Source of the DNA: Sphingopyxis sp. GW247-27LB | GTDB lineage: Bacteria > Pseudomonadota > Alphaproteobacteria > Sphingomonadales > Sphingomonadaceae | Assembly (NCBI RefSeq): GCF_002277025.1 | Contig: NZ_NIWD01000008.1 | Span: 69,413-133,412 of the forward strand | Direction: 5' to 3' | DNA length: 64,000 bases | Part shown: positions 1-64,000 of the stretch, piece by piece | How positions within the stretch are numbered: the first letter of the stretch is position 1 | How the letters are laid out: each line of letters begins with the position of its first letter | Made by a program: the position numbers and the translations under genes | Notes under the pieces: generated by a model | Told to the model about the DNA's origin: nothing | Database searches by the model: none | What the model saw: the letters and a program-made list of their open reading frames with translations, nothing else

Positions 1-472
1 TGCCGCGGCGGGCGAAGACGAAGCCGTAGCGCGCGGTGTCGCTGGCGAGGCGGGCGTCCATCGACAGCGTCATGGTGGCGCCGATGCCGACCGCGGCGCC
101 GTTGATCGCGCCGAGCACCGGCTTCTTCGCATCGAAGATCCGCATCGATACCCGCCCGCCGCCGTCGCGAACGAGGGGGTGCGACCAGTCGATCGTCCCG
201 TCGTCGGCAACCGGGCTGTCGGCTTCGCCGCCTTGTTTTCCATAATCGAAGGTCGCGGCGCCGGCGCTGAGGTCGGCGCCCGCGCAATAGACCTTTTCGC
301 CCGATCCGGTGAAGATCACCGCGCGCACGCCATCGTCGGCGTCGCACTCGTCGAGCGCGGCGATCACCTCGGTCATCATCTGCGCAGTGAAGGCGTTCAT
401 CCGCTCGGGACGGTGCAGCGTCAGCAGTGCGATGCCCTCGTGGCGGTCGAGGCGAATCTGGTCGTAGCTCAT
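1..472 (-). CDS. Enoyl-CoA hydratase/isomerase family protein (crotonase), 3' end outside window
   Basis: The first 157 residues of a crotonase-fold protein are present; the rest lies beyond position 1. These enzymes hydrate, isomerise or cleave acyl-CoA thioesters. Seen: the N-terminal strand with LTLHRPERMNAF, the first oxyanion loop CAGADLS (about residues 63-69), and the second oxyanion/CoA-binding loop NGAAVGIGATM (about 124-134). The start is the ATG at 470-472, preceded by AGGACATCC-type purine-rich sequence. It lies downstream of the GMC oxidoreductase gene on the same strand but 129 bp away, with its own operator-like site at 525-542, so it is probably transcribed separately. The exact reaction cannot be read; beta-oxidation of the substrate handled by this cluster is the likely context. 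Confidence 0.9.
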   Translation of the reverse strand, partial: MSYDQIRLDRHEGIALLTLHRPERMNAFTAQMMTEVIAALDECDADDGVRAVIFTGSGEKVYCAGADLSAGAATFDYGKQGGEADSPVADDGTIDWSHPLVRDGGGRVSMRIFDAKKPVLGAINGAAVGIGATMTLSMDARLASDTARYGFVFARRG

Positions 473-524
473 TTCGGATGTCCTCCTTGACGCGCGCCCG
501 CGCCTGGCGGGACTCACTTATCTA

Positions 525-542
525 TGGATATTAAATTAGTGG
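525..542. promoter_or_regulatory. Operator-like AT-rich element before the crotonase gene
   Basis: TGGATATTAAATTAGTGG closely resembles TTGACATTAAATCTAATGG before the TonB receptor at 8086. It sits about 55 bp upstream of the crotonase start in otherwise GC-rich DNA. I infer a binding site for the TetR protein encoded at 6292-6933. Of the four sites in this set it matches the ATTGNNATTA core least well. Confidence 0.4.
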
Positions 543-601
543 ACGCGCCGCGCCCGCGTGGCAAGAGGGTTCGGAACGGAGGCGCTTCCCCCGTGCGGGT
601 C

Positions 602-2209
602 CTACCGCTCCGGCGCGTCGCGCAGGATGATGTCCGCCCCGCGCCACGCCATCGCCATCGTCGGACCGTTGGTGTTGCCCGAGGGGATGGCGGGCATGAT
701 CGAGGTGTCGATCACGCGCAACCGGTCGACCCCGCGCACGCGCAGCGCCGGGTCGACGACCGAGGCGGCATCCTTGCCCATGCGGCAACTGCCGACCGCG
801 TGATAACCGCAGGTCCCGAAGCGGTCGTAGGCGGCGAGGATTTCGGCGTCGCTCTCGAACGCGGGGCCGGGCATCGTCTCCCCGGCGATCATCGCGGCGA
901 GCGGCGCCTGCTTCGCATAGTCGCGCATCACGCGCACCGCGCCGATCATCGCCGCGCGATCCTCTTCGGTCGCGCGGTAATTGGGACGGAAGCTCGCGGC
1001 GGCGTCGGGGTCGCGCGTCGCGATATGGATGCTGCCGCGCGAGGTCGGGCGCAGCGGATAGACGACCGCGTTGATCCCCGGATGCCTTTCGAGCGCGGTG
1101 CGCTGCTTGTCGAAATCGAAGCTGAAGGGGGCGATCAGCATCTGCGCGTCGGGGCGATTGAGCCCGGCGCGCGTCTTGAACCAGCCGCCGATCTCATAGG
1201 CGGCCGCCGACATCGGCCCGTCGCCGGTCAGATAATAGCGCAAGGTCGCGAGCAGCAACCGCCAGCCCCCGAAGACGCGATTCTGCGACAGGGCCGCCTT
1301 GGTCAGCTTCCACTGCATGATGATGCCGCGATGCTCGATCAGCCCTTCGCCGACCTCGGCGCTGTGGTGGACGAGCGGAATGCCAAGCGCGGCGAGGCGG
1401 CTTTGATCCCCAACGCCCGAGCGTTCGAGGATCGCCGGGCTCGCCATCGCGCCGCCGCAGACGATCACCTCGTGCGCCGCGTCGATCCGCTCGCGCTCGC
1501 CGGCATGGACGACCTCGACCCCGACCGCGCGCTTGCCGTCGAAGATCACCCGGTCGACGGTGCGTTCGGTCAGGACGGTCAGGTTGGGGCGCTTCTCCGC
1601 CGGACGCAGGAAGGCTTCGGCGGCGCTTTGGCGCTTGCCCCGGAAGATGGTGCGCGGCGCATAGCCGATCGCGACTTGGTCGTCGGGGGCGTTGACGTCG
1701 TCCTTGCGTGCCCAGCCCATCGCCGCGCCGGCGGCGACCTGCGCGTCGCTGACCGGCAGGCGCTGCGTCGGCATCGACACGCGCAGCGGGCCGGCGCCGC
1801 CGCGCGTCTCGTCGGCGCCCAGCTCGTGATTCTCGATCGCGCGATAGGCGGAGCCGATATGTGTCCAGTTCCAGTCATCGCTCGACTTCTCGGCGATCGC
1901 GTCGAAGTCGGCGGGCTGGCCGCGGACGTACATCATGCCGTTGACCGACGAGGAGCCGCCGAGCACGCGCCCGCGCACCCAGGCTTCGGACTGGCCCGCG
2001 GTCGCGTCTTCGGGCTCGCTCATATGGACCCACAGATGCTTCGGGTCCTGCATCACCTTGGCGAGTCCCTTGGGCATCGCGATGAAGGGGTGGCGGTCGC
2101 GCGGCCCCGCCTCGATCAGGGCGACGCTGATCGCGGGATTTTCGGACAGGCGATAGGCGAGCACACAGCCCGCCGCCCCGGCGCCGCAGATGACATAGTC
2201 GAAGCGCAT
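602..2209 (-). CDS. GMC-family FAD-dependent oxidoreductase (choline dehydrogenase-like)
   Basis: A 535-residue flavoprotein alcohol dehydrogenase or oxidase. The N-terminus carries the Rossmann motif GAGAAG (residues 9-14) for FAD, followed by the GMC signature 1 region [18 protein letters not shown] and signature 2 [16 protein letters not shown]. The C-terminal active-site segment is [10 protein letters not shown], with [11 protein letters not shown] near the end. The start at 2209 is chosen because the FAD motif then lies at the usual distance and AAGGGAAAGAGG precedes it; the frame stays open upstream to 2485. It is divergent from the Rieske oxygenase gene, with a shared operator-like site between them. 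The substrate is probably a primary alcohol. PEG dehydrogenases of Sphingopyxis belong to this family, but nothing here proves that activity. Confidence 0.92.
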
Positions 2210-2268
2210 CCTCTTTCCCTTCTTGATTTCCGCCGTTTTCGCCGGTTCGCAAGGCGTTCCATAAAAAA

Positions 2269-2285
2269 CTATTGTCATTAGGTAA
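2269..2285. promoter_or_regulatory. Operator-like site in the GMC/Rieske divergent promoter
   Basis: CTATTGTCATTAGGTAA lies between the two divergent genes. It matches the element at 7025-7041 (CTATTGAAATTAGGTAA) at 15 of 17 positions. The right half ATTAGGT and left half ACTAT form an imperfect inverted repeat. I infer that the neighbouring TetR regulator (6292-6933) binds here and controls both directions. Confidence 0.5.
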
Positions 2286-2330
2286 AGGGTCGAATAGGCT
2301 GGCGCCAACGACAAGGAGAGGATTGGCGAT

Positions 2331-3509
2331 ATGAGCGAAGTTGCGGAAGTCGCGCGCCCCGCCCGCAAGGTCACCAGACTGGCGGAGCTCACCCCCAGCC
2401 AGATCGAGGCGATTCGCAAGATCCCGGCGGAAAAGGACGCCGTCGTCGTGCCCTTCGGGGCGACGCGCCCCAATGCGATCTTCACCGGCCGCGAGCGCTT
2501 CGACCGCGAGCAGGAAAGAATCTTCCGCCGCTACCCGGTTCCGGTGACGGTATCGGCGCTGCTCGAACCCGGGAGCATCGTCGCGAACGACAGCTACGGC
2601 TTTCCGATGCTCGTCTCGCGCACCCGCGACGGCACGATCAAGGCGTTCGTCAACGCCTGCCAGCACAAGGGGTCGAAGATCATCGAGGATTGCGCGGTCC
2701 ACAAGCAGAGCCGCATGACCTGCCCCTATCACGCCTGGACCTATGGCATCGACGGCAAGCTGATCGGCGTGTCGCGGAGCGAGGCCTTCGAGGGACTCGA
2801 CAAGGGCGAGCGCGGCCTTGTCGAGCTCGAGGCGCGCGAATGGGGGGGCATCGTCTATGTCCAGTTGAACCGCGATATCCCCGCCGACTGGTCGCAGCTC
2901 TCGGATCAGGTCGCGGCGGATTTCGAGGCGCTCGGCATTCCTTCAGCGCATGTCTACGGCCGCAAGACCTTCGACCTCGAGGCGAACTGGAAGGTCGTGC
3001 TCGAGCCCTTCCTCGAGGGCTATCACGTCCAGCGGCTCCACGCCGCCTCGATCGGCGATCGCTTCCAGGACGCGCCGAACATCGTCGATGTCTTCGGCGC
3101 CAACATCCGCCAGGTATCGGGGCGTATCGGCTATGTCCCCGAGATGCTCGACGAGGACCCCGACGCCAACGTCCACAAGCTGGTGACGCACGCCTATACG
3201 GCTTTCCCCAACTGCGTCCTCGTCACCAGCCAATATTATACCAGCATCATGCTCCTCATGCCGCGCGCGCCCGACCGCACGACGGTCGAATATTTCATGC
3301 TCACGCCCGAGGCCGCGACGACGCCCAAGGCCGAGGAGGTGTTCGCGCGCTCCTATGAGCTGATCCTGGGCGTCTTCGGCGGCGAGGATTTCCGGGCGGC
3401 CGAGATCAGTCAGCAGGGTCTCAACGCGGGGGTGCCGGAAGAAACCGTCTATTGCGGGCTCGAGACCAATATCATCCGCTATTATGAGGCGATCGAAGCG
3501 CTGCTGTGA
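2331..3509 (+). CDS. Rieske non-heme iron oxygenase, alpha-subunit type
   Basis: A 392-residue aromatic ring-hydroxylating oxygenase-like protein. The Rieske [2Fe-2S] ligands are visible as C110-x-H112 and C131-x2-H134 (CQH ... CPYHAW). The mononuclear iron site has H232 and H237 in EGYHVQRLH. Such enzymes insert oxygen into aromatic rings or sterols, or perform O- and N-demethylation, using an external reductase. No ferredoxin, reductase or beta subunit gene is in the window, so electrons must come from elsewhere. It heads a same-strand run with the acyl-CoA synthetase and P450 genes (gaps of 38 and 10 bp). GGAGAGG sits just before the ATG. The substrate cannot be told from sequence. Confidence 0.92.
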   Translation: MSEVAEVARPARKVTRLAELTPSQIEAIRKIPAEKDAVVVPFGATRPNAIFTGRERFDREQERIFRRYPVPVTVSALLEPGSIVANDSYGFPMLVSRTRDGTIKAFVNACQHKGSKIIEDCAVHKQSRMTCPYHAWTYGIDGKLIGVSRSEAFEGLDKGERGLVELEAREWGGIVYVQLNRDIPADWSQLSDQVAADFEALGIPSAHVYGRKTFDLEANWKVVLEPFLEGYHVQRLHAASIGDRFQDAPNIVDVFGANIRQVSGRIGYVPEMLDEDPDANVHKLVTHAYTAFPNCVLVTSQYYTSIMLLMPRAPDRTTVEYFMLTPEAATTPKAEEVFARSYELILGVFGGEDFRAAEISQQGLNAGVPEETVYCGLETNIIRYYEAIEALL

Positions 3510-3547
3510 TGGTGGAACCGGCGGCAGACCGGATAGAGAGGGACTGA

Positions 3548-5047
3548 ATGGCGCAGACCTTGTCGAGCGCGATCGCGTGGTGGGCGCGGATGCGTCCGGA
3601 TCAGCCGGCCATCGTGCTTGGCGGCGACCGGCTCAGCTATGCCGATTACCAGAGCTGGTCGGATCGCGTCGCCGCGATGCTGGAGGCCGACGGCCTGCGG
3701 CCGGGTGACCGCGTCGCGATCTGTTCGACCAACAGCCTCGCCTATTGCGCGCTGATCATGGGGATCATCCGGGCGGGCGGGATCGTCAATCCGGTCAACT
3801 TCCGCTTTACCCCGCGCGAGATTCGCGAGCTTTGCGACACGACCGAACCGCGCTTCGCCTTCGCCGCGCCCGAGTTCGCGGACAATGCGCGCGCGGCGGG
3901 GCTCGATCCGCGCCCGATGGCCGTGGTCGAGGCGTTGCGCCACGGCGCGCCCGCGACGCCCGCGCACGATCCCGATCCCGACGCGCCGGTGGTGATCATC
4001 GCGACGAGCGGGTCGACCGCGAAGCCCAAGGGTGTCGTCTTCACCAATCGCTCGATGACCGCCTATGCCGCCTGCTGGTCGCTCGAGGGGATTTCCTCTT
4101 CGGCGGGCGCGCGGATCATCAGCCTGGCGCCGCTCAACACCTCGGCGGGCTTCGTCCAGCTGATCCATTATACGGTGCAGGGGTGCACCATCTTCATGGA
4201 ACCGGCCTTCGTCCCGGAGGCGATCCTGCAATTGCTGCAGGACGAGCGGATCAACTGCTTCGGCGCGGTGCCGACCTTCTTCGAGGCGATCGCGCGCTGT
4301 CCGGGCTTTGCCAGCGCCGACCTGTCGTCGATCCGCCTCGCGACCGCGGGCGGCGCGCGTGTCAGCCGGCAGCTGCTCGACAGCTGGAAGGCGAAGGGGA
4401 TCGTCATCCGCCAGATCTACGGCCAGACCGAAGTCGGCGGCAATGCGACGATGATGCCCGAGCATCTGGCGATGGATGAGCCCGAGAAATGCGGCTGGGG
4501 CGGTATCTTCATGGATTTGCGCGTCGTCCGCCCCGACGGCAGCGACTGCGACCCCGGCGAACCGGGCGAGATATTGATGCGCTCGCCGGGAATGATGCAG
4601 GGCTACTGGCGCAACCCAGAGGAAACGGCGAAGGCGATCCGCGATGGATGGCTCCATTCGGGCGACATCGGCACGCTCGACGAGCGTGGCCTCCTGACCT
4701 TCGTCGACCGGATGAAGGATCTGATCATCTCGGGCGGGCTCAACATATCGGCGGCCGAGGTCGAGCGGGTGGTGTGCGAATTTCCCGGCGTCGTCGAAGC
4801 GCTGGCGATCGCGGCGCCCGATCCCAAGTTCGGCGAGACCCCCTTCGTCGTCTATCATGGCGCGGTCGAAATCGACGTTGCCGCGCTGATCGATCACTGC
4901 AACGCGAATCTCTCCAACTACAAGGTGCCGCGCTACGTCGCCTTCTCGCCCGAGCCGCTGCCGCGGCTCGCGACCGGAAAATTGTCCAAACCCGCAGTGC
5001 GCGAGCGATACGCCGGCGCGCATGAGACGATGGAGCGCGTGCGATGA
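3548..5047 (+). CDS. AMP-forming acyl-CoA synthetase
   Basis: A 499-residue member of the ANL superfamily that activates a carboxylic acid as acyl-AMP and then forms the CoA thioester. Motifs in order: the phosphate-binding loop TSGSTAKPKG, the aromatic/adenine motif YGQTE, the GWLHSGDIG motif with its ribose-binding Asp, the hinge KDLIISGGLNIS, and the C-terminal catalytic Lys in LATGKLSKP. Length is normal for the family. It lies 38 bp after the Rieske gene and before the P450 gene, so the three are probably one operon. It would prime the acid made by the oxidising enzymes for breakdown by the crotonase and acyl-CoA dehydrogenases nearby. Acid specificity is unknown. Confidence 0.93.
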   Translation: MAQTLSSAIAWWARMRPDQPAIVLGGDRLSYADYQSWSDRVAAMLEADGLRPGDRVAICSTNSLAYCALIMGIIRAGGIVNPVNFRFTPREIRELCDTTEPRFAFAAPEFADNARAAGLDPRPMAVVEALRHGAPATPAHDPDPDAPVVIIATSGSTAKPKGVVFTNRSMTAYAACWSLEGISSSAGARIISLAPLNTSAGFVQLIHYTVQGCTIFMEPAFVPEAILQLLQDERINCFGAVPTFFEAIARCPGFASADLSSIRLATAGGARVSRQLLDSWKAKGIVIRQIYGQTEVGGNATMMPEHLAMDEPEKCGWGGIFMDLRVVRPDGSDCDPGEPGEILMRSPGMMQGYWRNPEETAKAIRDGWLHSGDIGTLDERGLLTFVDRMKDLIISGGLNISAAEVERVVCEFPGVVEALAIAAPDPKFGETPFVVYHGAVEIDVAALIDHCNANLSNYKVPRYVAFSPEPLPRLATGKLSKPAVRERYAGAHETMERVR

Positions 5048-5057
5048 GGCCGAACCG

Positions 5058-6278
5058 ATGACCGCCGCCGCAGCCCCGGTGGCCGCACCGCCGCCGCATG
5101 TTCCGGCGCATCTGGTCTTCGACTTCGACATCTATGCCGATCCGCGCATCGGCGAGGATGTGCAGGGGAGCTACGCGGCCGCACTCGAAGCCGCGCCCGA
5201 CATTTTCTGGACGCGGCTCAACGGGGGGCACTGGATCGTCAAGAGCTTCGACGCGATCGCCAGGATCGTGCTCGATCCCGAGCATTTCTCGGTGCGCGAG
5301 ATGCAGATTCCGCGCGTCGAGAATCCGCCCTTCTTCATCCCGCTGAGCCTCGATCCCCCCGAGAACCTGCCCTATCGCAAGGCGATGATGCCGATGTTCG
5401 GGCCCAACGCGATCAAGGCCCTCGAGCCGCGCATCCGCGAATGGGCGGTCGAACTGGTCGATGCCGTCGCGGCGAACGGAGCGTGCGATTTCCAGGCCGA
5501 CGTGTCGAAACTGTTCCCGGTCAGCGTCTTCATGGAATTGATGGGCATGGACCTGTCGCGGCTCCAGGACTTCCGCCACCTCGCCGAGCAATTCTTTTCG
5601 GCCCAGAATGACGAGGCCGAGATGGGGCGCCTCAGCGCGCTGATTCTGGGCGAGATGAAGGCGTTGATCGAGGCGAAGAAGGCCGCTCCCGACGACAAGC
5701 TGATGTCGCATTTCATCGGCGTCGACATCGGCGGCCGGACGATGAGCGACGACGAGATATTGGCGATGAGCTTCGTGCTCTTCCTCGGCGGCATGGACAC
5801 GGTGACCAACGTCACCGGCTTCGCTTTCCAGCAGCTCGCGCAGATGCCCGAGGTGCAGGCGCGGCTCGCTGCCGACCCGTCGCTGATCCCCGCCTTCGCC
5901 GACGAGGCGGTGCGGCTCTATGGCGTCGTCAACACGCCGCGCCTCGTCGTGCAGGACCAGGTGATCGGCGACGCGCAATTCCGCGCGGGCGAGATGCTGC
6001 TCAACATCCTCTGCCTCGGCAGCCGCGATCCGGCGAAGTTCGAACGGCCCAATCTGTTCGACCTCGACCGCAAGAAGACCGCGCACCTGACCTTTTCGTC
6101 GGGGCCGCACCTTTGCGTCGGGCACGTCCTCGGCCGCGCCGAGCTGCGTATCCTGACCGAGGAATGGATACGGCGCATTCCGTCCTTTCGCGCGGTGTCC
6201 GGCGAACGCCACGCCTTCCGCATCGGCACGGTGATGGCGCTCGAGACGCTGCCGCTCGAATGGCCGATCGCCGGCTGA
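5058..6278 (+). CDS. Cytochrome P450
   Basis: A soluble bacterial-type P450 of 406 residues. The I-helix oxygen-activation region is FLGGMDTVTN, the K-helix ExxR is EAVR, and the heme-ligand loop is FSSGPHLCVGH with the axial Cys. The frame is open from an ATG at 5022 inside the synthetase gene; I prefer the ATG at 5058 because it avoids a 26-bp overlap and gives a normal P450 N-terminus. No membrane anchor is seen. It needs a ferredoxin and reductase that are not in the window. As third gene of the Rieske-synthetase-P450 run it likely hydroxylates the same substrate or an intermediate. Confidence 0.93.
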   Translation: MTAAAAPVAAPPPHVPAHLVFDFDIYADPRIGEDVQGSYAAALEAAPDIFWTRLNGGHWIVKSFDAIARIVLDPEHFSVREMQIPRVENPPFFIPLSLDPPENLPYRKAMMPMFGPNAIKALEPRIREWAVELVDAVAANGACDFQADVSKLFPVSVFMELMGMDLSRLQDFRHLAEQFFSAQNDEAEMGRLSALILGEMKALIEAKKAAPDDKLMSHFIGVDIGGRTMSDDEILAMSFVLFLGGMDTVTNVTGFAFQQLAQMPEVQARLAADPSLIPAFADEAVRLYGVVNTPRLVVQDQVIGDAQFRAGEMLLNILCLGSRDPAKFERPNLFDLDRKKTAHLTFSSGPHLCVGHVLGRAELRILTEEWIRRIPSFRAVSGERHAFRIGTVMALETLPLEWPIAG

Positions 6279-6291
6279 CGCCGCGATTCGC

Positions 6292-6933
6292 TCAGCCCGC
6301 GGTGTCGAGCGGCCGGCCCACGCTGCCCGTCGCCAGCCGCTGCCGAACGCCGACGAGGAACATGCGCAGCGATTCGACGAACAACTCTTCGTCGCCGAAG
6401 GGATTGTCGGCGATCGCCTGCGCCAGGCTCGGAAATTTGGCGCCGTCGACCGGCGGCATCGGATCGACGCCGCGCGCGCGCGCCGACGCTTCGAACAAGG
6501 CCGTGCCGAAGGTATATTTCTCGATCGCGTCGATCACGGTCAGCTGGATCGTCGTCGGATAGGGCTCCTCGGACGCCGCGCGCTCATAGGCGGCGAGCAG
6601 CAGATGGCGCGGGAAATAGCGCAGGATCAGCGGGGCTGCGTTGGGATGCTTGAGAAGCGTCCGGCGCGTCAGCACGCAGCGCGCGATGATCTGTTCCTCG
6701 AAGGAGGGCGGTGCGCCGTCGACCGTCGGCATCCGCGCCAGCATGATGCGGGCGACTTCCTGCAGCAATTCCGACTTGTCGGTGAAGTGATGATACAGCG
6801 ACGGCGGGCGCACCCCCAGCTTGCGCGCGACATGCGAAAGGCTCAGCTCCTCGAGGCCGAGCTCGTCGATCACCTCGAGCGCCGCCTCGGCCGCGCTCGA
6901 TCGCGAAATGAGAGGTTTCGAAGGCCGCGCCAA
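6292..6933 (-). CDS. TetR/AcrR-family transcriptional regulator (block 1)
   Basis: A 213-residue one-component repressor. The N-terminal HTH reads LSLSHVARKLGVRPPSLYHHF followed by TDKSELL, a typical TetR recognition helix. The C-terminal region is a ligand-binding helical domain with the IARCVLTRRTLLKHPNAA type seen in TetR proteins that bind organic effectors. It ends 13 bp from the convergent P450 gene and is divergent from the alpha/beta hydrolase gene. The divergent region holds an ATTGNNATTA-type element (7025-7041) and a palindrome (7003-7018). I infer autoregulation and control of block 1; the effector is probably the growth substrate or its CoA ester. Confidence 0.9.
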   Translation of the reverse strand: MARPSKPLISRSSAAEAALEVIDELGLEELSLSHVARKLGVRPPSLYHHFTDKSELLQEVARIMLARMPTVDGAPPSFEEQIIARCVLTRRTLLKHPNAAPLILRYFPRHLLLAAYERAASEEPYPTTIQLTVIDAIEKYTFGTALFEASARARGVDPMPPVDGAKFPSLAQAIADNPFGDEELFVESLRMFLVGVRQRLATGSVGRPLDTAG

Positions 6934-7002
6934 ATCCCCAACTCCCTTGCTTTCGCCGCTCCTTGGCAGCGCGGGCCGGCAAGGGCCAGCCCAAAAAGTC
7001 CC

Positions 7003-7018
7003 TTATCGGCATCGATAA
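7003..7018. promoter_or_regulatory. Perfect-arm palindrome upstream of the block 1 tetR gene
   Basis: TTATCGGCATCGATAA has 6-bp arms TTATCG/CGATAA around GCAT, 70 bp upstream of the tetR start. It has the same geometry as the block 2 operators (YTATCANNNNTGATAA). It may be an autoregulatory operator or a point of crosstalk between the two TetR proteins. Confidence 0.4.
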
Positions 7019-7024
7019 ACAAAC

Positions 7025-7041
7025 CTATTGAAATTAGGTAA
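7025..7041. promoter_or_regulatory. Operator-like site before the alpha/beta hydrolase gene
   Basis: CTATTGAAATTAGGTAA sits within the imperfect inverted repeat ACCTATTGAAATTAGGT (7023-7039), about 36 bp upstream of the hydrolase start. It is nearly identical to 2269-2285. I infer a TetR operator shared across block 1. Confidence 0.5.
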
Positions 7042-7076
7042 GCGGTTCAACATGATCTGAATCGAGAGGAGAAATA

Positions 7077-7949
7077 ATGACCGGCCGCACACAGCTCAGG
7101 ACCTTCCCTTCCTCCGGTGGGGTCGAACTCGTCGGCGACCAGGGCGGCCCCGCCGACGCGCCCTGCGTGGTGCTGCTCCACGGTGGAGGGCAGACGCGGC
7201 ACAGCTGGAGCCGCGCCGTCGACCGCCTGCTCGACGCGGATCTCCAGGTCATCAACTTCGACGCGCGCGGGCATGGCGACAGCGCGTGGTCGCCCGACGG
7301 CGCCTATGCGCTCTCGGACCGGTCGCGCGACCTCGCCGCCGTGACGAAGGACCTGCGCGTGCCCTTCGTCCTCGTCGGCGCATCGCTGGGCGGCGCGACG
7401 GCGATCCAGGCGGTGCACGATGGACTGCGACCTGCCGGGGTCGTGCTGGTCGACATCGTGCCCGAGCCCGACCCGCGCGGAATCGAGCGCATCGTCGGCT
7501 TCATGCAGGGACATGGCGAAGGCTTCGCCACGGTCGAGGCCGCCACCGCCGCCGTCGCGGCCTATAATCCGCAGCGGCCGCGGCCGGCTGATGCGGGCGG
7601 GCTGATGAAGAATCTGCGCCCCGGAGCCGACGGCCGCCTCTACTGGCATTGGGATCCGCGCATCCTCGAAACCTCGCCCGCCGCGCATCATCGCGTGGTC
7701 CAGCAGGCGGCCGAAACCCTGGCGTCGCTGCCGGACGTGCCGGTCCTGCTCGTCCGCGGGCTGTCGAGCGACGTCGTCAGCGAAGCCGGCGTGGCCGCCT
7801 TTCGCCGCCAAGTGCCGCGACTCGAAATCCTCGACGTCCAGGGGGCGGGGCACATGGTTGCCGGCGATCGCAACGACGCATTCAACGCGGGCGTCATCGC
7901 CTTCGCGAAGCGGGTTCTCGCTGCCGGGGCCGTGACGCGAACAGCATAA
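7077..7949 (+). CDS. Alpha/beta-fold hydrolase
   Basis: A 290-residue cytoplasmic hydrolase without a signal peptide. It shows the oxyanion-hole HGGG (residues 35-38), RGHGDS (64-69), the nucleophile elbow GASLGG with Ser103, and the catalytic His259 in GAGHMVAGD near the C-terminus. These fit the family of C-C hydrolases, esterases and peroxidase-like hydrolases; the reaction cannot be assigned. AGAGGAGA lies directly before the ATG. It is divergent from the TetR gene and has the block 1 operator-like site in its promoter, so it probably belongs to the same catabolic programme. Confidence 0.9.
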   Translation: MTGRTQLRTFPSSGGVELVGDQGGPADAPCVVLLHGGGQTRHSWSRAVDRLLDADLQVINFDARGHGDSAWSPDGAYALSDRSRDLAAVTKDLRVPFVLVGASLGGATAIQAVHDGLRPAGVVLVDIVPEPDPRGIERIVGFMQGHGEGFATVEAATAAVAAYNPQRPRPADAGGLMKNLRPGADGRLYWHWDPRILETSPAAHHRVVQQAAETLASLPDVPVLLVRGLSSDVVSEAGVAAFRRQVPRLEILDVQGAGHMVAGDRNDAFNAGVIAFAKRVLAAGAVTRTA

Positions 7950-7952
7950 CGC

Positions 7953-7966
7953 CTTGATATATCAAG
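7953..7966. repeat. Perfect 14-bp palindrome after the hydrolase gene
   Basis: CTTGATATATCAAG is a perfect palindrome just after the hydrolase stop codon. It is flanked more distantly by AACGCC (7948-7953) and GGCGTT (7996-8001). It has no T-tract, so it may be a protein-binding site rather than a terminator. Confidence 0.3.
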
Positions 7967-8010
7967 CTTTCTGATCCTCCGTTCAAAAACCTTACGGCGT
8001 TAAATTTCGA

Positions 8011-8030
8011 ATTGACATTAAATCTAATGG
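8011..8030. promoter_or_regulatory. Operator-like site before the first TonB receptor gene
   Basis: ATTGACATTAAATCTAATGG includes the inverted repeat CATTA-AATC-TAATG (8016-8029). It shares the ATTGNNATTA core with 2271-2280 and 7027-7036, and the ATTAAAT stretch with 525-542. It lies about 56 bp upstream of the receptor start. I infer the same TetR control. Confidence 0.5.
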
Positions 8031-8085
8031 TTGTAGTTTATTGACAAGGCCGCGGCTGACGGCCTGTTTCTGGGAGGAGACGGTC

Positions 8086-10545
8086 ATGGATCGCAATGCT
8101 TCGCGTCATGCAGTTCGTTATGCCGGCCTGGCATCGGTTATCGCGCTCGCCGCCCTGGCGACGCCGGCCTGGGCCCAGGACGACGCACCCGATCCCGCGC
8201 CAACCGAGCAAGCGTCGTCAGGCAATGTGAGCGAGGGCGAGATCATCGTCACCGCGCGGCGGCGCGACGAGCGCCTGATCGATGCCCCCGTCGCGATCAC
8301 CGCGCTCGGCGGCGCGGCGCTCGACAATTACGCCGTCACCGAATTCACCGACATGGCATCGCTCGTCCCGACGATGGTCGCCGGTAAGGCGGCGTCGGGA
8401 TCGTCGGCCAGCATCTTCCTGCGCGGGGTCGGATCGACCGCGCTCAGCGCCGGTTTCGACCAGTCGGTGTCGTTCGTCGTCGACGGCATGCCGATGAGCC
8501 GTGGCCGCGAGATCGGGCTCAGCCAGTATGACGTCCAGCGCGTCGAGGTGCTCAAGGGACCGCAGGCGCTGTTCTTCGGCAAGAATGCGACCGCGGGCCT
8601 GATCTCGGTCACCACCAACAACCCAGGCGATGTGTTCGAGGCGGGGCTGAAGGTCGGCTATGGCTTCGAGGCGAAGGAGAAATATGGCGAGGGCTATATT
8701 TCGGGGCCGCTCGCCGACGGACTTCGCGCGCGTCTGGCGTTCCGCATTTCGGATAGCGAGGGCGCCTTCACCAACACGGCGGCGGAAACCTATATCGATC
8801 CGTTCGGCCTCGAACGCCATCGCAACAGCAAGAATCGCGGCTATGGCCGGACCTACAGTGGCCGCGCGACGATCGAATGGGACGCGGCCGATAATCTGAC
8901 CTTCCAGGTCAAGACCGGTTACACCGACCAGAAGGACGGCGGCCCGACCGATATCATCGAGCGCATCTGCGGCGGCGGCCGCACCGTGCCCTTTGCCGCG
9001 AACGGCATCCCGCCGAGCCCCAATGCCGATTGCGTCATCAACGGCCGTTCGGACAGCTCGACCATTCCCGTCGAGGTCGCGGGGCTCGATTACCGCTATG
9101 CCGGCGACGGCCACATGTATTCGCGGCTGAAGTCGGGCTTCGGCATCCTGACCGCGACCCTGACCAGCGACGTGTTCGACGTCACCTCGATCACTTCCTA
9201 TTACCGCTTCAAGCAGACCGACCTCAACAATGTGTCGGGTGAGGCCTATCCGGCGACCTTCTCGCAGCTTGCCGACTATCGCCAGACGTCGGAGGAACTG
9301 CGCTTCCAGTCGAAGTGGGACGGGCCGGTCAATGTGCTGTTCGGACTGTTCGCGTCGAGCAACAAGTTCATCTTCAACACCGACGCCTATATCTTCCCGT
9401 TGCCGGCCGTCGCCGCGGGCACGACCTATGTGACCTTCAAGCGCGACAACGGCTTTTCGGGCAGTTCGATGTCGGCCTTCGGCGAAGTGACCGCGAACCT
9501 GTCCGACGCGATCGAACTCGCGGCGGGCGCGCGCTACAGCTATGAATCGCGCGACAGCTTCCAGGCGTCGCTCGCCGCCAATCCGGCCTTTGCCGCTGCT
9601 TTCCCCGGTGGAGTGCGCGTCGATGATCGCTATCGTGAGTCGGACGTCTCTCCGCAGGTTACTCTGCGCTACAAGCCGTCGCGCGACCTCACCTTCTATG
9701 CGGCTTATAAGGAAGGCTTCAAATCGGGCGGTTTCAACATTTCGCAGACGTTGACCGCCGGAATGACGCCCGAGCAGCTCGGCGCGGCCGGCAAGTTCGG
9801 CGCCGAGCGCGCCCGCGGCGGCGAAGTCGGCGCCCGCGCGATCCTGATGGGCGGCGCGCTTTCCCTCAATGCCACCGCTTATTATTACGACTATCTCGAC
9901 CTGCAGGTGCAGAATTTCGATCCCGTGACGATCGGCCAGGTCGTAGCGAATGCTGGCACGCTGCGGGTCAAGGGCATCGAGGGCGATTTCAACTGGCGCT
10001 CGGGCGGCTTCTCGCTGCGCGGCGCGGCGGCGTACAATAATGCATCTTACAAGGATTATGTCGGCCAATGCTATGGTGGCCAGACGATCGCGCAGGGTTG
10101 CAACCTGCTCGCGCCCGCGCCTGGAGCCGCCTTCACCAGCCAGGATTATGACGGCCTGACGCCGCCCAAGGCGCCGCGCTTCGCCGGCCGCCTCGGTGCG
10201 AGCTATGAGGTCGAGCTGTCGGGTTCGGGCCTGCGCCTCGAGGCGAGCGGCGATATGAGCTACTCGTCGAAGTATAATTTCTCGGACACGCTGCGTCCCG
10301 ACGCGGTCCAGCCGAGCTTCACGAAGTTCGATGCCTCGCTGCGGCTGAAGGGGCCCGAAGACCGCTGGACCCTGGCACTGATCGGCCGCAACCTCAGCAA
10401 CAAATATATCGTCACCGGCGGCTCGGAAATTCCGTTCACCGGCGGGACCGGCACGGGAACCGCGGGGCCGGGCGTGCTCAGCGACCTGTCGGCCTTCGTC
10501 GACAACCCGCGCGAGTTCTACATCGAGGCGTCCGTGAAATTCTGA
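8086..10545 (+). CDS. TonB-dependent outer-membrane receptor (block 1)
   Basis: An 819-residue TonB-dependent transporter that would import a large or scarce substrate across the outer membrane. It has a signal peptide ending near TPAWAQ, a TonB-box-like GEIIVTARRR, a plug domain with VERVEVLKGPQALFFGKNAT-type sequence, and a C-terminal barrel ending in Phe (FYIEASVKF). The start at 8086 is preceded by GGGAGGAG and gives a normal signal peptide; the frame is open from 8041. The next gene starts inside its stop codon (TGATG), so the receptor and the secreted hydrolase are translationally coupled. It is probably the uptake arm of the block 1 pathway; the substrate is unknown. Confidence 0.93.
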   Translation: MDRNASRHAVRYAGLASVIALAALATPAWAQDDAPDPAPTEQASSGNVSEGEIIVTARRRDERLIDAPVAITALGGAALDNYAVTEFTDMASLVPTMVAGKAASGSSASIFLRGVGSTALSAGFDQSVSFVVDGMPMSRGREIGLSQYDVQRVEVLKGPQALFFGKNATAGLISVTTNNPGDVFEAGLKVGYGFEAKEKYGEGYISGPLADGLRARLAFRISDSEGAFTNTAAETYIDPFGLERHRNSKNRGYGRTYSGRATIEWDAADNLTFQVKTGYTDQKDGGPTDIIERICGGGRTVPFAANGIPPSPNADCVINGRSDSSTIPVEVAGLDYRYAGDGHMYSRLKSGFGILTATLTSDVFDVTSITSYYRFKQTDLNNVSGEAYPATFSQLADYRQTSEELRFQSKWDGPVNVLFGLFASSNKFIFNTDAYIFPLPAVAAGTTYVTFKRDNGFSGSSMSAFGEVTANLSDAIELAAGARYSYESRDSFQASLAANPAFAAAFPGGVRVDDRYRESDVSPQVTLRYKPSRDLTFYAAYKEGFKSGGFNISQTLTAGMTPEQLGAAGKFGAERARGGEVGARAILMGGALSLNATAYYYDYLDLQVQNFDPVTIGQVVANAGTLRVKGIEGDFNWRSGGFSLRGAAAYNNASYKDYVGQCYGGQTIAQGCNLLAPAPGAAFTSQDYDGLTPPKAPRFAGRLGASYEVELSGSGLRLEASGDMSYSSKYNFSDTLRPDAVQPSFTKFDASLRLKGPEDRWTLALIGRNLSNKYIVTGGSEIPFTGGTGTGTAGPGVLSDLSAFVDNPREFYIEASVKF

Positions 10546-11816
10546 TGCCCGCGCTCTCGCCGCGCGCCGCGAGCATGGCCGTGTCCCGATGGAGGCGGAC
10601 CCTCGGGGTGGCGGGCGGGGTGGCGGGCGCGCTGGCGCTCGGCGCTGCAGCGCCAGGGCAAGCCGTCGCGGCGCCAACCGCGGACAATGTCGGTGACGGC
10701 GGGGTTCCGGCTTTCTATGGCTGGCGAGGATCGCTTCCGGCCGAGGCGGGGGTCGTCCTGGCCGAGGAGCCCTTGCCTGCCGACTATTCGGTGCCATCGG
10801 CGGCGCGCGCGGTGCGTATTCTCTACACCGCGCGCGACGGCATCGCCGACACGGGCGTGTTGCCGGTGTCGGCGGCGATCTTCCTGCCGCGGGGCAACCC
10901 GCCGCCGGGTGGCTGGCCGGTCGTCGCCTGGGCGCATGGCACGACGGGCATCGCCGATGTCTGCGCGCCGTCGGCAAGGCCCAGGGGCGATCGCGACAGC
11001 CAATATCTGTCGCGCTGGCTCGACGCGGGATTTGCCGTCGTCGCGAGCGACTATCAGGGGCTCGGAACTCCCGGCATCCATCCCTATTCCAACTATCGCG
11101 CCAGTTCGTACAGCGTGCTCGACAGCGCGCGGGCGATCATCGGCGACCCGCGCTACGGCGCCGCGAACAAGGTCGTGCTCGTCGGTCAGTCGCAGGGCGC
11201 GGGCGTGGTCGTGGCGGCCGCGGGCTATGCGCCCGCCTATGCGCCGGACCTCGCAATCCGCGGCGTGGTCGCGACCGGCGCGCCGAACCTGTCGAAAGAA
11301 GCGATCGAAAGCGGCCTGGCGTCGAGTGCGACCGACGTCATGGTCACGGGCGCCTATGCGATGATCGGCTTCGAGCTCAGCCGCCTGCACGCCGACCTCG
11401 ATTCCGATGTGATCTTCACGCCCGAGGGGCGCGAGATCGAGGCCCTCGTCGCGACCACCTGCCTGCCCGGCGTGATGCAGGCGGCGGCGGAGCGCAACCT
11501 CGACCCCGCGCGAACCTTTCGCCCCGGCATGCTCAAACGCCTCTGGGACACCGACGTCGATCTGCGATCCTTCCCTTCGCTGACGCTGAGCGCGCCGTTG
11601 TTCTTCGGTATCGGTGCCGCGGATACGGCGGCGCTGCCGATGACGACGCTGACGCTGATCAACGACCTGTGCAGCCGCGGCAATACCGTCGAGGCCCGCA
11701 TCTACAAGGACAAGGATCATTCGGGGGTGGTGAACGCCGCGGCCGCCGACGCGATCGGTTTTGCCAGGGCGGCGATCGACGGCGGTCCTGTCGCTGCGAC
11801 CTGCCGCGCTTCGTGA
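10545..11816 (+). CDS. Secreted lipase-like alpha/beta hydrolase
   Basis: A 423-residue protein resembling the secretory lipase family. An Arg-rich start and a hydrophobic stretch (about residues 18-43) ending near QAVA look like a signal peptide. Catalytic features are WAHGTTG (about 129-135), the nucleophile elbow GQSQGAG with Ser216, and a late KDKDHSGVV that may carry the His. It overlaps the TonB receptor stop by one base (TGATG), so both are made together. A hydrolase acting in the periplasm or outside that releases the imported molecule from an ester would fit. The length suits the family; substrate specificity is not readable. Confidence 0.85.
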   Translation: MPALSPRAASMAVSRWRRTLGVAGGVAGALALGAAAPGQAVAAPTADNVGDGGVPAFYGWRGSLPAEAGVVLAEEPLPADYSVPSAARAVRILYTARDGIADTGVLPVSAAIFLPRGNPPPGGWPVVAWAHGTTGIADVCAPSARPRGDRDSQYLSRWLDAGFAVVASDYQGLGTPGIHPYSNYRASSYSVLDSARAIIGDPRYGAANKVVLVGQSQGAGVVVAAAGYAPAYAPDLAIRGVVATGAPNLSKEAIESGLASSATDVMVTGAYAMIGFELSRLHADLDSDVIFTPEGREIEALVATTCLPGVMQAAAERNLDPARTFRPGMLKRLWDTDVDLRSFPSLTLSAPLFFGIGAADTAALPMTTLTLINDLCSRGNTVEARIYKDKDHSGVVNAAAADAIGFARAAIDGGPVAATCRAS

Positions 11817-11832
11817 AGATCGGGCGGGCGCG

Positions 11833-12216
11833 TCAGGCGAGCGTCGTCGTGATCGGCAGCCCGCCCTTCAGCGTCAACGTCACCGGGGTGCGCTCGGCGA
11901 TGTCGGCGAGGCGCGCCTTCTGCGCGTCGTCGAGGCCCGCGATCGTCAACGTGCGGTCGATGTGTATCGCGCCGGGGCCGCCCGAGAGGCGGAGGCCCAC
12001 CTCGACCGATATGAGCGGCCAGTCCTTGCGGTCGGCATACATGCGCAGCGTGATCGCAGTGCACGCGCCGAGGCTGGCGAGCAGCAGGTCGTAGGGCGCG
12101 GGTCCGACCGCGCCACCGCCGAGCGCGGGGGGCTCGTCGGATATCAGCTTGTGGCCGCCGACCTCGATCTCGGTGCGATAGCGATCCTTGCCGATGCGCG
12201 CGGTGCCGTGGGCCAT
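11833..12216 (-). CDS. OsmC-family protein, second conserved Cys missing
   Basis: A 127-residue OsmC/Ohr-fold protein. Cys52 in ASLGACTAITLRMYA matches the conserved nucleophilic Cys. The position of the second conserved Cys, usually in a CPVH-type stretch near the C-terminus, reads ERTPVTLTL here, so Thr replaces it. That argues against classical two-Cys peroxide reduction. It lies 59 bp downstream of the MpaB-like oxygenase gene on the same strand and is probably in its operon. It could have a thiol-based detoxifying or accessory role. Confidence 0.85.
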   Translation of the reverse strand: MAHGTARIGKDRYRTEIEVGGHKLISDEPPALGGGAVGPAPYDLLLASLGACTAITLRMYADRKDWPLISVEVGLRLSGGPGAIHIDRTLTIAGLDDAQKARLADIAERTPVTLTLKGGLPITTTLA

Positions 12217-12275
12217 TTTCCGTCTCCTGCCGTCTTCCGCGCGATCCTTTCACGCGCGGCGGGCGAGGGCAAGCC

Positions 12276-13142
12276 TCAGCGCCAGGCAGTGTCGCCGGGG
12301 AGGCCGAGCCGCTCGGCCGCCTGCCACGCCGGCGAAGCGCGATCCTTGATGCGATCGGCGAGCTTCGCCATCGTCCCCACCATCCACCGGTCGCGGCGGC
12401 CCAGGTCGTAGCGAGGCCCGAGTTCGAGCCGCATGCGCACCGCGGGCGGCAACAGCGACACCGCGGCGCGTGCGAGCGATTTGTGCAGGAAGCGCGGTAC
12501 CGAGGGCGCAGCGCGGCCCGACTGGATGATGTCGAGAAATTCGGTGACGATCGGATGCGGCTCGAAGCGCGGCAACAGCGCCTCCATCATCGCCAGGAAG
12601 TCGGCTTCGGATTTCGGCGTTTCGGTGACGCCATAGAGTGCCGCGACGGGCTCGCCCTCGCGCCAGAAGCGCGCCTGGTCGTCGCGCGAGAGCGGCGTCA
12701 CGAAACGATGATAGGCCTTGAGGAAGCCATATTGGGCGGTCGCATAGACCCAGTTGAGCAGTTCGGGGTCGAGCGCCGAATAGGCTTCGCCCTTCGGCGT
12801 CGTTCCCGACACTTTGGCGTGCATGCGGCCGACCCCGCCGATCACGCGCCGCGCGGTGCTCGCGGGGCCGTAGACGCCCGCCATCGCCGCCATGCCGGTG
12901 CGCCGCGACCGGCCGATCGGGTCGGCCTTGTAGGTCGAATGGTCCCACACCCCCGACCGGATGCGCGCGTCGGCGAATTCGAGCAGCACCGCCGCGACCC
13001 CGCCGACGGCGAGCGCGACCGGATTCTTGAACACCCGCCACTGCACCGAATCGGGCGCGAGCAGCGCGGGCTCGCCGACGGGGCTGGTGAAATCGATCGC
13101 CATCGCGGCGGGTGGACGGCTCATCTGGTTCATGGGACACAT
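12276..13142 (-). CDS. MpaB/DUF2236-family oxygenase
   Basis: A 288-residue protein of the DUF2236/rubber-oxygenase-like family, whose characterised members (MpaB, Lcp) cleave C=C bonds of isoprenoid chains. The family core is visible: RVIGGVGRMHAKVSG (His108), then YSALDPELLNWVYAT. The last segment usually reads WVHAT in relatives I know, so Tyr133 replaces a normally conserved His. The start may be 13142 or the internal ATG at 13133. A TTATCA-N4-TGATAA operator (13173-13188) sits just upstream and is shared with the divergent acyl-CoA dehydrogenase. I infer an oxidising role in block 2, possibly on an isoprenoid substrate. Confidence 0.85.
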   Translation of the reverse strand: MCPMNQMSRPPAAMAIDFTSPVGEPALLAPDSVQWRVFKNPVALAVGGVAAVLLEFADARIRSGVWDHSTYKADPIGRSRRTGMAAMAGVYGPASTARRVIGGVGRMHAKVSGTTPKGEAYSALDPELLNWVYATAQYGFLKAYHRFVTPLSRDDQARFWREGEPVAALYGVTETPKSEADFLAMMEALLPRFEPHPIVTEFLDIIQSGRAAPSVPRFLHKSLARAAVSLLPPAVRMRLELGPRYDLGRRDRWMVGTMAKLADRIKDRASPAWQAAERLGLPGDTAWR

Positions 13143-13172
13143 CCGTTGCGATTGACCTTCGGGATTAAATTG

Positions 13173-13188
13173 TTATCAGATGTGATAA
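13173..13188. promoter_or_regulatory. TetR-type palindromic operator, MpaB-like/acyl-CoA dehydrogenase divergent promoter
   Basis: TTATCAGATGTGATAA: 6-bp arms TTATCA and TGATAA around a 4-bp spacer. It is the same palindrome as at 15573-15588 and 16285-16316. It lies between divergent genes, so one site can control both. Confidence 0.7.
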
Positions 13189-13209
13189 TTGATGGCAACG
13201 GGTGGAATG

Positions 13210-14439
13210 ATGGACCTCGACTGGAGCGATGCCGAAGCGGAATTTGCGCGCGAGATTCGTGCGCTCTTCGAGCGCGAACTGACCCCCGAATTGCGCGCCG
13301 GGGCGGCGGGCATGACCAGCGTCTATGCCGATCATGACGTGTCTATGGCGTGGCAGGCGAAACTTCACGCGCGGGACCTCGCGGCGCCGCACTGGCTGCC
13401 CGAGCATGGCGGGCACGACTGGAGTGCCGCCCAATTCTATCTTTGGGCCCGCGAACGCGCGCGCGCCGGGGTGCCGCCGCTGTCGCCGATGGGCATCCAC
13501 ATGGTCGCGCACGTGATCGCGGCGTTCGGGACCGACGAGCAGAAGGCCTATTTCCTGCCGGGCATCCTGTCAGGCGAGATCTTCTTCTGCCAGGGCTATT
13601 CGGAGCCCGGCGCCGGATCGGACCTCGCGGCGCTGCAGATGAGCGCGGTGGCGGACGGCGACGATTTCGTTCTGAACGGCTCGAAGATCTGGACCACCCA
13701 CGCGGGGGAGGCGAACTGGATTTTCTGCCTCGTCCGCACCGCGAAGGGCGAGCGGCCGCAGCAGGGGATCACCTTCCTGCTGGTGCCGATGGACCAGCCG
13801 GGAGTGACGGTGCGCCCGCTGACGATGATCTCGGGCGAGACGATCCAGGCCGAAGTCTTCTTCGACGACGCACGCTCGGCGAAGGCGAATGTGATCGGCG
13901 CGGTCGATCGCGGCTGGAGCGTCGCCAAATATCTGCTCGAATTCGAACGCGGCGGGTCGGCGCACGCCCCGGCGCTCGCGATGCGGCTCGACGCGCTCGC
14001 GCGCCACGCCGCCGGGACTCCGGCGGGCGAGGGGATGCTCGGCGACGACCCGGTCTTTGCGCACAAGCTCGCGCGTGCGCGCATCCGCATCGACATATTG
14101 GAGATGATCGAGCTGCGCCTGCTGTCGTCGGCGGGACAGGGCGAAAGCGTCGGGGTGATGGCGTCGCTGATGAAAATCATGGCGACCGAGCTTGCCCAGC
14201 ATATCACCGAACTCGGCTATGAGGCCGCAGGACCCGCGGGCACCGCCTTTCAGCCGCACGCGGGGTGCCCGGGCGCCGACGTCCCCGCGCATGCGCCTCC
14301 CGCCGACGGGCACATCACCGGCGAGCCGTGGCAGGCGATCGCGCCGCTGCGCTATTTCAACGAGCGCGCGGGGTCGATCTATGCCGGATCGAACGAGATT
14401 CAGCGCAACATTCTCGCAAAGGCGGTGCTGGGGCTGTAG
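13210..14439 (+). CDS. Acyl-CoA dehydrogenase (larger, 409 residues)
   Basis: A flavin-dependent acyl-CoA dehydrogenase that would introduce a 2,3-double bond into an acyl-CoA. Motifs: CQGYSEPGAGSDLAAL and GSKIWTTHAGEANW for FAD and substrate binding, and the C-terminal RYFNERAGSIYAGSNEIQRN that binds the cofactor of the partner subunit. I choose the ATG at 13210, with GGGTGG upstream; the adjacent ATG at 13207 is possible. A TTG at 13189 directly abuts the operator and is unlikely. It is convergent with a second, shorter dehydrogenase 6 bp away. Unlike paired dehydrogenases form heteromers in steroid side-chain degradation, which is a possible parallel. Confidence 0.92.
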   Translation: MDLDWSDAEAEFAREIRALFERELTPELRAGAAGMTSVYADHDVSMAWQAKLHARDLAAPHWLPEHGGHDWSAAQFYLWARERARAGVPPLSPMGIHMVAHVIAAFGTDEQKAYFLPGILSGEIFFCQGYSEPGAGSDLAALQMSAVADGDDFVLNGSKIWTTHAGEANWIFCLVRTAKGERPQQGITFLLVPMDQPGVTVRPLTMISGETIQAEVFFDDARSAKANVIGAVDRGWSVAKYLLEFERGGSAHAPALAMRLDALARHAAGTPAGEGMLGDDPVFAHKLARARIRIDILEMIELRLLSSAGQGESVGVMASLMKIMATELAQHITELGYEAAGPAGTAFQPHAGCPGADVPAHAPPADGHITGEPWQAIAPLRYFNERAGSIYAGSNEIQRNILAKAVLGL

Positions 14440-14445
14440 CGCAGC

Positions 14446-15543
14446 CTATCCCGCCCGCTTCATCTCCGCCGCGTAGCGCGCGACATGCGCGTCGCTCGTC
14501 CCCAGACGCTGCTCGATCGCGGTGGCGCGCTTGAAATAATGGCCGACGCGCAGTTCCTCGGTCATCCCCATCGCGCCGTGAAGCTGCACCGCTTCCTGCC
14601 CGATCTGGCGGATCGCCTCGTTCGCGGTCGCCTTCGCGGCGGCGCTGGCGCGCGCGTCGCCGGGCTTCAGCGCCGCGAGCAACGCGGCCGCCGAAATCTG
14701 CTCGCGCAGCAGCAGCATGTCGACCATGCGATGCTGGAGCGCCTGGAAGCTCGACAGCGGCTGCCCGAACTGGCGGCGCTGCCGGGTGTAGCCGAGCGTG
14801 TCGTCGAGAAGGACGCGCGCGAGCCCCGCCGCTTCAGCGCACAGCGCCGCGACCGCGGCTTCGACCGCGGCGGCGAGCGCCGCTTCGCCGTCCTGCCCGG
14901 CACCGATCTCGCTCGCGCGCGACACCCACAGGCCGTCGAGCAGCAGGTCGGCGGCGGGCGCGTCGTCGATCGTCCGATAGGTATGGAGCTTGTCGCACAG
15001 CGACGCCGCGGGCAGCAGGAACAGACGGAGACGTCCGCCCTGGTCGCGCGCGGGGAGGATGATGTCGCTCGCTTCGGCGGCGAAGGGTACCGCGATCTTG
15101 TGCCCGGTCAGCGTCCAGCCGTCGGGTGCCGGTTCGGCGCGCGTGCGGATCGCGGCGATATCGCCACGCGTCTGCGGTTCCTCGATCGCGGTGACGACCA
15201 GCGCATCGCCGCGCGCGATCGCTCCGACGCGCGCCTCCTCGCCCAGCGCGAGCAGCAATGTCGCCGACAGGATGTGGCAGTCGATGAAGGGGGTGACGGC
15301 AAGCGCCGCGCCCAGTTCCTCGGCGACGATCGTCGCCGCGACGCGCCCGCCGCCGAAGCCGCCGATGCGTTCGGGAAGCGGCGCGGCGCCGACGCCGATC
15401 GCGGCATCGACCTCGCGCCATGCGGCGAGCTGCGCCTCGGCACCGCGCATTGCGCGCCGTTTCTCGAAGGGAAGCTGCTGCGCCAGAAAACGCGCGAGCG
15501 AGTCGCGCAGCAGCCGTTCTTCCTCGCTAAATTCCAGGTCCAT
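14446..15543 (-). CDS. Acyl-CoA dehydrogenase (shorter, 365 residues)
   Basis: A 365-residue acyl-CoA dehydrogenase-like protein. The N-terminal helical domain starts MDLEFSEEERLLRDSLARF; the C-terminal domain contains RRQFGQPLSSFQALQHRMVDM and QLHGAMGMTEELRVGHYFKR. The N-terminal and middle domains diverge from classical members, as in many steroid or CoA-ester-specific homologues. The start at 15543 gives the canonical N-terminus; an in-frame start at 15579 would lie inside the operator. It lies 32 bp downstream of the TetR gene on the same strand, with operator 15573-15588 in the junction. It may work with the larger dehydrogenase as a heteromer. Confidence 0.9.
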   Translation of the reverse strand: MDLEFSEEERLLRDSLARFLAQQLPFEKRRAMRGAEAQLAAWREVDAAIGVGAAPLPERIGGFGGGRVAATIVAEELGAALAVTPFIDCHILSATLLLALGEEARVGAIARGDALVVTAIEEPQTRGDIAAIRTRAEPAPDGWTLTGHKIAVPFAAEASDIILPARDQGGRLRLFLLPAASLCDKLHTYRTIDDAPAADLLLDGLWVSRASEIGAGQDGEAALAAAVEAAVAALCAEAAGLARVLLDDTLGYTRQRRQFGQPLSSFQALQHRMVDMLLLREQISAAALLAALKPGDARASAAAKATANEAIRQIGQEAVQLHGAMGMTEELRVGHYFKRATAIEQRLGTSDAHVARYAAEMKRAG

Positions 15544-15572
15544 GCCGCCGCCTATGCGCTGCGCGACAAAAA

Positions 15573-15588
15573 TTATCAAGTCTGATAA
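15573..15588. promoter_or_regulatory. TetR-type operator overlapping the tetR stop codon
   Basis: TTATCAAGTCTGATAA, extended to AATTATCA-AGTC-TGATAATT (15571-15590). It overlaps the last codons and stop of the TetR gene and lies 30 bp upstream of the shorter dehydrogenase start, so it would control a promoter within the tetR-dehydrogenase unit. Confidence 0.65.
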
Positions 15589-16223
15589 TTTTTCACCAGC
15601 CCCGCAAGCAATGTCTCGACCGTATGCTGCCGATAGCGCGCGTGCAGATCGTCGTCGGCGTGGGGCTTCCCCTCGAACACCACCTGCAGCGTCAGCCGGT
15701 TCGAATAGAGGCCGTCGGCGGCGCCGATCGTGTTGAAGTAGAAGAGCTTGGGGTCGACGTCGTGGAATTCGCCCGCGGCGATGCCCTCCTCGATGATCCG
15801 CGCCTGCGCGCCCGCGATCTTTTTGAGCAGCTCGTCACCGATGTGCCGCACGCGCTCGGGCTCGGCGTCGCGGACCATATATTGGATCAGCCGGTTGAGG
15901 TAGGGGATGCGGTAATAAGTGTCGACGATGCCCTCCAGATGGATGCGCATCCGTGTCGTGGGGGTGACGTTCAGCCGGAACAGCGCGTCGAGCTGGCGGA
16001 TCGCGCGCAGCACGTCGCGGTCGAGCAGCGCGGCGAGCATCCCCTCCTTGTCGCCGAAATAATAGCGGATCATTCCGTGGTTCACGCCCGCGCGCGCCGC
16101 GATGTCGACGATGCCCACGTCGATCTTGTCCTGTTCGCGCATCAGCGCGCTCGCCGCGTCGAGCAGAGCTTCGCGAATCGACCCTCGCGTCCGGCTTTCG
16201 GTTTTTTCGCTTGCGCTGGCCAT
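15576..16223 (-). CDS. TetR-family transcriptional regulator (block 2)
   Basis: A 215-residue repressor. The HTH is seen at about residues 38-57 (IVDIAARAGVNHGMIRYYFG), followed by DKEGMLAALLDRD. The start at 16223 is chosen because AAGGAG lies 6 bp upstream; the frame stays open to 16595 through the receptor promoter, which cannot all be coding. It is divergent from the TonB receptor gene, with two adjoining palindromes between them, and is followed by the shorter acyl-CoA dehydrogenase. Presence of YTATCANNNNTGATAA at its own promoter and at every other block 2 promoter supports it as the regulator of the block. Confidence 0.9.
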   Translation of the reverse strand: MASASEKTESRTRGSIREALLDAASALMREQDKIDVGIVDIAARAGVNHGMIRYYFGDKEGMLAALLDRDVLRAIRQLDALFRLNVTPTTRMRIHLEGIVDTYYRIPYLNRLIQYMVRDAEPERVRHIGDELLKKIAGAQARIIEEGIAAGEFHDVDPKLFYFNTIGAADGLYSNRLTLQVVFEGKPHADDDLHARYRQHTVETLLAGLVKNYQT

Positions 16224-16284
16224 CTTCGCTCCTTGCGCCCGACAGACCATCCCTCGTCCGAAATTGCAATTGCTGTTGCAATCT

Positions 16285-16316
16285 CTATCAGCAATGATAA
16301 CTATCACGTCTGATAA
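16285..16316. promoter_or_regulatory. Two abutting TetR-type operators in the tetR/TonB receptor promoter
   Basis: CTATCAGCAATGATAA (16285-16300) is followed without a gap by CTATCACGTCTGATAA (16301-16316). Each has the CTATCA/TGATAA arms and a 4-bp spacer, so repressor dimers would bind one and a half helical turns apart. The pair would cover the divergent promoters of the tetR and receptor genes. Confidence 0.7.
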
Positions 16317-16338
16317 GAATCGCAATGGGAGGGTTTGG

Positions 16339-18804
16339 ATGAGCATGATCGAGCGGTCGCTTCTTCTGGCGGGCATCGGGCTCGCGGCGCTGGCGGCAAC
16401 GCCGGCCTGTGCGCAGGAGGCGAGGGATGGCGAAGCGACGGCGCCTGACGACAGCGTGATCGTGGTGACCGCACAGCGCCGCGCCGAGGCGATCGACGAT
16501 GTCGGCCTCGCCATCCAGGCCTTTTCGGGCGACACGCTGGCGAATCTGCGCGTGACCTCGACCGAGGATCTGCAGGCGGTGGTGCCCAGCCTCAACGTCT
16601 CGCGCGGATATCAGGGGATTCCGATCTACACGCTGCGCGGCATCGGCTTCAACACGATCAACCTGTCGGCGACCTCGACCGTGGGCACCTATCAGGACGA
16701 GGTCGCGCTCGCCTATCCGTTCATGAACAGCGGGCCTGTCTACGACCTCGAACGCGTCGAGGTGCTCAAGGGACCGCAGGGCACGCTCTATGGCCGCAAC
16801 ACAACCGGCGGCCTCGTCAACTTCATCACCGCCAAGCCGAAGTTCGGGGAATTTTCGGGCGGGGTCACGGTCGAAGGCGGCAGCCAGCAGACGCTCAACA
16901 GCGAGGCTTTCCTCAATATCCCGCTCGGCGATGCGGTCGCGGCGCGCTTCGCCTTCCGCACCGAGGACAGTTGGGAAGGATGGCAGCACAGCATTTCGCG
17001 CGACGAGAAGCTCGGCGAAGTGCATCGCTATGGCGGGCGCCTGACGCTGACCGCCGAGCCGGTCGACGGCATGAAGATCGAGATCGGCGGCAATATCTGG
17101 GTCAACAAGTCCGACACGCTCGCGGGGCAGGCGGTCGGCTTCACGCCGAACACCGACCCCGCCAGCGGCACGGTGTTCAGCCTGTTCAACGCAGCGGGCC
17201 TGCCGCAATATGTCGCCGCCAATGCAGGCGGCTGGGATTCGAACAGCGCCGACTGGGCGCCGCGTTCGGTGCGCGGGGCCGATATCGGCATCGGCCCGGG
17301 GATCGACGGCCCGCTCCAGGAGGACAGCGACTTCATCGGGCTGCGCGGGCTGATCCAGTTCGACCTCACCGACGACCTCAGCTTCATTTCGCTGACCGGC
17401 TACAACCGGGTCAAGCGCGACGCCAAATATGACTGGAGCGGCGCGCCCTACGAGATCCTGATCCAGCACGCCGAAGGCCGGATCGAGAGCATCTCGCAGG
17501 AATTGCGCTTCCAGGGATCGACCGGCCCTGCCGAATGGGTAGTCGGCGGCTATTACGCCAACGACACGCTGACCGACACCAACCAGACCTTGCTCGGCCA
17601 GAACGCCAATGTCGGCGCGATCCGGGCGCTGATCGTCCAGCTTGGTCTCTTGAACACGCCGTTCAATTCGCCGGGCTACACCGCCGCCGACGTCGCGCAA
17701 TCCTTCCGCACCTATCGCGACCAGGCGGCGTTCGACACCGAGACGTGGAGCCTGTTCGCGAGCGCCGACTGGCAGCTCGCCGAGACGCTGAAGGCGACCA
17801 CCGGCGTCCGCTACACGAAGGACCGGCAGGAATATGAGGGCTGTTCGCGTTCGATCGGCGATTCGATGCTGCCCAACGTCAACCTGTTCAACCGCGCCTT
17901 CTTCTTCCAGGTCTATGGCGTCTTCACCCCGCCGATCACCGCGAACCAGTGCAACACCTTCGACGTCGACACCGGCACCTTCGGGGCGGTCACCTCGACG
18001 CTGAAGGAGGATAATGTCGCGTGGCGCGGCGCGCTGACGTGGGAGCCGGGAGACGACACCCTCCTCTATGCCTCGGTGTCGCGCGGCTACAAATCGGGAT
18101 CGACCCCGGTCAACGCGGCGAACATCGCAACGCAGAACCGCCCGGCGCGGCAGGAACAGCTCACCGCTTATGAGGTCGGCACCAAGCTGGGCCTTGCCGA
18201 CCGGCGGGTGCACCTCAACCTCGCGGCCTTCTATTACGACTATCGCGACAAGCAGCTCGCGGTCTATTTCGCCGACCCGATCTACACGACGCTGCTGCGC
18301 CTCGACAATATTCCCAAGTCGCGCGCCTATGGCCTCGACGGCGACGTCAGCATCGACGTCGCCGACAGCCTGAACCTCAGTCTCGCAGCGACCTGGCTCA
18401 AGACCGAGATCCAGGGCTATGTCGGGATCAACGCCGCCGGCCAGCCATTCGACTTCGACGGCTTCGCCTTCCCCTACAGCCCCAAATTCTCGGGCGCCGC
18501 GACGATCACCTACGACGCGCCGGTCGGCGACCGGCTCGGCGTCCGCGCGATTCTCAACGGGCGCTACCAGTCGAAGACCGGCAGCACGATCGAGGATTTC
18601 GCGCCGCTGCAGATCAAGGGCTACGGCATCCTCAACGCCAGCCTCGCCCTCTATGACCGGAACGGCAAGTGGGACGTGTCGATCTGGGGCAAGAATATCA
18701 CCGACACCTATTACTGGATGTCGGCGGCGACCAACGCGAACACGGCGGTGCGCTTCCCCGGCCGCAGCCCGAGCTATGGCGTGACCGCGAAGTTCAACTT
18801 CTGA
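16339..18804 (+). CDS. TonB-dependent outer-membrane receptor (block 2)
   Basis: An 821-residue TonB-dependent transporter. A signal peptide ends near TPACAQ; a TonB-box-like VIVVTAQRR follows; the plug domain contains YDLERVEVLKGPQGTLYGRN; the barrel ends in Phe (GVTAKFNF). The ATG at 16339 has GGGAGGG about 6 bp upstream; a second ATG follows at 16345. The frame is open from 16102, but that stretch contains the operators and the start of the opposite gene. Paired TetR operators in its promoter show that uptake is induced with block 2. Its carbohydrate, siderophore or hydrophobic substrate cannot be told from sequence. Confidence 0.93.
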   Translation: MSMIERSLLLAGIGLAALAATPACAQEARDGEATAPDDSVIVVTAQRRAEAIDDVGLAIQAFSGDTLANLRVTSTEDLQAVVPSLNVSRGYQGIPIYTLRGIGFNTINLSATSTVGTYQDEVALAYPFMNSGPVYDLERVEVLKGPQGTLYGRNTTGGLVNFITAKPKFGEFSGGVTVEGGSQQTLNSEAFLNIPLGDAVAARFAFRTEDSWEGWQHSISRDEKLGEVHRYGGRLTLTAEPVDGMKIEIGGNIWVNKSDTLAGQAVGFTPNTDPASGTVFSLFNAAGLPQYVAANAGGWDSNSADWAPRSVRGADIGIGPGIDGPLQEDSDFIGLRGLIQFDLTDDLSFISLTGYNRVKRDAKYDWSGAPYEILIQHAEGRIESISQELRFQGSTGPAEWVVGGYYANDTLTDTNQTLLGQNANVGAIRALIVQLGLLNTPFNSPGYTAADVAQSFRTYRDQAAFDTETWSLFASADWQLAETLKATTGVRYTKDRQEYEGCSRSIGDSMLPNVNLFNRAFFFQVYGVFTPPITANQCNTFDVDTGTFGAVTSTLKEDNVAWRGALTWEPGDDTLLYASVSRGYKSGSTPVNAANIATQNRPARQEQLTAYEVGTKLGLADRRVHLNLAAFYYDYRDKQLAVYFADPIYTTLLRLDNIPKSRAYGLDGDVSIDVADSLNLSLAATWLKTEIQGYVGINAAGQPFDFDGFAFPYSPKFSGAATITYDAPVGDRLGVRAILNGRYQSKTGSTIEDFAPLQIKGYGILNASLALYDRNGKWDVSIWGKNITDTYYWMSAATNANTAVRFPGRSPSYGVTAKFNF

Positions 18805-18813
18805 CGGGTGGGC

Positions 18814-18832
18814 GGGCGGGCTTTGCCCGCCC
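18814..18832. terminator. Hairpin between convergent genes
   Basis: GGGCGGGC-TTT-GCCCGCCC forms a perfect 8-bp stem between the receptor gene and the convergent MFS gene. There is no clear T-tract, so it is a weak or bidirectional terminator candidate. Confidence 0.45.
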
Positions 18833-18846
18833 CCTGCTTCGTAGCC

Positions 18847-20391
18847 TCAATGCGAGGCGCCCATCGACACCTGCTTGGGACGCGGCGCGCACCACACCGC
18901 GATCGCGGCGATCACGAACACGACGCCCGCCGCGAGGAAGAGGTGGAGCACTCCCAGCGTCGAGGCCTGCACCTCGACCATGCGGGTGACCGCAGCGCGC
19001 GCCTGCTCGAGGGTCAGCCCAGCCTGCTGGAGCTTGTCCATCGCGCCGCCGGCGTCGTTCATCGTCGCGACGAGCTGCGCGCGCGCCGAGGCGCTCGAAT
19101 CGTCCCAGGCGGTGGTCGCGATCGCGGTGCCGACGGCGCCGCTCAGCGTGCGCAGGAAGCTCATTAGCCCCGCGGCATTGGTCTGGTCCTGCGCCGGCAC
19201 GCTCGACAGCGCGAGCGCGGTCAGCCCGACGAAGAAGAAGGGCATGCCGATCCCCTGCAGGACGTGCGGCCATGCCAGGGTCCAATAATCGACGTCGGCG
19301 GTCCAGCCCGCGCGCAGGGTCGAGATGAAGGCCATCCAGAGGATGCCGGCGCTGATCGTCAGGCGGATGTCGACCTTGCCGATCGATCCCGCCGCGACCG
19401 GTGACAGCAGCACCGCGAACACCCCGAGCCAGGCGACCACGAAGCCCGTGTCGGTCGCGGTATAGCCCGCGACCTGCTGCAGCCAGAGCGGCGTCAGCAC
19501 GACCTGCGCGAAGAAGGCGCCGAAGCCGAGCGATATGGCGAGCGTCGCGAAGCTGAAGCCGCGAAAGCGGAAGACGCGCAGATCGACGACCGGATTGGCG
19601 TCGGTCAACTCCCAGATGACGAAGGCGACGAAGCTGACCGCCGCGAGAATCGCGAGACCCACGATCCACGTCGAGCCGAACCAGTCGTGCTCGCGTCCGG
19701 TGTCGAGCATGATCTGGAAGGCGCCGACCGAGACGACGAGCAGGACGAGTCCGACCGTATCGATGCGCGCCTTGACCCGCTTCGTCTCGAACCCGCCGAG
19801 CATGCTGCCGACCCCGAAGGCGCAGATCGCGACGACCGGCAGGTTGATGAAGAAAATCCACGGCCAGCTCCAATTGTCGCTGATCACGCCGCCGAGGATC
19901 GGCCCGAGGATCGGTGCCGTGGTCGTGGTCATCGCCCAGATGGCGAGCCCGACCCCGGCCTTTTCCTTGGGAAAGATGCGCAGCAGCAGGATCTGCGACA
20001 GCGGCATCAGCGGCCCGCCCGACAGGCCCTGCAGGACGCGGAAGAGGATCAGTGCGTCGAGCGTGCGCGACACGCCGCACAGGAAGGAAAAGAGGCCGAA
20101 GCCCGCGATCGAGATCAGGAACCAGCGCACCGTGCCGAAGCGCGCGGCGAGCCATCCGGTAAGCGGCACGCTGATCGCGTCGGCGACCGCGTAGCTGGTG
20201 ATGACCCACGTTCCCTGCGTCGGCGACACCGCGAGGCCGCCCGCGATATGCGGCACCGACACATTGGCGATGGTGGTGTCGAGCACCACGACGAAATTGG
20301 CGAGCGCGAGCGCGAAGGCAGCGGCGATCAGCCGCATGCCCGTAAGCGGTTGCGGCTCCGCGGGAAGGGTCGAGGCGGCGGCGCTGGCCAT
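18847..20391 (-). CDS. EmrB/QacA-type (DHA2) MFS drug transporter
   Basis: A 514-residue inner-membrane proton antiporter with about 14 hydrophobic helices. Helix 1 carries the DHA2 hallmark LDTTIANVSVP, followed by the loop GWLAARFGTVRW. It would pair with the HlyD-type adaptor gene 6 bp upstream and the outer-membrane NodT lipoprotein before that, making a complete tripartite exporter. The operon order is outer-membrane component, adaptor, pump. It is likely induced by relief of the divergent TetR repressor. Substrates are probably toxic hydrophobic compounds. Confidence 0.93.
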   Translation of the reverse strand: MASAAASTLPAEPQPLTGMRLIAAAFALALANFVVVLDTTIANVSVPHIAGGLAVSPTQGTWVITSYAVADAISVPLTGWLAARFGTVRWFLISIAGFGLFSFLCGVSRTLDALILFRVLQGLSGGPLMPLSQILLLRIFPKEKAGVGLAIWAMTTTTAPILGPILGGVISDNWSWPWIFFINLPVVAICAFGVGSMLGGFETKRVKARIDTVGLVLLVVSVGAFQIMLDTGREHDWFGSTWIVGLAILAAVSFVAFVIWELTDANPVVDLRVFRFRGFSFATLAISLGFGAFFAQVVLTPLWLQQVAGYTATDTGFVVAWLGVFAVLLSPVAAGSIGKVDIRLTISAGILWMAFISTLRAGWTADVDYWTLAWPHVLQGIGMPFFFVGLTALALSSVPAQDQTNAAGLMSFLRTLSGAVGTAIATTAWDDSSASARAQLVATMNDAGGAMDKLQQAGLTLEQARAAVTRMVEVQASTLGVLHLFLAAGVVFVIAAIAVWCAPRPKQVSMGASH

Positions 20392-20397
20392 CGCGTC

Positions 20398-21564
20398 CTA
20401 CCGGCCGCGCGTGTCGATGGTCGCTTCCATCGACAGGCCGACGCGCAGCGGGTGCGCCTTCAATTCCTTGGGATCGAGCGCGATGCGCACCGGCAGGCGC
20501 TGTACCACCTTCACCCAATTGCCCGTGGCATTCTGCGCCGGGATCAGCGAGAAGGCGGCGCCGGTGCCGCCGGCGATGCCGACGACCTTGCCGTGATAGA
20601 CGACGTCGCCGCCATAATAGTCGGAGGTCAGCTCGACCGGCTGGCCGACGCGGATCTTCCTGAACTGGCTTTCCTTGTAATTGGCGTCGACATAGGCGGT
20701 GGCGATCGGCACGATCACCATGATCGGGGCGCCGGCGGCGATCCGCTGGCCGACCTGCACCTGCTTGTTGGTGACGATGCCGTCGACCGGGGCGCGGATC
20801 ACCGTGCGCGCGAGGTCGAGCTTCGCCTTGTCGAGCCGGGCTTCCGCCGCCGCGACGTCGGGGGCGGTGTCGATCGTCGTGCCGCGCACGACTGCCTCAG
20901 CGGCGCCGAGATCGCCCGCGGCCGAGCCGCGCGTCGCTTGCGCCGAGGTGACCCCCGCCGCGGCGAGGTCGCGCGCCGCTTGCGCCTGCTTCAGGCTCGC
21001 GCGCGCCGCGGTCAGCTCCTCGCCCGATACCGCGCCGGTGCCGGCGATGCTCTCGCGCCGCGCCAGCTCGGCGCGGGCGCGCTCGACCGTCGCGTCGGCG
21101 TCGCGCAGCCGCGCTTGCGCCTGAGAAATCTCTGCCCCGCGTGCCGCGACGCGCGAGCGTGCGGCGTCGGCGGTCGCATCGGCCTGGCCATAGCGCTGGC
21201 GCGCCTGGCGCAGCGCCGCCTCGGCATCGGCGAGCGCGATGCGTTGATCGGCATCGTCGAGGATGATCAGGATATCGCCCCTCTTCACCGCCTGCGTGCC
21301 GCTGACGCGCACCTCCTGAACCGGTCCCGAGACGAGCGCGGTGACCGCGGCGCTGTCGGCGCCGACATAGGCGTTGTCGGTCGACACACGGCCCGCCTGG
21401 GTCAGGAAATACCAGAGGCCCCACAGCGCCGCGATCGTGATGACCGTGATCGCGAGGATGCGGAGCAGCTTTCTGCGCTTCGCCAGCCGCGCCTCCTTCG
21501 CCTCGTCGCTTTCGGGAGCGTCTTGGGGAGGGGTGGGGGCGGCCGTAGCCGCGTCGTCGGCCAT
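20398..21564 (-). CDS. HlyD/EmrA-family membrane fusion protein
   Basis: A 388-residue periplasmic adaptor. One N-terminal transmembrane segment (LLRILAITVITIAALWG) is followed by a lipoyl half-domain, a long Ala/Arg-rich coiled-coil hairpin (from about residue 85 to 200) and a second lipoyl/beta-barrel half (RAPVDGIVTNKQVQVGQ, LTSDYYGGDVVYHGKVVG). I choose the ATG at 21564 because AGGAGA is 7 bp upstream. The ATG at 21570 overlaps the upstream stop (ATGA) but abuts the ribosome site. It links the MFS pump to the outer-membrane factor. Confidence 0.9.
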   Translation of the reverse strand: MADDAATAAPTPPQDAPESDEAKEARLAKRRKLLRILAITVITIAALWGLWYFLTQAGRVSTDNAYVGADSAAVTALVSGPVQEVRVSGTQAVKRGDILIILDDADQRIALADAEAALRQARQRYGQADATADAARSRVAARGAEISQAQARLRDADATVERARAELARRESIAGTGAVSGEELTAARASLKQAQAARDLAAAGVTSAQATRGSAAGDLGAAEAVVRGTTIDTAPDVAAAEARLDKAKLDLARTVIRAPVDGIVTNKQVQVGQRIAAGAPIMVIVPIATAYVDANYKESQFRKIRVGQPVELTSDYYGGDVVYHGKVVGIAGGTGAAFSLIPAQNATGNWVKVVQRLPVRIALDPKELKAHPLRVGLSMEATIDTRGR

Positions 21565-21566
21565 CG

Positions 21567-22988
21567 TCATTCTCCTGTTGCGGTCTGGCCCCGATAGCCG
21601 CCGCCGAGCGCGCGGATCAGGGCGATGTCGAGCGCGCGCTGGCGCGCTTCCAGTTCGGCGACCGAGCGGCTCAGCGCGACCATGCTGTCCTCGGCGGTGA
21701 GCTGGGCGAGCTGGTTGTCGAGCCCCGCGCGATAGCGAAGCCCAGAGAGCTTGGCTGCGTTGGCGGCGGCGGCGAGCGCGGCGCGCCGTTCGCCGAGCTG
21801 GCGCGCCGTGGCGCCGCGGCTCGCGACGATGTCGGCGACGTCGCGCAGCGCGGCGACGAGCGTGCCGTCGTAGCGCGCGACCGCGACGTCATAGTCGGCG
21901 CGCGCGCCGCGATAGCGGCCCTCGATGCGTCCGCCCTCGAAAATCGGCAGGCTGATCGCCGCGCCGCCATTGCCATATTTGGACCCGGCGTCGAACAGGT
22001 TGCCGAGGCCCAGCGACTGGAAGCCGATCAGCGCCGACAGGCTGATGTTCGGATAATAATCGGCGCGCGCGACGTCGATGCGCTTCGCGGCCGCCTCGGC
22101 GCGCAGCCGCGCCGCGACGATATCGGGACGCCGCCCGATCAGCTCGATCCCCGCGCCGGCGGGGAGGTCGACCGCGGGAGCGGCGAGGGCCGGCCGCGCG
22201 ATCGACCGCCCGCGGTCGGGCCCGGCGCCAACGAGCGCGGCGATCCGGTTGCGGGTCAGCGCGATCGCCTCCTCGAGCGCGGCGATGTCGCCGCGCGCCG
22301 AGGCGGCGCGGCTGTCGGCCTGGCTGGCGCTCGCCTGATTGTCGAGTCCCGCGCGGGTGCGGTCGGCGGAAAGCCGCGCGCTCGCGCCGCGCACGCGCAG
22401 GGCCTCCTGGGCGACGTCGAGCGCCTCATATTGGCCCGCGAGGTCGGCATAGGCGGCGGCGATGCCGGTGGTCAGCATCAACCGCGCCTGCGCGGCATCG
22501 ACGCGCGCCGCCTCTGCCTCCGAGGTCGCGGCGGCGAGCGCGGCACGGTTCCGGCCCCACAGGTCGAGGTCGAAGGAAAAGGTCGCGGCGACATGGCCGG
22601 TGTCCTGAATGCCGTCGGGGACGAATTGCGGCGGGATGCCCATCGTCTTGCTCTGCTGGACGCCCCCGGCCCCGGCTTCGGCGCCAAGGCGCGGCAGGAG
22701 CGCGGCGCCCGCCTGCTGCGCCAGCGCCTCGGCGGCGCGGACGCGCGCGGCGGCCGCGGCGATGTCGGGCGATCCCGCGAGCCCTTCGGCGATCAGCGTG
22801 CCCAGCTGCGGGTCGCCCCACGTCTGCCACCAGCCCTCGACCGGCCACGCCCCAGCCGCGCCGGCGAAGCTCGCGTCGGACGCGAGCGATTCGGGTGCCG
22901 CGGGCACCGGCTTGGGTCCCAGATCGGGCGCGGCGCAGCCCGCGAGCAGGCCGAGGAGCGCGGTTGTCGTCAAAATGAAACGGGGCAT
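21567..22988 (-). CDS. NodT-family outer-membrane efflux lipoprotein
   Basis: A 473-residue TolC-like outer-membrane channel. It has a lipoprotein signal peptide with lipobox LLAGC (Cys16) and two outer-membrane-efflux repeats rich in Ala/Arg coiled coil (for example ADYYPNISLSALIGFQS). The start at 22988 gives the proper signal peptide; a TTG nine bases earlier is less likely. It is the first gene of the efflux operon and is divergent from a TetR gene, with the palindrome at 22999-23014 directly upstream of its start. The next gene starts within or just after its stop codon. Confidence 0.9.
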   Translation of the reverse strand: MPRFILTTTALLGLLAGCAAPDLGPKPVPAAPESLASDASFAGAAGAWPVEGWWQTWGDPQLGTLIAEGLAGSPDIAAAAARVRAAEALAQQAGAALLPRLGAEAGAGGVQQSKTMGIPPQFVPDGIQDTGHVAATFSFDLDLWGRNRAALAAATSEAEAARVDAAQARLMLTTGIAAAYADLAGQYEALDVAQEALRVRGASARLSADRTRAGLDNQASASQADSRAASARGDIAALEEAIALTRNRIAALVGAGPDRGRSIARPALAAPAVDLPAGAGIELIGRRPDIVAARLRAEAAAKRIDVARADYYPNISLSALIGFQSLGLGNLFDAGSKYGNGGAAISLPIFEGGRIEGRYRGARADYDVAVARYDGTLVAALRDVADIVASRGATARQLGERRAALAAAANAAKLSGLRYRAGLDNQLAQLTAEDSMVALSRSVAELEARQRALDIALIRALGGGYRGQTATGE

Positions 22989-22998
22989 GGCGTCCAAC

Positions 22999-23014
22999 GA
23001 TACTAGCTGGTATC
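22999..23014. promoter_or_regulatory. Operator-like palindrome between efflux operon and its TetR gene
   Basis: GATACTAGCTGGTATC is a near-perfect palindrome (arms GATAC/GTATC; 14 of 16 symmetric). A related half, GATACCAG, recurs at 23056-23063. It lies between the divergent start codons and is the likely site of repression and autoregulation. Confidence 0.6.
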
Positions 23015-23041
23015 ATGCGCCCAATAGCGTCAGGAGTTGGG

Positions 23042-23692
23042 TTGTCAATCGAAATGATACCAGTCAGTACGGTTTCCGGGGACGATGCCGCGGCGGTGCG
23101 GCGCAAGGCTTTCGTCGATGCTGCGCGCGAGGCGTTTCTCGCGAACGGCTATGCCGGCACGACCATGTCGTCGATCGCGGGCAAGGTCGGGGGATCGAAG
23201 ACGACGCTGTGGACCTATTTCCCGTCGAAGGAGGCGCTGTTCGAGGCGGTCGTCGACGATATCGTCCAATATTATGGCGCCGCGCTCCAGGTCGAGCTGC
23301 CCGCCGAAGAGGCGGTGCTTCCGGTGCTCCGCCGCTTTTGCCTGGTGCTGATCACCACGCTGACCTCGGATCCGCTGCTCGCACTCTACCAGCTCGTCGT
23401 CGGCGAGGCGCGGCGCTTCCCGCATCTGGCCGAGACCTTCTACGATCGGGGCCCGCGCCGCGGCAAGGCGCGGCTCGCCGTCTGGGTCGCGGAGAAGATG
23501 GCGCGCGGCGAGCTGCGCCGCGGCGACCCGTTGCAGGCGGTCTATCATCTCGCGGGACTCTGCCAGTCGGGGCTCTACCAATTCACCTTGCTCAACCTGC
23601 CCGAGGCGCGCCGTGCCGACAGCGCTCGCCTCGCGGCCGAGATCGACGCGGCGCTCGACACCTTCTACCGTGCCTGGGGCCCGGAGAGCTGA
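23042..23692 (+). CDS. TetR-family regulator of the efflux operon
   Basis: About 216 residues. The HTH is TTMSSIAGKVGGSKTTLWTY followed by FPSKEALFEAVVDD, as in TetR/AcrR repressors; the C-terminal part resembles the AefR-like ligand domain. Start choice: a TTG at 23042 has AGGAG (23032-23036) at ideal spacing. The ATG at 23054 lacks a ribosome site and the ATG at 23015 abuts the operator. All give the same HTH. It is divergent from the NodT-EmrA-EmrB genes, with a palindrome in between, so it is almost certainly their local repressor. It ends one base before mobA on the other strand. Confidence 0.88.
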   Translation: MSIEMIPVSTVSGDDAAAVRRKAFVDAAREAFLANGYAGTTMSSIAGKVGGSKTTLWTYFPSKEALFEAVVDDIVQYYGAALQVELPAEEAVLPVLRRFCLVLITTLTSDPLLALYQLVVGEARRFPHLAETFYDRGPRRGKARLAVWVAEKMARGELRRGDPLQAVYHLAGLCQSGLYQFTLLNLPEARRADSARLAAEIDAALDTFYRAWGPES

Positions 23693-24232
23693 TCAGCCAC
23701 CGCCGCGCAGCGCCGCCAGATCGGCGGGCGAATTGAGATTGGCGAGCGGTACGCCCGCTGCGATACCCTCTATCCCCGCCTGCGCCGCCCATCGCCGAAC
23801 CGCGCCATCGCCGCCCTCGGCTAGATGGTTCGTCAAGGCTTCGGCGAGCGCTGCAGGCCAGCAGCCGACGATCGGTGCTTCGATCAGGTAGCGGCCGATT
23901 CCGGGGCGGCAGAGGCGGTCGAGCAGCGCATCGTCGATCCGCGGCATGTCGCAGCCGAGCGAGAGCACCGCGTCATGCCTGGCCTCGGCGGCGTGATGAA
24001 GCGCGGCGCACAGGCCTCCCAGCGGGCCGAGCCCCGGCGCGGGGCGGTCGGGCAGGTGGCACAGCGGAAGGGGACTTTCGCTGCGGCCGCAGACGACCAC
24101 CTCGTCCGCATGACGCGCGAGGATCGCCGCCGCGTGTGCGATCAGCGGCCGGCCATCCCAGACCGCGAGCGCCTTGTCGCTGCCGAAGCGACGCGATTGC
24201 CCGCCGGCGAGAAGAGCGCCGAGGCGCGTCAT
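23693..24232 (-). CDS. mobA: Molybdenum cofactor guanylyltransferase MobA
   Basis: A 179-residue nucleotidyltransferase that attaches GMP to molybdopterin to form the MGD cofactor of DMSO-reductase-type enzymes. The N-terminal signature LLAGGQSRRFGSDKA binds GTP; GLGPLGGLCAAL and LGCDMPRID are the further conserved motifs. The ATG at 24232 places the signature close to the N-terminus; a GTG at 24241 is the alternative. No other molybdenum genes are nearby, and it is convergent with the efflux regulator. Confidence 0.9.
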   Translation of the reverse strand: MTRLGALLAGGQSRRFGSDKALAVWDGRPLIAHAAAILARHADEVVVCGRSESPLPLCHLPDRPAPGLGPLGGLCAALHHAAEARHDAVLSLGCDMPRIDDALLDRLCRPGIGRYLIEAPIVGCWPAALAEALTNHLAEGGDGAVRRWAAQAGIEGIAAGVPLANLNSPADLAALRGGG

Positions 24233-24399
24233 GCCCGCCACGCCGGGTTAAAAAATAATTTACCCTGCCGCCGGGTTCGGCCGGCGGAGGCGCGAGGCTG
24301 CCCGCCGCCGCCATTTACCGCAGCCCGCAGCCGTTCCGCCATGCCGTGTCGTGCGCGAATCACTTATCACCCTAACTTGATTTCGACCCCTGATGCTCT

Positions 24400-24891
24400 A
24401 TGCCCTGCCGCGTGCAAGGTGATCCTGACAATTATATCAGTCTCCTTTCTGCCGCGCAGATCGAAACGTTGCGCCATGTTTTTGAGCACAAAAATTCCAA
24501 GGAAATCGCCCGCATCATGGACGTCTCGCCGCACACGGTCGACGAACGGGTGCGGCGTTCCATTAAAAAACTGAATGTTTCCAACAGAGTGGAGGCCGCT
24601 CGCCTCTTGGCGAGTAACGGTGTCTTCGACCATGTTACCCCTTATCAATCATTGAGATATCAATTGGCCGAGCTAGGCGAGCCGCCGCCCGCGGCCGATG
24701 CGGAAGAGGGGCGCAGTTCGTTGCGGCGGGTCTTCGATATCGGCCTGCCTTTTCCTACAGCATCCCAGCCGACCAACCGGCATGGGTTGATGGAACGGAT
24801 TGTCTGGCCGATTCTGATCGCACTCGCGACCATTTTGGCTTTCTCCGCCCTTTATTCGATCCTTGTCGGACTCGGTCGGGTTTTGACCTGA
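24400..24891 (+). CDS. LuxR-type HTH protein with C-terminal membrane helix
   Basis: A 163-residue protein. Residues 15-70 form a GerE/LuxR-type HTH (LSAAQIETLRHVFEHKNSKE, then IARIMDVSPHTVDERVRR). A variable linker follows, and a single transmembrane segment lies at about 135-155 (IVWPILIALATILAFSALYS). There is no receiver or ligand domain, so it may be a membrane-tethered regulator. The start is uncertain: no good ribosome site is seen before the ATG, and a GTG at 24412 is possible. Base composition is less GC-rich than the neighbours, especially in the first 300 bp. It heads a same-strand four-gene cluster of unknown role. Confidence 0.75.
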   Translation: MPCRVQGDPDNYISLLSAAQIETLRHVFEHKNSKEIARIMDVSPHTVDERVRRSIKKLNVSNRVEAARLLASNGVFDHVTPYQSLRYQLAELGEPPPAADAEEGRSSLRRVFDIGLPFPTASQPTNRHGLMERIVWPILIALATILAFSALYSILVGLGRVLT

Positions 24892-24953
24892 ATGTTCGAA
24901 CCGAATGCTGCGGGGGGGAAACCGGTGGCATTCCTTTGCAAGGACCAGAAACT

Positions 24954-25322
24954 ATGCTGAATCAACGTGTTTCCGCAGCAAAGAAGATCGCCACCGAGCT
25001 GCACCGGGCCGAAGACGCCATCGACGAGACGATGATCCGCATCGCGCAGCTCGCCGCGACGCTGCCTGCCGCGCGCCGTGAGACCAACATGTCGGCGATC
25101 GTCGGCCAGGACGCGATGGCGAAGGTCGCCAACGCGCTCGCCGCCGCCGGCGAAGTGCGCCAGTTGCTCACCGACGCGCACATGGCATTGACCGTCACGC
25201 AGAAGGAGGTCGGGCTCGGCGCGCGCATGTTCGGCGCCGGCGTCAAGCCACCCGAGGCTCGTCTCGTCGACCCCGGCAGCAACGACGGCGCCGCTGCGCC
25301 TGCGTTCGCTCGGGCGTCGTAA
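24954..25322 (+). CDS. Small helical protein of unknown function
   Basis: I do not recognise this 122-residue protein. It is predicted to be mostly helical and soluble (AKKIATELHRAEDAIDET, then MIRIAQLAATLPAARRETN) with a Gly/Pro/Ala-rich tail. AAGGA lies 9 bp upstream of the chosen ATG. It is the second gene of the LuxR-membrane-MarR cluster. Its amphipathic helices suggest a partner-binding or structural role, which is inference only. Confidence 0.7.
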   Translation: MLNQRVSAAKKIATELHRAEDAIDETMIRIAQLAATLPAARRETNMSAIVGQDAMAKVANALAAAGEVRQLLTDAHMALTVTQKEVGLGARMFGAGVKPPEARLVDPGSNDGAAAPAFARAS

Positions 25323-25337
25323 GGACCGAACGATCGC

Positions 25338-25751
25338 ATGGGAACCGTGGCGATCTATTATGGCGTGTTGCTGCTCACGGTGGTCGTCGCGGTGCGCCGC
25401 GGCGGCCCTCTCGAAAAATGGGCGGCCTTCACGGCACTGATCGCTTCGGTCTCTACAACAATCCTGTCGCCTGCTCCGCAATGGACCGACATCGAGATCA
25501 ATATCTTCGTCATCGACCTGGTGGCGCTCGCCAGCTTCTGGTTCATCGCCCTTCGGACGCAACGCTTCTGGCCCTACTGGATTACCGGCTGGCAGCTTAT
25601 CGCGATCTTCGGGCACCTTCAGAAGCTGATGTTCTCGGAGATATTGGCGCGTCCCTACGCGCTCCTTTCGATGTATATTTCCTACCCGATCCTGCTCGTC
25701 ATCCTCTATGCATCGAGTTCGGCGGGGCGTAGGGGCGACGTCGGAGCGTGA
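25338..25751 (+). CDS. Small four-helix membrane protein of unknown function
   Basis: A 137-residue integral membrane protein with about four hydrophobic segments: IYYGVLLLTVVVAV, the region around TALIASVSTTILS, INIFVIDLVALASFWFIAL and YISYPILLVILYAS. No catalytic motif is apparent. It follows the helical-protein gene by 15 bp and precedes the MarR-like gene by 25 bp, so the three are probably co-transcribed. It could be a membrane partner of the tethered LuxR-type protein. Confidence 0.72.
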   Translation: MGTVAIYYGVLLLTVVVAVRRGGPLEKWAAFTALIASVSTTILSPAPQWTDIEINIFVIDLVALASFWFIALRTQRFWPYWITGWQLIAIFGHLQKLMFSEILARPYALLSMYISYPILLVILYASSSAGRRGDVGA

Positions 25752-25776
25752 GCGAATCACGCCCAGGGGGTCGCAT

Positions 25777-26265
25777 ATGCAACAATTTTCGAATCTCGAG
25801 ATTTCCGAGATCAAGTCGCGGATCGACCAGATCCAGCAACTGCTGGGCAGCCGCGAAAGCGAGGCGCCTGCCGAGCGAAACGTCGATCGCCCGGCCGCGT
25901 CGCCGCCCGAGTTGGTCGATCGGGTCGCGTTCAACATCCAGATGCGGCGAATCCGCAAGAGCCATTTTGCCGGCGCGCAGATGTCGGGCGCCAATTGGGA
26001 CATGATGCTCGACCTGATGCTCGCGCGCACCCACGGCCGCCTGCTCAGCGCAAGCGACCTCGCGACTGGTGCCGAGGTTCCGCTGTCGTCGGGTCTCCGC
26101 ATGATCGCGGCGCTCGAACAGCAGGGCTATGTCCGGCGCACGCTCGACGAGAAGGACCGCCGCCGCTCGATCGTCCGGCTGACCGACGAGGGGGCAGCGC
26201 GGATGATGGCCTATTTCGACGCGGTGAATAACGCCTGGGTGGACCAGCAGCGCCGCGCGGCGTGA
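25777..26265 (+). CDS. MarR-like winged-helix protein
   Basis: A 162-residue protein with an N-terminal coiled-coil-like segment (SNLEISEIKSRIDQIQQLLG) and a C-terminal winged helix typical of MarR: LSASDLATGAEVPLSSGLRM, then LDEKDRRRSIVRLTDEG in the wing. The start at 25777 has AGGGGG upstream; the frame is open further back but lacks a start with a ribosome site. Its location after the small membrane gene and its DNA-binding fold make the cluster look like a regulatory module. It ends 37 bp before the convergent fliA gene. Confidence 0.82.
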   Translation: MQQFSNLEISEIKSRIDQIQQLLGSRESEAPAERNVDRPAASPPELVDRVAFNIQMRRIRKSHFAGAQMSGANWDMMLDLMLARTHGRLLSASDLATGAEVPLSSGLRMIAALEQQGYVRRTLDEKDRRRSIVRLTDEGAARMMAYFDAVNNAWVDQQRRAA

Positions 26266-26302
26266 TGGCGCAAAGGAGGAGGGTGGGCCGGCACCGCTTC
26301 GA

Positions 26303-27067
26303 TCATTCCGTCATCGCGCGCATCATCGTTTCGATCCGCGCCATCGCATCGCGCTTGATCTGGCACACGCGTGCCGCGCTGACGTCGAGGGTGACGCCGA
26401 TCTCCTGCAGGTTCAGCTCCTCGAAGAAATAGAGCTGGAGCACCAACTGCTCGCGTTCGGGAAGCCTTGCGATGCAGGCCTGGAGCGCCGCGAGCGTGCT
26501 TTCGCGCTCGCAGGCGTCGCCCGCATCCGCCGCGTCGGCGACGAGAAAGGCCCCGCCGTCGGTCAGTGCGTCGAGCGAGGTCGAGCGGCCATAGGTCGCG
26601 CTCTTTTCGAGCGCGAAATATTCCTCCGCCGACAGGTCGAAGGCCTCGGCCATTTCGGCCGCGGTCGGCGCGCGCATCAGATGCTGTTCGAGCGTGTGGC
26701 GCACCGATTGAAGGCGCTTGCCCGCAGTCATCGCCGAGCGGCCGACATCGGCCTCGCGCCGCAGCTGGTCGATCATCGCGCCGCGGATCCGCGTCGAGGC
26801 ATAGGTGGCGAAGGCATAGCCGCGCTCCTCATAATGGCGGCTCGCCTCGATCAGCGCGATCAGCCCGGTCTGGATCAGATCGTCGAGCTCGCTCGTCCGC
26901 GACACGCGCGAAAACACCTGCCACGCGATCTTGCGCACCAGCGGCGCATGCTCCTCGACCAGCGATTCGACGCTTTCGCCATAGCCGTGCGCGCGGAGCG
27001 CATGCGCGGCGTGGAGGGCGGGGGCGCCCGCGCCCGCGCCGAATTGTTCGGCAGGCTCAAATCTCAT
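26303..27067 (-). CDS. fliA: RNA polymerase sigma-28 factor FliA
   Basis: A 254-residue flagellar sigma factor. Region 2 is clear (DDLIQTGLIALIEASRHYEE, then GAMIDQLRRE), as is region 4 with its HTH (LQEIGVTLDVSAARVCQIKR). It would direct late flagellar transcription; matching promoters occur before flgM, motA, fliD and both flagellins in this window. The start overlaps the end of flhA by 11 bp, so the two are co-transcribed from the sigma-54 promoter at 30036-30051. Activity is expected to be restrained by FlgM (30383-30688). Confidence 0.95.
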   Translation of the reverse strand: MRFEPAEQFGAGAGAPALHAAHALRAHGYGESVESLVEEHAPLVRKIAWQVFSRVSRTSELDDLIQTGLIALIEASRHYEERGYAFATYASTRIRGAMIDQLRREADVGRSAMTAGKRLQSVRHTLEQHLMRAPTAAEMAEAFDLSAEEYFALEKSATYGRSTSLDALTDGGAFLVADAADAGDACERESTLAALQACIARLPEREQLVLQLYFFEELNLQEIGVTLDVSAARVCQIKRDAMARIETMMRAMTE

Positions 27068-29180
27068 GCGGCTGATCCTTCATCTGGTCGGCGGCTTCGT
27101 GCGAAAGGCGCGCGGGCTCGGCGCCGATCGTCGCGACGATCTCGGTCGCCTTGTTGGCGGGGATTTCGAGGTAGGAGATGACCGCGACGTCGGGAAAAGT
27201 CGCGCGCACCAGCCGCGACAGCGCCGGACGGCAGATCGGTGAGGCGACGAGCGCGAAGCTGCGCGTCGAGAGCAGCAACGGTTCGACCGCCTGGCCGATC
27301 TCGCCGAGGATCTTCATCGCCATGCCGTGCTCGAACGGCCATTCGGCGCCCGGATTGGCGCGCACCGCCTGGTTCAGCAGCATCTCGACCTCGGGGTTGA
27401 AGGTGACGACGGGGAGCGGCATGCGCGCGGGCACGATCGTCTGGATGATCAGCGCCCCGATTCGCTGGCGCACCGCCTCGACCAGTTCGACGTCGGCGAG
27501 CTGCTGGCCCGCCAGCGTCACCATCGCCTCTGCGATCTTGCGGAAATCGCGCAGCGGCACGCGCTCCTCGAGCAAGGTGCGGCATAGCCCCGCGACGCGC
27601 GGCAGCGCATAGCCCTGCGGACTCAGATTCTGGGCGAGTTGCGGGTAATGGAGCTTCAGATGGTCGATCAGCGCCTGCGCGTCGTCGAGCCCGAACAGCT
27701 CCGACGCCGAGGCGATGATGCTGTTGTTGAGGTGGGTGGCGACGACCGTCGCGGGGTCGACGACGGTATAGCCCGCCGCGATCGCGTCGTTCTGGCCGCT
27801 TTTCGGGATCCACAGCGCGTCGAGCCCGAAGGTCGGGTCCTTGCACGGCCGCCCGCTGACCGGGGTGACGAGATCGCCCGAATCGAGCGCGAGCATCTCG
27901 TTCGGGAAGATTTCATCCTCGCCGACGATCACTCCGGCGACCGAGATGCGATAGGCGTTGCCGGGCAGCGACAGATCGTCGGCGACCTTCACCGCGGGGA
28001 TGACGAAGCCGAGCTCCTTCGACAATTGCTTGCGGATGCCGGTGATGCGTCCCATCAGCGGCGCGCCCTTGCGCTCGTCGACCAGCGCGACGAGCGCATA
28101 GCCGATCTCGAGCTGGCACGGGCTCGCGTCGCTGACGTCGGCCCATTCGATATGGTGCGGGTCGGCGGCGGGCGCGGCGGGCGGCGGCGCGGCTTCGGCC
28201 TCGGCGGCGGCGCGGCGCATCTGCCAGCCGAGCGCGAAGGCCAGCGTGGCGGCGGGCAGGATCAGCATCTGCGGCATCGCGGGGACGAGACCGAGGACGA
28301 AGAGGATGCCGCCGACCGCCATCCAGACGTGCGGCGAGGCGAACTGGCTGCCGATCTGACCCGACAGGTCGAGCGGCGAATTGACGCGGGTGACGATCGC
28401 GGCGGCGGCGATCGACAGCAGCAGCGCCGGGATCTGCGCGACGAGCGCGTCGCCGATCGCGAGCGTGACATAGGTGCTGCCGGCTTCGGAGAAGGAGAGG
28501 CCGTGGCTCGCCATGCCGAGGATCAGCCCGCCGACGATATTGACGAACAGGATGAGCAGGCCGGCGACCGCGTCGCCCTTCACGAATTTCGAAGCGCCGT
28601 CCATCGAGCCATAGAAGTCGGCCTCGGTCGCCACCTCCTGGCGCCGCGCCTTCGCTTCCTCTGGGGTCAGCAGGCCGGCGTTGAGGTCGGCGTCGATCGC
28701 CATCTGCTTGCCCGGCAGCGCGTCGAGGGTGAAGCGCGCCGACACTTCGGAGACGCGCCCGGCGCCCTTGGTGATGACGACGAGGTTGATGATCATCAGC
28801 ACGACGAAGACGAACAGGCCGACGACATAGTCGCCGCCGATCAGCACCTGGCCGAACGCCTCGATGACATGGCCCGCCGACGCGGTGCCTTCGTGGCCGT
28901 GGACGAGCACGACGCGCGTCGAGGCGACGTTGAGCGCGAGGCGGAACAAGGTCGCGAGCAGCAGCACGGTCGGAAAGGCCGAAAAATCGAGCGGCTTCGA
29001 CGCCGACAGCGCGACCATCAGGATCGCGAGGCTGATCATGATGTTGCCGACGAAGCTGATGTCGAGGATCGTCGGCGAGACCGGGATCACCATCAGCGCG
29101 ACGAGGATCAGCATCCCCGCCGGCAGCGCCGCGGCGCCGACCATGCGACCGATCCGGCGGAGGTCGAGCGCGGGCATCAT
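27057..29180 (-). CDS. flhA: Flagellar export gate protein FlhA
   Basis: A 707-residue integral membrane component of the flagellar type III export apparatus. The N-terminal half has eight or so hydrophobic helices with the FHIPEP-family stretches LFRLALNVASTRVVL and GKQMAIDADLNAGLLTPEEA; the C-terminal half is the cytosolic ring-forming domain that docks chaperone-substrate complexes. It starts at 29180 in an ATGA overlap with the transglycosylase gene, with a second ATG at 29177, and overlaps fliA at its end. This three-gene order couples a wall-opening enzyme, the export gate and the late sigma factor. Confidence 0.96.
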   Translation of the reverse strand: MMPALDLRRIGRMVGAAALPAGMLILVALMVIPVSPTILDISFVGNIMISLAILMVALSASKPLDFSAFPTVLLLATLFRLALNVASTRVVLVHGHEGTASAGHVIEAFGQVLIGGDYVVGLFVFVVLMIINLVVITKGAGRVSEVSARFTLDALPGKQMAIDADLNAGLLTPEEAKARRQEVATEADFYGSMDGASKFVKGDAVAGLLILFVNIVGGLILGMASHGLSFSEAGSTYVTLAIGDALVAQIPALLLSIAAAAIVTRVNSPLDLSGQIGSQFASPHVWMAVGGILFVLGLVPAMPQMLILPAATLAFALGWQMRRAAAEAEAAPPPAAPAADPHHIEWADVSDASPCQLEIGYALVALVDERKGAPLMGRITGIRKQLSKELGFVIPAVKVADDLSLPGNAYRISVAGVIVGEDEIFPNEMLALDSGDLVTPVSGRPCKDPTFGLDALWIPKSGQNDAIAAGYTVVDPATVVATHLNNSIIASASELFGLDDAQALIDHLKLHYPQLAQNLSPQGYALPRVAGLCRTLLEERVPLRDFRKIAEAMVTLAGQQLADVELVEAVRQRIGALIIQTIVPARMPLPVVTFNPEVEMLLNQAVRANPGAEWPFEHGMAMKILGEIGQAVEPLLLSTRSFALVASPICRPALSRLVRATFPDVAVISYLEIPANKATEIVATIGAEPARLSHEAADQMKDQPHEI

Positions 29181-30004
29181 GCGCCGCCACCCAGCGACGC
29201 GAGCCGCTGATAGGCCTGGGCGGCAAAGCCCATCGACAGGGTTTTCGGCATCGGCTGGATTTCCATCATCTGGAGCGGCGGACGTCCGCCGCCGTTCGCG
29301 CCGGAGACGCTCGCCATCCGGGCGTGCCAGCGGCTTTCGGCGGCGGGTGGATAGGCGGTGGCGTCGGTCGCGCCGCCGCCTTCGGAAAGCTTGGCGGCGA
29401 AGCGCGCGCGGATTTCGCCGAGGCTGCGCATGCTGCCGTCGGCGGCATAGAAGATCGGGCGATTCGCCGCCGCCGCTTCGGGCAGCATCGCCGCGCCGGG
29501 CTGGTCGGGGTTCGCCTCCCACGCGGAAAGGAAGCGCGTCGCGCCGCCGCTGCCGAGGAAATGGGCGAGATAGAGATCGACCGGCTCCATCGCGCGGCCG
29601 AAGCGGCCTTCGAGCGCGGCGCGATTGTCGGCGGTCAACGCCGCCGCCATGCTCGACGCCGCGGCGGGGTCATCGCGAAGCCCGAGGATCTGCGCGCGCA
29701 GCGCCGGGTCCGCGACCGACAGCCGCCCCGACGCGTCGCGATCGATCGCTCCCGCCGCCCAGCCGAGCCCATGCGCGGCGCCGTGGCGCTGCAGCGTCGC
29801 GAGCCAGGTCTGGCGGGTGAACTGGAACAGTCCGCGCGCCGACGAGGTCGGCGCCTGCGCGCTGGGGTTGAAGCGGCTTTCGACGCGCGCGACGTCGACC
29901 AGATAGTCGAAATCGATCCCGGTGCGCGCCGACGCGTCCTGCACAGCCGCCATCACGGGGGCAGCGCCGGGGGCCTGGGGCACGAAGGGGTTGATCGCAG
30001 TCAT
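29177..30004 (-). CDS. Flagella-associated SLT-domain lytic transglycosylase
   Basis: A 275-residue protein with a soluble lytic transglycosylase domain. The catalytic Glu42 is in VARVESRFNPSA and the GLFQFTRQTW motif follows at 58-67. No obvious signal peptide is seen, so export may be through the flagellar apparatus. The window's flgJ encodes only the rod-binding domain, so this separate enzyme probably supplies the muramidase function needed for rod passage through peptidoglycan. A clean sigma-54 promoter lies 32 bp upstream and the stop overlaps flhA (ATGA). The start at 30004 is the first ATG downstream of that promoter. Confidence 0.88.
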   Translation of the reverse strand: MTAINPFVPQAPGAAPVMAAVQDASARTGIDFDYLVDVARVESRFNPSAQAPTSSARGLFQFTRQTWLATLQRHGAAHGLGWAAGAIDRDASGRLSVADPALRAQILGLRDDPAAASSMAAALTADNRAALEGRFGRAMEPVDLYLAHFLGSGGATRFLSAWEANPDQPGAAMLPEAAAANRPIFYAADGSMRSLGEIRARFAAKLSEGGGATDATAYPPAAESRWHARMASVSGANGGGRPPLQMMEIQPMPKTLSMGFAAQAYQRLASLGGGA

Positions 30005-30035
30005 GTCGTTGGTTCCGCTGGTTCGCGAAACCAAA

Positions 30036-30051
30036 AGCAATCATCGTGCCA
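30036..30051 (-). promoter_or_regulatory. Sigma-54 promoter of the transglycosylase-flhA-fliA operon
   Basis: On the minus strand this reads TGGCACGATGATTGCT, a full match to TGGCACG-N4-TTGCW with GG and GC at the required spacing. It is 32 bp upstream of the start at 30004. Confidence 0.85.
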
Positions 30052-30083
30052 CTTTCGGGAAAGTGTCTCTTAAGCGATATTTG

Positions 30084-30389
30084 TCAGTAGCTTAATGCAG
30101 CGCCTCGTGGTGCCATGCCGCGCAGGGCATGGTTCCTGTCAATCCGCTGACGCGTCCAGTCCTTGAGCACATTGACGCGGATCGCGGCGGCTTCGAGCTG
30201 CTTCAGCACATGGCCGATCAGCACGCGCGCGCGGGCTTCGCTGCCCGGCGGGATCGCGGCGCCGCGGAACAGGATGACCGCGGTCGCGAGCGCTTCGGAC
30301 GCGGCGATGATCGCCCCGGCATCCTGCCCGTCGAGCGCGGCAACGAGCGCGTCGAGCCGCGCCTGCATCTCGTCCATCTGCATCAGCAT
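30084..30389 (-). CDS. FlgN-like flagellar export chaperone candidate
   Basis: A 101-residue all-helical protein (MDEMQARLDALVAALDG, LIGHVLKQLEAAAIRVNVLK). Size, helical make-up and position directly after flgM match FlgN, the chaperone for hook-associated proteins FlgK and FlgL, but sequence identity is not obvious, so the name is tentative. It overlaps the flgM stop: the first ATG is at 30389 and a TGATG-type ATG at 30383. It should share the flgM sigma-28 promoter. Confidence 0.65.
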   Translation of the reverse strand: MLMQMDEMQARLDALVAALDGQDAGAIIAASEALATAVILFRGAAIPPGSEARARVLIGHVLKQLEAAAIRVNVLKDWTRQRIDRNHALRGMAPRGAALSY

Positions 30390-30688
30390 GCGGGGCTACC
30401 CCGGTGAAAGTCGAGCATCGCGCGCGCGGTGGCTTCGGCGTCGACGCGATAGCTTCCCGCCGCGATCGCGGTGCGCAGGCTTGCGACGCGCGCCGTGTCG
30501 ACCGGCGGACCCTGGTCGGCGATCGTCCGGGTCAGGCCGATCAGGCGCGCGGCGGGTTCGGCTTCGGTGGCGGGCGGCATCGCGGCGGCGGCGTGCGTGG
30601 CGCTCGCCGATCCGGCGCCGATCTTGCGCACGGTCACGGCGCGCATCACGCCCCCGACCTGCGATCCGATCTTGCTGTCACCCGACAT
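30383..30688 (-). CDS. flgM: Anti-sigma-28 factor FlgM
   Basis: A 101-residue FlgM-like protein. The C-terminal half has the short helices expected for FliA binding (DTARVASLRTAIAAGSYRVD, ATARAMLDFHRG); the N-terminal half is low-complexity and probably disordered, as needed for export through the hook. Its own promoter (30743-30769) is sigma-28 type, which gives the classical negative feedback on FliA. It is followed by the flgN-like gene with a short overlap. Confidence 0.85.
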   Translation of the reverse strand: MSGDSKIGSQVGGVMRAVTVRKIGAGSASATHAAAAMPPATEAEPAARLIGLTRTIADQGPPVDTARVASLRTAIAAGSYRVDAEATARAMLDFHRGSPAC

Positions 30689-30742
30689 CTTCGGCCTCCA
30701 TCCTCGCGCCGTCAGAAAAGCGACGGGCCCGTATGGAGGGAT

Positions 30743-30769
30743 TTAACGGCGGGACGGTGAGGGGATTAA
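30743..30769 (-). promoter_or_regulatory. Sigma-28 promoter of flgM
   Basis: Minus strand: TTAA (30766-30769), 15-bp spacer, GCCGTTAA (30743-30750), about 55 bp upstream of flgM. Spacing and -10 element are the same as at the other four sites in this window. Confidence 0.75.
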
Positions 30770-30800
30770 GCGGGGAGGACGGAAAATTTTCGGGAAGGAA

Positions 30801-30831
30801 AGAAGGCGGCGTCGGAAAGCCGACGGCCGCC
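30801..30831 (-). terminator. Rho-independent terminator after flgA
   Basis: Read on the minus strand, a GC-rich stem (GGCGGC and GTCGG pairing with CCGAC and GCCGCC, one bulge) is followed by TTCTTTCC. It lies 13 bp past the flgA stop and separates flgA from the flgM promoter. Confidence 0.65.
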
Positions 30832-30843
30832 CTATGGTGCGGC

Positions 30844-31350
30844 TCAGTCCTCGATCCGCGCGCGGCCGGGACCGGTGACGACCGCGCTCAGGCTGCTGCG
30901 ATTGCCGTCGCCGCGCAGCGCGATCGTGTCGCCGACGCGCCCGTCCTCCGACGCGACGGCGCTATAGTTGATCGCGAAGCTTTCGGTCTCGATCGACACG
31001 CGGACATTATCGCCGCGGCGGATCACCGGCGCGGCGGGCCGGGCCGGGCTCGCGGCAACGAGGCCGGGGGCGGCGCCCGCGCCGCCGGTCATCGGCACGC
31101 GCACGCGCCAGCCGAGCGAGGCGCAGCGCACCGCGAGCGTCTGGCTGTCGATCGCGGTGATCGACGCCTGCTCGGGGCAGCGCTGGAGCTTGATGCGGCG
31201 GTCGATGGGGGCCGCGGTGCGGCCCATCGCACTCGCCACCGTAGCGGTGAGCGCGTCGATCGCCTGCCAGTCCTCGCTCGCCTGTTGAGCGTGGGCGGCG
31301 GGAACGCAAAGCGCAAAACCGGCGAGGCCGGCGATTAGCCTGATCGTCAT
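30844..31350 (-). CDS. flgA: Flagellar P-ring assembly chaperone FlgA
   Basis: A 168-residue periplasmic protein. It has a signal peptide (MTIRLIAGLAGFALCVPAAHA) and a SAF-type C-terminal domain with RRGDNVRVSIETESFAINYS and a Gly-rich end, as in FlgA that assists FlgI polymerisation. AGGAGAT lies before the ATG at 31350. It is divergent from flgB and has its own sigma-54 element at 31391-31406, about 41 bp upstream. Confidence 0.88.
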   Translation of the reverse strand: MTIRLIAGLAGFALCVPAAHAQQASEDWQAIDALTATVASAMGRTAAPIDRRIKLQRCPEQASITAIDSQTLAVRCASLGWRVRVPMTGGAGAAPGLVAASPARPAAPVIRRGDNVRVSIETESFAINYSAVASEDGRVGDTIALRGDGNRSSLSAVVTGPGRARIED

Positions 31351-31390
31351 GGTCCATCTCCTGTTGGTCCAAAATGGTCGCGGGCAGGGG

Positions 31391-31406
31391 TGCAGGATGC
31401 GTGCCA
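31391..31406 (-). promoter_or_regulatory. Sigma-54 promoter of flgA
   Basis: The minus strand reads TGGCACGCATCCTGCA. The GG and GC pairs are intact; the -12 box is CTGC rather than TTGC, so it may be weaker than the others. Confidence 0.65.
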
Positions 31407-31447
31407 AGCGGCGTTTCGGGCGCGTTGGCGCGCGGGATGCGGGGGTG

Positions 31448-31465
31448 TCGTCAATCTTTTGACGA
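31448..31465. promoter_or_regulatory. Candidate activator binding site between flgA and flgB
   Basis: TCGTCAATCTTTTGACGA has 7-bp perfect arms. Its centre GTCAATCTTTTGAC resembles the FleQ box GTCAATAAATTGAC. It lies between the two divergent sigma-54 promoters, 42 bp and 73 bp from them, a normal place for an enhancer-binding protein. Confidence 0.5.
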
Positions 31466-31537
31466 GCGGCCGGGGTGACGCGTGAAACCCCCGCCTCGCT
31501 TCCGGACAAAGTGCTGAAAACTGGATACTAACCCGAT

Positions 31538-31554
31538 TTGGCACGGCGATTGCA
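31538..31554 (+). promoter_or_regulatory. Sigma-54 promoter of the flgB-L operon
   Basis: TTGGCACGGCGATTGCA matches YTGGCACG-N4-TTGCW exactly. It is the clearest sigma-54 site in the window and sits about 80 bp upstream of flgB. Confidence 0.88.
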
Positions 31555-31634
31555 TCATGTCCTTCGTGAATTTTTCCGCGCGTCTCGCGCTGGCGACCCG
31601 CCGGCCGGGACGGCGGCGAAAGGAAGGAATGGAC

Positions 31635-31973
31635 ATGGCATCCGAAAAGCTCTTCGGCCTGCACGCGACGGCGCTCCAGCTGCGCAGCCAGCGGATGATG
31701 ATGCTCGCCTCGAACATCGCCAATGCCGCCACGCCGAACTACAAGGCACGCGACCTCGACTTCTCGAAGGCGCTCGAACTCGCGCAGGATGGCGGTTCGA
31801 CCGACGCCGCGATCCAGTATCGCGTCCCCGTCCAGTCGTCGCTCGACGGCAACACGGTCGAAATGGCGACCGAACAGACCGCCTTTGCCGAAAACGCGCT
31901 CGCCTACCGCTCCAGCCTCGCCTTCCTGCAGGGCCGGATCGGCACGCTGACGCGCGCGCTCAAGGGAGAGTGA
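31635..31973 (+). CDS. flgB: Flagellar proximal rod protein FlgB
   Basis: A 112-residue rod protein. The N-terminal rod motif RMMMLASNIANAATPNYKAR and the C-terminal helix AENALAYRSSLAFLQGRIGT are typical. Start: ATGs occur at 31629 and 31635; AGGAAGG ends 7 bp before the second, which I prefer. It is the first gene of the sigma-54-driven flgB-L operon, two bases before flgC. Confidence 0.92.
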   Translation: MASEKLFGLHATALQLRSQRMMMLASNIANAATPNYKARDLDFSKALELAQDGGSTDAAIQYRVPVQSSLDGNTVEMATEQTAFAENALAYRSSLAFLQGRIGTLTRALKGE

Positions 31974-31975
31974 CG

Positions 31976-32377
31976 ATGGCCAATCTCTCGATCTTCGACA
32001 TCAGCGGGCGCGCCATGTCGGCGCAGCTCGTCCGCCTCAACACCACCGCGTCGAACCTCGCCAACGCCGGCACCGTCGCGGGCAGCGAGGCGGGCGCCTA
32101 TCGCTCGATGAAGCCGGTGTTCCGCACCGTGATGGACGGCGCCGGCCGCGCGACGGTCGCGGTCGACCAGGTCGTGACCTCGAAGATGGCGCCGTCGAAG
32201 AGGCACGATCCCGACAATCCGCTCGCCGACGCCGACGGCAATGTCTGGGAAGCCGCGGTCGATAGCGCCGCCGAGCTGGTCGAGATGGTCGAAACGTCGC
32301 GCCAGTATCAGAACAATGTCCAGGTCCTCGACACCGCAAAGGGCCTGATCAACGAAACGCTGCGGTTGGGGCAATAA
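31976..32377 (+). CDS. flgC: Flagellar proximal rod protein FlgC
   Basis: A 133-residue rod protein. The N-terminal FDISGRAMSAQLVRLNTTAS with SNLANAGTVAG is the rod/hook signature; the C-terminal ELVEMVETSRQYQNNVQVLD is the conserved axial helix. GGGAGAG sits before the ATG. It is placed between flgB and flgD with 2-bp gaps, so it is translated as part of the operon. Confidence 0.94.
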   Translation: MANLSIFDISGRAMSAQLVRLNTTASNLANAGTVAGSEAGAYRSMKPVFRTVMDGAGRATVAVDQVVTSKMAPSKRHDPDNPLADADGNVWEAAVDSAAELVEMVETSRQYQNNVQVLDTAKGLINETLRLGQ

Positions 32378-32379
32378 TC

Positions 32380-32685
32380 ATGGCGATCAATGCGATAAAC
32401 GGCGGCTCGACCGCCCCGACGACGGCGAGCGTGCAGCAGATGGGGCAGGGCGATTTCCTGCGCCTGATGACCGCGCAGCTCAGCCAGCAGGACCCGTTCA
32501 ACCCGGTCGATAACCAGCAGATGGTGGCGCAGATGGCGCAATTCTCCAGCCTCGCCGGCATTTCGGAGACCAACACCACGCTCCAGCAGATTTCCGACCA
32601 GCTTCAGGCGCAGACCGCGCTGCTCGAGGAAATCCGCGCCAACACCCCGGCGACGCCGGCCACCGCATCCACCCAGGAAGGATAA
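32380..32685 (+). CDS. flgD: Hook assembly scaffold FlgD (short form)
   Basis: A 101-residue protein with the FlgD N-terminal core: FLRLMTAQLSQQDPFNPVDN, QMVAQMAQFSSLAGI, then a coiled-coil-like ISDQLQAQTALLEEIRA. It ends there. Classical FlgD is about 220 residues or more, with a C-terminal Ig/Tudor-like cap domain that is absent. The reading frame is clean and flgE follows 5 bp later, so this looks like a naturally short form and not a truncation. Confidence 0.88.
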   Translation: MAINAINGGSTAPTTASVQQMGQGDFLRLMTAQLSQQDPFNPVDNQQMVAQMAQFSSLAGISETNTTLQQISDQLQAQTALLEEIRANTPATPATASTQEG

Positions 32686-32690
32686 GTCCC

Positions 32691-33518
32691 ATGTCATTCT
32701 ATACGTCGCTTTCGGGCCTCAAGGGCGCCCAGACCGAAATGTCGGTCATTTCGAACAATATCGCCAACGCCGGCTCGATCGGCTTCAAGCGCAGCACCGC
32801 CCAGTTCGGCGACATCTTCGCCTCGTCGCCCAACCAGTCGACGCGCACGGTCGCGGGACAGGGCACGCGCCTCAACGGCATCACCCAGCAGTTCACGCAA
32901 GGATCGTATGAAACGAGCGAAAAGACGCTCGACATGGCGATCGTCGGCGAGGGCTTTTTCGTCGTCAAGGGCGCCCCGCCCTCGAACGCGGTCACCTATT
33001 CGCGCAACGGCGCCTTCACTCCGCTCGAGGACGGCCGCGTCGTCGACACGACGGGCTCGACCCTGCAGCTGCTTCCGGTCGATGCCGACGGCAATGTCAC
33101 CGACCGCACGCTCGGCGCCAGCTTCGACCTGGTGATCCCCAAGGCGTCGCCCGACAATCCCGACGCGGCGCTCGTCAATGTTTCGGTCGGCACCGACGGT
33201 CTGGTCACCGCGACCTTCGCCGACGGGTCGGGCCAAACGCTCGGCAAGGTGGCGATGGCGTCCTTCCCGGCCACCGAAGGGCTGCGCCCGATCGGCGACG
33301 CGCATTGGCAGTCGACCGGCGAGAGCGGCCAACCGGTCATCGATTCGCCGGGCAGCGGCGCGATGGGCGCGGTGCGCTCGGGCGCGATCGAGCGCTCGAA
33401 CGTCGACATCACCGAGGAACTGGTGATGCTGATCGCGGCGCAGCGCAATTTCCAGGCCAATGCCAAGGCGATCGAGGGCGCGTCGCAGCTGACCCAGACC
33501 GTCATCAACATGAACTGA
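32691..33518 (+). CDS. flgE: Flagellar hook protein FlgE (short form)
   Basis: A 275-residue hook protein. The N-terminal MSFYTSLSGLKGAQTEM with SNNIANAGSIGFKR and the C-terminal ELVMLIAAQRNFQANAKAIE helices are canonical. The middle is short: hook proteins are commonly 400 residues or more, so the exposed D2-type domains seem largely missing. Its position between flgD and flgF supports hook and not rod function. It could be mistaken for a rod protein by length alone. Confidence 0.85.
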   Translation: MSFYTSLSGLKGAQTEMSVISNNIANAGSIGFKRSTAQFGDIFASSPNQSTRTVAGQGTRLNGITQQFTQGSYETSEKTLDMAIVGEGFFVVKGAPPSNAVTYSRNGAFTPLEDGRVVDTTGSTLQLLPVDADGNVTDRTLGASFDLVIPKASPDNPDAALVNVSVGTDGLVTATFADGSGQTLGKVAMASFPATEGLRPIGDAHWQSTGESGQPVIDSPGSGAMGAVRSGAIERSNVDITEELVMLIAAQRNFQANAKAIEGASQLTQTVINMN

Positions 33519-33550
33519 TCGGCGTTTCGCCGCCTGCCTGGAGCCAAGTC

Positions 33551-34294
33551 ATGGACCGCGTCATCTATACCAGCCTCACCGCGATGCGGGGCAGCATGGC
33601 CCGGCAGACGGCGATCGCGAACAATCTCGCCAACGTCAACACGCCCGGCTTCCGCGGCGAAATCGCCGAGGCGCAGACGATCTGGCTGCAGGGCAGCGGG
33701 GTCGGCGGGCGCGCGGTGTCGTCGGAGGAAGTGATCGGCGCCGACATGCGTAGCGGCACCATCGCCGCGACCGGGCGCGACCTCGACGTCGCGATGCGCG
33801 GCGACGCGATGCTCGTCGTCCAGGCGCCGAACGGCGAAGAGGGCTACACAAGGCGCGGCGACCTGCAGGTCGCGGCATCGGGCCTCCTCACCACCGGTGA
33901 CGGCCACCCCGTCCAGGGCGCGCAGGGCCCGATCACCATCCCCGCCGCCGACGCGATCAAGATCGACGAAGAGGGGCGCGTCTGGGTCGTGCCCGCGGGC
34001 GGCGACCCCGAGAATCCCCAGCAGGTCGATCGGCTGCGCATCGCCAGCACCGCGGGATCGGACATCGTCAAGGGGCTCGACGGGCTGTTCCGCGTGCGCA
34101 ACGGCGGCATCCTGCCCGACGACCCCGAGGCGCGGCTCGTCACCCGTTCGCTCGAAGGCTCGAACGTCACCGCGACCACCGCGCTCGTCGAGATGATCGA
34201 GGCGAGCAAGAGCTGGGATTCGCAACTCAAGCTGATCGGCGACGCGCGCGACATGGACAGCGCGACCGCCAATCTGATGCAGCTGCCCCGTTAA
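33551..34294 (+). CDS. flgF: Flagellar basal-body rod protein FlgF
   Basis: A 247-residue distal/proximal rod component. It starts MDRVIYTSLTAMRGSMARQT, carries ANNLANVNTPGFRGE, and ends with the axial helix ALVEMIEASKSWDSQLKLIG. The central region contains the FlgF-type YTRRGDLQVAASGLLTTGDG. The ATG at 33551 follows GGAGCCAAG; the frame is open earlier, inside flgE. It precedes flgG by 11 bp. Confidence 0.93.
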   Translation: MDRVIYTSLTAMRGSMARQTAIANNLANVNTPGFRGEIAEAQTIWLQGSGVGGRAVSSEEVIGADMRSGTIAATGRDLDVAMRGDAMLVVQAPNGEEGYTRRGDLQVAASGLLTTGDGHPVQGAQGPITIPAADAIKIDEEGRVWVVPAGGDPENPQQVDRLRIASTAGSDIVKGLDGLFRVRNGGILPDDPEARLVTRSLEGSNVTATTALVEMIEASKSWDSQLKLIGDARDMDSATANLMQLPR

Positions 34295-34305
34295 GGAGAT
34301 AATCA

Positions 34306-35094
34306 ATGAGCTTCGGTGCCTTGCACGTCGCGCGAACCGGCCTGGATGCCCAGAGCTTCCGGATGCAGGTGATCGCGAACAACCTCGCCAACGTGAACAC
34401 CACGGGCTTCAAGCGCGATCGCGCCAATTTCGAGACGCTGTCGTATCAGATGATGACCCAGCCGGGGGCGACCTCGGCCGCCGACAACCGCTACGCGACC
34501 GGGCTCAACCTCGGCACCGGCGTCGAGCTGGCGGGCACGTCGCGCATCGACACGCAGGGGTCGTTCGCGGCCACCGGCAACGCGCTCGACATGGCGATCG
34601 ACGGCGCCGGCTTCTTTCAGGTGCAGATGCCCGATGGGCGCATCGGCTATACCCGCGCGGGCAATTTCGACCGTGCGCCTGACGGCACGATCGTGACGTC
34701 CGACGGCAAGCCGCTGATCCCGCAAATCCAGGTTCCCGAGGATGCGACCGGCCTGTCGGTCGGCGTCGACGGCACCGTCTCGGCGACCGTGCCCGGCCAG
34801 TCCGACGCGGTCGAGCTCGGCCGCATCGAACTCGCGCGCTTCGCCAACCCCGCCGGGATGCAGGCGATCGGCGACAATATGCTCGTCGAAACCGCCGCTT
34901 CGGGCGCGCCGCAGGTCGGCGCCGCGGGCGAAGAGGGGCGCGGGTCCTTGCGCGGCGGGATGCTCGAGGGATCGAACGTCAACGTCGTCGAGGAACTCGT
35001 CGACATGATCGAGACCCAGCGCGCCTATGAGGTCAATTCGAAGATGATCCAGGCCACCGACGAGATGATGAAAAATGCGACGCAGACTCTCTAG
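34306..35094 (+). CDS. flgG: Flagellar distal rod protein FlgG
   Basis: A 262-residue distal rod protein, the normal length. N-terminal ALHVARTGLDAQSFRMQVIA with NNLANVNTTGFKRDR; the FlgG-typical YTRAGNFDRAPDGTIVTSDG and C-terminal ELVDMIETQRAYEVNSKMIQ are present. AAGGAGAT precedes the ATG. Its last 20 bp overlap the start of flgH. Confidence 0.95.
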   Translation: MSFGALHVARTGLDAQSFRMQVIANNLANVNTTGFKRDRANFETLSYQMMTQPGATSAADNRYATGLNLGTGVELAGTSRIDTQGSFAATGNALDMAIDGAGFFQVQMPDGRIGYTRAGNFDRAPDGTIVTSDGKPLIPQIQVPEDATGLSVGVDGTVSATVPGQSDAVELGRIELARFANPAGMQAIGDNMLVETAASGAPQVGAAGEEGRGSLRGGMLEGSNVNVVEELVDMIETQRAYEVNSKMIQATDEMMKNATQTL

Positions 35095-35734
35095 CGCGCT
35101 GATCCTCGCGCTCGCCGCCGCGCCGGTCGGCGCCGCCGCGAAGGACAAGGTTCCCGACGACGCCTTCGCCGCGACCGCGCCCGCCCCGCAGGCGCCGCCG
35201 CCGGCGAACGGCGCGATCTTCCAGGGCGGCTATGTCGCGCTGACCTCGGGCGGCCGCGCCGGGCGGGTCGGCGACATCGTCACCATCCAGCTCGTCGAGC
35301 GCACCATCGCGTCGAAGAGCAACGCCGCGGGCACCCAGCGCGGCGGCAGCCTCGGCCTCACCCCGCCGAGCACCGGCCCGCTCTCGCTGTTCAGCCCGAG
35401 CGACATCGGCATGGGCGGCAGCAACGAATTCAAGGGCAAGGGCGAAGCCTCGCAGTCGAACCAGCTCGCGGGCGAGATCAGCGTGACGATCGCCGAGGTT
35501 TATCCGAACGGCACGATGCTGGTGAAGGGCGAGAAGCTGCTCACCCTCAACCGCGGCGACGAGCGCGTCCAGATTTCGGGCCTGATCCGCGCGATCGACA
35601 TCGGCCCCGACAACCGCGTCGCGTCGACGCGCGTGGCCGATGCCAACATCCGTTACGTCGGCAAGGGCGAGATCGCCCGCGCCAGCCGCCAGGGCTGGCT
35701 GCAGCGATTCTTCTCCGTCATCAGCCCCTTCTGA
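35075..35734 (+). CDS. flgH: Flagellar L-ring protein FlgH, no lipobox cysteine
   Basis: A 219-residue L-ring protein with the family signatures GGRAGRVGDIVTIQLVE, NEFKGKGEASQSNQLAGEIS and the C-terminal ISGLIRAIDIGPDNRVASTR. FlgH is normally a lipoprotein, but here the signal region is ALILALAAAPVGAAAKDK and the protein contains no Cys at all. It is therefore probably cleaved by signal peptidase I and not lipidated. The start overlaps flgG by 20 bp, and flgI follows. Confidence 0.92.
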   Translation: MRRRLSSALILALAAAPVGAAAKDKVPDDAFAATAPAPQAPPPANGAIFQGGYVALTSGGRAGRVGDIVTIQLVERTIASKSNAAGTQRGGSLGLTPPSTGPLSLFSPSDIGMGGSNEFKGKGEASQSNQLAGEISVTIAEVYPNGTMLVKGEKLLTLNRGDERVQISGLIRAIDIGPDNRVASTRVADANIRYVGKGEIARASRQGWLQRFFSVISPF

Positions 35735-35754
35735 CGCTTTCAAGGATCCCTATC

Positions 35755-36867
35755 GTGACCCAGCGTTCCTTTCTTCTCGCCTTCCTCGCCCTGCTGGTCG
35801 CCAGCCTCGGCCTCGCCGCGCCCGTATCGGCGGCGCGGATCAAGGACATGGGCCAGTTCCAGGGCATGCGCACGAACCAGCTCACCGGCTATGGCATCGT
35901 CGTCGGGCTCGCGGGCACCGGCGACGACAGCCTCGACTATGCGACGCTCGGCATGAAGGGCGCGGTGTCGCGCTTTGGGCTGACCTTGCCGCCGGGGGTC
36001 AATCCCGCGCTCAAGAATGCCGCCGCGGTGATGATCACCGCCGAGCTGCCGGCGTTCGCGAAGCCCGGTCAGCGCCTCGACATCACCGTCTCGGCGATCG
36101 GCAAGGCGAAGAGCCTGCGCGGCGGCACCCTCGTGCTCGCGCCGCTCTATGGCGCCGACGGACAGATCTACGCGATGGCGCAGGGCAATCTCGTCATCGG
36201 CGGGCTCGGCGTCGACGCCGCCGACGGGTCGAAGCTGACCGTCAACGTGCCGTCGAGCGGCCGCATCGCGAACGGCGCGACGATCGAGCGCGCGGTCGAC
36301 ACCGGCTTCGCCTATGGCGACCGGCTGGTCTTCAACCTCCATCAGTTCGACGCGACCAACGCGAAGCGCGTCACCGACGCGATCAACGGCGCGCTCGGCC
36401 CGGGGGCCGCGACGATGGTCGACGGCGCGAGCATTTCGATCCGCGCCGGGGGCAGCGGCGACGACCGCATGCGGCTCGTCTCGCTGGTCGAAAATCTCGA
36501 CGTCGTGCGCGCCGAGCCGCCCGCGAAGGTCATCGTCAACGCGCGCACCGGCACCGTCGTGATCAACGGCGCGGTTCGTGTCGGCACCGCCGCGGTCACC
36601 CAGGGCAAGCTCACCGTGTCGATCAAGGAATCGCCGATGGTCGTGCAGCCCGCGCCGTTCAGCCGCGGCGAAACCGCGGTCGAACAGTCGAGCGATATCA
36701 GCGCGACCGAGGAGTATCGTCCGGCCTTTCTGATGAAGCCGACCGCCTCGCTCGCCGAACTCGTCGATGCGATCAACCGCATGGGCGTGCCGCCGGGCGA
36801 CCTTGTCGCGATCCTCGAAGCGCTGTCCCAGGCGGGCGCGCTCACAGCCGAACTGGTGATCATATGA
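35755..36867 (+). CDS. flgI: Flagellar P-ring protein FlgI
   Basis: A 370-residue periplasmic ring protein. It begins at a GTG with AAGGA 8 bp upstream, then a signal peptide ending near PVSAARIKD. Hallmark sequences are GQFQGMRTNQLTGYGIVVGL, GTGDDSLDYATLGMKG and the C-terminal INRMGVPPGDLVAILEALSQ with AGALTAELVII. It overlaps flgJ by ATGA. It assembles around the rod in peptidoglycan with help from FlgA. Confidence 0.95.
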   Translation: MTQRSFLLAFLALLVASLGLAAPVSAARIKDMGQFQGMRTNQLTGYGIVVGLAGTGDDSLDYATLGMKGAVSRFGLTLPPGVNPALKNAAAVMITAELPAFAKPGQRLDITVSAIGKAKSLRGGTLVLAPLYGADGQIYAMAQGNLVIGGLGVDAADGSKLTVNVPSSGRIANGATIERAVDTGFAYGDRLVFNLHQFDATNAKRVTDAINGALGPGAATMVDGASISIRAGGSGDDRMRLVSLVENLDVVRAEPPAKVIVNARTGTVVINGAVRVGTAAVTQGKLTVSIKESPMVVQPAPFSRGETAVEQSSDISATEEYRPAFLMKPTASLAELVDAINRMGVPPGDLVAILEALSQAGALTAELVII

Positions 36868-37202
36868 TGACGTCTCTTTCCACGCCCGCTGCCAACGCCC
36901 GGGTGCCCGCGGCGGCGACGCCGACGCTGGCCGGCGGCGGCGGCGACGGCCTGCGCAAGGCGGCCGAGGCCTTCGAAGCGGTGATCCTGCGCCAGCTGAT
37001 GGCGTCGATGCGCCAGGCGAAGCTCGGCGACGACATCTTCGGGTCGAGCGCGACCGACAATTTCCGCGAAATGGCCGACGCGCGCACCGCCGACTCGATC
37101 GCGTCGATGCGCCAGTTCGGCATCGCCTCGATGGTCGAGGGGCAGTTCCGCGCCCGCGTCGCGGCGAGCGGCGGGACCGGCTCCGGCGGAGGCGTGCAAT
37201 GA
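36864..37202 (+). CDS. flgJ: Rod-binding protein FlgJ (N-terminal domain only)
   Basis: A 112-residue protein with only the rod-binding/capping domain: LRKAAEAFEAVILRQLMASM, FREMADARTADSIASM, FGIASMVEGQFRARV. The C-terminal muramidase domain of enterobacterial FlgJ is absent. That function probably comes from the SLT protein at 29177-30004. ATGA overlaps link it to flgI before and flgK after. Confidence 0.92.
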   Translation: MMTSLSTPAANARVPAAATPTLAGGGGDGLRKAAEAFEAVILRQLMASMRQAKLGDDIFGSSATDNFREMADARTADSIASMRQFGIASMVEGQFRARVAASGGTGSGGGVQ

Positions 37203-38527
37203 GCGACCTGCTCGGCATCGGCGCCAGCGGGCTGCGCGCCTATTCGGCCGCGCTCGCGACGATCGGCGACAATATCGCCAACGCGCAGTCGCCGGGCTAT
37301 GCGCGGCGCACGCTGCAACTGCGCGGCGCGCAGTCGGCCGGCGACACGCCGTTCGTCCGCGCCAACATCAACCCGGGCGGGGTCGACATCAATGGCATCA
37401 GCCGCTCGGTCGACGCGTGGCTGATCGACGACGCGCGCATCTCGTCGGGCGGCGCCGAACGCGCGTCGACGCGGCTCGCGTGGATGGACCGCGTCGAGGG
37501 CGCGCTCAGCGACGAGACCAACGGCATCGCCTCGGGGCTGACCAGCCTCTTCACCACCGCCGACCAGCTCACCGCCGATCCCGCCAACCGCACGCTGCGC
37601 AGCCAGTTCCTCCAGGCGGCCGACGACGTCGCCTCGGGCTTTCGCACCGCGGCGGGTCAGCTTTCGGATATGGCGGACGGCATAGCGGGCGCCGCGACCG
37701 GCGCCGCCGATCAGTTCAACGCCGATCTGAAGGCGCTCGAATCGATCAACGTCGGGCTTCGCAAGGCGCGCCCCGGCTCGACCGGCGAGGCGACCTTGCT
37801 CGACGAGCGCGATCGGCTGATCGACCAGCTTTCGGCGCAGGGCGGGGTCAGCGCGAGCTTCGACGATCGCGGCGCGGCAACATTGCGTGCGACCGCGAGC
37901 GGCGACGTGCTTGTCGGCGGCGGCGAGGTCCATCCGATTTCGGTAACCACCGGCGCCGACGGCCGTCTATCGTTCAGCATCGAAGGCGGCGCGCCGTTCG
38001 ACACCGCCACGGGATCGCTCGGGGGGCTGGTCGAAGCATCGAACCATGTCGCCGACCAGCGCGCGGCGCTCGATGCGATGGCGGCCGATTTCGCGGGGCA
38101 GCTCAACGCCGCGCACCAGGCGGGGATCGATGCGAACGGCAATCCCGGCGCGGCGCTTTTCACTGGCGCCACCGCCGCGACGCTCACCGCAGCGGCGCTG
38201 AGCCCCGATCAGGTCGCGGCCGCCGACGCGTCGGGCAGCAACGGCAATATGCTCGCGCTCGGCGCGATGCGGGGAGCGAACGACCCCGAAGCGAAATGGT
38301 CGGGGATGATCGCCTCGCAGGCGCAGGCGACCGCCTCGGCGCGCGCGCAGGATGCCGCCGCGACGACGCGCGCCGATGCGGCGAGCGCCGCGCGCTCGGC
38401 GGTCAGCGAGATCGACCTCGACCGCGAGGCGGGCGATCTCTTGCGCTTCCAGCAGGCCTATTCGGCCGCCGCGCGGACGATCCAGGTCGCGCGCGAAACC
38501 ATGCAGACCCTGCTGAACGCGGTCTAG
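37199..38527 (+). CDS. flgK: Hook-filament junction protein FlgK (HAP1)
   Basis: A 442-residue hook-associated protein. N-terminal IGASGLRAYSAALATIGDNI with ANAQSPGYARRTLQLRG; C-terminal EIDLDREAGDLLRFQQAYSA and ARTIQVARETMQTLLNAV. Length is on the short side for FlgK. It starts in an ATGA overlap with flgJ. A palindromic repeat (38552-38632) separates it from flgL. Confidence 0.93.
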   Translation: MSDLLGIGASGLRAYSAALATIGDNIANAQSPGYARRTLQLRGAQSAGDTPFVRANINPGGVDINGISRSVDAWLIDDARISSGGAERASTRLAWMDRVEGALSDETNGIASGLTSLFTTADQLTADPANRTLRSQFLQAADDVASGFRTAAGQLSDMADGIAGAATGAADQFNADLKALESINVGLRKARPGSTGEATLLDERDRLIDQLSAQGGVSASFDDRGAATLRATASGDVLVGGGEVHPISVTTGADGRLSFSIEGGAPFDTATGSLGGLVEASNHVADQRAALDAMAADFAGQLNAAHQAGIDANGNPGAALFTGATAATLTAAALSPDQVAAADASGSNGNMLALGAMRGANDPEAKWSGMIASQAQATASARAQDAAATTRADAASAARSAVSEIDLDREAGDLLRFQQAYSAAARTIQVARETMQTLLNAV

Positions 38528-38551
38528 CGCATGCTCGAACTTTCTTCTCTC

Positions 38552-38632
38552 GTCATTGCGAGGGCCGCAGGCCCGCGGCAATCCAGTGCGGCTCTGCACC
38601 GCTCTGGATTGCTTCGCTTCGCTCGCAATGAC
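38552..38632. repeat. Intergenic palindromic repeat, copy 1
   Basis: Begins GTCATTGCGAGG and ends CTCGCAATGAC, with inner arms GCAATCCAG and CTGGATTGC. It lies between flgK and flgL inside the operon and shares its ends and internal GCAATC/GATTGC with copy 2 (42719-42820). It would form a long RNA hairpin. Confidence 0.8.
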
Positions 38633-38676
38633 GGATTCCATTTTCGCGACGTTTTCGATTCAGGAGCCAGCGCACC

Positions 38677-39507
38677 ATGATCAACGCCACCGGCAATCGC
38701 ATGACGCGCGAAATCGCGCGCCAGACGCAGCTCGCCGACCGGATCGATCAGCTTCAGATCCAGGTCTCGACCGGCAAGCGGCTCCAGCGTGCCTCGGACG
38801 ATCCTGTCGCCGCGCGCCGTATCGCGACGATCGGCACCGCGCAGGCGAGCGCGACGACCTGGGCCGCCAATGTCGCGACCGCGAGCGCGCAGGTGTCGCA
38901 GGCCGACGCCGCGCTGGGATCGGTGAGCAATCTGCTCGTCCGTGCGCGCGAACTCGCGCTCTCGGCCGCGAACGGAACGATGAACGCTTCGGACCGCGCG
39001 AGCGTCGCCGCCGAACTCGCGGGGATAGCCGACGAAATCGACGGGCTCGCCGCGAGCCGCGACGCGAACGGCGAGGCGCTGTTCGCGTCGGGCACCGCGA
39101 AGATCGTGCGCTTCGACGCCGACGTCAGCTTCGCGCCCGTGCCCTCGGCGGCGGACGCTTTCGTCGTCGGCGGCAACCCGCTCTCGACCGGACTGCGCGA
39201 CGCCGCCGCGGCGATCGCGGCGGCGGATACGGCGGGAATCAACGCCGCGCTCGATACGCTGGCGGCCAGCATCTCGCACGTCGCCGACCAGCGCGCGGCG
39301 ATGGGCCTGTCGGCCGGCCGGCTCGAGCGTATCGGCGACGGGCTCGCCGCGCGCGGTATCGCGCTCGCCGACGAACGCTCGGCGGCCGAAGACACCGACA
39401 TGCACGTCGCGATCGCCCAGCTCAACGCCACCACCTTGACGCTCGAGGCGGCGCAGGCGTCCTTCGCGCGCATCAACCGCCAGACCTTGTTCGATATTTT
39501 GGGCTGA
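38677..39507 (+). CDS. flgL: Hook-filament junction protein FlgL (HAP3)
   Basis: A 276-residue flagellin-like protein. The N-terminal QLADRIDQLQIQVSTGKRLQ with RASDDPVAARRI and the C-terminal AEDTDMHVAIAQLNATTLTL, ASFARINRQTLFDILG fit FlgL. AGGAGCC sits upstream of the ATG. It is the last gene of the flgB-L run, 149 bp after flgK because of the inserted repeat. motA follows under its own promoter. Confidence 0.92.
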   Translation: MINATGNRMTREIARQTQLADRIDQLQIQVSTGKRLQRASDDPVAARRIATIGTAQASATTWAANVATASAQVSQADAALGSVSNLLVRARELALSAANGTMNASDRASVAAELAGIADEIDGLAASRDANGEALFASGTAKIVRFDADVSFAPVPSAADAFVVGGNPLSTGLRDAAAAIAAADTAGINAALDTLAASISHVADQRAAMGLSAGRLERIGDGLAARGIALADERSAAEDTDMHVAIAQLNATTLTLEAAQASFARINRQTLFDILG

Positions 39508-39513
39508 TCGCGC

Positions 39514-39540
39514 TCAATGTTTCGCGCGCGCCGCCGTTAA
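39514..39540 (+). promoter_or_regulatory. Sigma-28 promoter of motAB
   Basis: TCAA (39514-39517), 15-bp spacer, GCCGTTAA (39533-39540), 58 bp upstream of motA. The -10 and spacing equal those of the flgM, fliD and flagellin promoters; the -35 has one change. Confidence 0.7.
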
Positions 39541-39598
39541 TCATCGAAACGCCCGCCTGTTTTTCCGGGGTCCGGACCCCGATTGGAGTGAAGCCCGC

Positions 39599-40462
39599 AT
39601 GTTTCCCGTCGTCGGCATCGTCGTTCTGATCCTGCTGGTCTTCGGGGGCTTCGCGCTGACCGGGGGCAATCTCGAACCCGTGCTCCACGCGCTGCCGCAC
39701 GAGATGCTGATCATCGGCGGCGCCGCGGTCGGTTCGCTGATCATCGGCAATTCGGGCCGCGAGCTGAAAGCGCTCGGCGGCGGACTCGGCAAGGTGTTCA
39801 AGGGGCCGACATACAAGAAGGCCGATTATCTCGACTGCATCCTGCTCGTCTCGACGCTGATGAAGATGATGCGCACCGAGGGACCCGTCGCGGTCGAGCC
39901 GCATATCGAGGATCCGGCGAACTCGCCGATCTTCCAGCAATATCCGAAGCTCCTGAAGGACCAGACGCTCGTCCATCTGATCTGCGACACGCTGCGCCTC
40001 GTCGTCGTCTCGTCGGGCACGCTCGACCCGCACGCGGTCGAGGAGGTGATGGACAATGCGGTGAAGAATCACCACCATCATGCGATCAAGCCTGCCGACG
40101 GCCTCCAGAGCCTCGCCGACGCGCTCCCCGCGCTCGGCATCGTCGCGGCGGTGCTCGGGGTCGTCAAGACGATGGGCTCGATCGACAAGCCGCCCGAGAT
40201 ATTGGGCGCGATGATCGGATCGGCGCTCGTCGGCACCTTTCTGGGCGTGCTGCTCGCCTATGGCCTCGTCGGCCCGTTCGCGGCGCGCGCGCGCGCGGTG
40301 ATCGAAAGCGACGCCGCCATCTATCATACGGTGAAGCAGCTGATCATCGCCTCGCTCCACGGCCATCCGCAGCCACTGGTGATCGAGGCGGCGCGCTCGG
40401 GGGTCGACCATAGCAACCAGCCGAGCTTCGCCGAGGTCTTCGACGGAATGCGGGGCCGCTGA
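39599..40462 (+). CDS. motA: Flagellar motor stator protein MotA
   Basis: A 287-residue stator subunit with four hydrophobic helices: PVVGIVVLILLVFGGFAL, EMLIIGGAAVGSLIIG, and the C-terminal pair GIVAAVLGVVKTMG and IGSALVGTFLGVLLAYGLVG. The cytoplasmic loop between helices 2 and 3 holds the charged residues expected to contact FliG. It overlaps motB by one base (TGATG). It has its own sigma-28 promoter, so motor torque genes are late genes here. Confidence 0.94.
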   Translation: MFPVVGIVVLILLVFGGFALTGGNLEPVLHALPHEMLIIGGAAVGSLIIGNSGRELKALGGGLGKVFKGPTYKKADYLDCILLVSTLMKMMRTEGPVAVEPHIEDPANSPIFQQYPKLLKDQTLVHLICDTLRLVVVSSGTLDPHAVEEVMDNAVKNHHHHAIKPADGLQSLADALPALGIVAAVLGVVKTMGSIDKPPEILGAMIGSALVGTFLGVLLAYGLVGPFAARARAVIESDAAIYHTVKQLIIASLHGHPQPLVIEAARSGVDHSNQPSFAEVFDGMRGR

Positions 40463-41322
40463 TGGCGGCGCGTCCCAATACCCCGCTGCGCCCGATCATC
40501 GTCAAGAAGGTGGTGGAGACCGGCCACGCCGCGCATCATGGCGGGGCGTGGAAGGTCGCCTATGCCGACTTCGTCACCGCGATGATGGCCTTTTTCCTCC
40601 TGATGTGGCTGCTCGGCGCGACGACCGAAAAGCAGCGCAAAGCGCTCGCCGACTATTTCGCGCCGACGATCGTCCAGGCGAAGCAGGACACCGCGGGCTC
40701 GACCGGCCTGTTCGGCGGCGACTCGCTCGTCGATGTCGACAAATATCCGCACGAGGCGGGCCAGACGGGCACCAAGGCGATGACGATCCCGCGCGACGCG
40801 ACCGGCGGCCCGCGCGAGGCGATGGGGCGCCAGAGCGAGCGCGCCAAGTTCCAGCAGCTCGCCAAGGCGTTGATGCGCGAAGTGCAGGCGAAGGCCGAGC
40901 TGCGCCGGCTGGCGCGGAACATCCGCTTCACCGAAACGCGCGAGGGGCTGCGCATCGACATCGTCGACGACGCCGACTTCTCGATGTTCGTGCTCGGCAC
41001 CAACCAGCTCACCCCCGACGCCTCGCGCCTCTTCGCTCAGATCGCCGAGCTGGTGGCGGGGATACCGAACCAGCTGATGATCCGCGGCCACACCGACGCC
41101 GCGCCCTGGTCGGCGAAGTCGGGCACCAACAACTGGCGCCTCTCGGTCGAGCGCGCCGAGGTGACGCGCCAGTATCTCGAGTATCGCGGCATCGCCTCGA
41201 ACCGCTTTTCGCGCATCGAGGGGGTCGCCGATCGCGAACCCTATGTGCCGTCGAACCGATTCGATCCGCGCAACCGCCGCATCTCGATCACCCTCGGCTG
41301 GGGTGTCGCCGCCGAGGATTAG
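40462..41322 (+). CDS. motB: Flagellar motor stator protein MotB
   Basis: A 286-residue stator subunit. One N-terminal transmembrane helix contains the proton-carrying Asp in AYADFVTAMMAFFLLMWLL; the periplasmic C-terminal OmpA-like domain binds peptidoglycan (IRGHTDAAPWSAKSGTNNWR, RAEVTRQYLEYRGI, NRRISITLG). A presence of Asp in the channel segment suggests a proton-driven motor. It is translationally coupled to motA. Confidence 0.94.
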   Translation: MAARPNTPLRPIIVKKVVETGHAAHHGGAWKVAYADFVTAMMAFFLLMWLLGATTEKQRKALADYFAPTIVQAKQDTAGSTGLFGGDSLVDVDKYPHEAGQTGTKAMTIPRDATGGPREAMGRQSERAKFQQLAKALMREVQAKAELRRLARNIRFTETREGLRIDIVDDADFSMFVLGTNQLTPDASRLFAQIAELVAGIPNQLMIRGHTDAAPWSAKSGTNNWRLSVERAEVTRQYLEYRGIASNRFSRIEGVADREPYVPSNRFDPRNRRISITLGWGVAAED

Positions 41323-41371
41323 CGCCACTTTGGCACCATCTTGAAATCTTAACGACGAACTTCCGAGGTAA

Positions 41372-41441
41372 TTACTACCATTATGGTAATAACCATTTGT
41401 TTTGAACGGGTTGGTGCATTTCGGTAAAGATGTTGTTTACC
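41372..41441. promoter_or_regulatory. AT-rich upstream region of the activator gene with CtrA-like ACCAT repeats
   Basis: Contains a 21-bp palindrome (41372-41392, TTACTACCATTATGGTAATAA with one mismatch pair), then ATAACCAT and, with GGTAAA/TTTACC arms at 41423-41441, TTTACCAT. ATAACCAT and TTTACCAT each differ by one base from the CtrA motif TTAACCAT. The AT-richness stands out from its surroundings. Confidence 0.4.
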
Positions 41442-41505
41442 ATTTTCCTCAATTCATCGCTCCATCGAAGGGGGCGCCGCCGAAAGGGGCGCGGTGGAGA
41501 TGAAC

Positions 41506-42549
41506 ATGACCAAGGTGGGGCAGAACGACAGCGGCCAGGCTGCGCTCGAAACGGCGATCATCGGCAACAGCCCGGCGATCCGCCAGTTGCGCGAGATGAT
41601 CCGCCGCGTGGCGCGGTCGAACGCCTCGGTGATGCTCTGTGGTCCCTCGGGATCGGGCAAGGAACTCGTCGCCCGCGCCATCCACGACGAAGGCATCCGC
41701 GCCGGCCACGCCTTCTCGGCGATCAACTGCGGCGCGATCCCCGCCGACCTCATCGAATCCGAACTCTTCGGCCATGAAAAGGGCTCCTTTACCGGCGCCA
41801 CCGCGCGCCGCATCGGCCATTTCGAAGCGAGCGAGGGCGGCACGCTCTTCCTCGACGAAATCGGCGACATGCGCTTCGACATGCAGGTCAAGCTGCTCCG
41901 CGTGCTCGAGGACCGGACGATCGTCCGCGTCGGCAGCAGCGAGGCGCGCCGCGTCGATGTCCGCGTCATTTCGGCGACGCACCAGGATCTGGGCGCCGCG
42001 ATCGCCGACGGCAAATTCCGCGAAGACCTGTTCTTCCGGCTCGGCGTGGTCGTGCTGCAGGTCCCCAGCCTCGCCGACCGCGTCGAGGATATTCCCGCGC
42101 TGATCCGCCACTTCCAGAGCCGGATGCCCGCCGACGCCAAATGCCGTTTCGACGAGGCGGCGCTGGCGCTGCTGCTGCGGCACGACTGGCCGGGCAACGT
42201 CCGCGAACTTCGCAACTTCGTCGAGCGCGCGAGCGTGCTCCACGGTGGCGAGACGCTCGGTGCCGACGATGTCGCGCTGCTCCTCAATCCCACCGCGCCG
42301 CGTCCGGCCGCCCCGACGACGACGGCCGGCACCGAGGACGTCCTCCTGCACGCCGCGCCGAAGACGCCGGCGCCGGGCCGTCCGATCGACCTCAAGCGCG
42401 AGATCGAGACGATCGAGCTCGAACAGATCCACGTCGCGCTCGACCTTGCCGACGGCATCATCTCGGAGGCCGCGCGCCTGCTGACGCTCAAGCGCACGAC
42501 GCTGATCGAGAAGATGCGCAAATATGGCGTCCACCAACAGGCGGCCTGA
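41506..42549 (+). CDS. Sigma-54-dependent flagellar transcriptional activator without receiver domain (FlbD/FleQ-like)
   Basis: A 347-residue AAA+ enhancer-binding protein. Walker A is GPSGSGKE (46-53), the sigma-54 contact loop is GSFTGA (93-98, Ser for the usual Ala), Walker B lies in GGTLFLDEIGDM (about 111-122), then WPGNVRELRNF; a Fis-type HTH ends the protein (ISEAARLLTLKRTTLIEKMR). The AAA+ domain starts almost at the N-terminus, so there is no response-regulator receiver; control must be by level or partner. GGAG lies 6 bp before the ATG at 41506; a GTG at 41494 is the alternative. It most likely activates the four sigma-54 promoters here. Confidence 0.92.
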   Translation: MTKVGQNDSGQAALETAIIGNSPAIRQLREMIRRVARSNASVMLCGPSGSGKELVARAIHDEGIRAGHAFSAINCGAIPADLIESELFGHEKGSFTGATARRIGHFEASEGGTLFLDEIGDMRFDMQVKLLRVLEDRTIVRVGSSEARRVDVRVISATHQDLGAAIADGKFREDLFFRLGVVVLQVPSLADRVEDIPALIRHFQSRMPADAKCRFDEAALALLLRHDWPGNVRELRNFVERASVLHGGETLGADDVALLLNPTAPRPAAPTTTAGTEDVLLHAAPKTPAPGRPIDLKREIETIELEQIHVALDLADGIISEAARLLTLKRTTLIEKMRKYGVHQQAA

Positions 42550-42607
42550 CCGGCCGCGCCACGTTCAGCCCTGCTGAAAAAGGGGTACTGGTCCACCCCT
42601 TCGCAGT

Positions 42608-42644
42608 CACCCGGTCGCCCGTCCCCACCTAGGGCGGCCGGGTG
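42608..42644. terminator. GC-rich hairpin after the activator gene
   Basis: CACCCGGTCGCCC pairs with GGGCGGCCGGGTG (12 of 13 positions) around an 11-base loop, 59 bp past the activator stop. There is no strong T-tract directly after it. The rest of the 42550-42848 gap holds the palindromic repeat 42719-42820 and no gene. Confidence 0.5.
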
Positions 42645-42718
42645 CAACGCGTTTTGGATGGCGCAGGCCTTATTCCCGTTCGGCGATTATACCCGCACCC
42701 TCGGTAGTCCTCTTATTT

Positions 42719-42820
42719 GTCATTGCGAGGAGCGGAGCGACGAAGCAATCTCCAGCCATCGACAAGACGGGGCGATAGCTGGAGATTGCTTCCCCCGGCT
42801 TTCGCCGGGGTCGCAATGAC
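42719..42820. repeat. Intergenic palindromic repeat, copy 2
   Basis: Begins GTCATTGCGAGG and ends GTCGCAATGAC, with inner arms GAAGCAATCTCCAG and CTGGAGATTGCTTC. It is the same family as 38552-38632 and lies between the convergent activator and fliS genes. Confidence 0.8.
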
Positions 42821-42848
42821 GCCATAAGGATGCGAACGGAACGAGGGA

Positions 42849-43238
42849 TCAGCGCAGCTGCCGCCACGCCGAACTGATCGTCAGAACCCCGTCGAGCAAC
42901 TCGGCGAACCCCTCGGCGCTGTTCGCCGCGACCGCGTCGTCGAGCTTGCGCCGCATGCTCCGATAGACGCGCGACAGCGCCTCGGCGACCTCGGCGCCCG
43001 CCTCGCGGTCGAGCCCGGCGTCGAGGCCGATCAGGATCGCGCGCGCGCGGTGCGCGGGCTCGGTCGCCGACACGCGCTGCCCCTGCCGCACCATCGCGCC
43101 GAGGACGCCGACCGCGATCTCCAGCTCGTCGTAGAGCATCTGGACCAGCTCGACCGGATCGGCGGCGGCGGCGCGGCTTTCGTGCTGCAGCCGGCGATAG
43201 AGGCCGGTCGCGCGGACGGTCGAGGCGGTCGGTGGCAC
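42849..43238 (-). CDS. fliS: Flagellin export chaperone FliS
   Basis: A 129-residue helical protein with FliS features: ADPVELVQMLYDELEIAVGV near the N-terminus and LSRVYRSMRRKLDDAVAANS further on. FliS binds the C-terminal end of unpolymerised flagellin, the very part that is aberrant in both flagellin genes here. It begins with GTG, 12 bp after fliD, and shares the fliD sigma-28 promoter. Confidence 0.85.
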   Translation of the reverse strand: MPPTASTVRATGLYRRLQHESRAAAADPVELVQMLYDELEIAVGVLGAMVRQGQRVSATEPAHRARAILIGLDAGLDREAGAEVAEALSRVYRSMRRKLDDAVAANSAEGFAELLDGVLTISSAWRQLR

Positions 43239-43250
43239 GGGTGGACGCTC

Positions 43251-44624
43251 TTAATTCTTCTGGTTGTTCCAGATCTCGATCTGCTGCTCGAGATAGGATT
43301 GCGTCGCCTTGAACGCGGCGAGGCGGGCGTCGAGCGACCCATATTGCTTCTCGAGCCGCGCGCGGTAGGCGTCTTCGCGTTCCTCGACCTTGTCGAGCTG
43401 ATCGGCGAGCGTTTCGCTCTTCGCGCTCAGCGATTTCGACACGCGGTCGAGCACGCCGTCGGTCGCGACCGCGGCGTCGCGGATCGCGTCGAGCGCGGCG
43501 GCGATGCCCGGATCGGTCGTCTCGGTGTGCGTCGCGTCGCGCCGCGGATTGAACAGCGCCTCGACCGCGCCCGCGTCGGCGGCGAGCGCCTTGTCGAGCT
43601 TGGCGCTGTCGAGCGACAGCAAGCCGTCCTTGGTGGTCGAGATGCCGATGTCGGTCAGCTTGCTGATCGCGGGGTCGCTGGTCAGCACCTTGCCGACGAG
43701 GTCGGCGAGCTGGCTTTCGAGCTGGCGAAGCGAGCGCGTGCTGCCCGACATGTTGGCCGCCGTCGCCAGGCTCTGCTTGACCTGGTTGTAGACCGCCACG
43801 AAATCGCCGACGGTCTGCTTGATCATGTCGAGCGGCCGGCTCGCGCCGATGTCGACCGGCTGGCCGGGCGCAGCCTTCTTCAGCGTCAGCGACATGCCGG
43901 GGACGACGTCGTCGACGATGTTGGTCGCGCGGCTGAAGGCGACGCCGTCGATCGTGAACTGCGCGTCGCTGGCCGACTGGCCGAGCGTCATGCCGCCGCC
44001 CGCGCCGTAGCCGAAAGCGGCGAGCCCGGGGGCGGCGCCCGCGTCGGCGGTCAGGGTGAAGGCGTTCGACTCGCCCGTCGCGCCCTTGACGATCAGGCGG
44101 TAGCCGCCTTCGTCGGCGATGATCGAGGCCGTGACGCCTGCGTCGCTCGCGTTGATCGCGGCCGCCAGCCCGTCGAGGCTGTCGTTTGCGGCATCGATGG
44201 TGATCGCATGGTCGGTGCCGCCGATGCTCAGCGTCATCGCGCCTTGCCCGATGGCGGCCGTGCGATCGCTGATCACGCCAGAATAGGCGGTCTGCGCGCG
44301 CGCGAGCTGCGTCACCTCGATCGTTGCCGAGAAGCTGTCGGCGTGGAGGCCGGCGCGCGCGGTCGCCGACAAGACGCTGTCGTCGGACACGGTGGGCGTG
44401 CTGCGCAGGGTGCCGTCGCTGACCATCTGGCCGAGCGAATCGGCGAAGCCGTCGAGGTCGGCCTTGGCCTGGCCGACCGCGCTGATCCGCGCCTGGTTCT
44501 GCTGCGTCAGCTGGGTCAGCCGCTCGACCTTCGGCTCGCGCGAGGCGTTGGCGAGGTCGCTGACGAGCTGCGGGATGTTGATTCCCGATCCCATGCCGAG
44601 ATTGTTGATGATGTTGGTGGTCAT
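43251..44624 (-). CDS. fliD: Flagellar filament cap protein FliD (HAP2)
   Basis: A 457-residue cap protein. N-terminal GMGSGINIPQLVSDLANASR and LTQQNQARISAVGQAKADLD; C-terminal DLVGKVLTSDPAISKLTDIG, RVSKSLSAKSETLADQLDKV and FKATQSYLEQQIEIWNNQ match FliD. AAGGA lies 7 bp before the ATG. It is the first gene after a sigma-28 promoter whose -35 overlaps the flhB stop codon, so late genes follow the early operon directly. Confidence 0.94.
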   Translation of the reverse strand: MTTNIINNLGMGSGINIPQLVSDLANASREPKVERLTQLTQQNQARISAVGQAKADLDGFADSLGQMVSDGTLRSTPTVSDDSVLSATARAGLHADSFSATIEVTQLARAQTAYSGVISDRTAAIGQGAMTLSIGGTDHAITIDAANDSLDGLAAAINASDAGVTASIIADEGGYRLIVKGATGESNAFTLTADAGAAPGLAAFGYGAGGGMTLGQSASDAQFTIDGVAFSRATNIVDDVVPGMSLTLKKAAPGQPVDIGASRPLDMIKQTVGDFVAVYNQVKQSLATAANMSGSTRSLRQLESQLADLVGKVLTSDPAISKLTDIGISTTKDGLLSLDSAKLDKALAADAGAVEALFNPRRDATHTETTDPGIAAALDAIRDAAVATDGVLDRVSKSLSAKSETLADQLDKVEEREDAYRARLEKQYGSLDARLAAFKATQSYLEQQIEIWNNQKN

Positions 44625-44643
44625 CGCGATATCCTTCGATCCC

Positions 44644-44670
44644 TTAACGGCGGCGCGCGGGCGGGATTAA
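44644..44670 (-). promoter_or_regulatory. Sigma-28 promoter of fliD-fliS, -35 at the flhB stop codon
   Basis: Minus strand: TTAA (44667-44670), 15-bp spacer, GCCGTTAA (44644-44651). The flhB stop TAA (44667-44669) forms part of the -35. The predicted transcript start leaves only about a dozen bases before fliD, just enough for its AAGGA. Confidence 0.75.
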
Positions 44671-45812
44671 GCCCGATCCTGGCGGCGGCCGTCGGGGTCG
44701 AAGCGGTGCGATGCGGGCACGTCGACGACGGGTTGCGCGCGCCCTTCGGCCGCGGCGCGTTCGAGCTGGAAGACGAAGGCGAGCACGGTCGCGACGGCGA
44801 CGAACAATTCCTCGGGAATCATCCGTCCGGCGCGCGCGGTGAAATAGATGGCGCGAGTGAGCTGCGGATATTCGAGCAGCGGCACCTCGGCGCTGCGCGC
44901 GAGCTCGCGGATCGCGAGCGCGACGTCCCCGCGGCCGCGCGCGACGACGACCGGCGCCGCGTCGACGCCGGGGCGATAGCGCAGCGCAACCGAGAAATGG
45001 GTCGGGTTGGTCAGGATCACCGTCGCCTCGGACACCGCCTTGCGCGCCGATCCGCTCAGGATGTCGTGCGCGCGCTGGCGCTGCGCCTGCTTGAGTTCGG
45101 GGGCGCCGTCGGACTGGCGCATCTCCTCCTTCACTTCCTGCTTGCTCATCATCAAGCGCTTGTTGCGCTGGAACCATTGCGCGGGCACGTCGATCAGCGC
45201 GATGATCACCAGCCCGCTCGCCAGCGCGAGCATCGCATGGCCGATCGCGCGGCCCGCGAGCCCGATCGCGGCATTGAGGTCGGCGGAAGCCATCGTCATC
45301 ACCGCGGGCAGGCTCCGCGCGACGAGCCAATAGCCGATGGTGCCGAGCAGCAGCACCTTGGCGATCGACTTGACGAGCTCGATCAGCCCCTGCGTCCCGA
45401 AGATGCGCTTGATCCCGCTCATCGGGTTGATGCGGTTGCCCTTGAAGGCGAGCGCCTTGCCGCGCCAGCCGAGCGAGCCGAGCATCGCGGGTCCGGCGAG
45501 GCTGGCGAGGATCGCGAGCGCGAAGAGGCTGGCGAGCGGCAGCAGGACCTCGGCGCCGTTCCGCAGCAGGGCTTCGCCGGGCGCGAAATGCGCGACGTCG
45601 TCGGCGCCCAGCGTCAGTCCGCGCCGGAGGAGGTCGCCCGCCGACTGGACGAGCCAGCCGCCCGCCGCGAACAGCCAGCCCGCGCCTGCGAGCATCATCA
45701 GCGCGGTCGCGAGTTCGCGCGACATCAGCACGTCACCCTCGCGCGCAGCATCGGCGCGCTTCTTGGGCGTCGGCTGTTCGGTCTTCTGGTCCTTCTCGGT
45801 GGTGCCTGCCAT
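44667..45812 (-). CDS. flhB: Flagellar export switch protein FlhB
   Basis: A 381-residue export apparatus protein with four membrane helices (for example LFALAILASLAGPAMLGSLG, LALASGLVIIALIDV) and a cytosolic autocleavage domain. The cleavage motif N269-PTH is present in VILTNPTHFSVAL. It switches export from rod/hook to filament substrates together with FliK. It is the last gene of the 15-gene fliE operon, 5 bp after fliR. Confidence 0.95.
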   Translation of the reverse strand: MAGTTEKDQKTEQPTPKKRADAAREGDVLMSRELATALMMLAGAGWLFAAGGWLVQSAGDLLRRGLTLGADDVAHFAPGEALLRNGAEVLLPLASLFALAILASLAGPAMLGSLGWRGKALAFKGNRINPMSGIKRIFGTQGLIELVKSIAKVLLLGTIGYWLVARSLPAVMTMASADLNAAIGLAGRAIGHAMLALASGLVIIALIDVPAQWFQRNKRLMMSKQEVKEEMRQSDGAPELKQAQRQRAHDILSGSARKAVSEATVILTNPTHFSVALRYRPGVDAAPVVVARGRGDVALAIRELARSAEVPLLEYPQLTRAIYFTARAGRMIPEELFVAVATVLAFVFQLERAAAEGRAQPVVDVPASHRFDPDGRRQDRA

Positions 45813-45816
45813 CGGA

Positions 45817-46596
45817 TCAGCCCGCCGCGACCAGCCGCGCCATGTCGAGCGCGTCGGAGAGGAAGCGCGCGAGCGTCTCGGCCATCACCGGGGTCGCCAT
45901 GCCGAGCAGCACGACGCCGGCGAGCAAGGTGGCGGGCAGCCCGACCGCGAACAGGTTCATCGCCGGCGCCGACCGCCCGATGACGCCCATGATCATCTGG
46001 ACGAGGATGAGGACGAAGCCGACCGGCAGCGCGATCGTCAGCCCGGCGGCGAACATCAGGCTGCCGAAGCGGAGGATGCCGCCGATCGCGCCGAACGACG
46101 GAAAGGCGTTTCCGGGGGGCAGCGCGCTATAGCTGTCGACGATGATGTCGATGAGGACGAGGTGTCCGTCGGCGGCGAGGAAAAGCGCGGTCGCGAGCAT
46201 CGAGAGGAACTGGCCGATCGCCGAGCTTGCGGTGCCGCTGAGCGGGTCGATCATCGACGCGAAGCCGAGCCCCATCGCGTTGCTGATCGCTTCGCCCGCG
46301 AGCAGCGCGGCGGCGAGCCCCATCTGGAGCACGAAACCAATCGCGAGCCCGACGACCACTTCGCCGATGATCAGGATGAAGCCCGGCCACGACACCAGCC
46401 CGTCCGCCGGCAGCGCCATGCCCGACGCGGCCACCGCGGGCACGCCGACCGCGAGCGCGATGACGAGGCGGAGCTGCACCGGCACATTGGTCGCGCCGAA
46501 CACCGGCGCGGCGAGAAAGGCGGCGCCCGGGCGGATCATCCCCAGCATCCAGAGCTGGAGCATCGCCTCCACATTGGGGATGTCGGCGGGGTTCAT
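45817..46596 (-). CDS. fliR: Flagellar export gate protein FliR
   Basis: A 259-residue membrane protein of the export gate. Segments such as LWMLGMIRPGAAFLAAPVFG, FILIIGEVVVGLAIGFVLQM and GFVLILVQMIMGVIGRSAPA are typical FliR. It lies between fliQ and flhB, the usual gene order, with 10-bp and 5-bp gaps. Confidence 0.94.
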   Translation of the reverse strand: MNPADIPNVEAMLQLWMLGMIRPGAAFLAAPVFGATNVPVQLRLVIALAVGVPAVAASGMALPADGLVSWPGFILIIGEVVVGLAIGFVLQMGLAAALLAGEAISNAMGLGFASMIDPLSGTASSAIGQFLSMLATALFLAADGHLVLIDIIVDSYSALPPGNAFPSFGAIGGILRFGSLMFAAGLTIALPVGFVLILVQMIMGVIGRSAPAMNLFAVGLPATLLAGVVLLGMATPVMAETLARFLSDALDMARLVAAG

Positions 46597-46606
46597 GCGC
46601 GGATGG

Positions 46607-46876
46607 TCAGCGCACCAGCGCCGGAATCTGCGCGAACAGGTCGCGGGTGAAATCGGTGAGCAGCACGAGGATGCTGCCGCCGAAGATCGCGAGGCAGATC
46701 GCGGTGACGATCAGCTTGGGCACGAAGCTCAACGTCTGTTCGTTGATCGAGGTCGCCGCCTGCACCATGCCGAGCAGCACGCCGACGACGAGCACCGGGA
46801 TCAGGATCGGTGCCGAGGCGAGCGCGAGTATCCACAGCGACTGCTGTGCCACCCCGATGAAATAATCGGCCTCCAC
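46607..46876 (-). CDS. fliQ: Flagellar export gate protein FliQ
   Basis: An 89-residue protein with two membrane helices (LWILALASAPILIPVLVVGV; PKLIVTAICLAIFGGSILVL) and the linking QAATSINEQTLSFVPK, which is diagnostic for FliQ. It lies 4 bp after fliP. Confidence 0.95.
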   Translation of the reverse strand: MEADYFIGVAQQSLWILALASAPILIPVLVVGVLLGMVQAATSINEQTLSFVPKLIVTAICLAIFGGSILVLLTDFTRDLFAQIPALVR

Positions 46877-46880
46877 GACG

Positions 46881-47786
46881 CTATGTCCCGAAGGAGGAGG
46901 CGAGCGAGCCCATCGTCAGCGCCCAGCCGTCGACGAGGACGAAGAGGAGGAGCTTGAAGGGCATCGAGATCACCGTCGGCGACAGCATCATCATGCCGAG
47001 CGACATCAGCGCCGACGCGACGATCAGGTCGATGACGAGGAAGGGCAGGAAGATCAGGAAGCCGATCTGGAAGGCGGTCTTGAGCTCGCTGGTGACGAAG
47101 GCGGGCAGCAGGATTGAGAAGGGGACGTCCTTCGGGCTCGCATAGGCCGGCGCCTTCGCGATCTTCGCGAACATCATCAGGTCGGTCTTGCGCGTCTGTC
47201 CCATCATGAAGCCGTGTAGCGCATCGCCCGAGCGCACCATCGCTTCTCCGATATCGATTTGTTCCTGGCCATAAGGTTCGATCGCGACGCGGTTCACCTC
47301 GCTGATGACCGGCTGCATCACGAACAGCGACAGGAAGAGGCTGAGCCCCACGAGCACCTGGTTCGGCGGCGTCTGCTGCAGCCCGAGCGCGTGGCGCAGG
47401 ATCGACAGCACGATGATGATGCGCGTGAAGCTGGTCATCATCAGGAGCAGCGACGGCAGCACCGTCAGCAGGCTCATCAGGACGAGAATCTGGAGCGACA
47501 GCGACAGCGGGCGGCCGTTGCCGCCGATCTCGCTCACCGCGCGCGACAGGCCGTCGGCGGTCTGCGCATGGACGGCGGGCGCCAACGCGAGCAGCGCGAG
47601 GCCGCCGGCGAGCGCGGCGGCGCATCGCAACAACAAAGCCCGATTCCCCGAGCGAAGACGAGGGGCTTGTTCGAGCGAAGCGAGAACCGGCGGCGTAGCG
47701 GCCTCGACTTCGCTCGGCAGTGCCCCTCGGCTTCGCTCGGGGATGCGGAGTAATTTGGGGTTCGCGCCCTTTGCCTCAATCGACAT
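46881..47786 (-). CDS. fliP: Flagellar export gate protein FliP with repeat-encoded N-terminal extension
   Basis: The conserved part of this 301-residue protein is clear: LPSLLLMMTSFTRIIIVLSI, GLQQTPPNQVLVGLSLFLSL, MFAKIAKAP, and the end FVLVDGWALTMGSLASSFG. It starts at 47786, overlapping fliO by 11 bp with AGGG upstream. A normal signal peptide (CAAALAGGLALLALAPAVHA) begins only at about residue 55. Residues roughly 15-48 are encoded by a 97-bp palindromic repeat (47646-47742) that keeps the frame. Alternatively translation begins at one of three TTG codons after the repeat. Confidence 0.92.
   Translation of the reverse strand: MSIEAKGANPKLLRIPERSRGALPSEVEAATPPVLASLEQAPRLRSGNRALLLRCAAALAGGLALLALAPAVHAQTADGLSRAVSEIGGNGRPLSLSLQILVLMSLLTVLPSLLLMMTSFTRIIIVLSILRHALGLQQTPPNQVLVGLSLFLSLFVMQPVISEVNRVAIEPYGQEQIDIGEAMVRSGDALHGFMMGQTRKTDLMMFAKIAKAPAYASPKDVPFSILLPAFVTSELKTAFQIGFLIFLPFLVIDLIVASALMSLGMMMLSPTVISMPFKLLLFVLVDGWALTMGSLASSFGT
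47646..47742. repeat. Palindromic repeat element inside the fliP reading frame
   Basis: Outer arms CCCCGAGCGAAGACGAGGGGC (47646-47666) and its inverse at 47722-47742 match at 20 of 21 positions. A nested inverted repeat uses the words GAGCGAAG and CTTCGCTC. It lies in frame between the fliP start and the signal peptide. Confidence 0.8.
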
Positions 47787-48051
47787 GAAAATCGCCCTCG
47801 CGGTTGTCGGCGAGGCGGGTCACGCCGTTCCGCGAGACCGACAGCAAAATCTGCTGCCCCGCGAACTCGACGACCGCGAGCTTGGTGCCTGGGCCGAGCG
47901 GGAGCACGCCGATCATCTCGACCGGGCGGCCCTGTTTCTGCGGGCCGAGCGGCACACCCATCTGCACGCGCTTCCACAGCCACAGGCTGCCCCACGCCAT
48001 GCCGCCGACGATCGGCAGCAGAATGAGGAGGCGCAGAATATATTCGAGCAT
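47776..48051 (-). CDS. fliO: Flagellar biosynthesis protein FliO
   Basis: A 91-residue protein with one N-terminal membrane helix (MLEYILRLLILLPIVGGMAW) and a small cytosolic domain with the FliO-like PVEMIGVLPLGPGTKLAVVE and QQILLSVSRNGVTRLA. FliO helps FliP assemble. The start overlaps fliN by one base (TGATG), and the stop lies inside fliP. Confidence 0.88.
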   Translation of the reverse strand: MLEYILRLLILLPIVGGMAWGSLWLWKRVQMGVPLGPQKQGRPVEMIGVLPLGPGTKLAVVEFAGQQILLSVSRNGVTRLADNREGDFHVD

Positions 48052-48386
48052 CAGGCCCTCCGCTCGAAGCCGGCGAGCGCGCGGTCGGGCGCGACGACTT
48101 CGGCGACCTGGATGCCATAGCGGCCGTCGACGCTGACGATCTCGCCCTTCGCGATCAGCGTGCCGTTGGCGTAGATGTCGAGCAGGTCGGTCGCGGCGCG
48201 GTCGAGTTCGACCACGCTGCCTTCGCCCAGCGTCAAAAGGTCGGCGAGCGCCATCGAAGTCGACCCGACCTCGACCGAAACGCGCAGCGAGACGCCCGCG
48301 AGCAGGTCGAAATTGGGCGCGGCGGCGATGCTCTTGGCGTCGCGGCGGTCGCGCGCGGCCTTGGGGGCTTCGCTGATGTCACTCAT
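48051..48386 (-). CDS. fliN: Flagellar switch protein FliN
   Basis: A 111-residue C-ring protein. The SpoA-type C-terminal domain is clear: LLAGVSLRVSVEVGSTSMAL, LLTLGEGSVVELDRAATDLL, DIYANGTLIAKGEIVSVDGR. The start at 48386 has AAGGACCGG upstream; the frame is open from 48413. It overlaps fliM by 8 bp. It forms the base of the rotor with FliM. Confidence 0.93.
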   Translation of the reverse strand: MSDISEAPKAARDRRDAKSIAAAPNFDLLAGVSLRVSVEVGSTSMALADLLTLGEGSVVELDRAATDLLDIYANGTLIAKGEIVSVDGRYGIQVAEVVAPDRALAGFERRA

Positions 48387-49281
48387 GATCCGGTCCTTTT
48401 TCGATGCGATCAATCAAGATGGCCGCGTTTCCATTGGCTTCGCCGATGCTCCCGGACGCGAAATTGCGGCCGGAGACGGTTATCGGGACATGACGCGGTA
48501 TGGTTAACGGAATGATATCGCCGACCTCCAGAGACAGAAGTTTCGTGAGCGCGACCTCGGGGCGGGCGAGCACCGAGCGCACCGGCAGGCGCACGTCCTT
48601 GAGCGCGCGCGACAGCGCGGCGGTCCATACGGGGTCGCCGACCGGCTCGTCAGCGGGCGCGGGCATCGGTTCGGCGCCGCTGATTCCGCGCAGTGCCGCG
48701 AGCGGATAGGCGCAGACGATCGTCCGCTCCTCGAAGGGCGCGCCGCGCAGCGTGAAGCGCTGGACATAGAGCTCGTCCTCGGCGCGAACCGCCTGGAGTT
48801 TCGCGGGATCGCACGTGACGCAGTCGAGCTGCGGCGCGATCCCCATCACCTCGCTCCAGGCCGCGGCGAGCTGTTCGCCGACGTCGCGGCCGAGCCGCGC
48901 GGCGAAGCGCTCCTCGGCGTCGGTCAGCTCCTCGCGCGTGCCCGCGAGCTGGCCCTTGCCGCCATAGAAGACGTCGACGAGCTGGAGAATCAGCGGCCGG
49001 TCGGCGGCGAGGATCAGCGGACCCTTGAGCGGCGGCGCGTGATAGCGCCAGAAGATCGCGGGCGCGGCGGCGGCGCACCAGTCGCCGAAGCGCACTTGCT
49101 CGGCGGACCCGCGCTCGACCTGCACCGTCGGCGCGCCGAGCGCGCGGACGAGGTCGCGCAGCGAGCGCGCGAATCGGTTCGCGATGCCGTCGAGCGCCGG
49201 AAAGGCATAATCGTCGTCGGCCTTGCGCAGCAGCAGCGACGCCTTGGCGTCGACGGCGGGGGTCCTGGCGCGCGCGGTCAC
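48379..49281 (-). CDS. fliM: Flagellar switch protein FliM, canonical CheY-binding motif not evident
   Basis: A 300-residue rotor protein. The middle domain (LRDLVRALGAPTVQVERGSA; VDVFYGGKGQLAGTREELTD; ERFAARLGRDVGEQLAAAWS) and the C-terminal SpoA domain (VGDIIPLTIPRHVPITVSGR) identify FliM. FliM usually opens with an LSQ-type EIDALL peptide that binds CheY-P; here the N-terminus is MTARARTPAVDAKASLLLRK, with no such motif. Switching may therefore work differently. It is joined to fliL by ATGA. Confidence 0.9.
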   Translation of the reverse strand: MTARARTPAVDAKASLLLRKADDDYAFPALDGIANRFARSLRDLVRALGAPTVQVERGSAEQVRFGDWCAAAAPAIFWRYHAPPLKGPLILAADRPLILQLVDVFYGGKGQLAGTREELTDAEERFAARLGRDVGEQLAAAWSEVMGIAPQLDCVTCDPAKLQAVRAEDELYVQRFTLRGAPFEERTIVCAYPLAALRGISGAEPMPAPADEPVGDPVWTAALSRALKDVRLPVRSVLARPEVALTKLLSLEVGDIIPLTIPRHVPITVSGRNFASGSIGEANGNAAILIDRIEKGPDHE

Positions 49282-49886
49282 TGGATCACCAGGCTGGTGA
49301 AATAGACATTGTCGATGCCGCCAAAGCCTTCCTTCTCGCGCAGCACGCCGTTGATCGCACCGCTCAGTCGCCGCTGGAGCATTTGCTTGCCCTGCGAGGT
49401 CGACAGCATCGCGGGGTCCTGTTCGGCGAGCACCATCAGCACCGCCGAGCGGATCGGGACCATCTGGCGCTTGACGTTGGCGACCAGCTTGCCGTCGTAG
49501 AAGGTCGACAGGCTGATTCCGATCTGGAGAAAGCCCGATCCATCGGCGAGGTTGGTGGTGAAGGCCTGATCGATCGGAATATAGGTGATCTCATATTTGC
49601 GCGGGTCGACCTTGAAGCGGTCGTTGGGCACCGACACGGTCCCGACCTTCGGCGGCGCCTCTTCCTTGTCGCCCTCGCCCGCGGACGCGGTCTCGCCGCT
49701 CTCGCTGCGCAGGACGAGCTTGGGATAATGATCCTCGGGTTTCGAGGCCTCGGCGGCGAGCCCGCCGCCCATATAGATGCCGGCGCCGGCACCGGCGCCG
49801 ATCAGCACCGCGGCGCCGACGGTGAGCAGCAGCAGCTTCTTCATCTTGCCGCCCTTCTTCGGGCTTTCGGTTTTATCCTTGGTCAT
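49278..49886 (-). CDS. fliL: Flagellar stator-associated protein FliL
   Basis: A 202-residue protein with one membrane helix (KLLLLTVGAAVLIGAGAGAG), an acidic linker and the periplasmic FliL domain (RKYEITYIPIDQAFTTNLAD, LQIGISLSTFYDGKLVANVK, REKEGFGGIDNVYFTSLVIQ). The ATG at 49886 follows GGAAAGG; the frame is open to 50306 but upstream of it lies fliK. It stabilises the stators around the rotor. Confidence 0.93.
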   Translation of the reverse strand: MTKDKTESPKKGGKMKKLLLLTVGAAVLIGAGAGAGIYMGGGLAAEASKPEDHYPKLVLRSESGETASAGEGDKEEAPPKVGTVSVPNDRFKVDPRKYEITYIPIDQAFTTNLADGSGFLQIGISLSTFYDGKLVANVKRQMVPIRSAVLMVLAEQDPAMLSTSQGKQMLQRRLSGAINGVLREKEGFGGIDNVYFTSLVIQ

Positions 49887-49903
49887 GGCTCGACCTTTCC
49901 TGT

Positions 49904-51124
49904 TCAGGCGAAGCGGCCGCGGCGGGCGACGGCGCTGTCTTCGCGATGCGGTTCGGAGCGCGGCTGGGCGCGCTCGGCGGCGGTTTCGATGAGGTGGGCG
50001 GGGTCCTCCGCCGGCGCGCGGCCCTGGCCCTGCGACTGGCGGCCGGTCTCGCCCGGGGTGCAGGTCACTTCGGCGCCGGCGACGCGGACGCCCTGCTGGC
50101 GCAGCTCTTCGACGAGCTTGCCCTGCGCGGCATGGACCACCGTCGCGGTCGCCTCGTGCTGGGTGTCGAGCTTCACCGACACCCCCGCCTCGTCGTTCGT
50201 CATCGCGACGTCGAGACGGCCAAGGTGGCGCGGCATCAGGCGAAAGCTGATGTCGCCGCTGTCGGATTTCGTTGCCGCGATGTCTGAGGCGAGCTGCGCG
50301 ATCCACGCATCGTCGGAGCCCATGTCGAGCACGCGCTCGGCGACGGGCGCCGCGCGGGCAGCCTCGGCGACGGCGGCGGCGCCGTGGGTCGCGGGCTGCG
50401 CGAACAGCACCGTCATCGAGGCGCTGGCGTCGGGAACGATCGACTTGGCGCCCTTGGGATCGACGGCAAGCGGCGAGGCGGGCTCGGCAGTCCGCACCGC
50501 GGTGGGCGCAGGCGCTGGCTTGTCGCCCGCAGTCGCGGCAGGCGCGGTGGGTTTGGCATCGGGCGACAGAATCGCGCCGAGCAGCGGCGACAAGGCTGTG
50601 GCATCGACCGGCCGATCGGCGGCATCGAGCGCAGCGGGGGTGTCCTCGCTCTCCACCTCTCCCTTGGGGGAGTCGATGGCGGACGCGGGCTTGGGTGCCG
50701 CGGCGGCCTTTGTTCCCGACAGGATGGCGGCGGGCTTGGCCGCGGCAAAGCTGCCGTCCAGCACGGCGAGCAACGTTGCCGCCGCGGTCGCGCCGGGTGC
50801 TGGCTGGCCCTCGACCGGCACGGCGTTGGGGGAAGGTAGGTCGTCGACCGGTCCCGCAAGGGTTGCCGCGTCGAGCGCGGGAGTTTTGACAGTCTGGGCC
50901 ATCGCGATGGCGGGGTCGATGGGAAGGTCGGCGCTGCTCGGCAGCGCCGGCTTGGGGGCGACGGCCGAAAGCGGCGCGGCGGCGTCGAGCGACCGCTCAG
51001 CGGGAAGCCCGGCGAACAACTGCTCGAAGCCGGGGCCCGATTCGCGGGCCCGCCCGCCGCCGAGCGCGGCGAGGATCGCGGTGACCCCCGCCTGCGCGGG
51101 TGCCTGGGGCAGCGCGCTCATCAT
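49904..51124 (-). CDS. fliK: Flagellar hook-length control protein FliK
   Basis: A 406-residue, Ala/Pro-rich, low-complexity protein with a conserved C-terminal FliK domain: ISFRLMPRHLGRLDVAMTND, GVSVKLDTQHEATATVVHAA, LVEELRQQGVRVAGAEVTCT. The N-terminal ruler region has little conserved sequence, as expected. It is translated through an ATGA overlap with fliJ. The short hook protein FlgE of this organism suggests coordinated changes in hook building. Confidence 0.88.
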   Translation of the reverse strand: MMSALPQAPAQAGVTAILAALGGGRARESGPGFEQLFAGLPAERSLDAAAPLSAVAPKPALPSSADLPIDPAIAMAQTVKTPALDAATLAGPVDDLPSPNAVPVEGQPAPGATAAATLLAVLDGSFAAAKPAAILSGTKAAAAPKPASAIDSPKGEVESEDTPAALDAADRPVDATALSPLLGAILSPDAKPTAPAATAGDKPAPAPTAVRTAEPASPLAVDPKGAKSIVPDASASMTVLFAQPATHGAAAVAEAARAAPVAERVLDMGSDDAWIAQLASDIAATKSDSGDISFRLMPRHLGRLDVAMTNDEAGVSVKLDTQHEATATVVHAAQGKLVEELRQQGVRVAGAEVTCTPGETGRQSQGQGRAPAEDPAHLIETAAERAQPRSEPHREDSAVARRGRFA

Positions 51125-51567
51125 GCGACACCGCCATCGATGAGGCGCAGCTGCATGCCGCCGCGCGCGCGGTGCGGGCGGTTGGCGTCGGTGCGGCGTT
51201 CGAGTTCCTGCTCGGCCGATTTGCGGCCGCGTTCATAGAGGCGCACCGCCGATTCTTCCTTCGCCATCGCGCGCTGGGCGAGCGCGCCCATCTGGTCGCG
51301 GCGGGCGCTGGCGTGGGTCAGCGGCGCGGTCAGATTCTCCTTCGCCATGTCGAGCCGCATCGCGAGTTCGCCGACCGAGTTGAGCGCGCGGCCCGCGACC
51401 GCGCCCTTGGCCATCGCCAGATCGACGCGCAGCGTTTCGAGCCGCTTCGCGAGCTCGACCAGATTGGCGAGCTCACCATTGGCGCGCGCCAGATTGGCCT
51501 CCGCCATCTGATGTTCGACGGAACGCACGCGAATGATCCGTTTGCGGCGTGCGGTGCGGGTGGTCAT
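51121..51567 (-). CDS. fliJ: Flagellar export protein FliJ
   Basis: A 148-residue predicted coiled coil (LARANGELANLVELAKRLET; SVGELAMRLDMAKENLTAPL; AQRAMAKEESAVRLYERGRK). Size and position between fliI and fliK identify FliJ, which sits in the FliI hexamer and contacts FlhA. Sequence identity alone would be weak. ATGA overlaps occur at both ends. Confidence 0.82.
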   Translation of the reverse strand: MTTRTARRKRIIRVRSVEHQMAEANLARANGELANLVELAKRLETLRVDLAMAKGAVAGRALNSVGELAMRLDMAKENLTAPLTHASARRDQMGALAQRAMAKEESAVRLYERGRKSAEQELERRTDANRPHRARGGMQLRLIDGGVA

Positions 51568-52895
51568 GCAGGATATCCTTCGATGAGAGACTGGCGGGAG
51601 GTTTCGAAATCGACCTGCGTTCCGGCAGGCTGGGTGACGAAGGCGAGCTGGTCGGCGTGCCGCGCGATCGCTTCGTCGAGCACCGGATCGCCGCCGGCGA
51701 CGTAGGCGCCCATCAGCATCAGGTCGCGATTCTCTTCGTAAGCCGACCACAGCTGGCGAAAGCGCGCGGCGGCGGCGAGATGCGGGGCGTCGACCGAATC
51801 GGCCATGGTGCGCGACAGCGATCGCGCGACGTCGATCGCGGGATAGACGCCCTGCTCGGCAAGCTGGCGCGACAGGATGATATGCCCGTCGACGATCGCG
51901 CGCGCCGAATCGACGACCGGATCGTCGATGTCGCCGCCGTCGGCGAGCACCGTGTAGAGCGCGGTGACCGAACCACCGGTCTGGCGGTCGATCCCGGCGC
52001 GCTCGCAGAGCGACGGGATGAGCGCGAAGACCGACGGCGGATAGCCCTTCATCGTCGGCGGCTCGCCGAGCGTCAGGCCGATCTCGCGCTGCGCATGCGC
52101 GACGCGGGTCAGGCTGTCGATCAGCAGCAGCACCTTCTTGCCTTCGTGGCGAAAGGCCTCGGCGATTGCGGTCGCGCGCATCGCGGCGCGCAGGCGAAGC
52201 AACGGCGGATGGTCGGCGGGAACCGCGACGACGACCGATTTCTTGCGCACCGCAGGGGGCAGCTTGGTCTCGACGAAATCGCTGACCTCGCGACTGCGCT
52301 CGCCGATCAGCCCGACGACGATGACGTCGCATTCGGTGCCCGCGATCATCTGGCCCATCAGCACCGACTTGCCGACGCCCGAACCCGCGATGATCGCGAC
52401 GCGCTGGCCTTCGCCGACGGTGAGCAGCCCGTTGATCGCGCGCACCCCCATGTTGAGCGGACGGGTGACACGGCCGCGGCGCAGCGGATTGACCTTGCGC
52501 CCCGCGAGCGGCCACTGGAACTGCGACTTGACCGGCGGGCGGCCGTCGAGCGGATTACCCTGCGCGTCGACGATGCGACCGAGCAGCGCCTTGCCGACCG
52601 GGACCATGCTCGATGCGCCGTGCGGCTCGACCGGCGCGCCGGTGACGAGAGGCTGGTTGGTATCGAAGGGCAGGACGAGGCTGCGATGGCCGCGGAAGCC
52701 GACGACTTCGCCGTTCACATAATCGCCGGTCGCTGACTTGATGCGGACGTTGCTGCCGAGCGGCTGCGGGAATCCCGAGACTTCGAGCATGATCCCCTCG
52801 TGCGCGACGAGCGTGCCGATACGGCGCGGGCTGGCCTTCGCAAGATCGACGGGCGCGAGCAGCTGTTGCGCGGTCATGGCGAGGCGGCGCGTCAT
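51564..52895 (-). CDS. fliI: Flagellum-specific ATPase FliI
   Basis: A 443-residue hexameric ATPase of the export apparatus. Walker A AGSGVGKS at 170-177, Walker B in KKVLLLIDSLTR, and the family stretches GLIGERSREVSDFVE, LGEPPTMKGYPPSVFALIPS and RQLAEQGVYPAIDVARSLSR. The ATG at 52895 overlaps the fliH stop (ATGA); an internal ATG at 52877 is possible. Confidence 0.95.
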   Translation of the reverse strand: MTRRLAMTAQQLLAPVDLAKASPRRIGTLVAHEGIMLEVSGFPQPLGSNVRIKSATGDYVNGEVVGFRGHRSLVLPFDTNQPLVTGAPVEPHGASSMVPVGKALLGRIVDAQGNPLDGRPPVKSQFQWPLAGRKVNPLRRGRVTRPLNMGVRAINGLLTVGEGQRVAIIAGSGVGKSVLMGQMIAGTECDVIVVGLIGERSREVSDFVETKLPPAVRKKSVVVAVPADHPPLLRLRAAMRATAIAEAFRHEGKKVLLLIDSLTRVAHAQREIGLTLGEPPTMKGYPPSVFALIPSLCERAGIDRQTGGSVTALYTVLADGGDIDDPVVDSARAIVDGHIILSRQLAEQGVYPAIDVARSLSRTMADSVDAPHLAAAARFRQLWSAYEENRDLMLMGAYVAGGDPVLDEAIARHADQLAFVTQPAGTQVDFETSRQSLIEGYPA

Positions 52896-53503
52896 GCGGG
52901 CTCTTCCTCGCGGCCGAGCGCGGCGCGCAGCTCGTCGAGATAGACCGACCGGCCATGCTCGATCCAGCCCGCCGAGGTTTCGATGCGGACGGTGCCGCGC
53001 ATCATCGACGCGTCGGTCTCGACCGGCAGCGTCAGCGGGCTGTCGACCAGCAGCGCGGCGTCGCCCGGATGAACCCACAGCGTGCGCGCCTTGTCGCATT
53101 CGGCGATCATTGTCGCGGCGGTTTCGGCCTGCGCTTCCAGCCAGGCGGTGTCGATCGGCGCGGCGGCGACGATCTGGCGGACGAGCCGCTCGACCGTTTC
53201 GGCGATCATCTGCGCGAGTTCCTCGCTCGGCTCGTCCTGCAGCGCCTCGGCCGCCGCGACGAGCGCGAGCAGCGCATGGCGTTCGGCGGCGAAGCTGGTC
53301 TCGGCGAGGCGCTGGCCCTCGGCGAGGCCGAGCGCGAACGGATCCTGCGCGGGTTCGCTCGCTTCGGGCTCGCCGGCGTCGGGCCGTGCTTCGGGTGCCG
53401 GTGCCGCGGGCTCGAACGAGCGCGGGCGAAAGCCACCCGTGCGCGCCATGGCGGCGGTCAGCGCGATCGGCGCGAAGCCGGTTTCGATGCTGCGGTCAGA
53501 CAT
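52892..53503 (-). CDS. fliH: Flagellar export ATPase regulator FliH
   Basis: A 203-residue stator-like protein that holds FliI. It has an N-terminal low-complexity part, a helical middle (GLAEGQRLAETSFAAERHAL, ALQDEPSEELAQMIAETVER) and a compact C-terminal domain (TLWVHPGDAALLVDSPLTLP). Identification rests on gene order (fliG-fliH-fliI) and this domain layout. It overlaps fliG by 8 bp. Confidence 0.86.
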   Translation of the reverse strand: MSDRSIETGFAPIALTAAMARTGGFRPRSFEPAAPAPEARPDAGEPEASEPAQDPFALGLAEGQRLAETSFAAERHALLALVAAAEALQDEPSEELAQMIAETVERLVRQIVAAAPIDTAWLEAQAETAATMIAECDKARTLWVHPGDAALLVDSPLTLPVETDASMMRGTVRIETSAGWIEHGRSVYLDELRAALGREEEPA

Positions 53504-54527
53504 AGTCGTCGGCTCCGCCCGCGATCACGATTTCGCCCGCCGCCGCCATCTGGCGCACGACCTGCATGATGCTCTTCTGCGCGTCGTCGACGTCGGCGCG
53601 CTTGACCATCGTCATTTCGGCCATCTCGTCGCGGATCGTTTCCGACGCGCGCTGCGACATGGTGGAGAGGCAGAGATCGGCCATCGTCTCGTCGGCGCCC
53701 TTGAGCGCAACCGCGAGCAGCGCGGCGTCGACCGAGCGCAGCACGGTGCCGAGGCTGCGCAGGTCGAGGTCGCGCAGATTGTCGAAGACGAACATTTCCT
53801 CCTCGATCGTCTGGGCGAGCTGGCGGTCGTGCTTCTTGAGCGCGCGGATCGTCCGTTCGGACAGGTGGCGCGGCATCACCTTCATGATCTTGGCGACGTC
53901 GCTCGGGCCGCCGATCGGCTGCTTGGCGACGCGCTGGCCGCCGATATTGGCGGCGGCGAGGACCGCTTCGAGGTCCTCGATCGCGGCGGCGGGAACCGAA
54001 CTCAGCATCGCCGCGCGCAGCACCAGGTCGGCCTGCAGCCCCTCGTCGAGCGTTTCGATCGCGCGCGCGGCGACGTCGGGGACGAGCACCGACAGGATCA
54101 GCGCGCCGACCTGCGGATGTTCGCTCGCCAGCAGCGCGCTGATCGCCTCGACATCCATCCAGCGCAGCATTTCGAGCGACGCGGCGCTCGACTGCGGCGC
54201 GACCGCGGCGAGGATATTGTCGGCGCGGACATTGCCGACCGCCTGGTTGATCACGGTGCGGATGCGCGTGTCGGCACCGACCGCGAGCGCGCTGACCGAC
54301 CGGCTGCGCGTCACGAAGCGATCGAGCGCCTGGCCGATCTGGGTTTCGGTCGCGCTCGCGGTGTCGAACATCGCCTTGGCGAGCTGGCGGACCTCGTCGG
54401 GATCGAGATGCTTGAGGATCGTCGCCGCCTCGCTTTCGTCGAGCAGCATCAACAGGATCGCGGCGGCCGCCGATCCTTCGACCGGCTGCGCGGATGCGAA
54501 GCCGAGAGCGGGGTCGAGATCAGCCAC
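53496..54527 (-). CDS. fliG: Flagellar motor switch protein FliG
   Basis: A 343-residue rotor protein. N-terminal AILLMLLDESEAATILKHLD with PDEVRQLAKAMFD, middle-domain EHPQVGALILSVLVPDVAAR, and the torque helix region EEMFVFDNLRDLDLRSLGTV with charged residues that face MotA. It overlaps fliF and fliH by 8 bp at each end. Confidence 0.95.
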   Translation of the reverse strand: MADLDPALGFASAQPVEGSAAAAILLMLLDESEAATILKHLDPDEVRQLAKAMFDTASATETQIGQALDRFVTRSRSVSALAVGADTRIRTVINQAVGNVRADNILAAVAPQSSAASLEMLRWMDVEAISALLASEHPQVGALILSVLVPDVAARAIETLDEGLQADLVLRAAMLSSVPAAAIEDLEAVLAAANIGGQRVAKQPIGGPSDVAKIMKVMPRHLSERTIRALKKHDRQLAQTIEEEMFVFDNLRDLDLRSLGTVLRSVDAALLAVALKGADETMADLCLSTMSQRASETIRDEMAEMTMVKRADVDDAQKSIMQVVRQMAAAGEIVIAGGADDYV

Positions 54528-56166
54528 GGGCGCCCTCCTGCATCAGCTGGCGCACGACCAGCGCGGCGCGGGCCGAATCCTGCCGGACGAAGGCGCGCAC
54601 CAGATTGGCGCGCGCTTCATAGCTCGGCGCCGCCTCGATCATTTCGAGGGTGATTTCGCGCCCCATGCGGCGGTCGCCGAGCGCCGGCGGCGCATCGGTC
54701 GCGGCGAGCAGGCTTTCCTCGAGCGCGGTATCGCGCTCGGCGCGCGCGGCGGCGCGCGCCTTGGCCGCCTTGATCATCGGGCGGCCGATGAACAGGAAGG
54801 CGAGCAGCGCGGCGAGGATCGCGCCGACCTGCTTGATCAGCGGGAGGAACCAGCCCTGGTCCCAGAAGGCGGGGCTCGCATCCTCGACCTTGGCGAAGGG
54901 GCGCTGGCCGATCGCGACCATGTCGCCGCGCGCGGCATCGAAGCCGATCGCGCCCTTCACCAGATTGTCGATCTTGGCGAGGTCGGCCTGGCCGAGCGCC
55001 TTGGCGCCCTGGTTGAGCGCGACCGCGACCGAGACGCGGCTCAGCCGGCCCTGCGGTCGATGCGTCACCGAAATCTCGCGGCCGACTTCGTAGGATCGCG
55101 CCGCGCGTTCGTTGCTCTCGGCGCCCGATCCGGCGGGGGTTCCGGCGGCCGTCGGGGTCTGCGACAGCGTCGTCGCCGGCGGCGGCTGGTTCGACAGCGC
55201 GCCAGGGATGCCGACCGCGGGCGGGGTCCCCTGGCCGCTCACCGACTTGGTGATCTGTTCGCTGGTCAGCGCGCGGTCATTCTCGGGAAAGCTCTCGCGC
55301 GTCGCCTGGCTTTCGGACATGTCGACGTCGGCGTGGACCTCGACCGTATAATTGCCCGCGCCGAGCATCGGACCGAGCAGCGTGTCGAGCGCGCGGCGAA
55401 AGCGATCCTCGATCTGCGTCTGGAGCTGGAAGGCCTGCATGTCGCCCGACGTCGCGGCGTCGGAGAGCAGCGCGCCGCGCTGGTCGATCACCGACACCTG
55501 GTCGGCGTTCATGCCGGGCACCGAGGAGGCGACGAGGAAGCGGATCGCCTGCACCTGCCCGTCGGAGAGCGAGCGGCCGTTCTGGAGCGTGAGCATGACC
55601 GAGGCGGTCGCCGGCTTGTCCTCGCGGACGAACAGGCTGGGCTCGGCGGCGGCGATATGGATGCGCGCGGTCTTCACCGCGTCGATCGCCTCGATCGTGC
55701 GCGCGAGGTCCGCTTCACGCGCGGCGCGCAGCGTCTCGCCCTCGATCGCGCGGCTCGCGCCCATCGGCAGCGAAGCGATCAGGCTGTCGCCGCTCGGCTG
55801 CGCCTTGGGCAGCCCCTGGCCGGCGAGCGCGATGCGCGCCTGATACAGCTTGTCGGCGTCGACGGTCAGCGCGCCGGTCACCGGGTCGATCGTGTGGCCG
55901 ATGCCCTGCGACTGCAGCGCGTCGGCGACCGCCGCCTTGTCGCTGTCGCCGAGGCCGGCGAACAGCTGGGTCTGCGGCGCCGACTGGGTCATGAACCAAG
56001 CGAGCGCGGCGATGCCGATCGCGGTGGTGGTGGCGATGGCGGGCAGGGCGCGCTGGACCGCGGGCTGGCGGACGAACTGGCGCAGCGGCTCCATCCGGCC
56101 GGCAAAGGCGGGGGCGGGCAGGCGGTGGGCGTCGGGGACCGGCGCGAGGATCTGGGTATCGGCCAT
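54520..56166 (-). CDS. fliF: Flagellar MS-ring protein FliF
   Basis: A 548-residue MS-ring protein with two membrane segments: ALPAIATTTAIGIAALAWFM near residue 40 and VGAILAALLAFLFIGRPM near 460. The ring-building motifs include VADALQSQGIGHTIDPVTGA, VKTARIHIAAAEPSLFVRED and ATASVMLTLQNGRSLSDGQV; the tail binds FliG. It lies 4 bp after fliE, as second gene of the operon. Confidence 0.95.
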   Translation of the reverse strand: MADTQILAPVPDAHRLPAPAFAGRMEPLRQFVRQPAVQRALPAIATTTAIGIAALAWFMTQSAPQTQLFAGLGDSDKAAVADALQSQGIGHTIDPVTGALTVDADKLYQARIALAGQGLPKAQPSGDSLIASLPMGASRAIEGETLRAAREADLARTIEAIDAVKTARIHIAAAEPSLFVREDKPATASVMLTLQNGRSLSDGQVQAIRFLVASSVPGMNADQVSVIDQRGALLSDAATSGDMQAFQLQTQIEDRFRRALDTLLGPMLGAGNYTVEVHADVDMSESQATRESFPENDRALTSEQITKSVSGQGTPPAVGIPGALSNQPPPATTLSQTPTAAGTPAGSGAESNERAARSYEVGREISVTHRPQGRLSRVSVAVALNQGAKALGQADLAKIDNLVKGAIGFDAARGDMVAIGQRPFAKVEDASPAFWDQGWFLPLIKQVGAILAALLAFLFIGRPMIKAAKARAAARAERDTALEESLLAATDAPPALGDRRMGREITLEMIEAAPSYEARANLVRAFVRQDSARAALVVRQLMQEGARG

Positions 56167-56170
56167 CCGC

Positions 56171-56512
56171 TTACACCGGCATGTTCATGATGTCGCGGTA
56201 GGCGGAGAGCAGCTTGTTGCGCACCTGCAGCGTCGTCTCGAAGCCGAGCGAGGCCTTCTGCCGCTCGATCATCACGCTGACGATGTCGTGGGTGTCGCCG
56301 CGCTCATAGGCTTCGCTGAGTTCGCTGGCGCGGCCCTGCTGGGCGTTGACCTGCTGCAGCGCGGCCGAGATCGCCGATCCGAAATCGGGCGTTTCGCCGC
56401 CGCCTTCGACCCCGCCGGCCGCGGCGCGGCCCGCGGCGCGTTGCAGCGCCTGGTTCTGGCTGAGGATCGAACTGCGCATCTGCAGCAGCCGGCTCTGGTC
56501 GATCGTGCTCAT
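56171..56512 (-). CDS. fliE: Flagellar hook-basal body adaptor FliE
   Basis: A 113-residue protein that joins the MS ring to the rod. The C-terminal DIVSVMIERQKASLGFETTL with QVRNKLLSAYRDIMNMPV is the FliE signature. The start is taken at 56512 (MSTIDQ); an ATG six bases earlier is possible. It is the first gene of the fliE-to-flhB operon (about 11.8 kb, 15 genes, nearly all with overlaps or gaps under 20 bp), under the sigma-54 promoter at 56563-56578. Confidence 0.93.
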   Translation of the reverse strand: MSTIDQSRLLQMRSSILSQNQALQRAAGRAAAGGVEGGGETPDFGSAISAALQQVNAQQGRASELSEAYERGDTHDIVSVMIERQKASLGFETTLQVRNKLLSAYRDIMNMPV

Positions 56513-56562
56513 CTCTCTCATCCGTCCTGGGCGCGGCGGGTCGCCACGCGCCAAAAGAAGAA

Positions 56563-56578
56563 TGCAAGCCGCGTGCCA
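56563..56578 (-). promoter_or_regulatory. Sigma-54 promoter of the fliE-to-flhB operon
   Basis: The minus strand reads TGGCACGCGGCTTGCA, a full match to TGGCACG-N4-TTGCA, 51 bp upstream of fliE. GGCAAATTTTTGAC at 56642-56655 upstream may be a FleQ-box-like activator site, though it also precedes the flagellin gene. Confidence 0.85.
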
Positions 56579-56664
56579 GAATTTTTAATGTCAGTATTTC
56601 AAAGTGATAGGCACGAACAAGAGTGTCGAAGAACGCTGTCCGGCAAATTTTTGACGCGCCCGGC

Positions 56665-56691
56665 TTAAGCGCCGCCGCGCCGTGCCGTTAC
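56665..56691 (+). promoter_or_regulatory. Sigma-28 promoter of the first flagellin gene
   Basis: TTAA (56665-56668), 15-bp spacer, GCCGTTAC (56684-56691), 71 bp before the start codon. The same arrangement precedes the second flagellin gene. Confidence 0.8.
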
Positions 56692-56762
56692 TGGCTTTCG
56701 TGACCGCTCACCGAGCCCTCACGCTACGGGAATGGCCCTTTGGGGGGCTGGAAAGGAAGACC

Positions 56763-57716
56763 ATGACTGTCATCAACACGAATGTGAGCGCGCTTCGCGC
56801 CCAGAATAATTCGCGTGTCGCGAACCGCATGCAGTCGCAGGCGATGGAACGCCTGTCGAGCGGCAAGCGGATCAACAGCGCGAAGGACGACGCCGCCGGC
56901 CTCGCGATCGCGACCCGCATGGACGCCAATGTCCGCGGCCTCAACCAGGCGGTTCGCAACGCCAACGACGGCATTTCGCTGGCGCAGACCGCCGAAGGCG
57001 CGATGGGCAACATCTCGAACATCCTGGTTCGCATGCGCGAACTGGCGGTGCAGGCGTCGAACGGCACGCTGGGCACCGACGACCGCGCCGCGATCCAGAC
57101 CGAGGTCACCGCGCTGGTCGAGCAGATCGGCGATATCGCGACCCGCACGACCTTCAACGGCACCGACCTGCTCGCGGGCGGCGCGTCGATCGACATCCAG
57201 ACCGGCGTCAACAGCGGCGAGAAGGTGACGATCGCGATCTCCGACCTTCAGGCGACCGCGATCGGTGCCGTCGAAGATGCGGACAGCGATCCCGACACGG
57301 CGCCGACCCTCGTCAGCGGCTCGGCGGTTTCGGACATCAGCCTCGCGACCGCTTCGGACGCTTCGTCGGCGCTCGCGATCCTCGACGATGCGATCCAGAC
57401 GGTGGCGACGCAGCGCGCCAATCTGGGTGCGCAGCAGAACCGGCTGGAAGCGACCGTCGACAATCTGACGTCGACCGTCACCAACCTCGCCGACGCCAAG
57501 TCGCGCATCGAGGACGCCGACTTCTCGGCCGAATCGACGAAGCTCGCCGCCGCCGGCATCCTGTCGCAGGCGTCGACCGCGATGCTCGCCCAGGCGAGAA
57601 TATCCGGGCTATATTTGGTTGGTCCCTTTCATAGCCCGGCACGATGCCCCGGTCCCCCACGACCGGGGCATCTTTTTGTTCGGAGCGGCCGCGGTTGCGT
57701 GTCGCCATTTTTTTGA
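56763..57716 (+). CDS. Flagellin, copy 1, with aberrant C-terminus
   Basis: The first 278 residues are a normal small flagellin: [40 protein letters not shown], and the C-terminal [20 protein letters not shown] with TAMLAQA. A filament subunit should then end in about 10-15 more residues of the type NQ..VLSLLR. Instead the frame continues into [17 protein letters not shown] and on through the terminator hairpins to 57716. The D0 end needed for polymerisation and FliS binding is therefore lost or altered. Relative to copy 2, 24 bp are missing between two GAA triplets. Frameshift mutation or assembly error are both possible. Confidence 0.85.
57604..57672 (+). terminator. Double hairpin terminator after flagellin copy 1
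   Basis: First stem: CCGGGCTAT (57604-57612) with ATAGCCCGG (57631-57639). Second stem: GATGCCCCGGTC with GACCGGGGCATC (57643-57672), followed by TTTTT. The second is a strong intrinsic terminator. Translation of the extended flagellin frame would run through both. Confidence 0.88.
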
Positions 57717-57725
57717 CGCCCGCGC

Positions 57726-57752
57726 TTAAGCCGCGCCGACACCTGCCGTTAC
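57726..57752 (+). promoter_or_regulatory. Sigma-28 promoter of the second flagellin gene
   Basis: TTAA (57726-57729), 15-bp spacer, GCCGTTAC (57745-57752), 66 bp before the start. It is nearly the same as the copy 1 promoter. Confidence 0.8.
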
Positions 57753-57818
57753 TATCTTCGTGAAGCTCACCGAGCCGCACGCCACGGGAATGGCCCAGTG
57801 GGGCCGGAAAGGAAGATC

Positions 57819-58763
57819 ATGACTGTCATCAACACGAATGTGAGCGCGCTCCGCGCCCAGAATAATTCGCGTGTCGCGAACCGCATGCAGTCGCAGGCGA
57901 TGGAACGCCTGTCGAGCGGCAAGCGGATCAACAGCGCGAAGGACGACGCCGCCGGCCTCGCGATCGCGACCCGCATGGATGCCAACGTCCGCGGCCTCAA
58001 CCAGGCGGTTCGCAACGCCAACGACGGGATTTCGCTGGCGCAGACCGCCGAAGGCGCGATGGGCAACATCTCGAACATCCTCGTCCGCATGCGCGAACTG
58101 GCGGTGCAGGCGTCGAACGGCACGCTGGGCACCGACGATCGCGCCGCGATCCAGACCGAGGTCACCGCGCTGGTGTCGCAGATCGACGATATCGCGACCC
58201 GCACGACCTTCAACGGCACCGACCTGCTCAACGGCACGACCGATCTCGACGGCACCGGCGCGGGCACCGACCTTGGCGCCACGGTTTCGATCCAGACCGG
58301 CGTCAACGACGGCGAGACGGTCGACATCGCGATCAAGGCGCTGACCGCCGAGGCGCTCGGCGTCCATGACGGCACCGACCCGATCGACCTGTCGAGCGCG
58401 TCGTCCGCCTCGACGGCGCTCGCGACGCTCGACACGGCGATCCAGACGGTCGCGACCGAACGCGCCAACCTCGGTGCGCAGCAGAACCGGCTGGAGGCGA
58501 CCGTCGACAATCTGACGTCGACCGTCACCAACCTCGCCGACGCCAAGTCGCGCATCGAGGACGCCGACTTCTCGGCCGAATCGACGAAGCTCGCCGCCGC
58601 CGGCATCCTGTCGCAGGCGTCGACCGCGATGCTCGCCCAGGCGAGAACCTGCTGCGCTAAGACGCTTCGAATATCCGGGCTATATTTGGTTGGTCCCTTT
58701 CATAGCCCGGCACGATGCCCCGGTCCCCCACGACCGGGGCATCTTCTTTTGGCGTCGGCCTGA
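57819..58763 (+). CDS. Flagellin, copy 2, with frameshifted C-terminus
   Basis: A normal flagellin for 275 residues, almost identical to copy 1 in its first 140 and last 60 residues and different in the short central domain. After MLAQA the frame reads [12 protein letters not shown] and continues through the hairpins to 58763. A one-base-shifted frame reads ENLLR-stop (58643-58660), which looks like the genuine end of a flagellin. The coding sequence thus appears to have lost 3n+1 bases just after CAGGCGA. AAAGGAAG precedes the ATG. As annotated, the tail is unlikely to be native. Confidence 0.85.
58675..58743 (+). terminator. Double hairpin terminator after flagellin copy 2
   Basis: It has the same two stems as after copy 1: CCGGGCTAT/ATAGCCCGG (58675-58710) and GATGCCCCGGTC/GACCGGGGCATC (58714-58743), followed by TTCTTTT. 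Duplication of both hairpins shows that the flagellin unit was duplicated with its terminator. Confidence 0.88.
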
Positions 58764-58767
58764 AGAG

Positions 58768-58997
58768 GATTCGCGCAGAGAGCGCAGAGGATGCGGGTTC
58801 GCGCGGAGACGCGGAGGCGCGGAGGGATTTGCTGGCCGCGAAGCGGCCCTTTCCCCTGACGCCGGGTCGGATCGCACTGTCGATGGGGAAATGGGCCTGA
58901 CGGCCCGAGCACGCTCCCTCCGCGCCTCCGCGCCTCCGCGTCTCCGCGCGAACCCTTTTCCTTTCTCTCTGCGTTCTCTGCGGCCTCTGCGCGAATC
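58768..58997. repeat. Large imperfect inverted repeat between flagellin and dnaE2
   Basis: The left arm (58768-58826) and the inverse of the right arm (58916-58997) share GATTCGCGCAGAG, GGTTCGCGCGGAGACGCGG and GGCGCGGAGGG in the same order; the right arm has extra copies of short CGCAGAG and GCGCGGAG units. The centre of about 90 bp has no gene. It looks like a non-coding mobile or interspersed repeat. Confidence 0.75.
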
Positions 58998-59004
58998 TTT
59001 CTTC

Positions 59005-62000
59005 TCAATGAAAGTCGCGGGATTTGGGCAGGATACGGACGTCGCGCGGGTGGCCCTGGCGCGGCATGGGGCCGCGTGGCGCGGCAGCGTCCCCCAGCGC
59101 ATCGAGCATCGCGGTGCGGTCGGCGACGCGGGTCGCCATCAGGTGGACGACGCCTTCCTTGCTCCGCTGCACCTCGCCTTCGACCAGCATCAGCCGCGAC
59201 GCCATGACGGCACGCCGATAGCGTTCGAAATGCCGCGCCCACAGCAGCACGTTCACGATGCCGCCCTCGTCTTCGAGCGTGATGAAGACCGCATTGCCCT
59301 TGCCGGGGCGCTGGCGGATCAGCACGACGCCGGCGGTGCGGACGATCAGCCCGTTCTTCGTCGCCGCGGTTTCGCGGCAGCTCAGCACGCCTTCCTTCGC
59401 GAAGGCGCGCCGCAGGAACGCCATCGGATGGCCCTTCAGCGACAGCCGCGTCGTCTGGTAATCGGTCAGCACCTGCTCGGCGAGCGGCGTCGGCGGCAGC
59501 TTCGCATCCGCCTCCGCGCCCAGCTCGTCCGCGCCGGCGGCGCCGAACAGCGGCAGTACCCCCTGCCGCACCCGCCGCGCCTCCCACAGCGCCGGGCGCC
59601 GCTCGGCCCCCATCGACCGGCAGGCGTCGGCCTCGGCGAGCAGGCGCAGCGCGCGGCCAGGCAGCGCGGCGCGGCGGGCAAGCTCCTCGACGCTGGCGAA
59701 GGGGCGGGCGCGCGCATCGGCGATTTGCGTCGCCCATATCTCGCGGAATCCGTCGACCTGCCGGAACCCCAACCGCAACGCGAGAGTGCCGTCGTCGGTG
59801 CGTTCGAGGCTGTTGTCCCACCCGCTCGCATTCACATCGACGCCGCGCACCTCGACCTCATGCTCGCGCGCGTCACGGACGAGCTGCGCGGGGGCGTAGA
59901 AGCCCATCGGCTGCGAATTGAGGATTCCGCAGGCGAAGACGGCGGGGTGGTAATGCTTGATCCACGACGAAACATAAATGAGCCGCGCGAAGGACTGGGC
60001 ATGGCTTTCGGGAAAGCCGTAGCTGCCGAACCCCTCGATCTGCTTGAAGCAGCGTTCGGCGAATTCCTGCTCATAGCCGCGCCGCACCATGCCGCCGATC
60101 ATCTTGTCGCGGAAATTGTCGATGGTCCCGACATTGCGGAAGGTCGCCATCGCGCGGCGCAGGCCGTTGGCTTCCTCGGGCGTAAAGTCGGCCGCTACCA
60201 TCGCCAGCTTCATCGCCTGTTCCTGGAACAGCGGGACGCCGAAGGTCTTGCCCAGCACGTCGTGCAACTCGTCGGCGGGGTGCGGCGGCGCGGGTCGGGG
60301 AAATTCGACCGGCTCTTCCTTGTTTCTCCTTCGTAGATAGGGATGAACCATATCGCCCTCGATCGGGCCGGGGCGGACGATCGCAACCTGCACGACCAGA
60401 TCGTAGAATTTTTTAGGGCGCAGGCGCGGCAGCATGTTGATCTGCGCCCGGCTTTCGACCTGAAAAACGCCGATGCTGTCGCCTTTGCAGAGCATATCGT
60501 AAACGGCAGGGTCCTTGGCATCGATATCAAGTTCCAGCGTCCGGTCGCCCAGCCCATGCTCGCGCATCAGGTCGAAGCATTTGCGGATGCAGGTCAGCAT
60601 GCCGAGCGCGAGCACATCGACCTTCATCAGGCCGAGCGCGTCGATATCGTCCTTGTCCCATTCGATGAAGGTGCGATCCTCCATCGCGGCATTGTGGATC
60701 GGCACCAGTTCGTCGAGCCGCCCTTCGGTCAGCACGAAGCCGCCGACATGCTGCGACAGGTGGCGCGGCGCCGTGAGCAGTTCGCCGACGAAGCGGTGCA
60801 GCCGCTCGATCTCGCCATTGTGCGGGTTAAGCCCGGCCTCGACGAGCCGCTCGACAGGAACCTCGTCGCCCCAGCTTCCCCAGCTCGTGTCGGCGAGCCG
60901 CGCGGTCACATCCTCGCTGAAGCCGAGCGCCTTGCCGACCTCGCGAATCGTGCTGCGCGGACGGTAGTGGATGACGGTCGCGGCGATCCCCGCGCGGTCG
61001 CGACCATAGCGGTCATAGATATGCTGGATCACCTCCTCGCGCCGCTCATGCTCGAAATCGACGTCGATGTCGGGCGGCTCGTCGCGCTCGGCCGACATGA
61101 AGCGCGAGAAGAGCAGTTCGTGCTTCATCGGGTCGACCGAGGTGACGCCGAGCAGGAAGCAGACGATCGAATTGGCGGCCGACCCGCGCCCCTGGCAGAG
61201 GATCGGCGGATTCTGCGCCCGCGCGAAGCGGACGAGATCGTAGACGGTCAGGAAATAATAGACATAGCTCCGGCGCCGGATCAGCCGCAGCTCGTTCCCG
61301 ATCAGCGCGCGGACCTTGGGCGGCAGCGGCGTCCCATAGCGTTTCTCCGCCGCCGTCTTCACCAGATGGTGGAGATAATTGAACGGTTTCCAGCCCGGCG
61401 GCACCGGTTCGTGTGGATATTCATAGCGCAGGTCGTCGAGGCGGAAGCGGATTCGCGCCAGCAGCTTCGCGCTTTCCTCGACCGCTTTGGGATAGCCATC
61501 GAACAACCGCTTCATCTCCTCGGGGGATTTCAGATGCTGTTCGCCATTGGCGCGCAGCCGCCGCCCCGCCTTCTGGACCGTCGCCCCCTCGCGGATGCAG
61601 GTGATGACGTCGTGCAGCGGGCGCTGCGCGGCGGTGGCATAGAGCGCGTCGTTGGTCGCGAGCAGCGGGACGCCGGTCGCCGCCGACAGGCGCCGGCGTT
61701 CGGCCAGCCGCCGCGCGTCGCTTCCGGTCCGCGGCATGGTTGCCGCCAGCCACACCGATTTCGGCCGCACCCGCTTAAGCGTGTGGAGCAGCGCCGCGTC
61801 GCCGTCCATCGCGATCAGCAGGAGATCGTCCGAATGCGCGAGCAGATCGTCGAGGGTCAGGATGCAGTCGCCCTTCTGCGCGCGCCGATTGCCGGTCGAG
61901 AGCAGGCGCGTGAGACGCCCCCAGCCGTGGCGGCTGACCGGATAGGCGACGATGTCGGGGGTGCCGTCGGCGAAGGCGAGCCGTGCTCCGACCACCAGCC

Positions 62001-62229
62001 GGAAGCCCTCCACCAGCTCGGGCTTCTTGACCTGCAGGTCTTTTAGAAAGGTCCACGCCCGCACCACCCCCGCGACGCTGTTGCGGTCGGCGATGCCGAT
62101 GCCGCCGAGGCCGAGCGCCAGCGCCTCCGCCACCATCGCGGCAGGGTGCGAGGCGCCGTGGAGGAAGCTGTAGTTGGTCGCGGCGACCAGCTCGGCGAAG
62201 GCGGGGGGCGGGGCGGGGGTCTCGCTCAT
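59005..62229 (-). CDS. dnaE2: Error-prone DNA polymerase DnaE2 (ImuC)
   Basis: A 1074-residue C-family polymerase used for mutagenic translesion synthesis. The N-terminal PHP domain starts FAELVAATNYSFLHGASHPA; the catalytic core has PPDIDVDFEHERREEVIQH and GSAANSIVCFLLGVTSVDP; an OB-fold lies near the end (TAGVVLIRQRPGKGNAVFIT). The start at 62229 overlaps the imuB stop (ATGA). It would act with ImuB and ImuA after DNA damage, usually under LexA control; the cassette promoter lies outside the window. Confidence 0.95.
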   Translation of the reverse strand: MSETPAPPPAFAELVAATNYSFLHGASHPAAMVAEALALGLGGIGIADRNSVAGVVRAWTFLKDLQVKKPELVEGFRLVVGARLAFADGTPDIVAYPVSRHGWGRLTRLLSTGNRRAQKGDCILTLDDLLAHSDDLLLIAMDGDAALLHTLKRVRPKSVWLAATMPRTGSDARRLAERRRLSAATGVPLLATNDALYATAAQRPLHDVITCIREGATVQKAGRRLRANGEQHLKSPEEMKRLFDGYPKAVEESAKLLARIRFRLDDLRYEYPHEPVPPGWKPFNYLHHLVKTAAEKRYGTPLPPKVRALIGNELRLIRRRSYVYYFLTVYDLVRFARAQNPPILCQGRGSAANSIVCFLLGVTSVDPMKHELLFSRFMSAERDEPPDIDVDFEHERREEVIQHIYDRYGRDRAGIAATVIHYRPRSTIREVGKALGFSEDVTARLADTSWGSWGDEVPVERLVEAGLNPHNGEIERLHRFVGELLTAPRHLSQHVGGFVLTEGRLDELVPIHNAAMEDRTFIEWDKDDIDALGLMKVDVLALGMLTCIRKCFDLMREHGLGDRTLELDIDAKDPAVYDMLCKGDSIGVFQVESRAQINMLPRLRPKKFYDLVVQVAIVRPGPIEGDMVHPYLRRRNKEEPVEFPRPAPPHPADELHDVLGKTFGVPLFQEQAMKLAMVAADFTPEEANGLRRAMATFRNVGTIDNFRDKMIGGMVRRGYEQEFAERCFKQIEGFGSYGFPESHAQSFARLIYVSSWIKHYHPAVFACGILNSQPMGFYAPAQLVRDAREHEVEVRGVDVNASGWDNSLERTDDGTLALRLGFRQVDGFREIWATQIADARARPFASVEELARRAALPGRALRLLAEADACRSMGAERRPALWEARRVRQGVLPLFGAAGADELGAEADAKLPPTPLAEQVLTDYQTTRLSLKGHPMAFLRRAFAKEGVLSCRETAATKNGLIVRTAGVVLIRQRPGKGNAVFITLEDEGGIVNVLLWARHFERYRRAVMASRLMLVEGEVQRSKEGVVHLMATRVADRTAMLDALGDAAAPRGPMPRQGHPRDVRILPKSRDFH

Positions 62230-63764
62230 GCGAAGAGCCCGTGGATATACCAGCGCGGATCGGGCTTTTCGTCGTAGAGCCCGTGGCGGAACAGCCAGTA
62301 GCGGCGGCCGCGATCGTCCTCGACGCGGTAATAGTCGCGCGTCAGCCCCCTGTTGTCGCGGCGCCGCCACCATTCGGCAGCGATGCGCTCGGGCCCCTCG
62401 TAGCGGCGGATCGCGTGCGTCGCGCGGCGCCAGCGAAAGCGGTGTGGCGGGCCGTCGGGCACCTCGGCGATCACCTCGATCGGCTGCGGCGGGTCGAAGA
62501 GCCAGAAGGGGCGCAGCGGCGGCTCGCCGGGCGCGGGCGCGGGCCAGGCTTGCGGCGGCGGCGCGTCGATCGCGGGGAGTTCGAGCTGCGCCTGTTCGGG
62601 GATATGCGTGTCGGCGGGGCGATATTTTCGCACCCGTCCGCGCCCGAGCCGGGTCGCGAGCCGGTCGGCGAGTTCGTCCATCGCCGGCGCCCGCGCCGCG
62701 CCGCCTTCGAGCCTCAGCTGGCTCGCGCCCAGCGCCTCGATCCGCGGCACGGCGAGGCGCATCATGTCGAAGCCGAAGCCGGGGTCGATCGGGTCGCGCA
62801 AGGCATCGATGCGCTCGGCGAACAGCCGCATCACCAGCGCGGCGTCGCGCGTCGGGGCGCCGGTCTCGACCGCGATCGTGCGCGCGAGCCCGTCGCTGCG
62901 GAAGAAGGTGGCGCGGAAATCGCGCCCGCCCTTGCCGCGCCCGGCAAGGGTTTCGATCGCTTCGCCCGCGAGTTCGGCGAGCACCCCCATCGCGTGCGGC
63001 GTGCTTGCGACGGGCTCGGCGAAGCGGCGCTCGGCGGCGACGGGCGGCGGTGTCAGGCGCGGTGCGAGCGGGCTCGGCGCGTCGCCGAGCAGGCGGCGCA
63101 GCGCCTCTGCGGCCTCGGCGCCGAAGCGCGCGGCGAGGCTCGCCATCGGCCGGCTCGCGAGGTCGCCGATCGTCCGGAGCCCCGCGCGCGCGAGCGCGCG
63201 CGTCGCCTCGGCATCGAGTTCGAGCGCCGCGACCGGCAGGCGGCGGATCGCCGCCGCCTCGTCGGGGGCGGGCGGTGCCGGATAGCGCGCGAGCGCGCGC
63301 GCCGCGTCGGCGGTGGGGCCGAGCGCCGAGCGCACGGTCATGCCCGTCCGCTCGAGCCGCGCCTCGACGTCGGCGGCCAGCGCCGCCTCGCCGCCGAACA
63401 GATGGGCGGCGCCGGCGATATCGAGGATCAGCCCGTCGGGCGGGTCGAGCGCGACGAGCGGCGTATAGCGCGCGCAGCCCTGCGCGAGCCGGTCGAGCCA
63501 GTCGCGGTCGAGCGCCGGATCGTGCGGCACGACGCGCAGGCCCAGCACCTGCGCGCGCGCGTCGGCGAGCGCCATGCCGGGGGCGAGGCCGAGCGTCGCG
63601 GCGCGCGCATCGACGGCCGCGAGACGCAGCGCGCCGCGCAGCTTTTCGGCAAAGACGAGCGGGGCGTCAGGCGGCCTCGACGCCGCGCGACTCCAGCGCT
63701 CGGCGGGGAGCCAGGGGAAGAACAGCGCCAGATAGCGCCGCGTCGCGGAAGGCTTGATCGTCAC
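62226..63764 (-). CDS. imuB: Y-family polymerase-like protein ImuB
   Basis: A 512-residue member of the DinB/Y-family fold that recruits DnaE2 to the beta clamp. N-terminal RRYLALFFPWLPAERW and DPPDGLILDIAGAAHLFGG are ImuB-typical; the catalytic acidic residues of active Y polymerases are not evident at the N-terminus, consistent with a non-catalytic role. The start is a GTG at 63764 with GGAG upstream, which gives a 98-bp overlap with imuA. It is coupled to dnaE2 by ATGA. Confidence 0.92.
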   Translation of the reverse strand: MTIKPSATRRYLALFFPWLPAERWSRAASRPPDAPLVFAEKLRGALRLAAVDARAATLGLAPGMALADARAQVLGLRVVPHDPALDRDWLDRLAQGCARYTPLVALDPPDGLILDIAGAAHLFGGEAALAADVEARLERTGMTVRSALGPTADAARALARYPAPPAPDEAAAIRRLPVAALELDAEATRALARAGLRTIGDLASRPMASLAARFGAEAAEALRRLLGDAPSPLAPRLTPPPVAAERRFAEPVASTPHAMGVLAELAGEAIETLAGRGKGGRDFRATFFRSDGLARTIAVETGAPTRDAALVMRLFAERIDALRDPIDPGFGFDMMRLAVPRIEALGASQLRLEGGAARAPAMDELADRLATRLGRGRVRKYRPADTHIPEQAQLELPAIDAPPPQAWPAPAPGEPPLRPFWLFDPPQPIEVIAEVPDGPPHRFRWRRATHAIRRYEGPERIAAEWWRRRDNRGLTRDYYRVEDDRGRRYWLFRHGLYDEKPDPRWYIHGLFA

Positions 63765-64000
63765 GGTTCCACTCCAGCCGCCAGCGCGCGCCCGCGGGGC
63801 CTGCGCGCCAGCGCAGCAATTCGAGATCGAAGGCGGGCGCGCCCGGCGCGTTCGCCTCCAGTTCGCGCGAGGGCGCCGCCGCGATGCGCCAGCGCGTCTC
63901 GGCGATGCTCGGCACGGGCTCGGCCCCCAGGCGCAGCAGCAGCAGCACCGTCCCGGCATCGCGCGCGCCGAGCGCGAGCCGCCGCCCCGCAGTCAGGTCG
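63667..64000 (-). CDS. imuA: ImuA (RecA-like cassette protein), 5' end outside window
   Basis: The last 110 residues of a protein read DLTAGRRLALGARDAGTVLL, then RLGAEPVPSIAETRWRIAAA and an end rich in Trp and Arg (ELLRWRAGPAGARWRLEWN). DLT-x-RRL and ETRWRIAAAPS are characteristic of ImuA, the RecA-fold member of the mutasome. The stop lies inside imuB. The frame is open to the window end, so the N-terminus and the likely SOS box lie beyond 64000. Confidence 0.85.
   Translation of the reverse strand, partial: DLTAGRRLALGARDAGTVLLLLRLGAEPVPSIAETRWRIAAAPSRELEANAPGAPAFDLELLRWRAGPAGARWRLEWNRDDQAFRDAALSGAVLPLAPRRALESRGVEAA

Follow-up and report, generated by a model that had tools for sequence, protein, structure and literature searches.

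A putative palindromic operator associated with a TetR-family regulator in a predicted uptake and catabolism module of Sphingopyxis

Related systems

Repressors of the KstR/KstR2 type are TetR family proteins that control steroid beta-oxidation genes through several operators, and their motif differs from the palindrome described here. The NCBIfam model of KstR (NF033703) matches the regulator of the present locus, denoted TetR2, only weakly and far below the cut-off (20.3 bits against 280). A second relevant system comes from Caenibius tardaugens, a sphingomonad of the same order as the source organism. There, according to the available part of the description (PMC8700777), EdcR is a TetR-type estrogen-dependent repressor that resembles TetR2 in that its proposed palindrome overlaps the -10 box of several promoters, its own included; the EdcR operons, like the module analyzed here, contain acyl-CoA dehydrogenases and a TonB receptor. 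Compared by description, however, EdcR differs from TetR2 in its operator (TnnCnnTACnAnTnGTAnnGnnA) and in its C-terminal domain (TetR_C_11 rather than TetR_C_9), and the operons as described in that part of the source include no MpaB-type gene (PMC8700777).

For the enzymes of the module, the closest described counterparts are the MpaB/latex-clearing-protein family, including Nro1 of Gordonia, members of which are reported to cleave C=C bonds and to carry heme b (PMC12724181, available part), and the alpha2beta2 acyl-CoA dehydrogenases, in which the catalytic Glu is reported to be located in one subunit only (PMC8399759, available part). No description of the motif or of the module was found in the open-licence literature, as judged from titles and abstract openings among the matches listed.

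Organization of the module and its operators

The module lies in a 64-kb stretch of DNA (hereinafter the window) and consists of five genes with four copies of a 16-bp palindrome with the consensus TTATCA-N4-TGATAA (Table 1). TetR2 itself contains an N-terminal TetR helix-turn-helix domain (PF00440, E 3.9e-09, 36.6 bits against a cut-off of 24) and a C-terminal ligand/dimer domain (PF14514, TetR_C_9, E 8.6e-35, 120.1 bits against 25.3), and candidate operator palindromes are present and conserved at its own promoter. The tetR2 and tonB2 genes are divergent, separated by a gap of 115 bp, whereas acadL and acadS are convergent, each with a separate operator. Two other TetR genes are located near the module (6292-6933 and 23015-23692).

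Table 1. Genes, operators and putative promoter elements of the module (positions in the window)
Feature	Position	Strand	Remarks
mpaB-like gene	12276..13142	-	MPAB_Lcp_cat (oxygenase-type) protein; predicted regulon member; ATG at 13142
TTGACC, putative -35 of acadL promoter	13152..13157	+	conserved spacing to operator A
operator A, TTATCAGATGTGATAA	13173..13188	.	common to divergent mpaB/acadL promoters; overlaps putative -10
acadL, large (catalytic) acyl-CoA dehydrogenase subunit, PimC/ChsE4-like	13210..14439	+	Pfam, NCBIfam, PDB; ATG at 13210 from sequence, searches used 13213
acadS, small acyl-CoA dehydrogenase subunit, PimD/Tcur3481-like	14446..15543	-	Pfam, NCBIfam, PDB; ATG at 15543
operator B, TTATCAAGTCTGATAA	15573..15588	.	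29 bp ahead of acadS start; overlaps last tetR2 codons and stop
tetR2, TetR-family regulator (TetR_N + TetR_C_9)	15576..16223	-	Pfam
inverted repeat ATTGCAA-N6-TTGCAAT	16263..16282	.	adjoins operator C1
operator C1, CTATCAGCAATGATAA	16285..16300	.	divergent tetR2/tonB2 promoter region
operator C2, CTATCACGTCTGATAA	16301..16316	.	abuts C1 directly; two 16-bp operators side by side
tonB2, TonB-dependent outer-membrane receptor	16339..18804	+	Pfam PF00593 + PF07715; predicted regulon member

The original prediction held that these four palindromes occupy promoter positions and have no further full match in the 64 kb. A scan of the window with the exact pattern YTATCANNNNTGATAA recovered operators A, B, C1 and C2, all with 0 mismatches, at the promoter positions assigned to them: the mpaB/acadL gap, the region ahead of acadS and the divergent tetR2/tonB2 gap. 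The genome scan that had been proposed extends the uniqueness of the sites from the window to the 4.79-Mb genome (4,791,544 bases, 20 contigs), where YTATCANNNNTGATAA occurs exactly at these four places, confined to a 3.2-kb stretch, and nowhere else; a reversed control pattern gave zero exact matches across the whole genome, and about 0.02 exact matches per strand are expected from base composition (GC content of the window).

With up to 2 mismatches allowed, the window contains 10 strand-wise matches, that is, 5 places, whereas 100 shuffles gave 0.55 on average and never more than 3. The fifth of these places (7003-7018, TTATCGGCATCGATAA) is a related palindrome with 2 mismatches inside another unit. 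Genome-wide, there are 32 such places compared to 9 for the control, so that near matches, too, are somewhat over-represented. Subtracting operators A, B, C1 and C2 as well as the ligase site (see below) leaves 27 places. One near match (C1:671481) falls inside an ORF, and 25 further places were assessed from ORF and GC3 alone. A likely ORF start lies within 250 bp of 8 of these 25 (L165, L175, L176, L177, L179, L180, L183 and L186), none of which was counted as a regulon member; at L165 (TTTTCAATATTGAGAA), the same spacer is found again in G034 and G105, consistent with plain inheritance. Another candidate, TTATCACCGGCGATAA, has an identical spacer in G059, G044 and G026 but is located at an ORF end in G059 and was rejected as a case of probable coding constraint. 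The sequence TTATCGCGGCTGAGAA occurs in G059 (region L212), G026 and G001. In a single case, an additional site (G229:C53:13948) precedes an ORF encoding a MipA domain.

Distribution, loss and relocation

Among 80 Sphingopyxis genomes, 10 contain the module, complete or partial, with sites at the same places; four other genera add 8 such genomes. The tetR2 orthologues are 91-97% identical in 7 of 59 genomes of the same genus and 70-78% identical in the four other genera, and nine further Sphingopyxis modules have an mpaB orthologue (81-90%) at the corresponding position. In PLSDB, no relative of TetR2 with more than 45% identity was detected, hence no sign of plasmid carriage there. The motif is present in all 10 module-bearing Sphingopyxis, and 2 of the other 70 carry one copy each, both within ORFs. 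In an order-wide sample of 396 genomes, TetR2 is encoded in 10, 8 of them outside Sphingopyxis, and the motif was found in all 10, compared with 80 of the 386 genomes without TetR2; module-bearing genomes are kin, so that p values on this association overstate independence. Of 303 family members that lack TetR2, 27 have at least one match, with several each in three genomes of one genus (G149, G160 and G225). The co-occurrence ties the sites to the module but does not by itself establish TetR2, over another factor, as their reader.

Across the five genera compared, the half-sites are unchanged while the 4-nt spacer and the flanks diverge. TetR2, by which the modules were defined, and acadS with operator B ahead of it are retained in 19 of 19 modules, with 1 mismatch in the operator of G380. 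The tandem C1/C2 pair is spaced by 16 bp in all nine tonB2-bearing Sphingopyxis modules and by 17 bp in three modules from other genera. Neither tonB2 nor intact C sites were found in the stretches read for the modules of G044, G128 and G234. In G185, a distance of 2.4 Mb along the record separates mpaB and acadL from tetR2, and each of the two genes has a site close to its start; in G380, tonB2 is on a different contig, still with its site. The conclusion that sites are lost or moved together with their target genes is supported. The recognition helix of TetR2 shows a parallel pattern: H49, M51, I52 and R53 are invariant in 18 of 18 TetR2 proteins, H49 is found in 0 of 15 homologues, and the stretches read around these 15, whose recognition helices differ, contain no site with 0-1 mismatch.

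Remote members

A one-base variant, TTATCANNNNTGAGAA (TTATCA-N4-TGAGAA), precedes a remote acyl-CoA ligase gene and, in relatives, a remote TonB receptor gene. In the source genome, the ligase site (TTATCAGGCCTGAGAA, 1 mismatch) is on another contig (G000:C16:203717), 38 bp before the ligase gene. All nine module-bearing Sphingopyxis that could be evaluated have this site, compared with 0 of 8 module-less ones; the site of the TonB receptor, the second remote member in seven relatives, was likewise found in 7 of 7 module-bearing but in 0 of 9 module-less genomes. Outside Sphingopyxis, the occurrence of the ligase site is patchy: 4 of 8 genomes have a place with up to 2 mismatches, at -43 to -244. 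In the ligase tree, one clade was not rejected (p 0.24).

The original prediction described a complete local regulon, with the motif specifying the regulator, the sites and the member genes. The assignment of TetR2, the sites and the neighboring genes is borne out by co-occurrence, co-movement and the recognition helix; the completeness of the set and its local confinement are contradicted by the conserved one-base variant at the remote ligase in this genome and at the remote TonB receptor in the seven relatives. The regulon in the source genome appears to comprise mpaB, acadL, acadS, tetR2 and tonB2 along with the predicted remote acyl-CoA ligase.

Promoter architecture

In 15 of 18 instances of operator A, a TTGACn hexamer, a putative -35 box recognized by its conservation, ends 15 nt ahead of TTATCA. 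A sigma-70 scan returned a single promoter-like match (0.5 expected) that spans operator A on the minus strand, on the mpaB side (13198-13169); this match is too weak by itself, and the spacing argument is accordingly built on conservation. The promoter scan gave no sigma-70 match at operator B. Operator B sits along the direction of tetR2-acadS transcription, and a separate acadS promoter is an assumption. The inverted repeat next to C1 is visible by eye in the nine tonB2-bearing Sphingopyxis modules and is decayed in G044, which lacks tonB2; part of it is possibly the -35 box of tonB2 or the repeat is possibly a site of a second factor.

Enzymes of the module

The mpaB product scores well above the cut-off of the MPAB_Lcp_cat family (PF09995, E 2.9e-50, 171.9 bits against 23), the domain that it shares with MpaB/Lcp oxygenases such as Nro1. 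Its His residues, including H108, are invariant in 17 of 17 relatives; a search for solved relatives by sequence up to E 0.1 found none.

The two dehydrogenase subunits were compared with the alpha2beta2 enzymes ChsE4-ChsE5 and Tcur3483-Tcur3481 (4x28, 6wy8 and 6wy9). AcadL is nearest to ChsE4 (4x28_A, 2.8e-48), followed by Tcur3483 (5e-40), and in 17 of 17 relatives has a Glu aligned with the catalytic Glu247 of ChsE4. In the column of this Glu, all 18 relatives of AcadS carry A or G, so that the catalytic Glu is held by the large subunit only, as in both alpha2beta2 enzymes. In Pfam searches of AcadS, the N and C domains were found, with the middle domain below the cut-off. Its best PDB match is Tcur3481 (6wy8_A, 2.8e-24), hardly nearer than other dehydrogenases (1ukw_A, 1.2e-23), and it is far from ChsE5 (4x28_D, 2.2e-13). 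Both subunits score under the NCBIfam equivalog cut-offs for the pimeloyl-CoA dehydrogenase PimC/PimD (AcadL with pimC_large, E 8e-83, 278.5 against 623.85; AcadS with pimD_small, E 1.7e-61, 208.4 against 652.7). The proposed catabolic character of the unit is compatible with this gene content.

Proposed mechanism and alternatives

From the computed sites, their distribution, co-loss and co-movement, the overlap with promoter boxes and the helix difference, we infer that, very probably, TetR2 is an autoregulated repressor that covers the -10 region of uptake and catabolism promoters via TTATCA-N4-TGATAA. A TetR2 dimer would bind the palindrome and block the -10 region, keeping the uptake and catabolism genes off, until an inducer binds to the C-terminal domain and causes release; the likeliest inducer is the substrate after import or a CoA thioester derived from it. 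The remote ligase of the source genome would be controlled through the conserved, one-base-weaker TTATCA-N4-TGAGAA. The substrate may be a fatty or steroid-like compound. For the order of reactions, we infer a route in which TonB-dependent import would be followed by oxidative cleavage of a C=C bond by the MpaB-type protein, activation of the product to a CoA ester by the ligase, and alpha,beta-dehydrogenation by the two-subunit dehydrogenase, of the kind that acts on bulky steroid side chains.

It is improbable that another factor, either the product of a nearby TetR gene or a global regulator, binds the palindromes, with TetR2 as a passenger. The TetR genes at 6292-6933 and 23015-23692, the related palindrome TTATCGGCATCGATAA at 7003 and the genome-wide excess of near matches over the control (32 vs 9) would be compatible with such a factor. 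However, the gene at 23015 pairs with an efflux pump that is found next to the module in just three genomes (G000, G034 and G105), whereas the sites are present in 19 of 19 modules, and the parts kept in all of these TetR2-defined modules are TetR2 and acadS with operator B. A global regulator would be expected to have exact sites elsewhere in the genome, where there are none, and presence of the motif tracks the recognition helix of TetR2. That TetR2 is an activator is a prospect we consider slight: some TetR-family proteins do activate, and AtrA is reported as one in the available part of PMC3511530, but the sites overlap the inferred -10 box rather than lying upstream of -35, and in the same part of that source, 5 of 5 tested regulators with divergent gaps below 200 bp, a range that includes the tetR2-tonB2 gap, are repressors.

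It is extremely improbable that the repeats are conserved because of codon use or transcription termination, or simply because the DNA compared is closely related and its identity inherited. The overlap of operator B with tetR2 codons and the kinship of the genomes speak for this explanation; against it, the half-sites hold in five genera while spacer and flanks diverge, the ligase and TonB receptor orthologues of module-less genomes lack the site, and sites are decayed or absent where the target gene is missing.

Biological implications

Under the preferred reading of TetR2 as the repressor of these genes, a bare motif becomes a regulon open to test, in which the regulator is named, the operator is defined (TTATCA-N4-TGAKAA) and members are predicted on two contigs, and for which natural cases of loss and relocation are available across five genera. 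It also provides a case of orthologous genes that have an operator only where the genome owns the regulator. Predicted shared control links the MpaB-type protein, the two-subunit steroid-type dehydrogenase and the ligase, a tie that is stronger functional evidence than neighborhood. A more speculative scenario, to which we assign a rather low likelihood, is that a transferable module, once it had entered a genome, recruited a core chromosomal ligase gene and a TonB receptor gene whose promoters gained one-base-weaker operators, and may run a new side-chain route combining an MpaB heme oxygenase with an alpha2beta2 dehydrogenase. If so, an MpaB-type heme oxygenase would act on a bulky side chain of terpenoid or steroid type by opening a C=C bond, after which the alpha2beta2 dehydrogenase would continue. 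The side-chain enzymes of Sphingomonadaceae are called unknown in the available part of PMC8399759, and the module, if this scenario is true, would be a candidate for them.

Sites and anatomy of the module

The TetR-family regulator TetR2 and its neighbors very probably form a real, conserved, autoregulated regulon. The palindrome YTATCANNNNTGATAA (TTATCA-N4-TGATAA) is present at only four places in the 4.79-Mb genome, with exactly the positions and sequence given in the original prediction (Table). The chance expectation, estimated from base composition at the GC content of the window, is about 0.02 per strand, and the reversed control pattern has no matches in the whole genome; with up to two mismatches, there are 32 places versus 9 for the control. 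The convergent genes acadL and acadS each have a separate operator, operator B overlaps the last codons and stop of tetR2, and C1 and C2 directly adjoin each other. The inverted repeat next to C1 is kept in the Sphingopyxis modules that contain tonB2 and is decayed in G044, which is without tonB2; this repeat may represent a -35 element plus the site of a second factor.

Table. Features of the module and neighboring loci, in window order; the last two rows refer to other stretches
Feature	Position	Strand	Description
Upstream genes	2331-6278		Rieske oxygenase subunit, AMP ligase, P450; immediately upstream of second TetR unit
Second TetR gene	6292-6933	-	
Related palindrome	7003-7018		TTATCGGCATCGATAA
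Gene block	7077-11816	+	alpha/beta hydrolase, TonB receptor, secretory-lipase-like gene
mpaB		-	MPAB_Lcp_cat oxygenase-type
Operator A	13173-13188		putative
acadL		+	acyl-CoA dehydrogenase, large subunit
acadS		-	acyl-CoA dehydrogenase, small subunit
Operator B	15573-15588		putative
tetR2	15576-16223	-	TetR2
Inverted repeat	16263-16282		ATTGCAA-N6-TTGCAAT, adjoins C1
Operator C1	16285-16300		putative
Operator C2	16301-16316		putative
tonB2		+	TonB receptor
Pump block	18847-23692		EmrAB-like MFS pump, adaptor, NodT-type outer-membrane channel, AefR-like TetR
Flagellar genes	26303-53099		after catabolic blocks; sigma factor, rod and hook proteins, FlgK, flagellin, MotA, MotB, FliM, FliK, T3SS/flagellar-type ATPase
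Second TetR2-homologue block	L065:1-14001 (G000:C1:30000-44000)		own genome
Additional TetR-domain gene	L123:11198-11896		G229, between mpaB and operator A

The related palindrome TTATCGGCATCGATAA lies between the second TetR gene and the hydrolase-receptor-lipase block, perhaps a parallel unit with its own regulator. Among the module stretches read, the pump block is found only in G000 (the genome under study), G034 and G105.

Distribution and conservation

The motif was found in 12 of the 80 Sphingopyxis genomes searched, and 10 of these contain the module; the other two have a single match each, within ORFs. Homologs of mpaB with at least 81% identity are present in exactly the ten module genomes (33 others have homologs at 61-66%), and TetR2, searched in 60 of the 80 genomes and, for two further modules, by tblastn on the module stretches, is at least 90% identical in all ten. 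Order-wide, the motif occurs in 90 of 396 genomes. At E <=1e-70, with the top seven candidates of each genome scored, TetR2 was detected in 10 of the 396 genomes, two of them Sphingopyxis, and all ten have the motif. Within the same family (313 genomes), the motif is present in 10/10 genomes with TetR2 versus 27/303 without (Fisher p 1.6e-10, relatedness ignored). A set of 26 order genomes was picked for motif matches; the unselected test is that of TetR2 versus motif across the 396. Outside the genus, eight genomes of four genera have nine modules (two in G235), with TetR2 at 70-78% identity. Three genomes of genus g36 (G149, G160 and G225) have several motif matches and TetR2 homologs of just 38-40%.

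Operator A is present in 10/10 Sphingopyxis modules and 7/9 loci of other genera, as well as ahead of the relocated acadL in G185; the stretches read for G380 revealed no acadL. All 19 modules have operator B (one mismatch in G380). The tandem C pair occurs in 9/9 Sphingopyxis modules with tonB2, and each of the 7 other tonB2 copies has at least one C site. Across the modules compared, the half-sites are the same and the 4-nt spacers drift. No tonB2 was found in the module stretches of G044, G128 and G234; in G044, only a degraded C1 (two mismatches) remains and C2 is absent, and the other two stretches have no C site at up to two mismatches. On the single contig of G185, mpaB and acadL (757 kb) are separated from tetR2, acadS and tonB2 (3.17 Mb) by 2.4 Mb along the record, or by 0.9 Mb in the opposite direction should the contig be circular. 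Two sites accompany the distant pair, one about 130 bp upstream of mpaB and the other 23 bp upstream of where acadL starts in the alignment. In G380, contig C14 carries an mpaB as well as tonB2, which is preceded by a site; tetR2 and acadS are on C26.

Predicted remote members

On contig C16 of the own genome, a one-mismatch place lies 38 bp before a gene for a 520-aa acyl-CoA ligase, which was searched in 26 genomes (18 module-bearing and 8 hand-chosen module-less Sphingopyxis). Ligase orthologs in the genus (80-100% identity) have TTATCANNNNTGAGAA 38-51 bases before the aligned coding sequence in 9/9 evaluable module-bearing genomes (G117, cut by a contig end, was left out); among the module-less Sphingopyxis, 0/8 have a place with up to two mismatches within 350 bp of the ligase. 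Of the 8 genomes from other genera (49-67% identity), 4 show a place of this kind, at -43, -43, -111 and -244. The "complete local regulon" originally predicted holds with respect to sites, regulator and neighbors, but given this remote ligase with a conserved site, it is neither complete nor local.

The second remote target, a TonB receptor, came from a scan of 6 of 9 module-bearing relatives and was followed in 24 genomes (10 module-bearing, 14 module-less). Among its orthologs (81-100%), those of 7/7 module-bearing and 0/9 module-less genomes carry the site, at -36 to -43. The remaining 8 genomes, including G000, G034 and G105, have no such ortholog; the best there is at 50-52%, with none in G046. 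A single clade is rejected for the TonB receptor (p 5e-6), whose tree requires two or more label changes, and is not rejected for the ligase (p 0.24). The two TonB receptor groups have promoters that look similar, so the coding sequence possibly was exchanged beneath a single old promoter. In 16/16 remote Sphingopyxis sites, the gene-side half reads TGAGAA rather than TGATAA, a difference suggestive of graded repression.

Regulator specificity and mode of control

Residues H49, M51, I52 and R53 of the recognition helix are invariant in 18 TetR2 orthologs. Among 15 homologs with 35-43% identity, H49 is found in none, M51 in 2, I52 in 4 and R53 in 1, and the stretches read for them contain no place with 0-1 mismatches. 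A scan of 29 homolog loci (L013-L034, L106-L112) yielded one two-mismatch (L019) and one one-mismatch place (L111). The second block of the own genome, about 48 kb from tetR2, encodes a TetR2 homolog (36-37%), a P450, a TonB receptor and a partial acadL homolog, with no motif at 0-1 mismatch.

TTGACn stands upstream of TTATCA, with exactly 15 nt between the two, in 15 of the 18 copies of operator A, so that a -10 element at the usual spacing would fall inside the operator. The ligase promoter has TTG[CT]CA 17 nt ahead of TTATCA (9/9). Under the simplest reading of these promoter sequences, TetR2 would repress its targets by covering the -10. EdcR, a sphingomonad TetR repressor of estrogen degradation, is described as acting likewise, on an operator that differs from the putative one of TetR2 (PMC8700777).

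Dehydrogenase subunits and predicted function

By NCBIfam, acadL and acadS are PimC-like and PimD-like, respectively, with scores below the cut-offs. The closest solved structures for acadL are large subunits of alpha2beta2 steroid dehydrogenases; for acadS, the small subunit Tcur3481 ranks first by a narrow margin, with ChsE5 much lower. At the column of ChsE4 Glu247, Glu is kept in the large subunit (17/17 relatives), and the small subunit has A or G (18/18). One Glu per subunit pair is the rule for alpha2beta2-type dehydrogenases, according to PMC8399759.

A TonB importer, an MpaB-type protein (role taken from reports on its family; PMC12724181), a CoA ligase and a two-subunit dehydrogenase under common control suggest that the cell imports and degrades a bulky lipid containing a C=C bond, perhaps a terpenoid or steroid side chain. 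In bile-acid-degrading Sphingomonadaceae, the side-chain enzymes are unknown, according to PMC8399759; it is tempting to speculate that the module supplies these enzymes.
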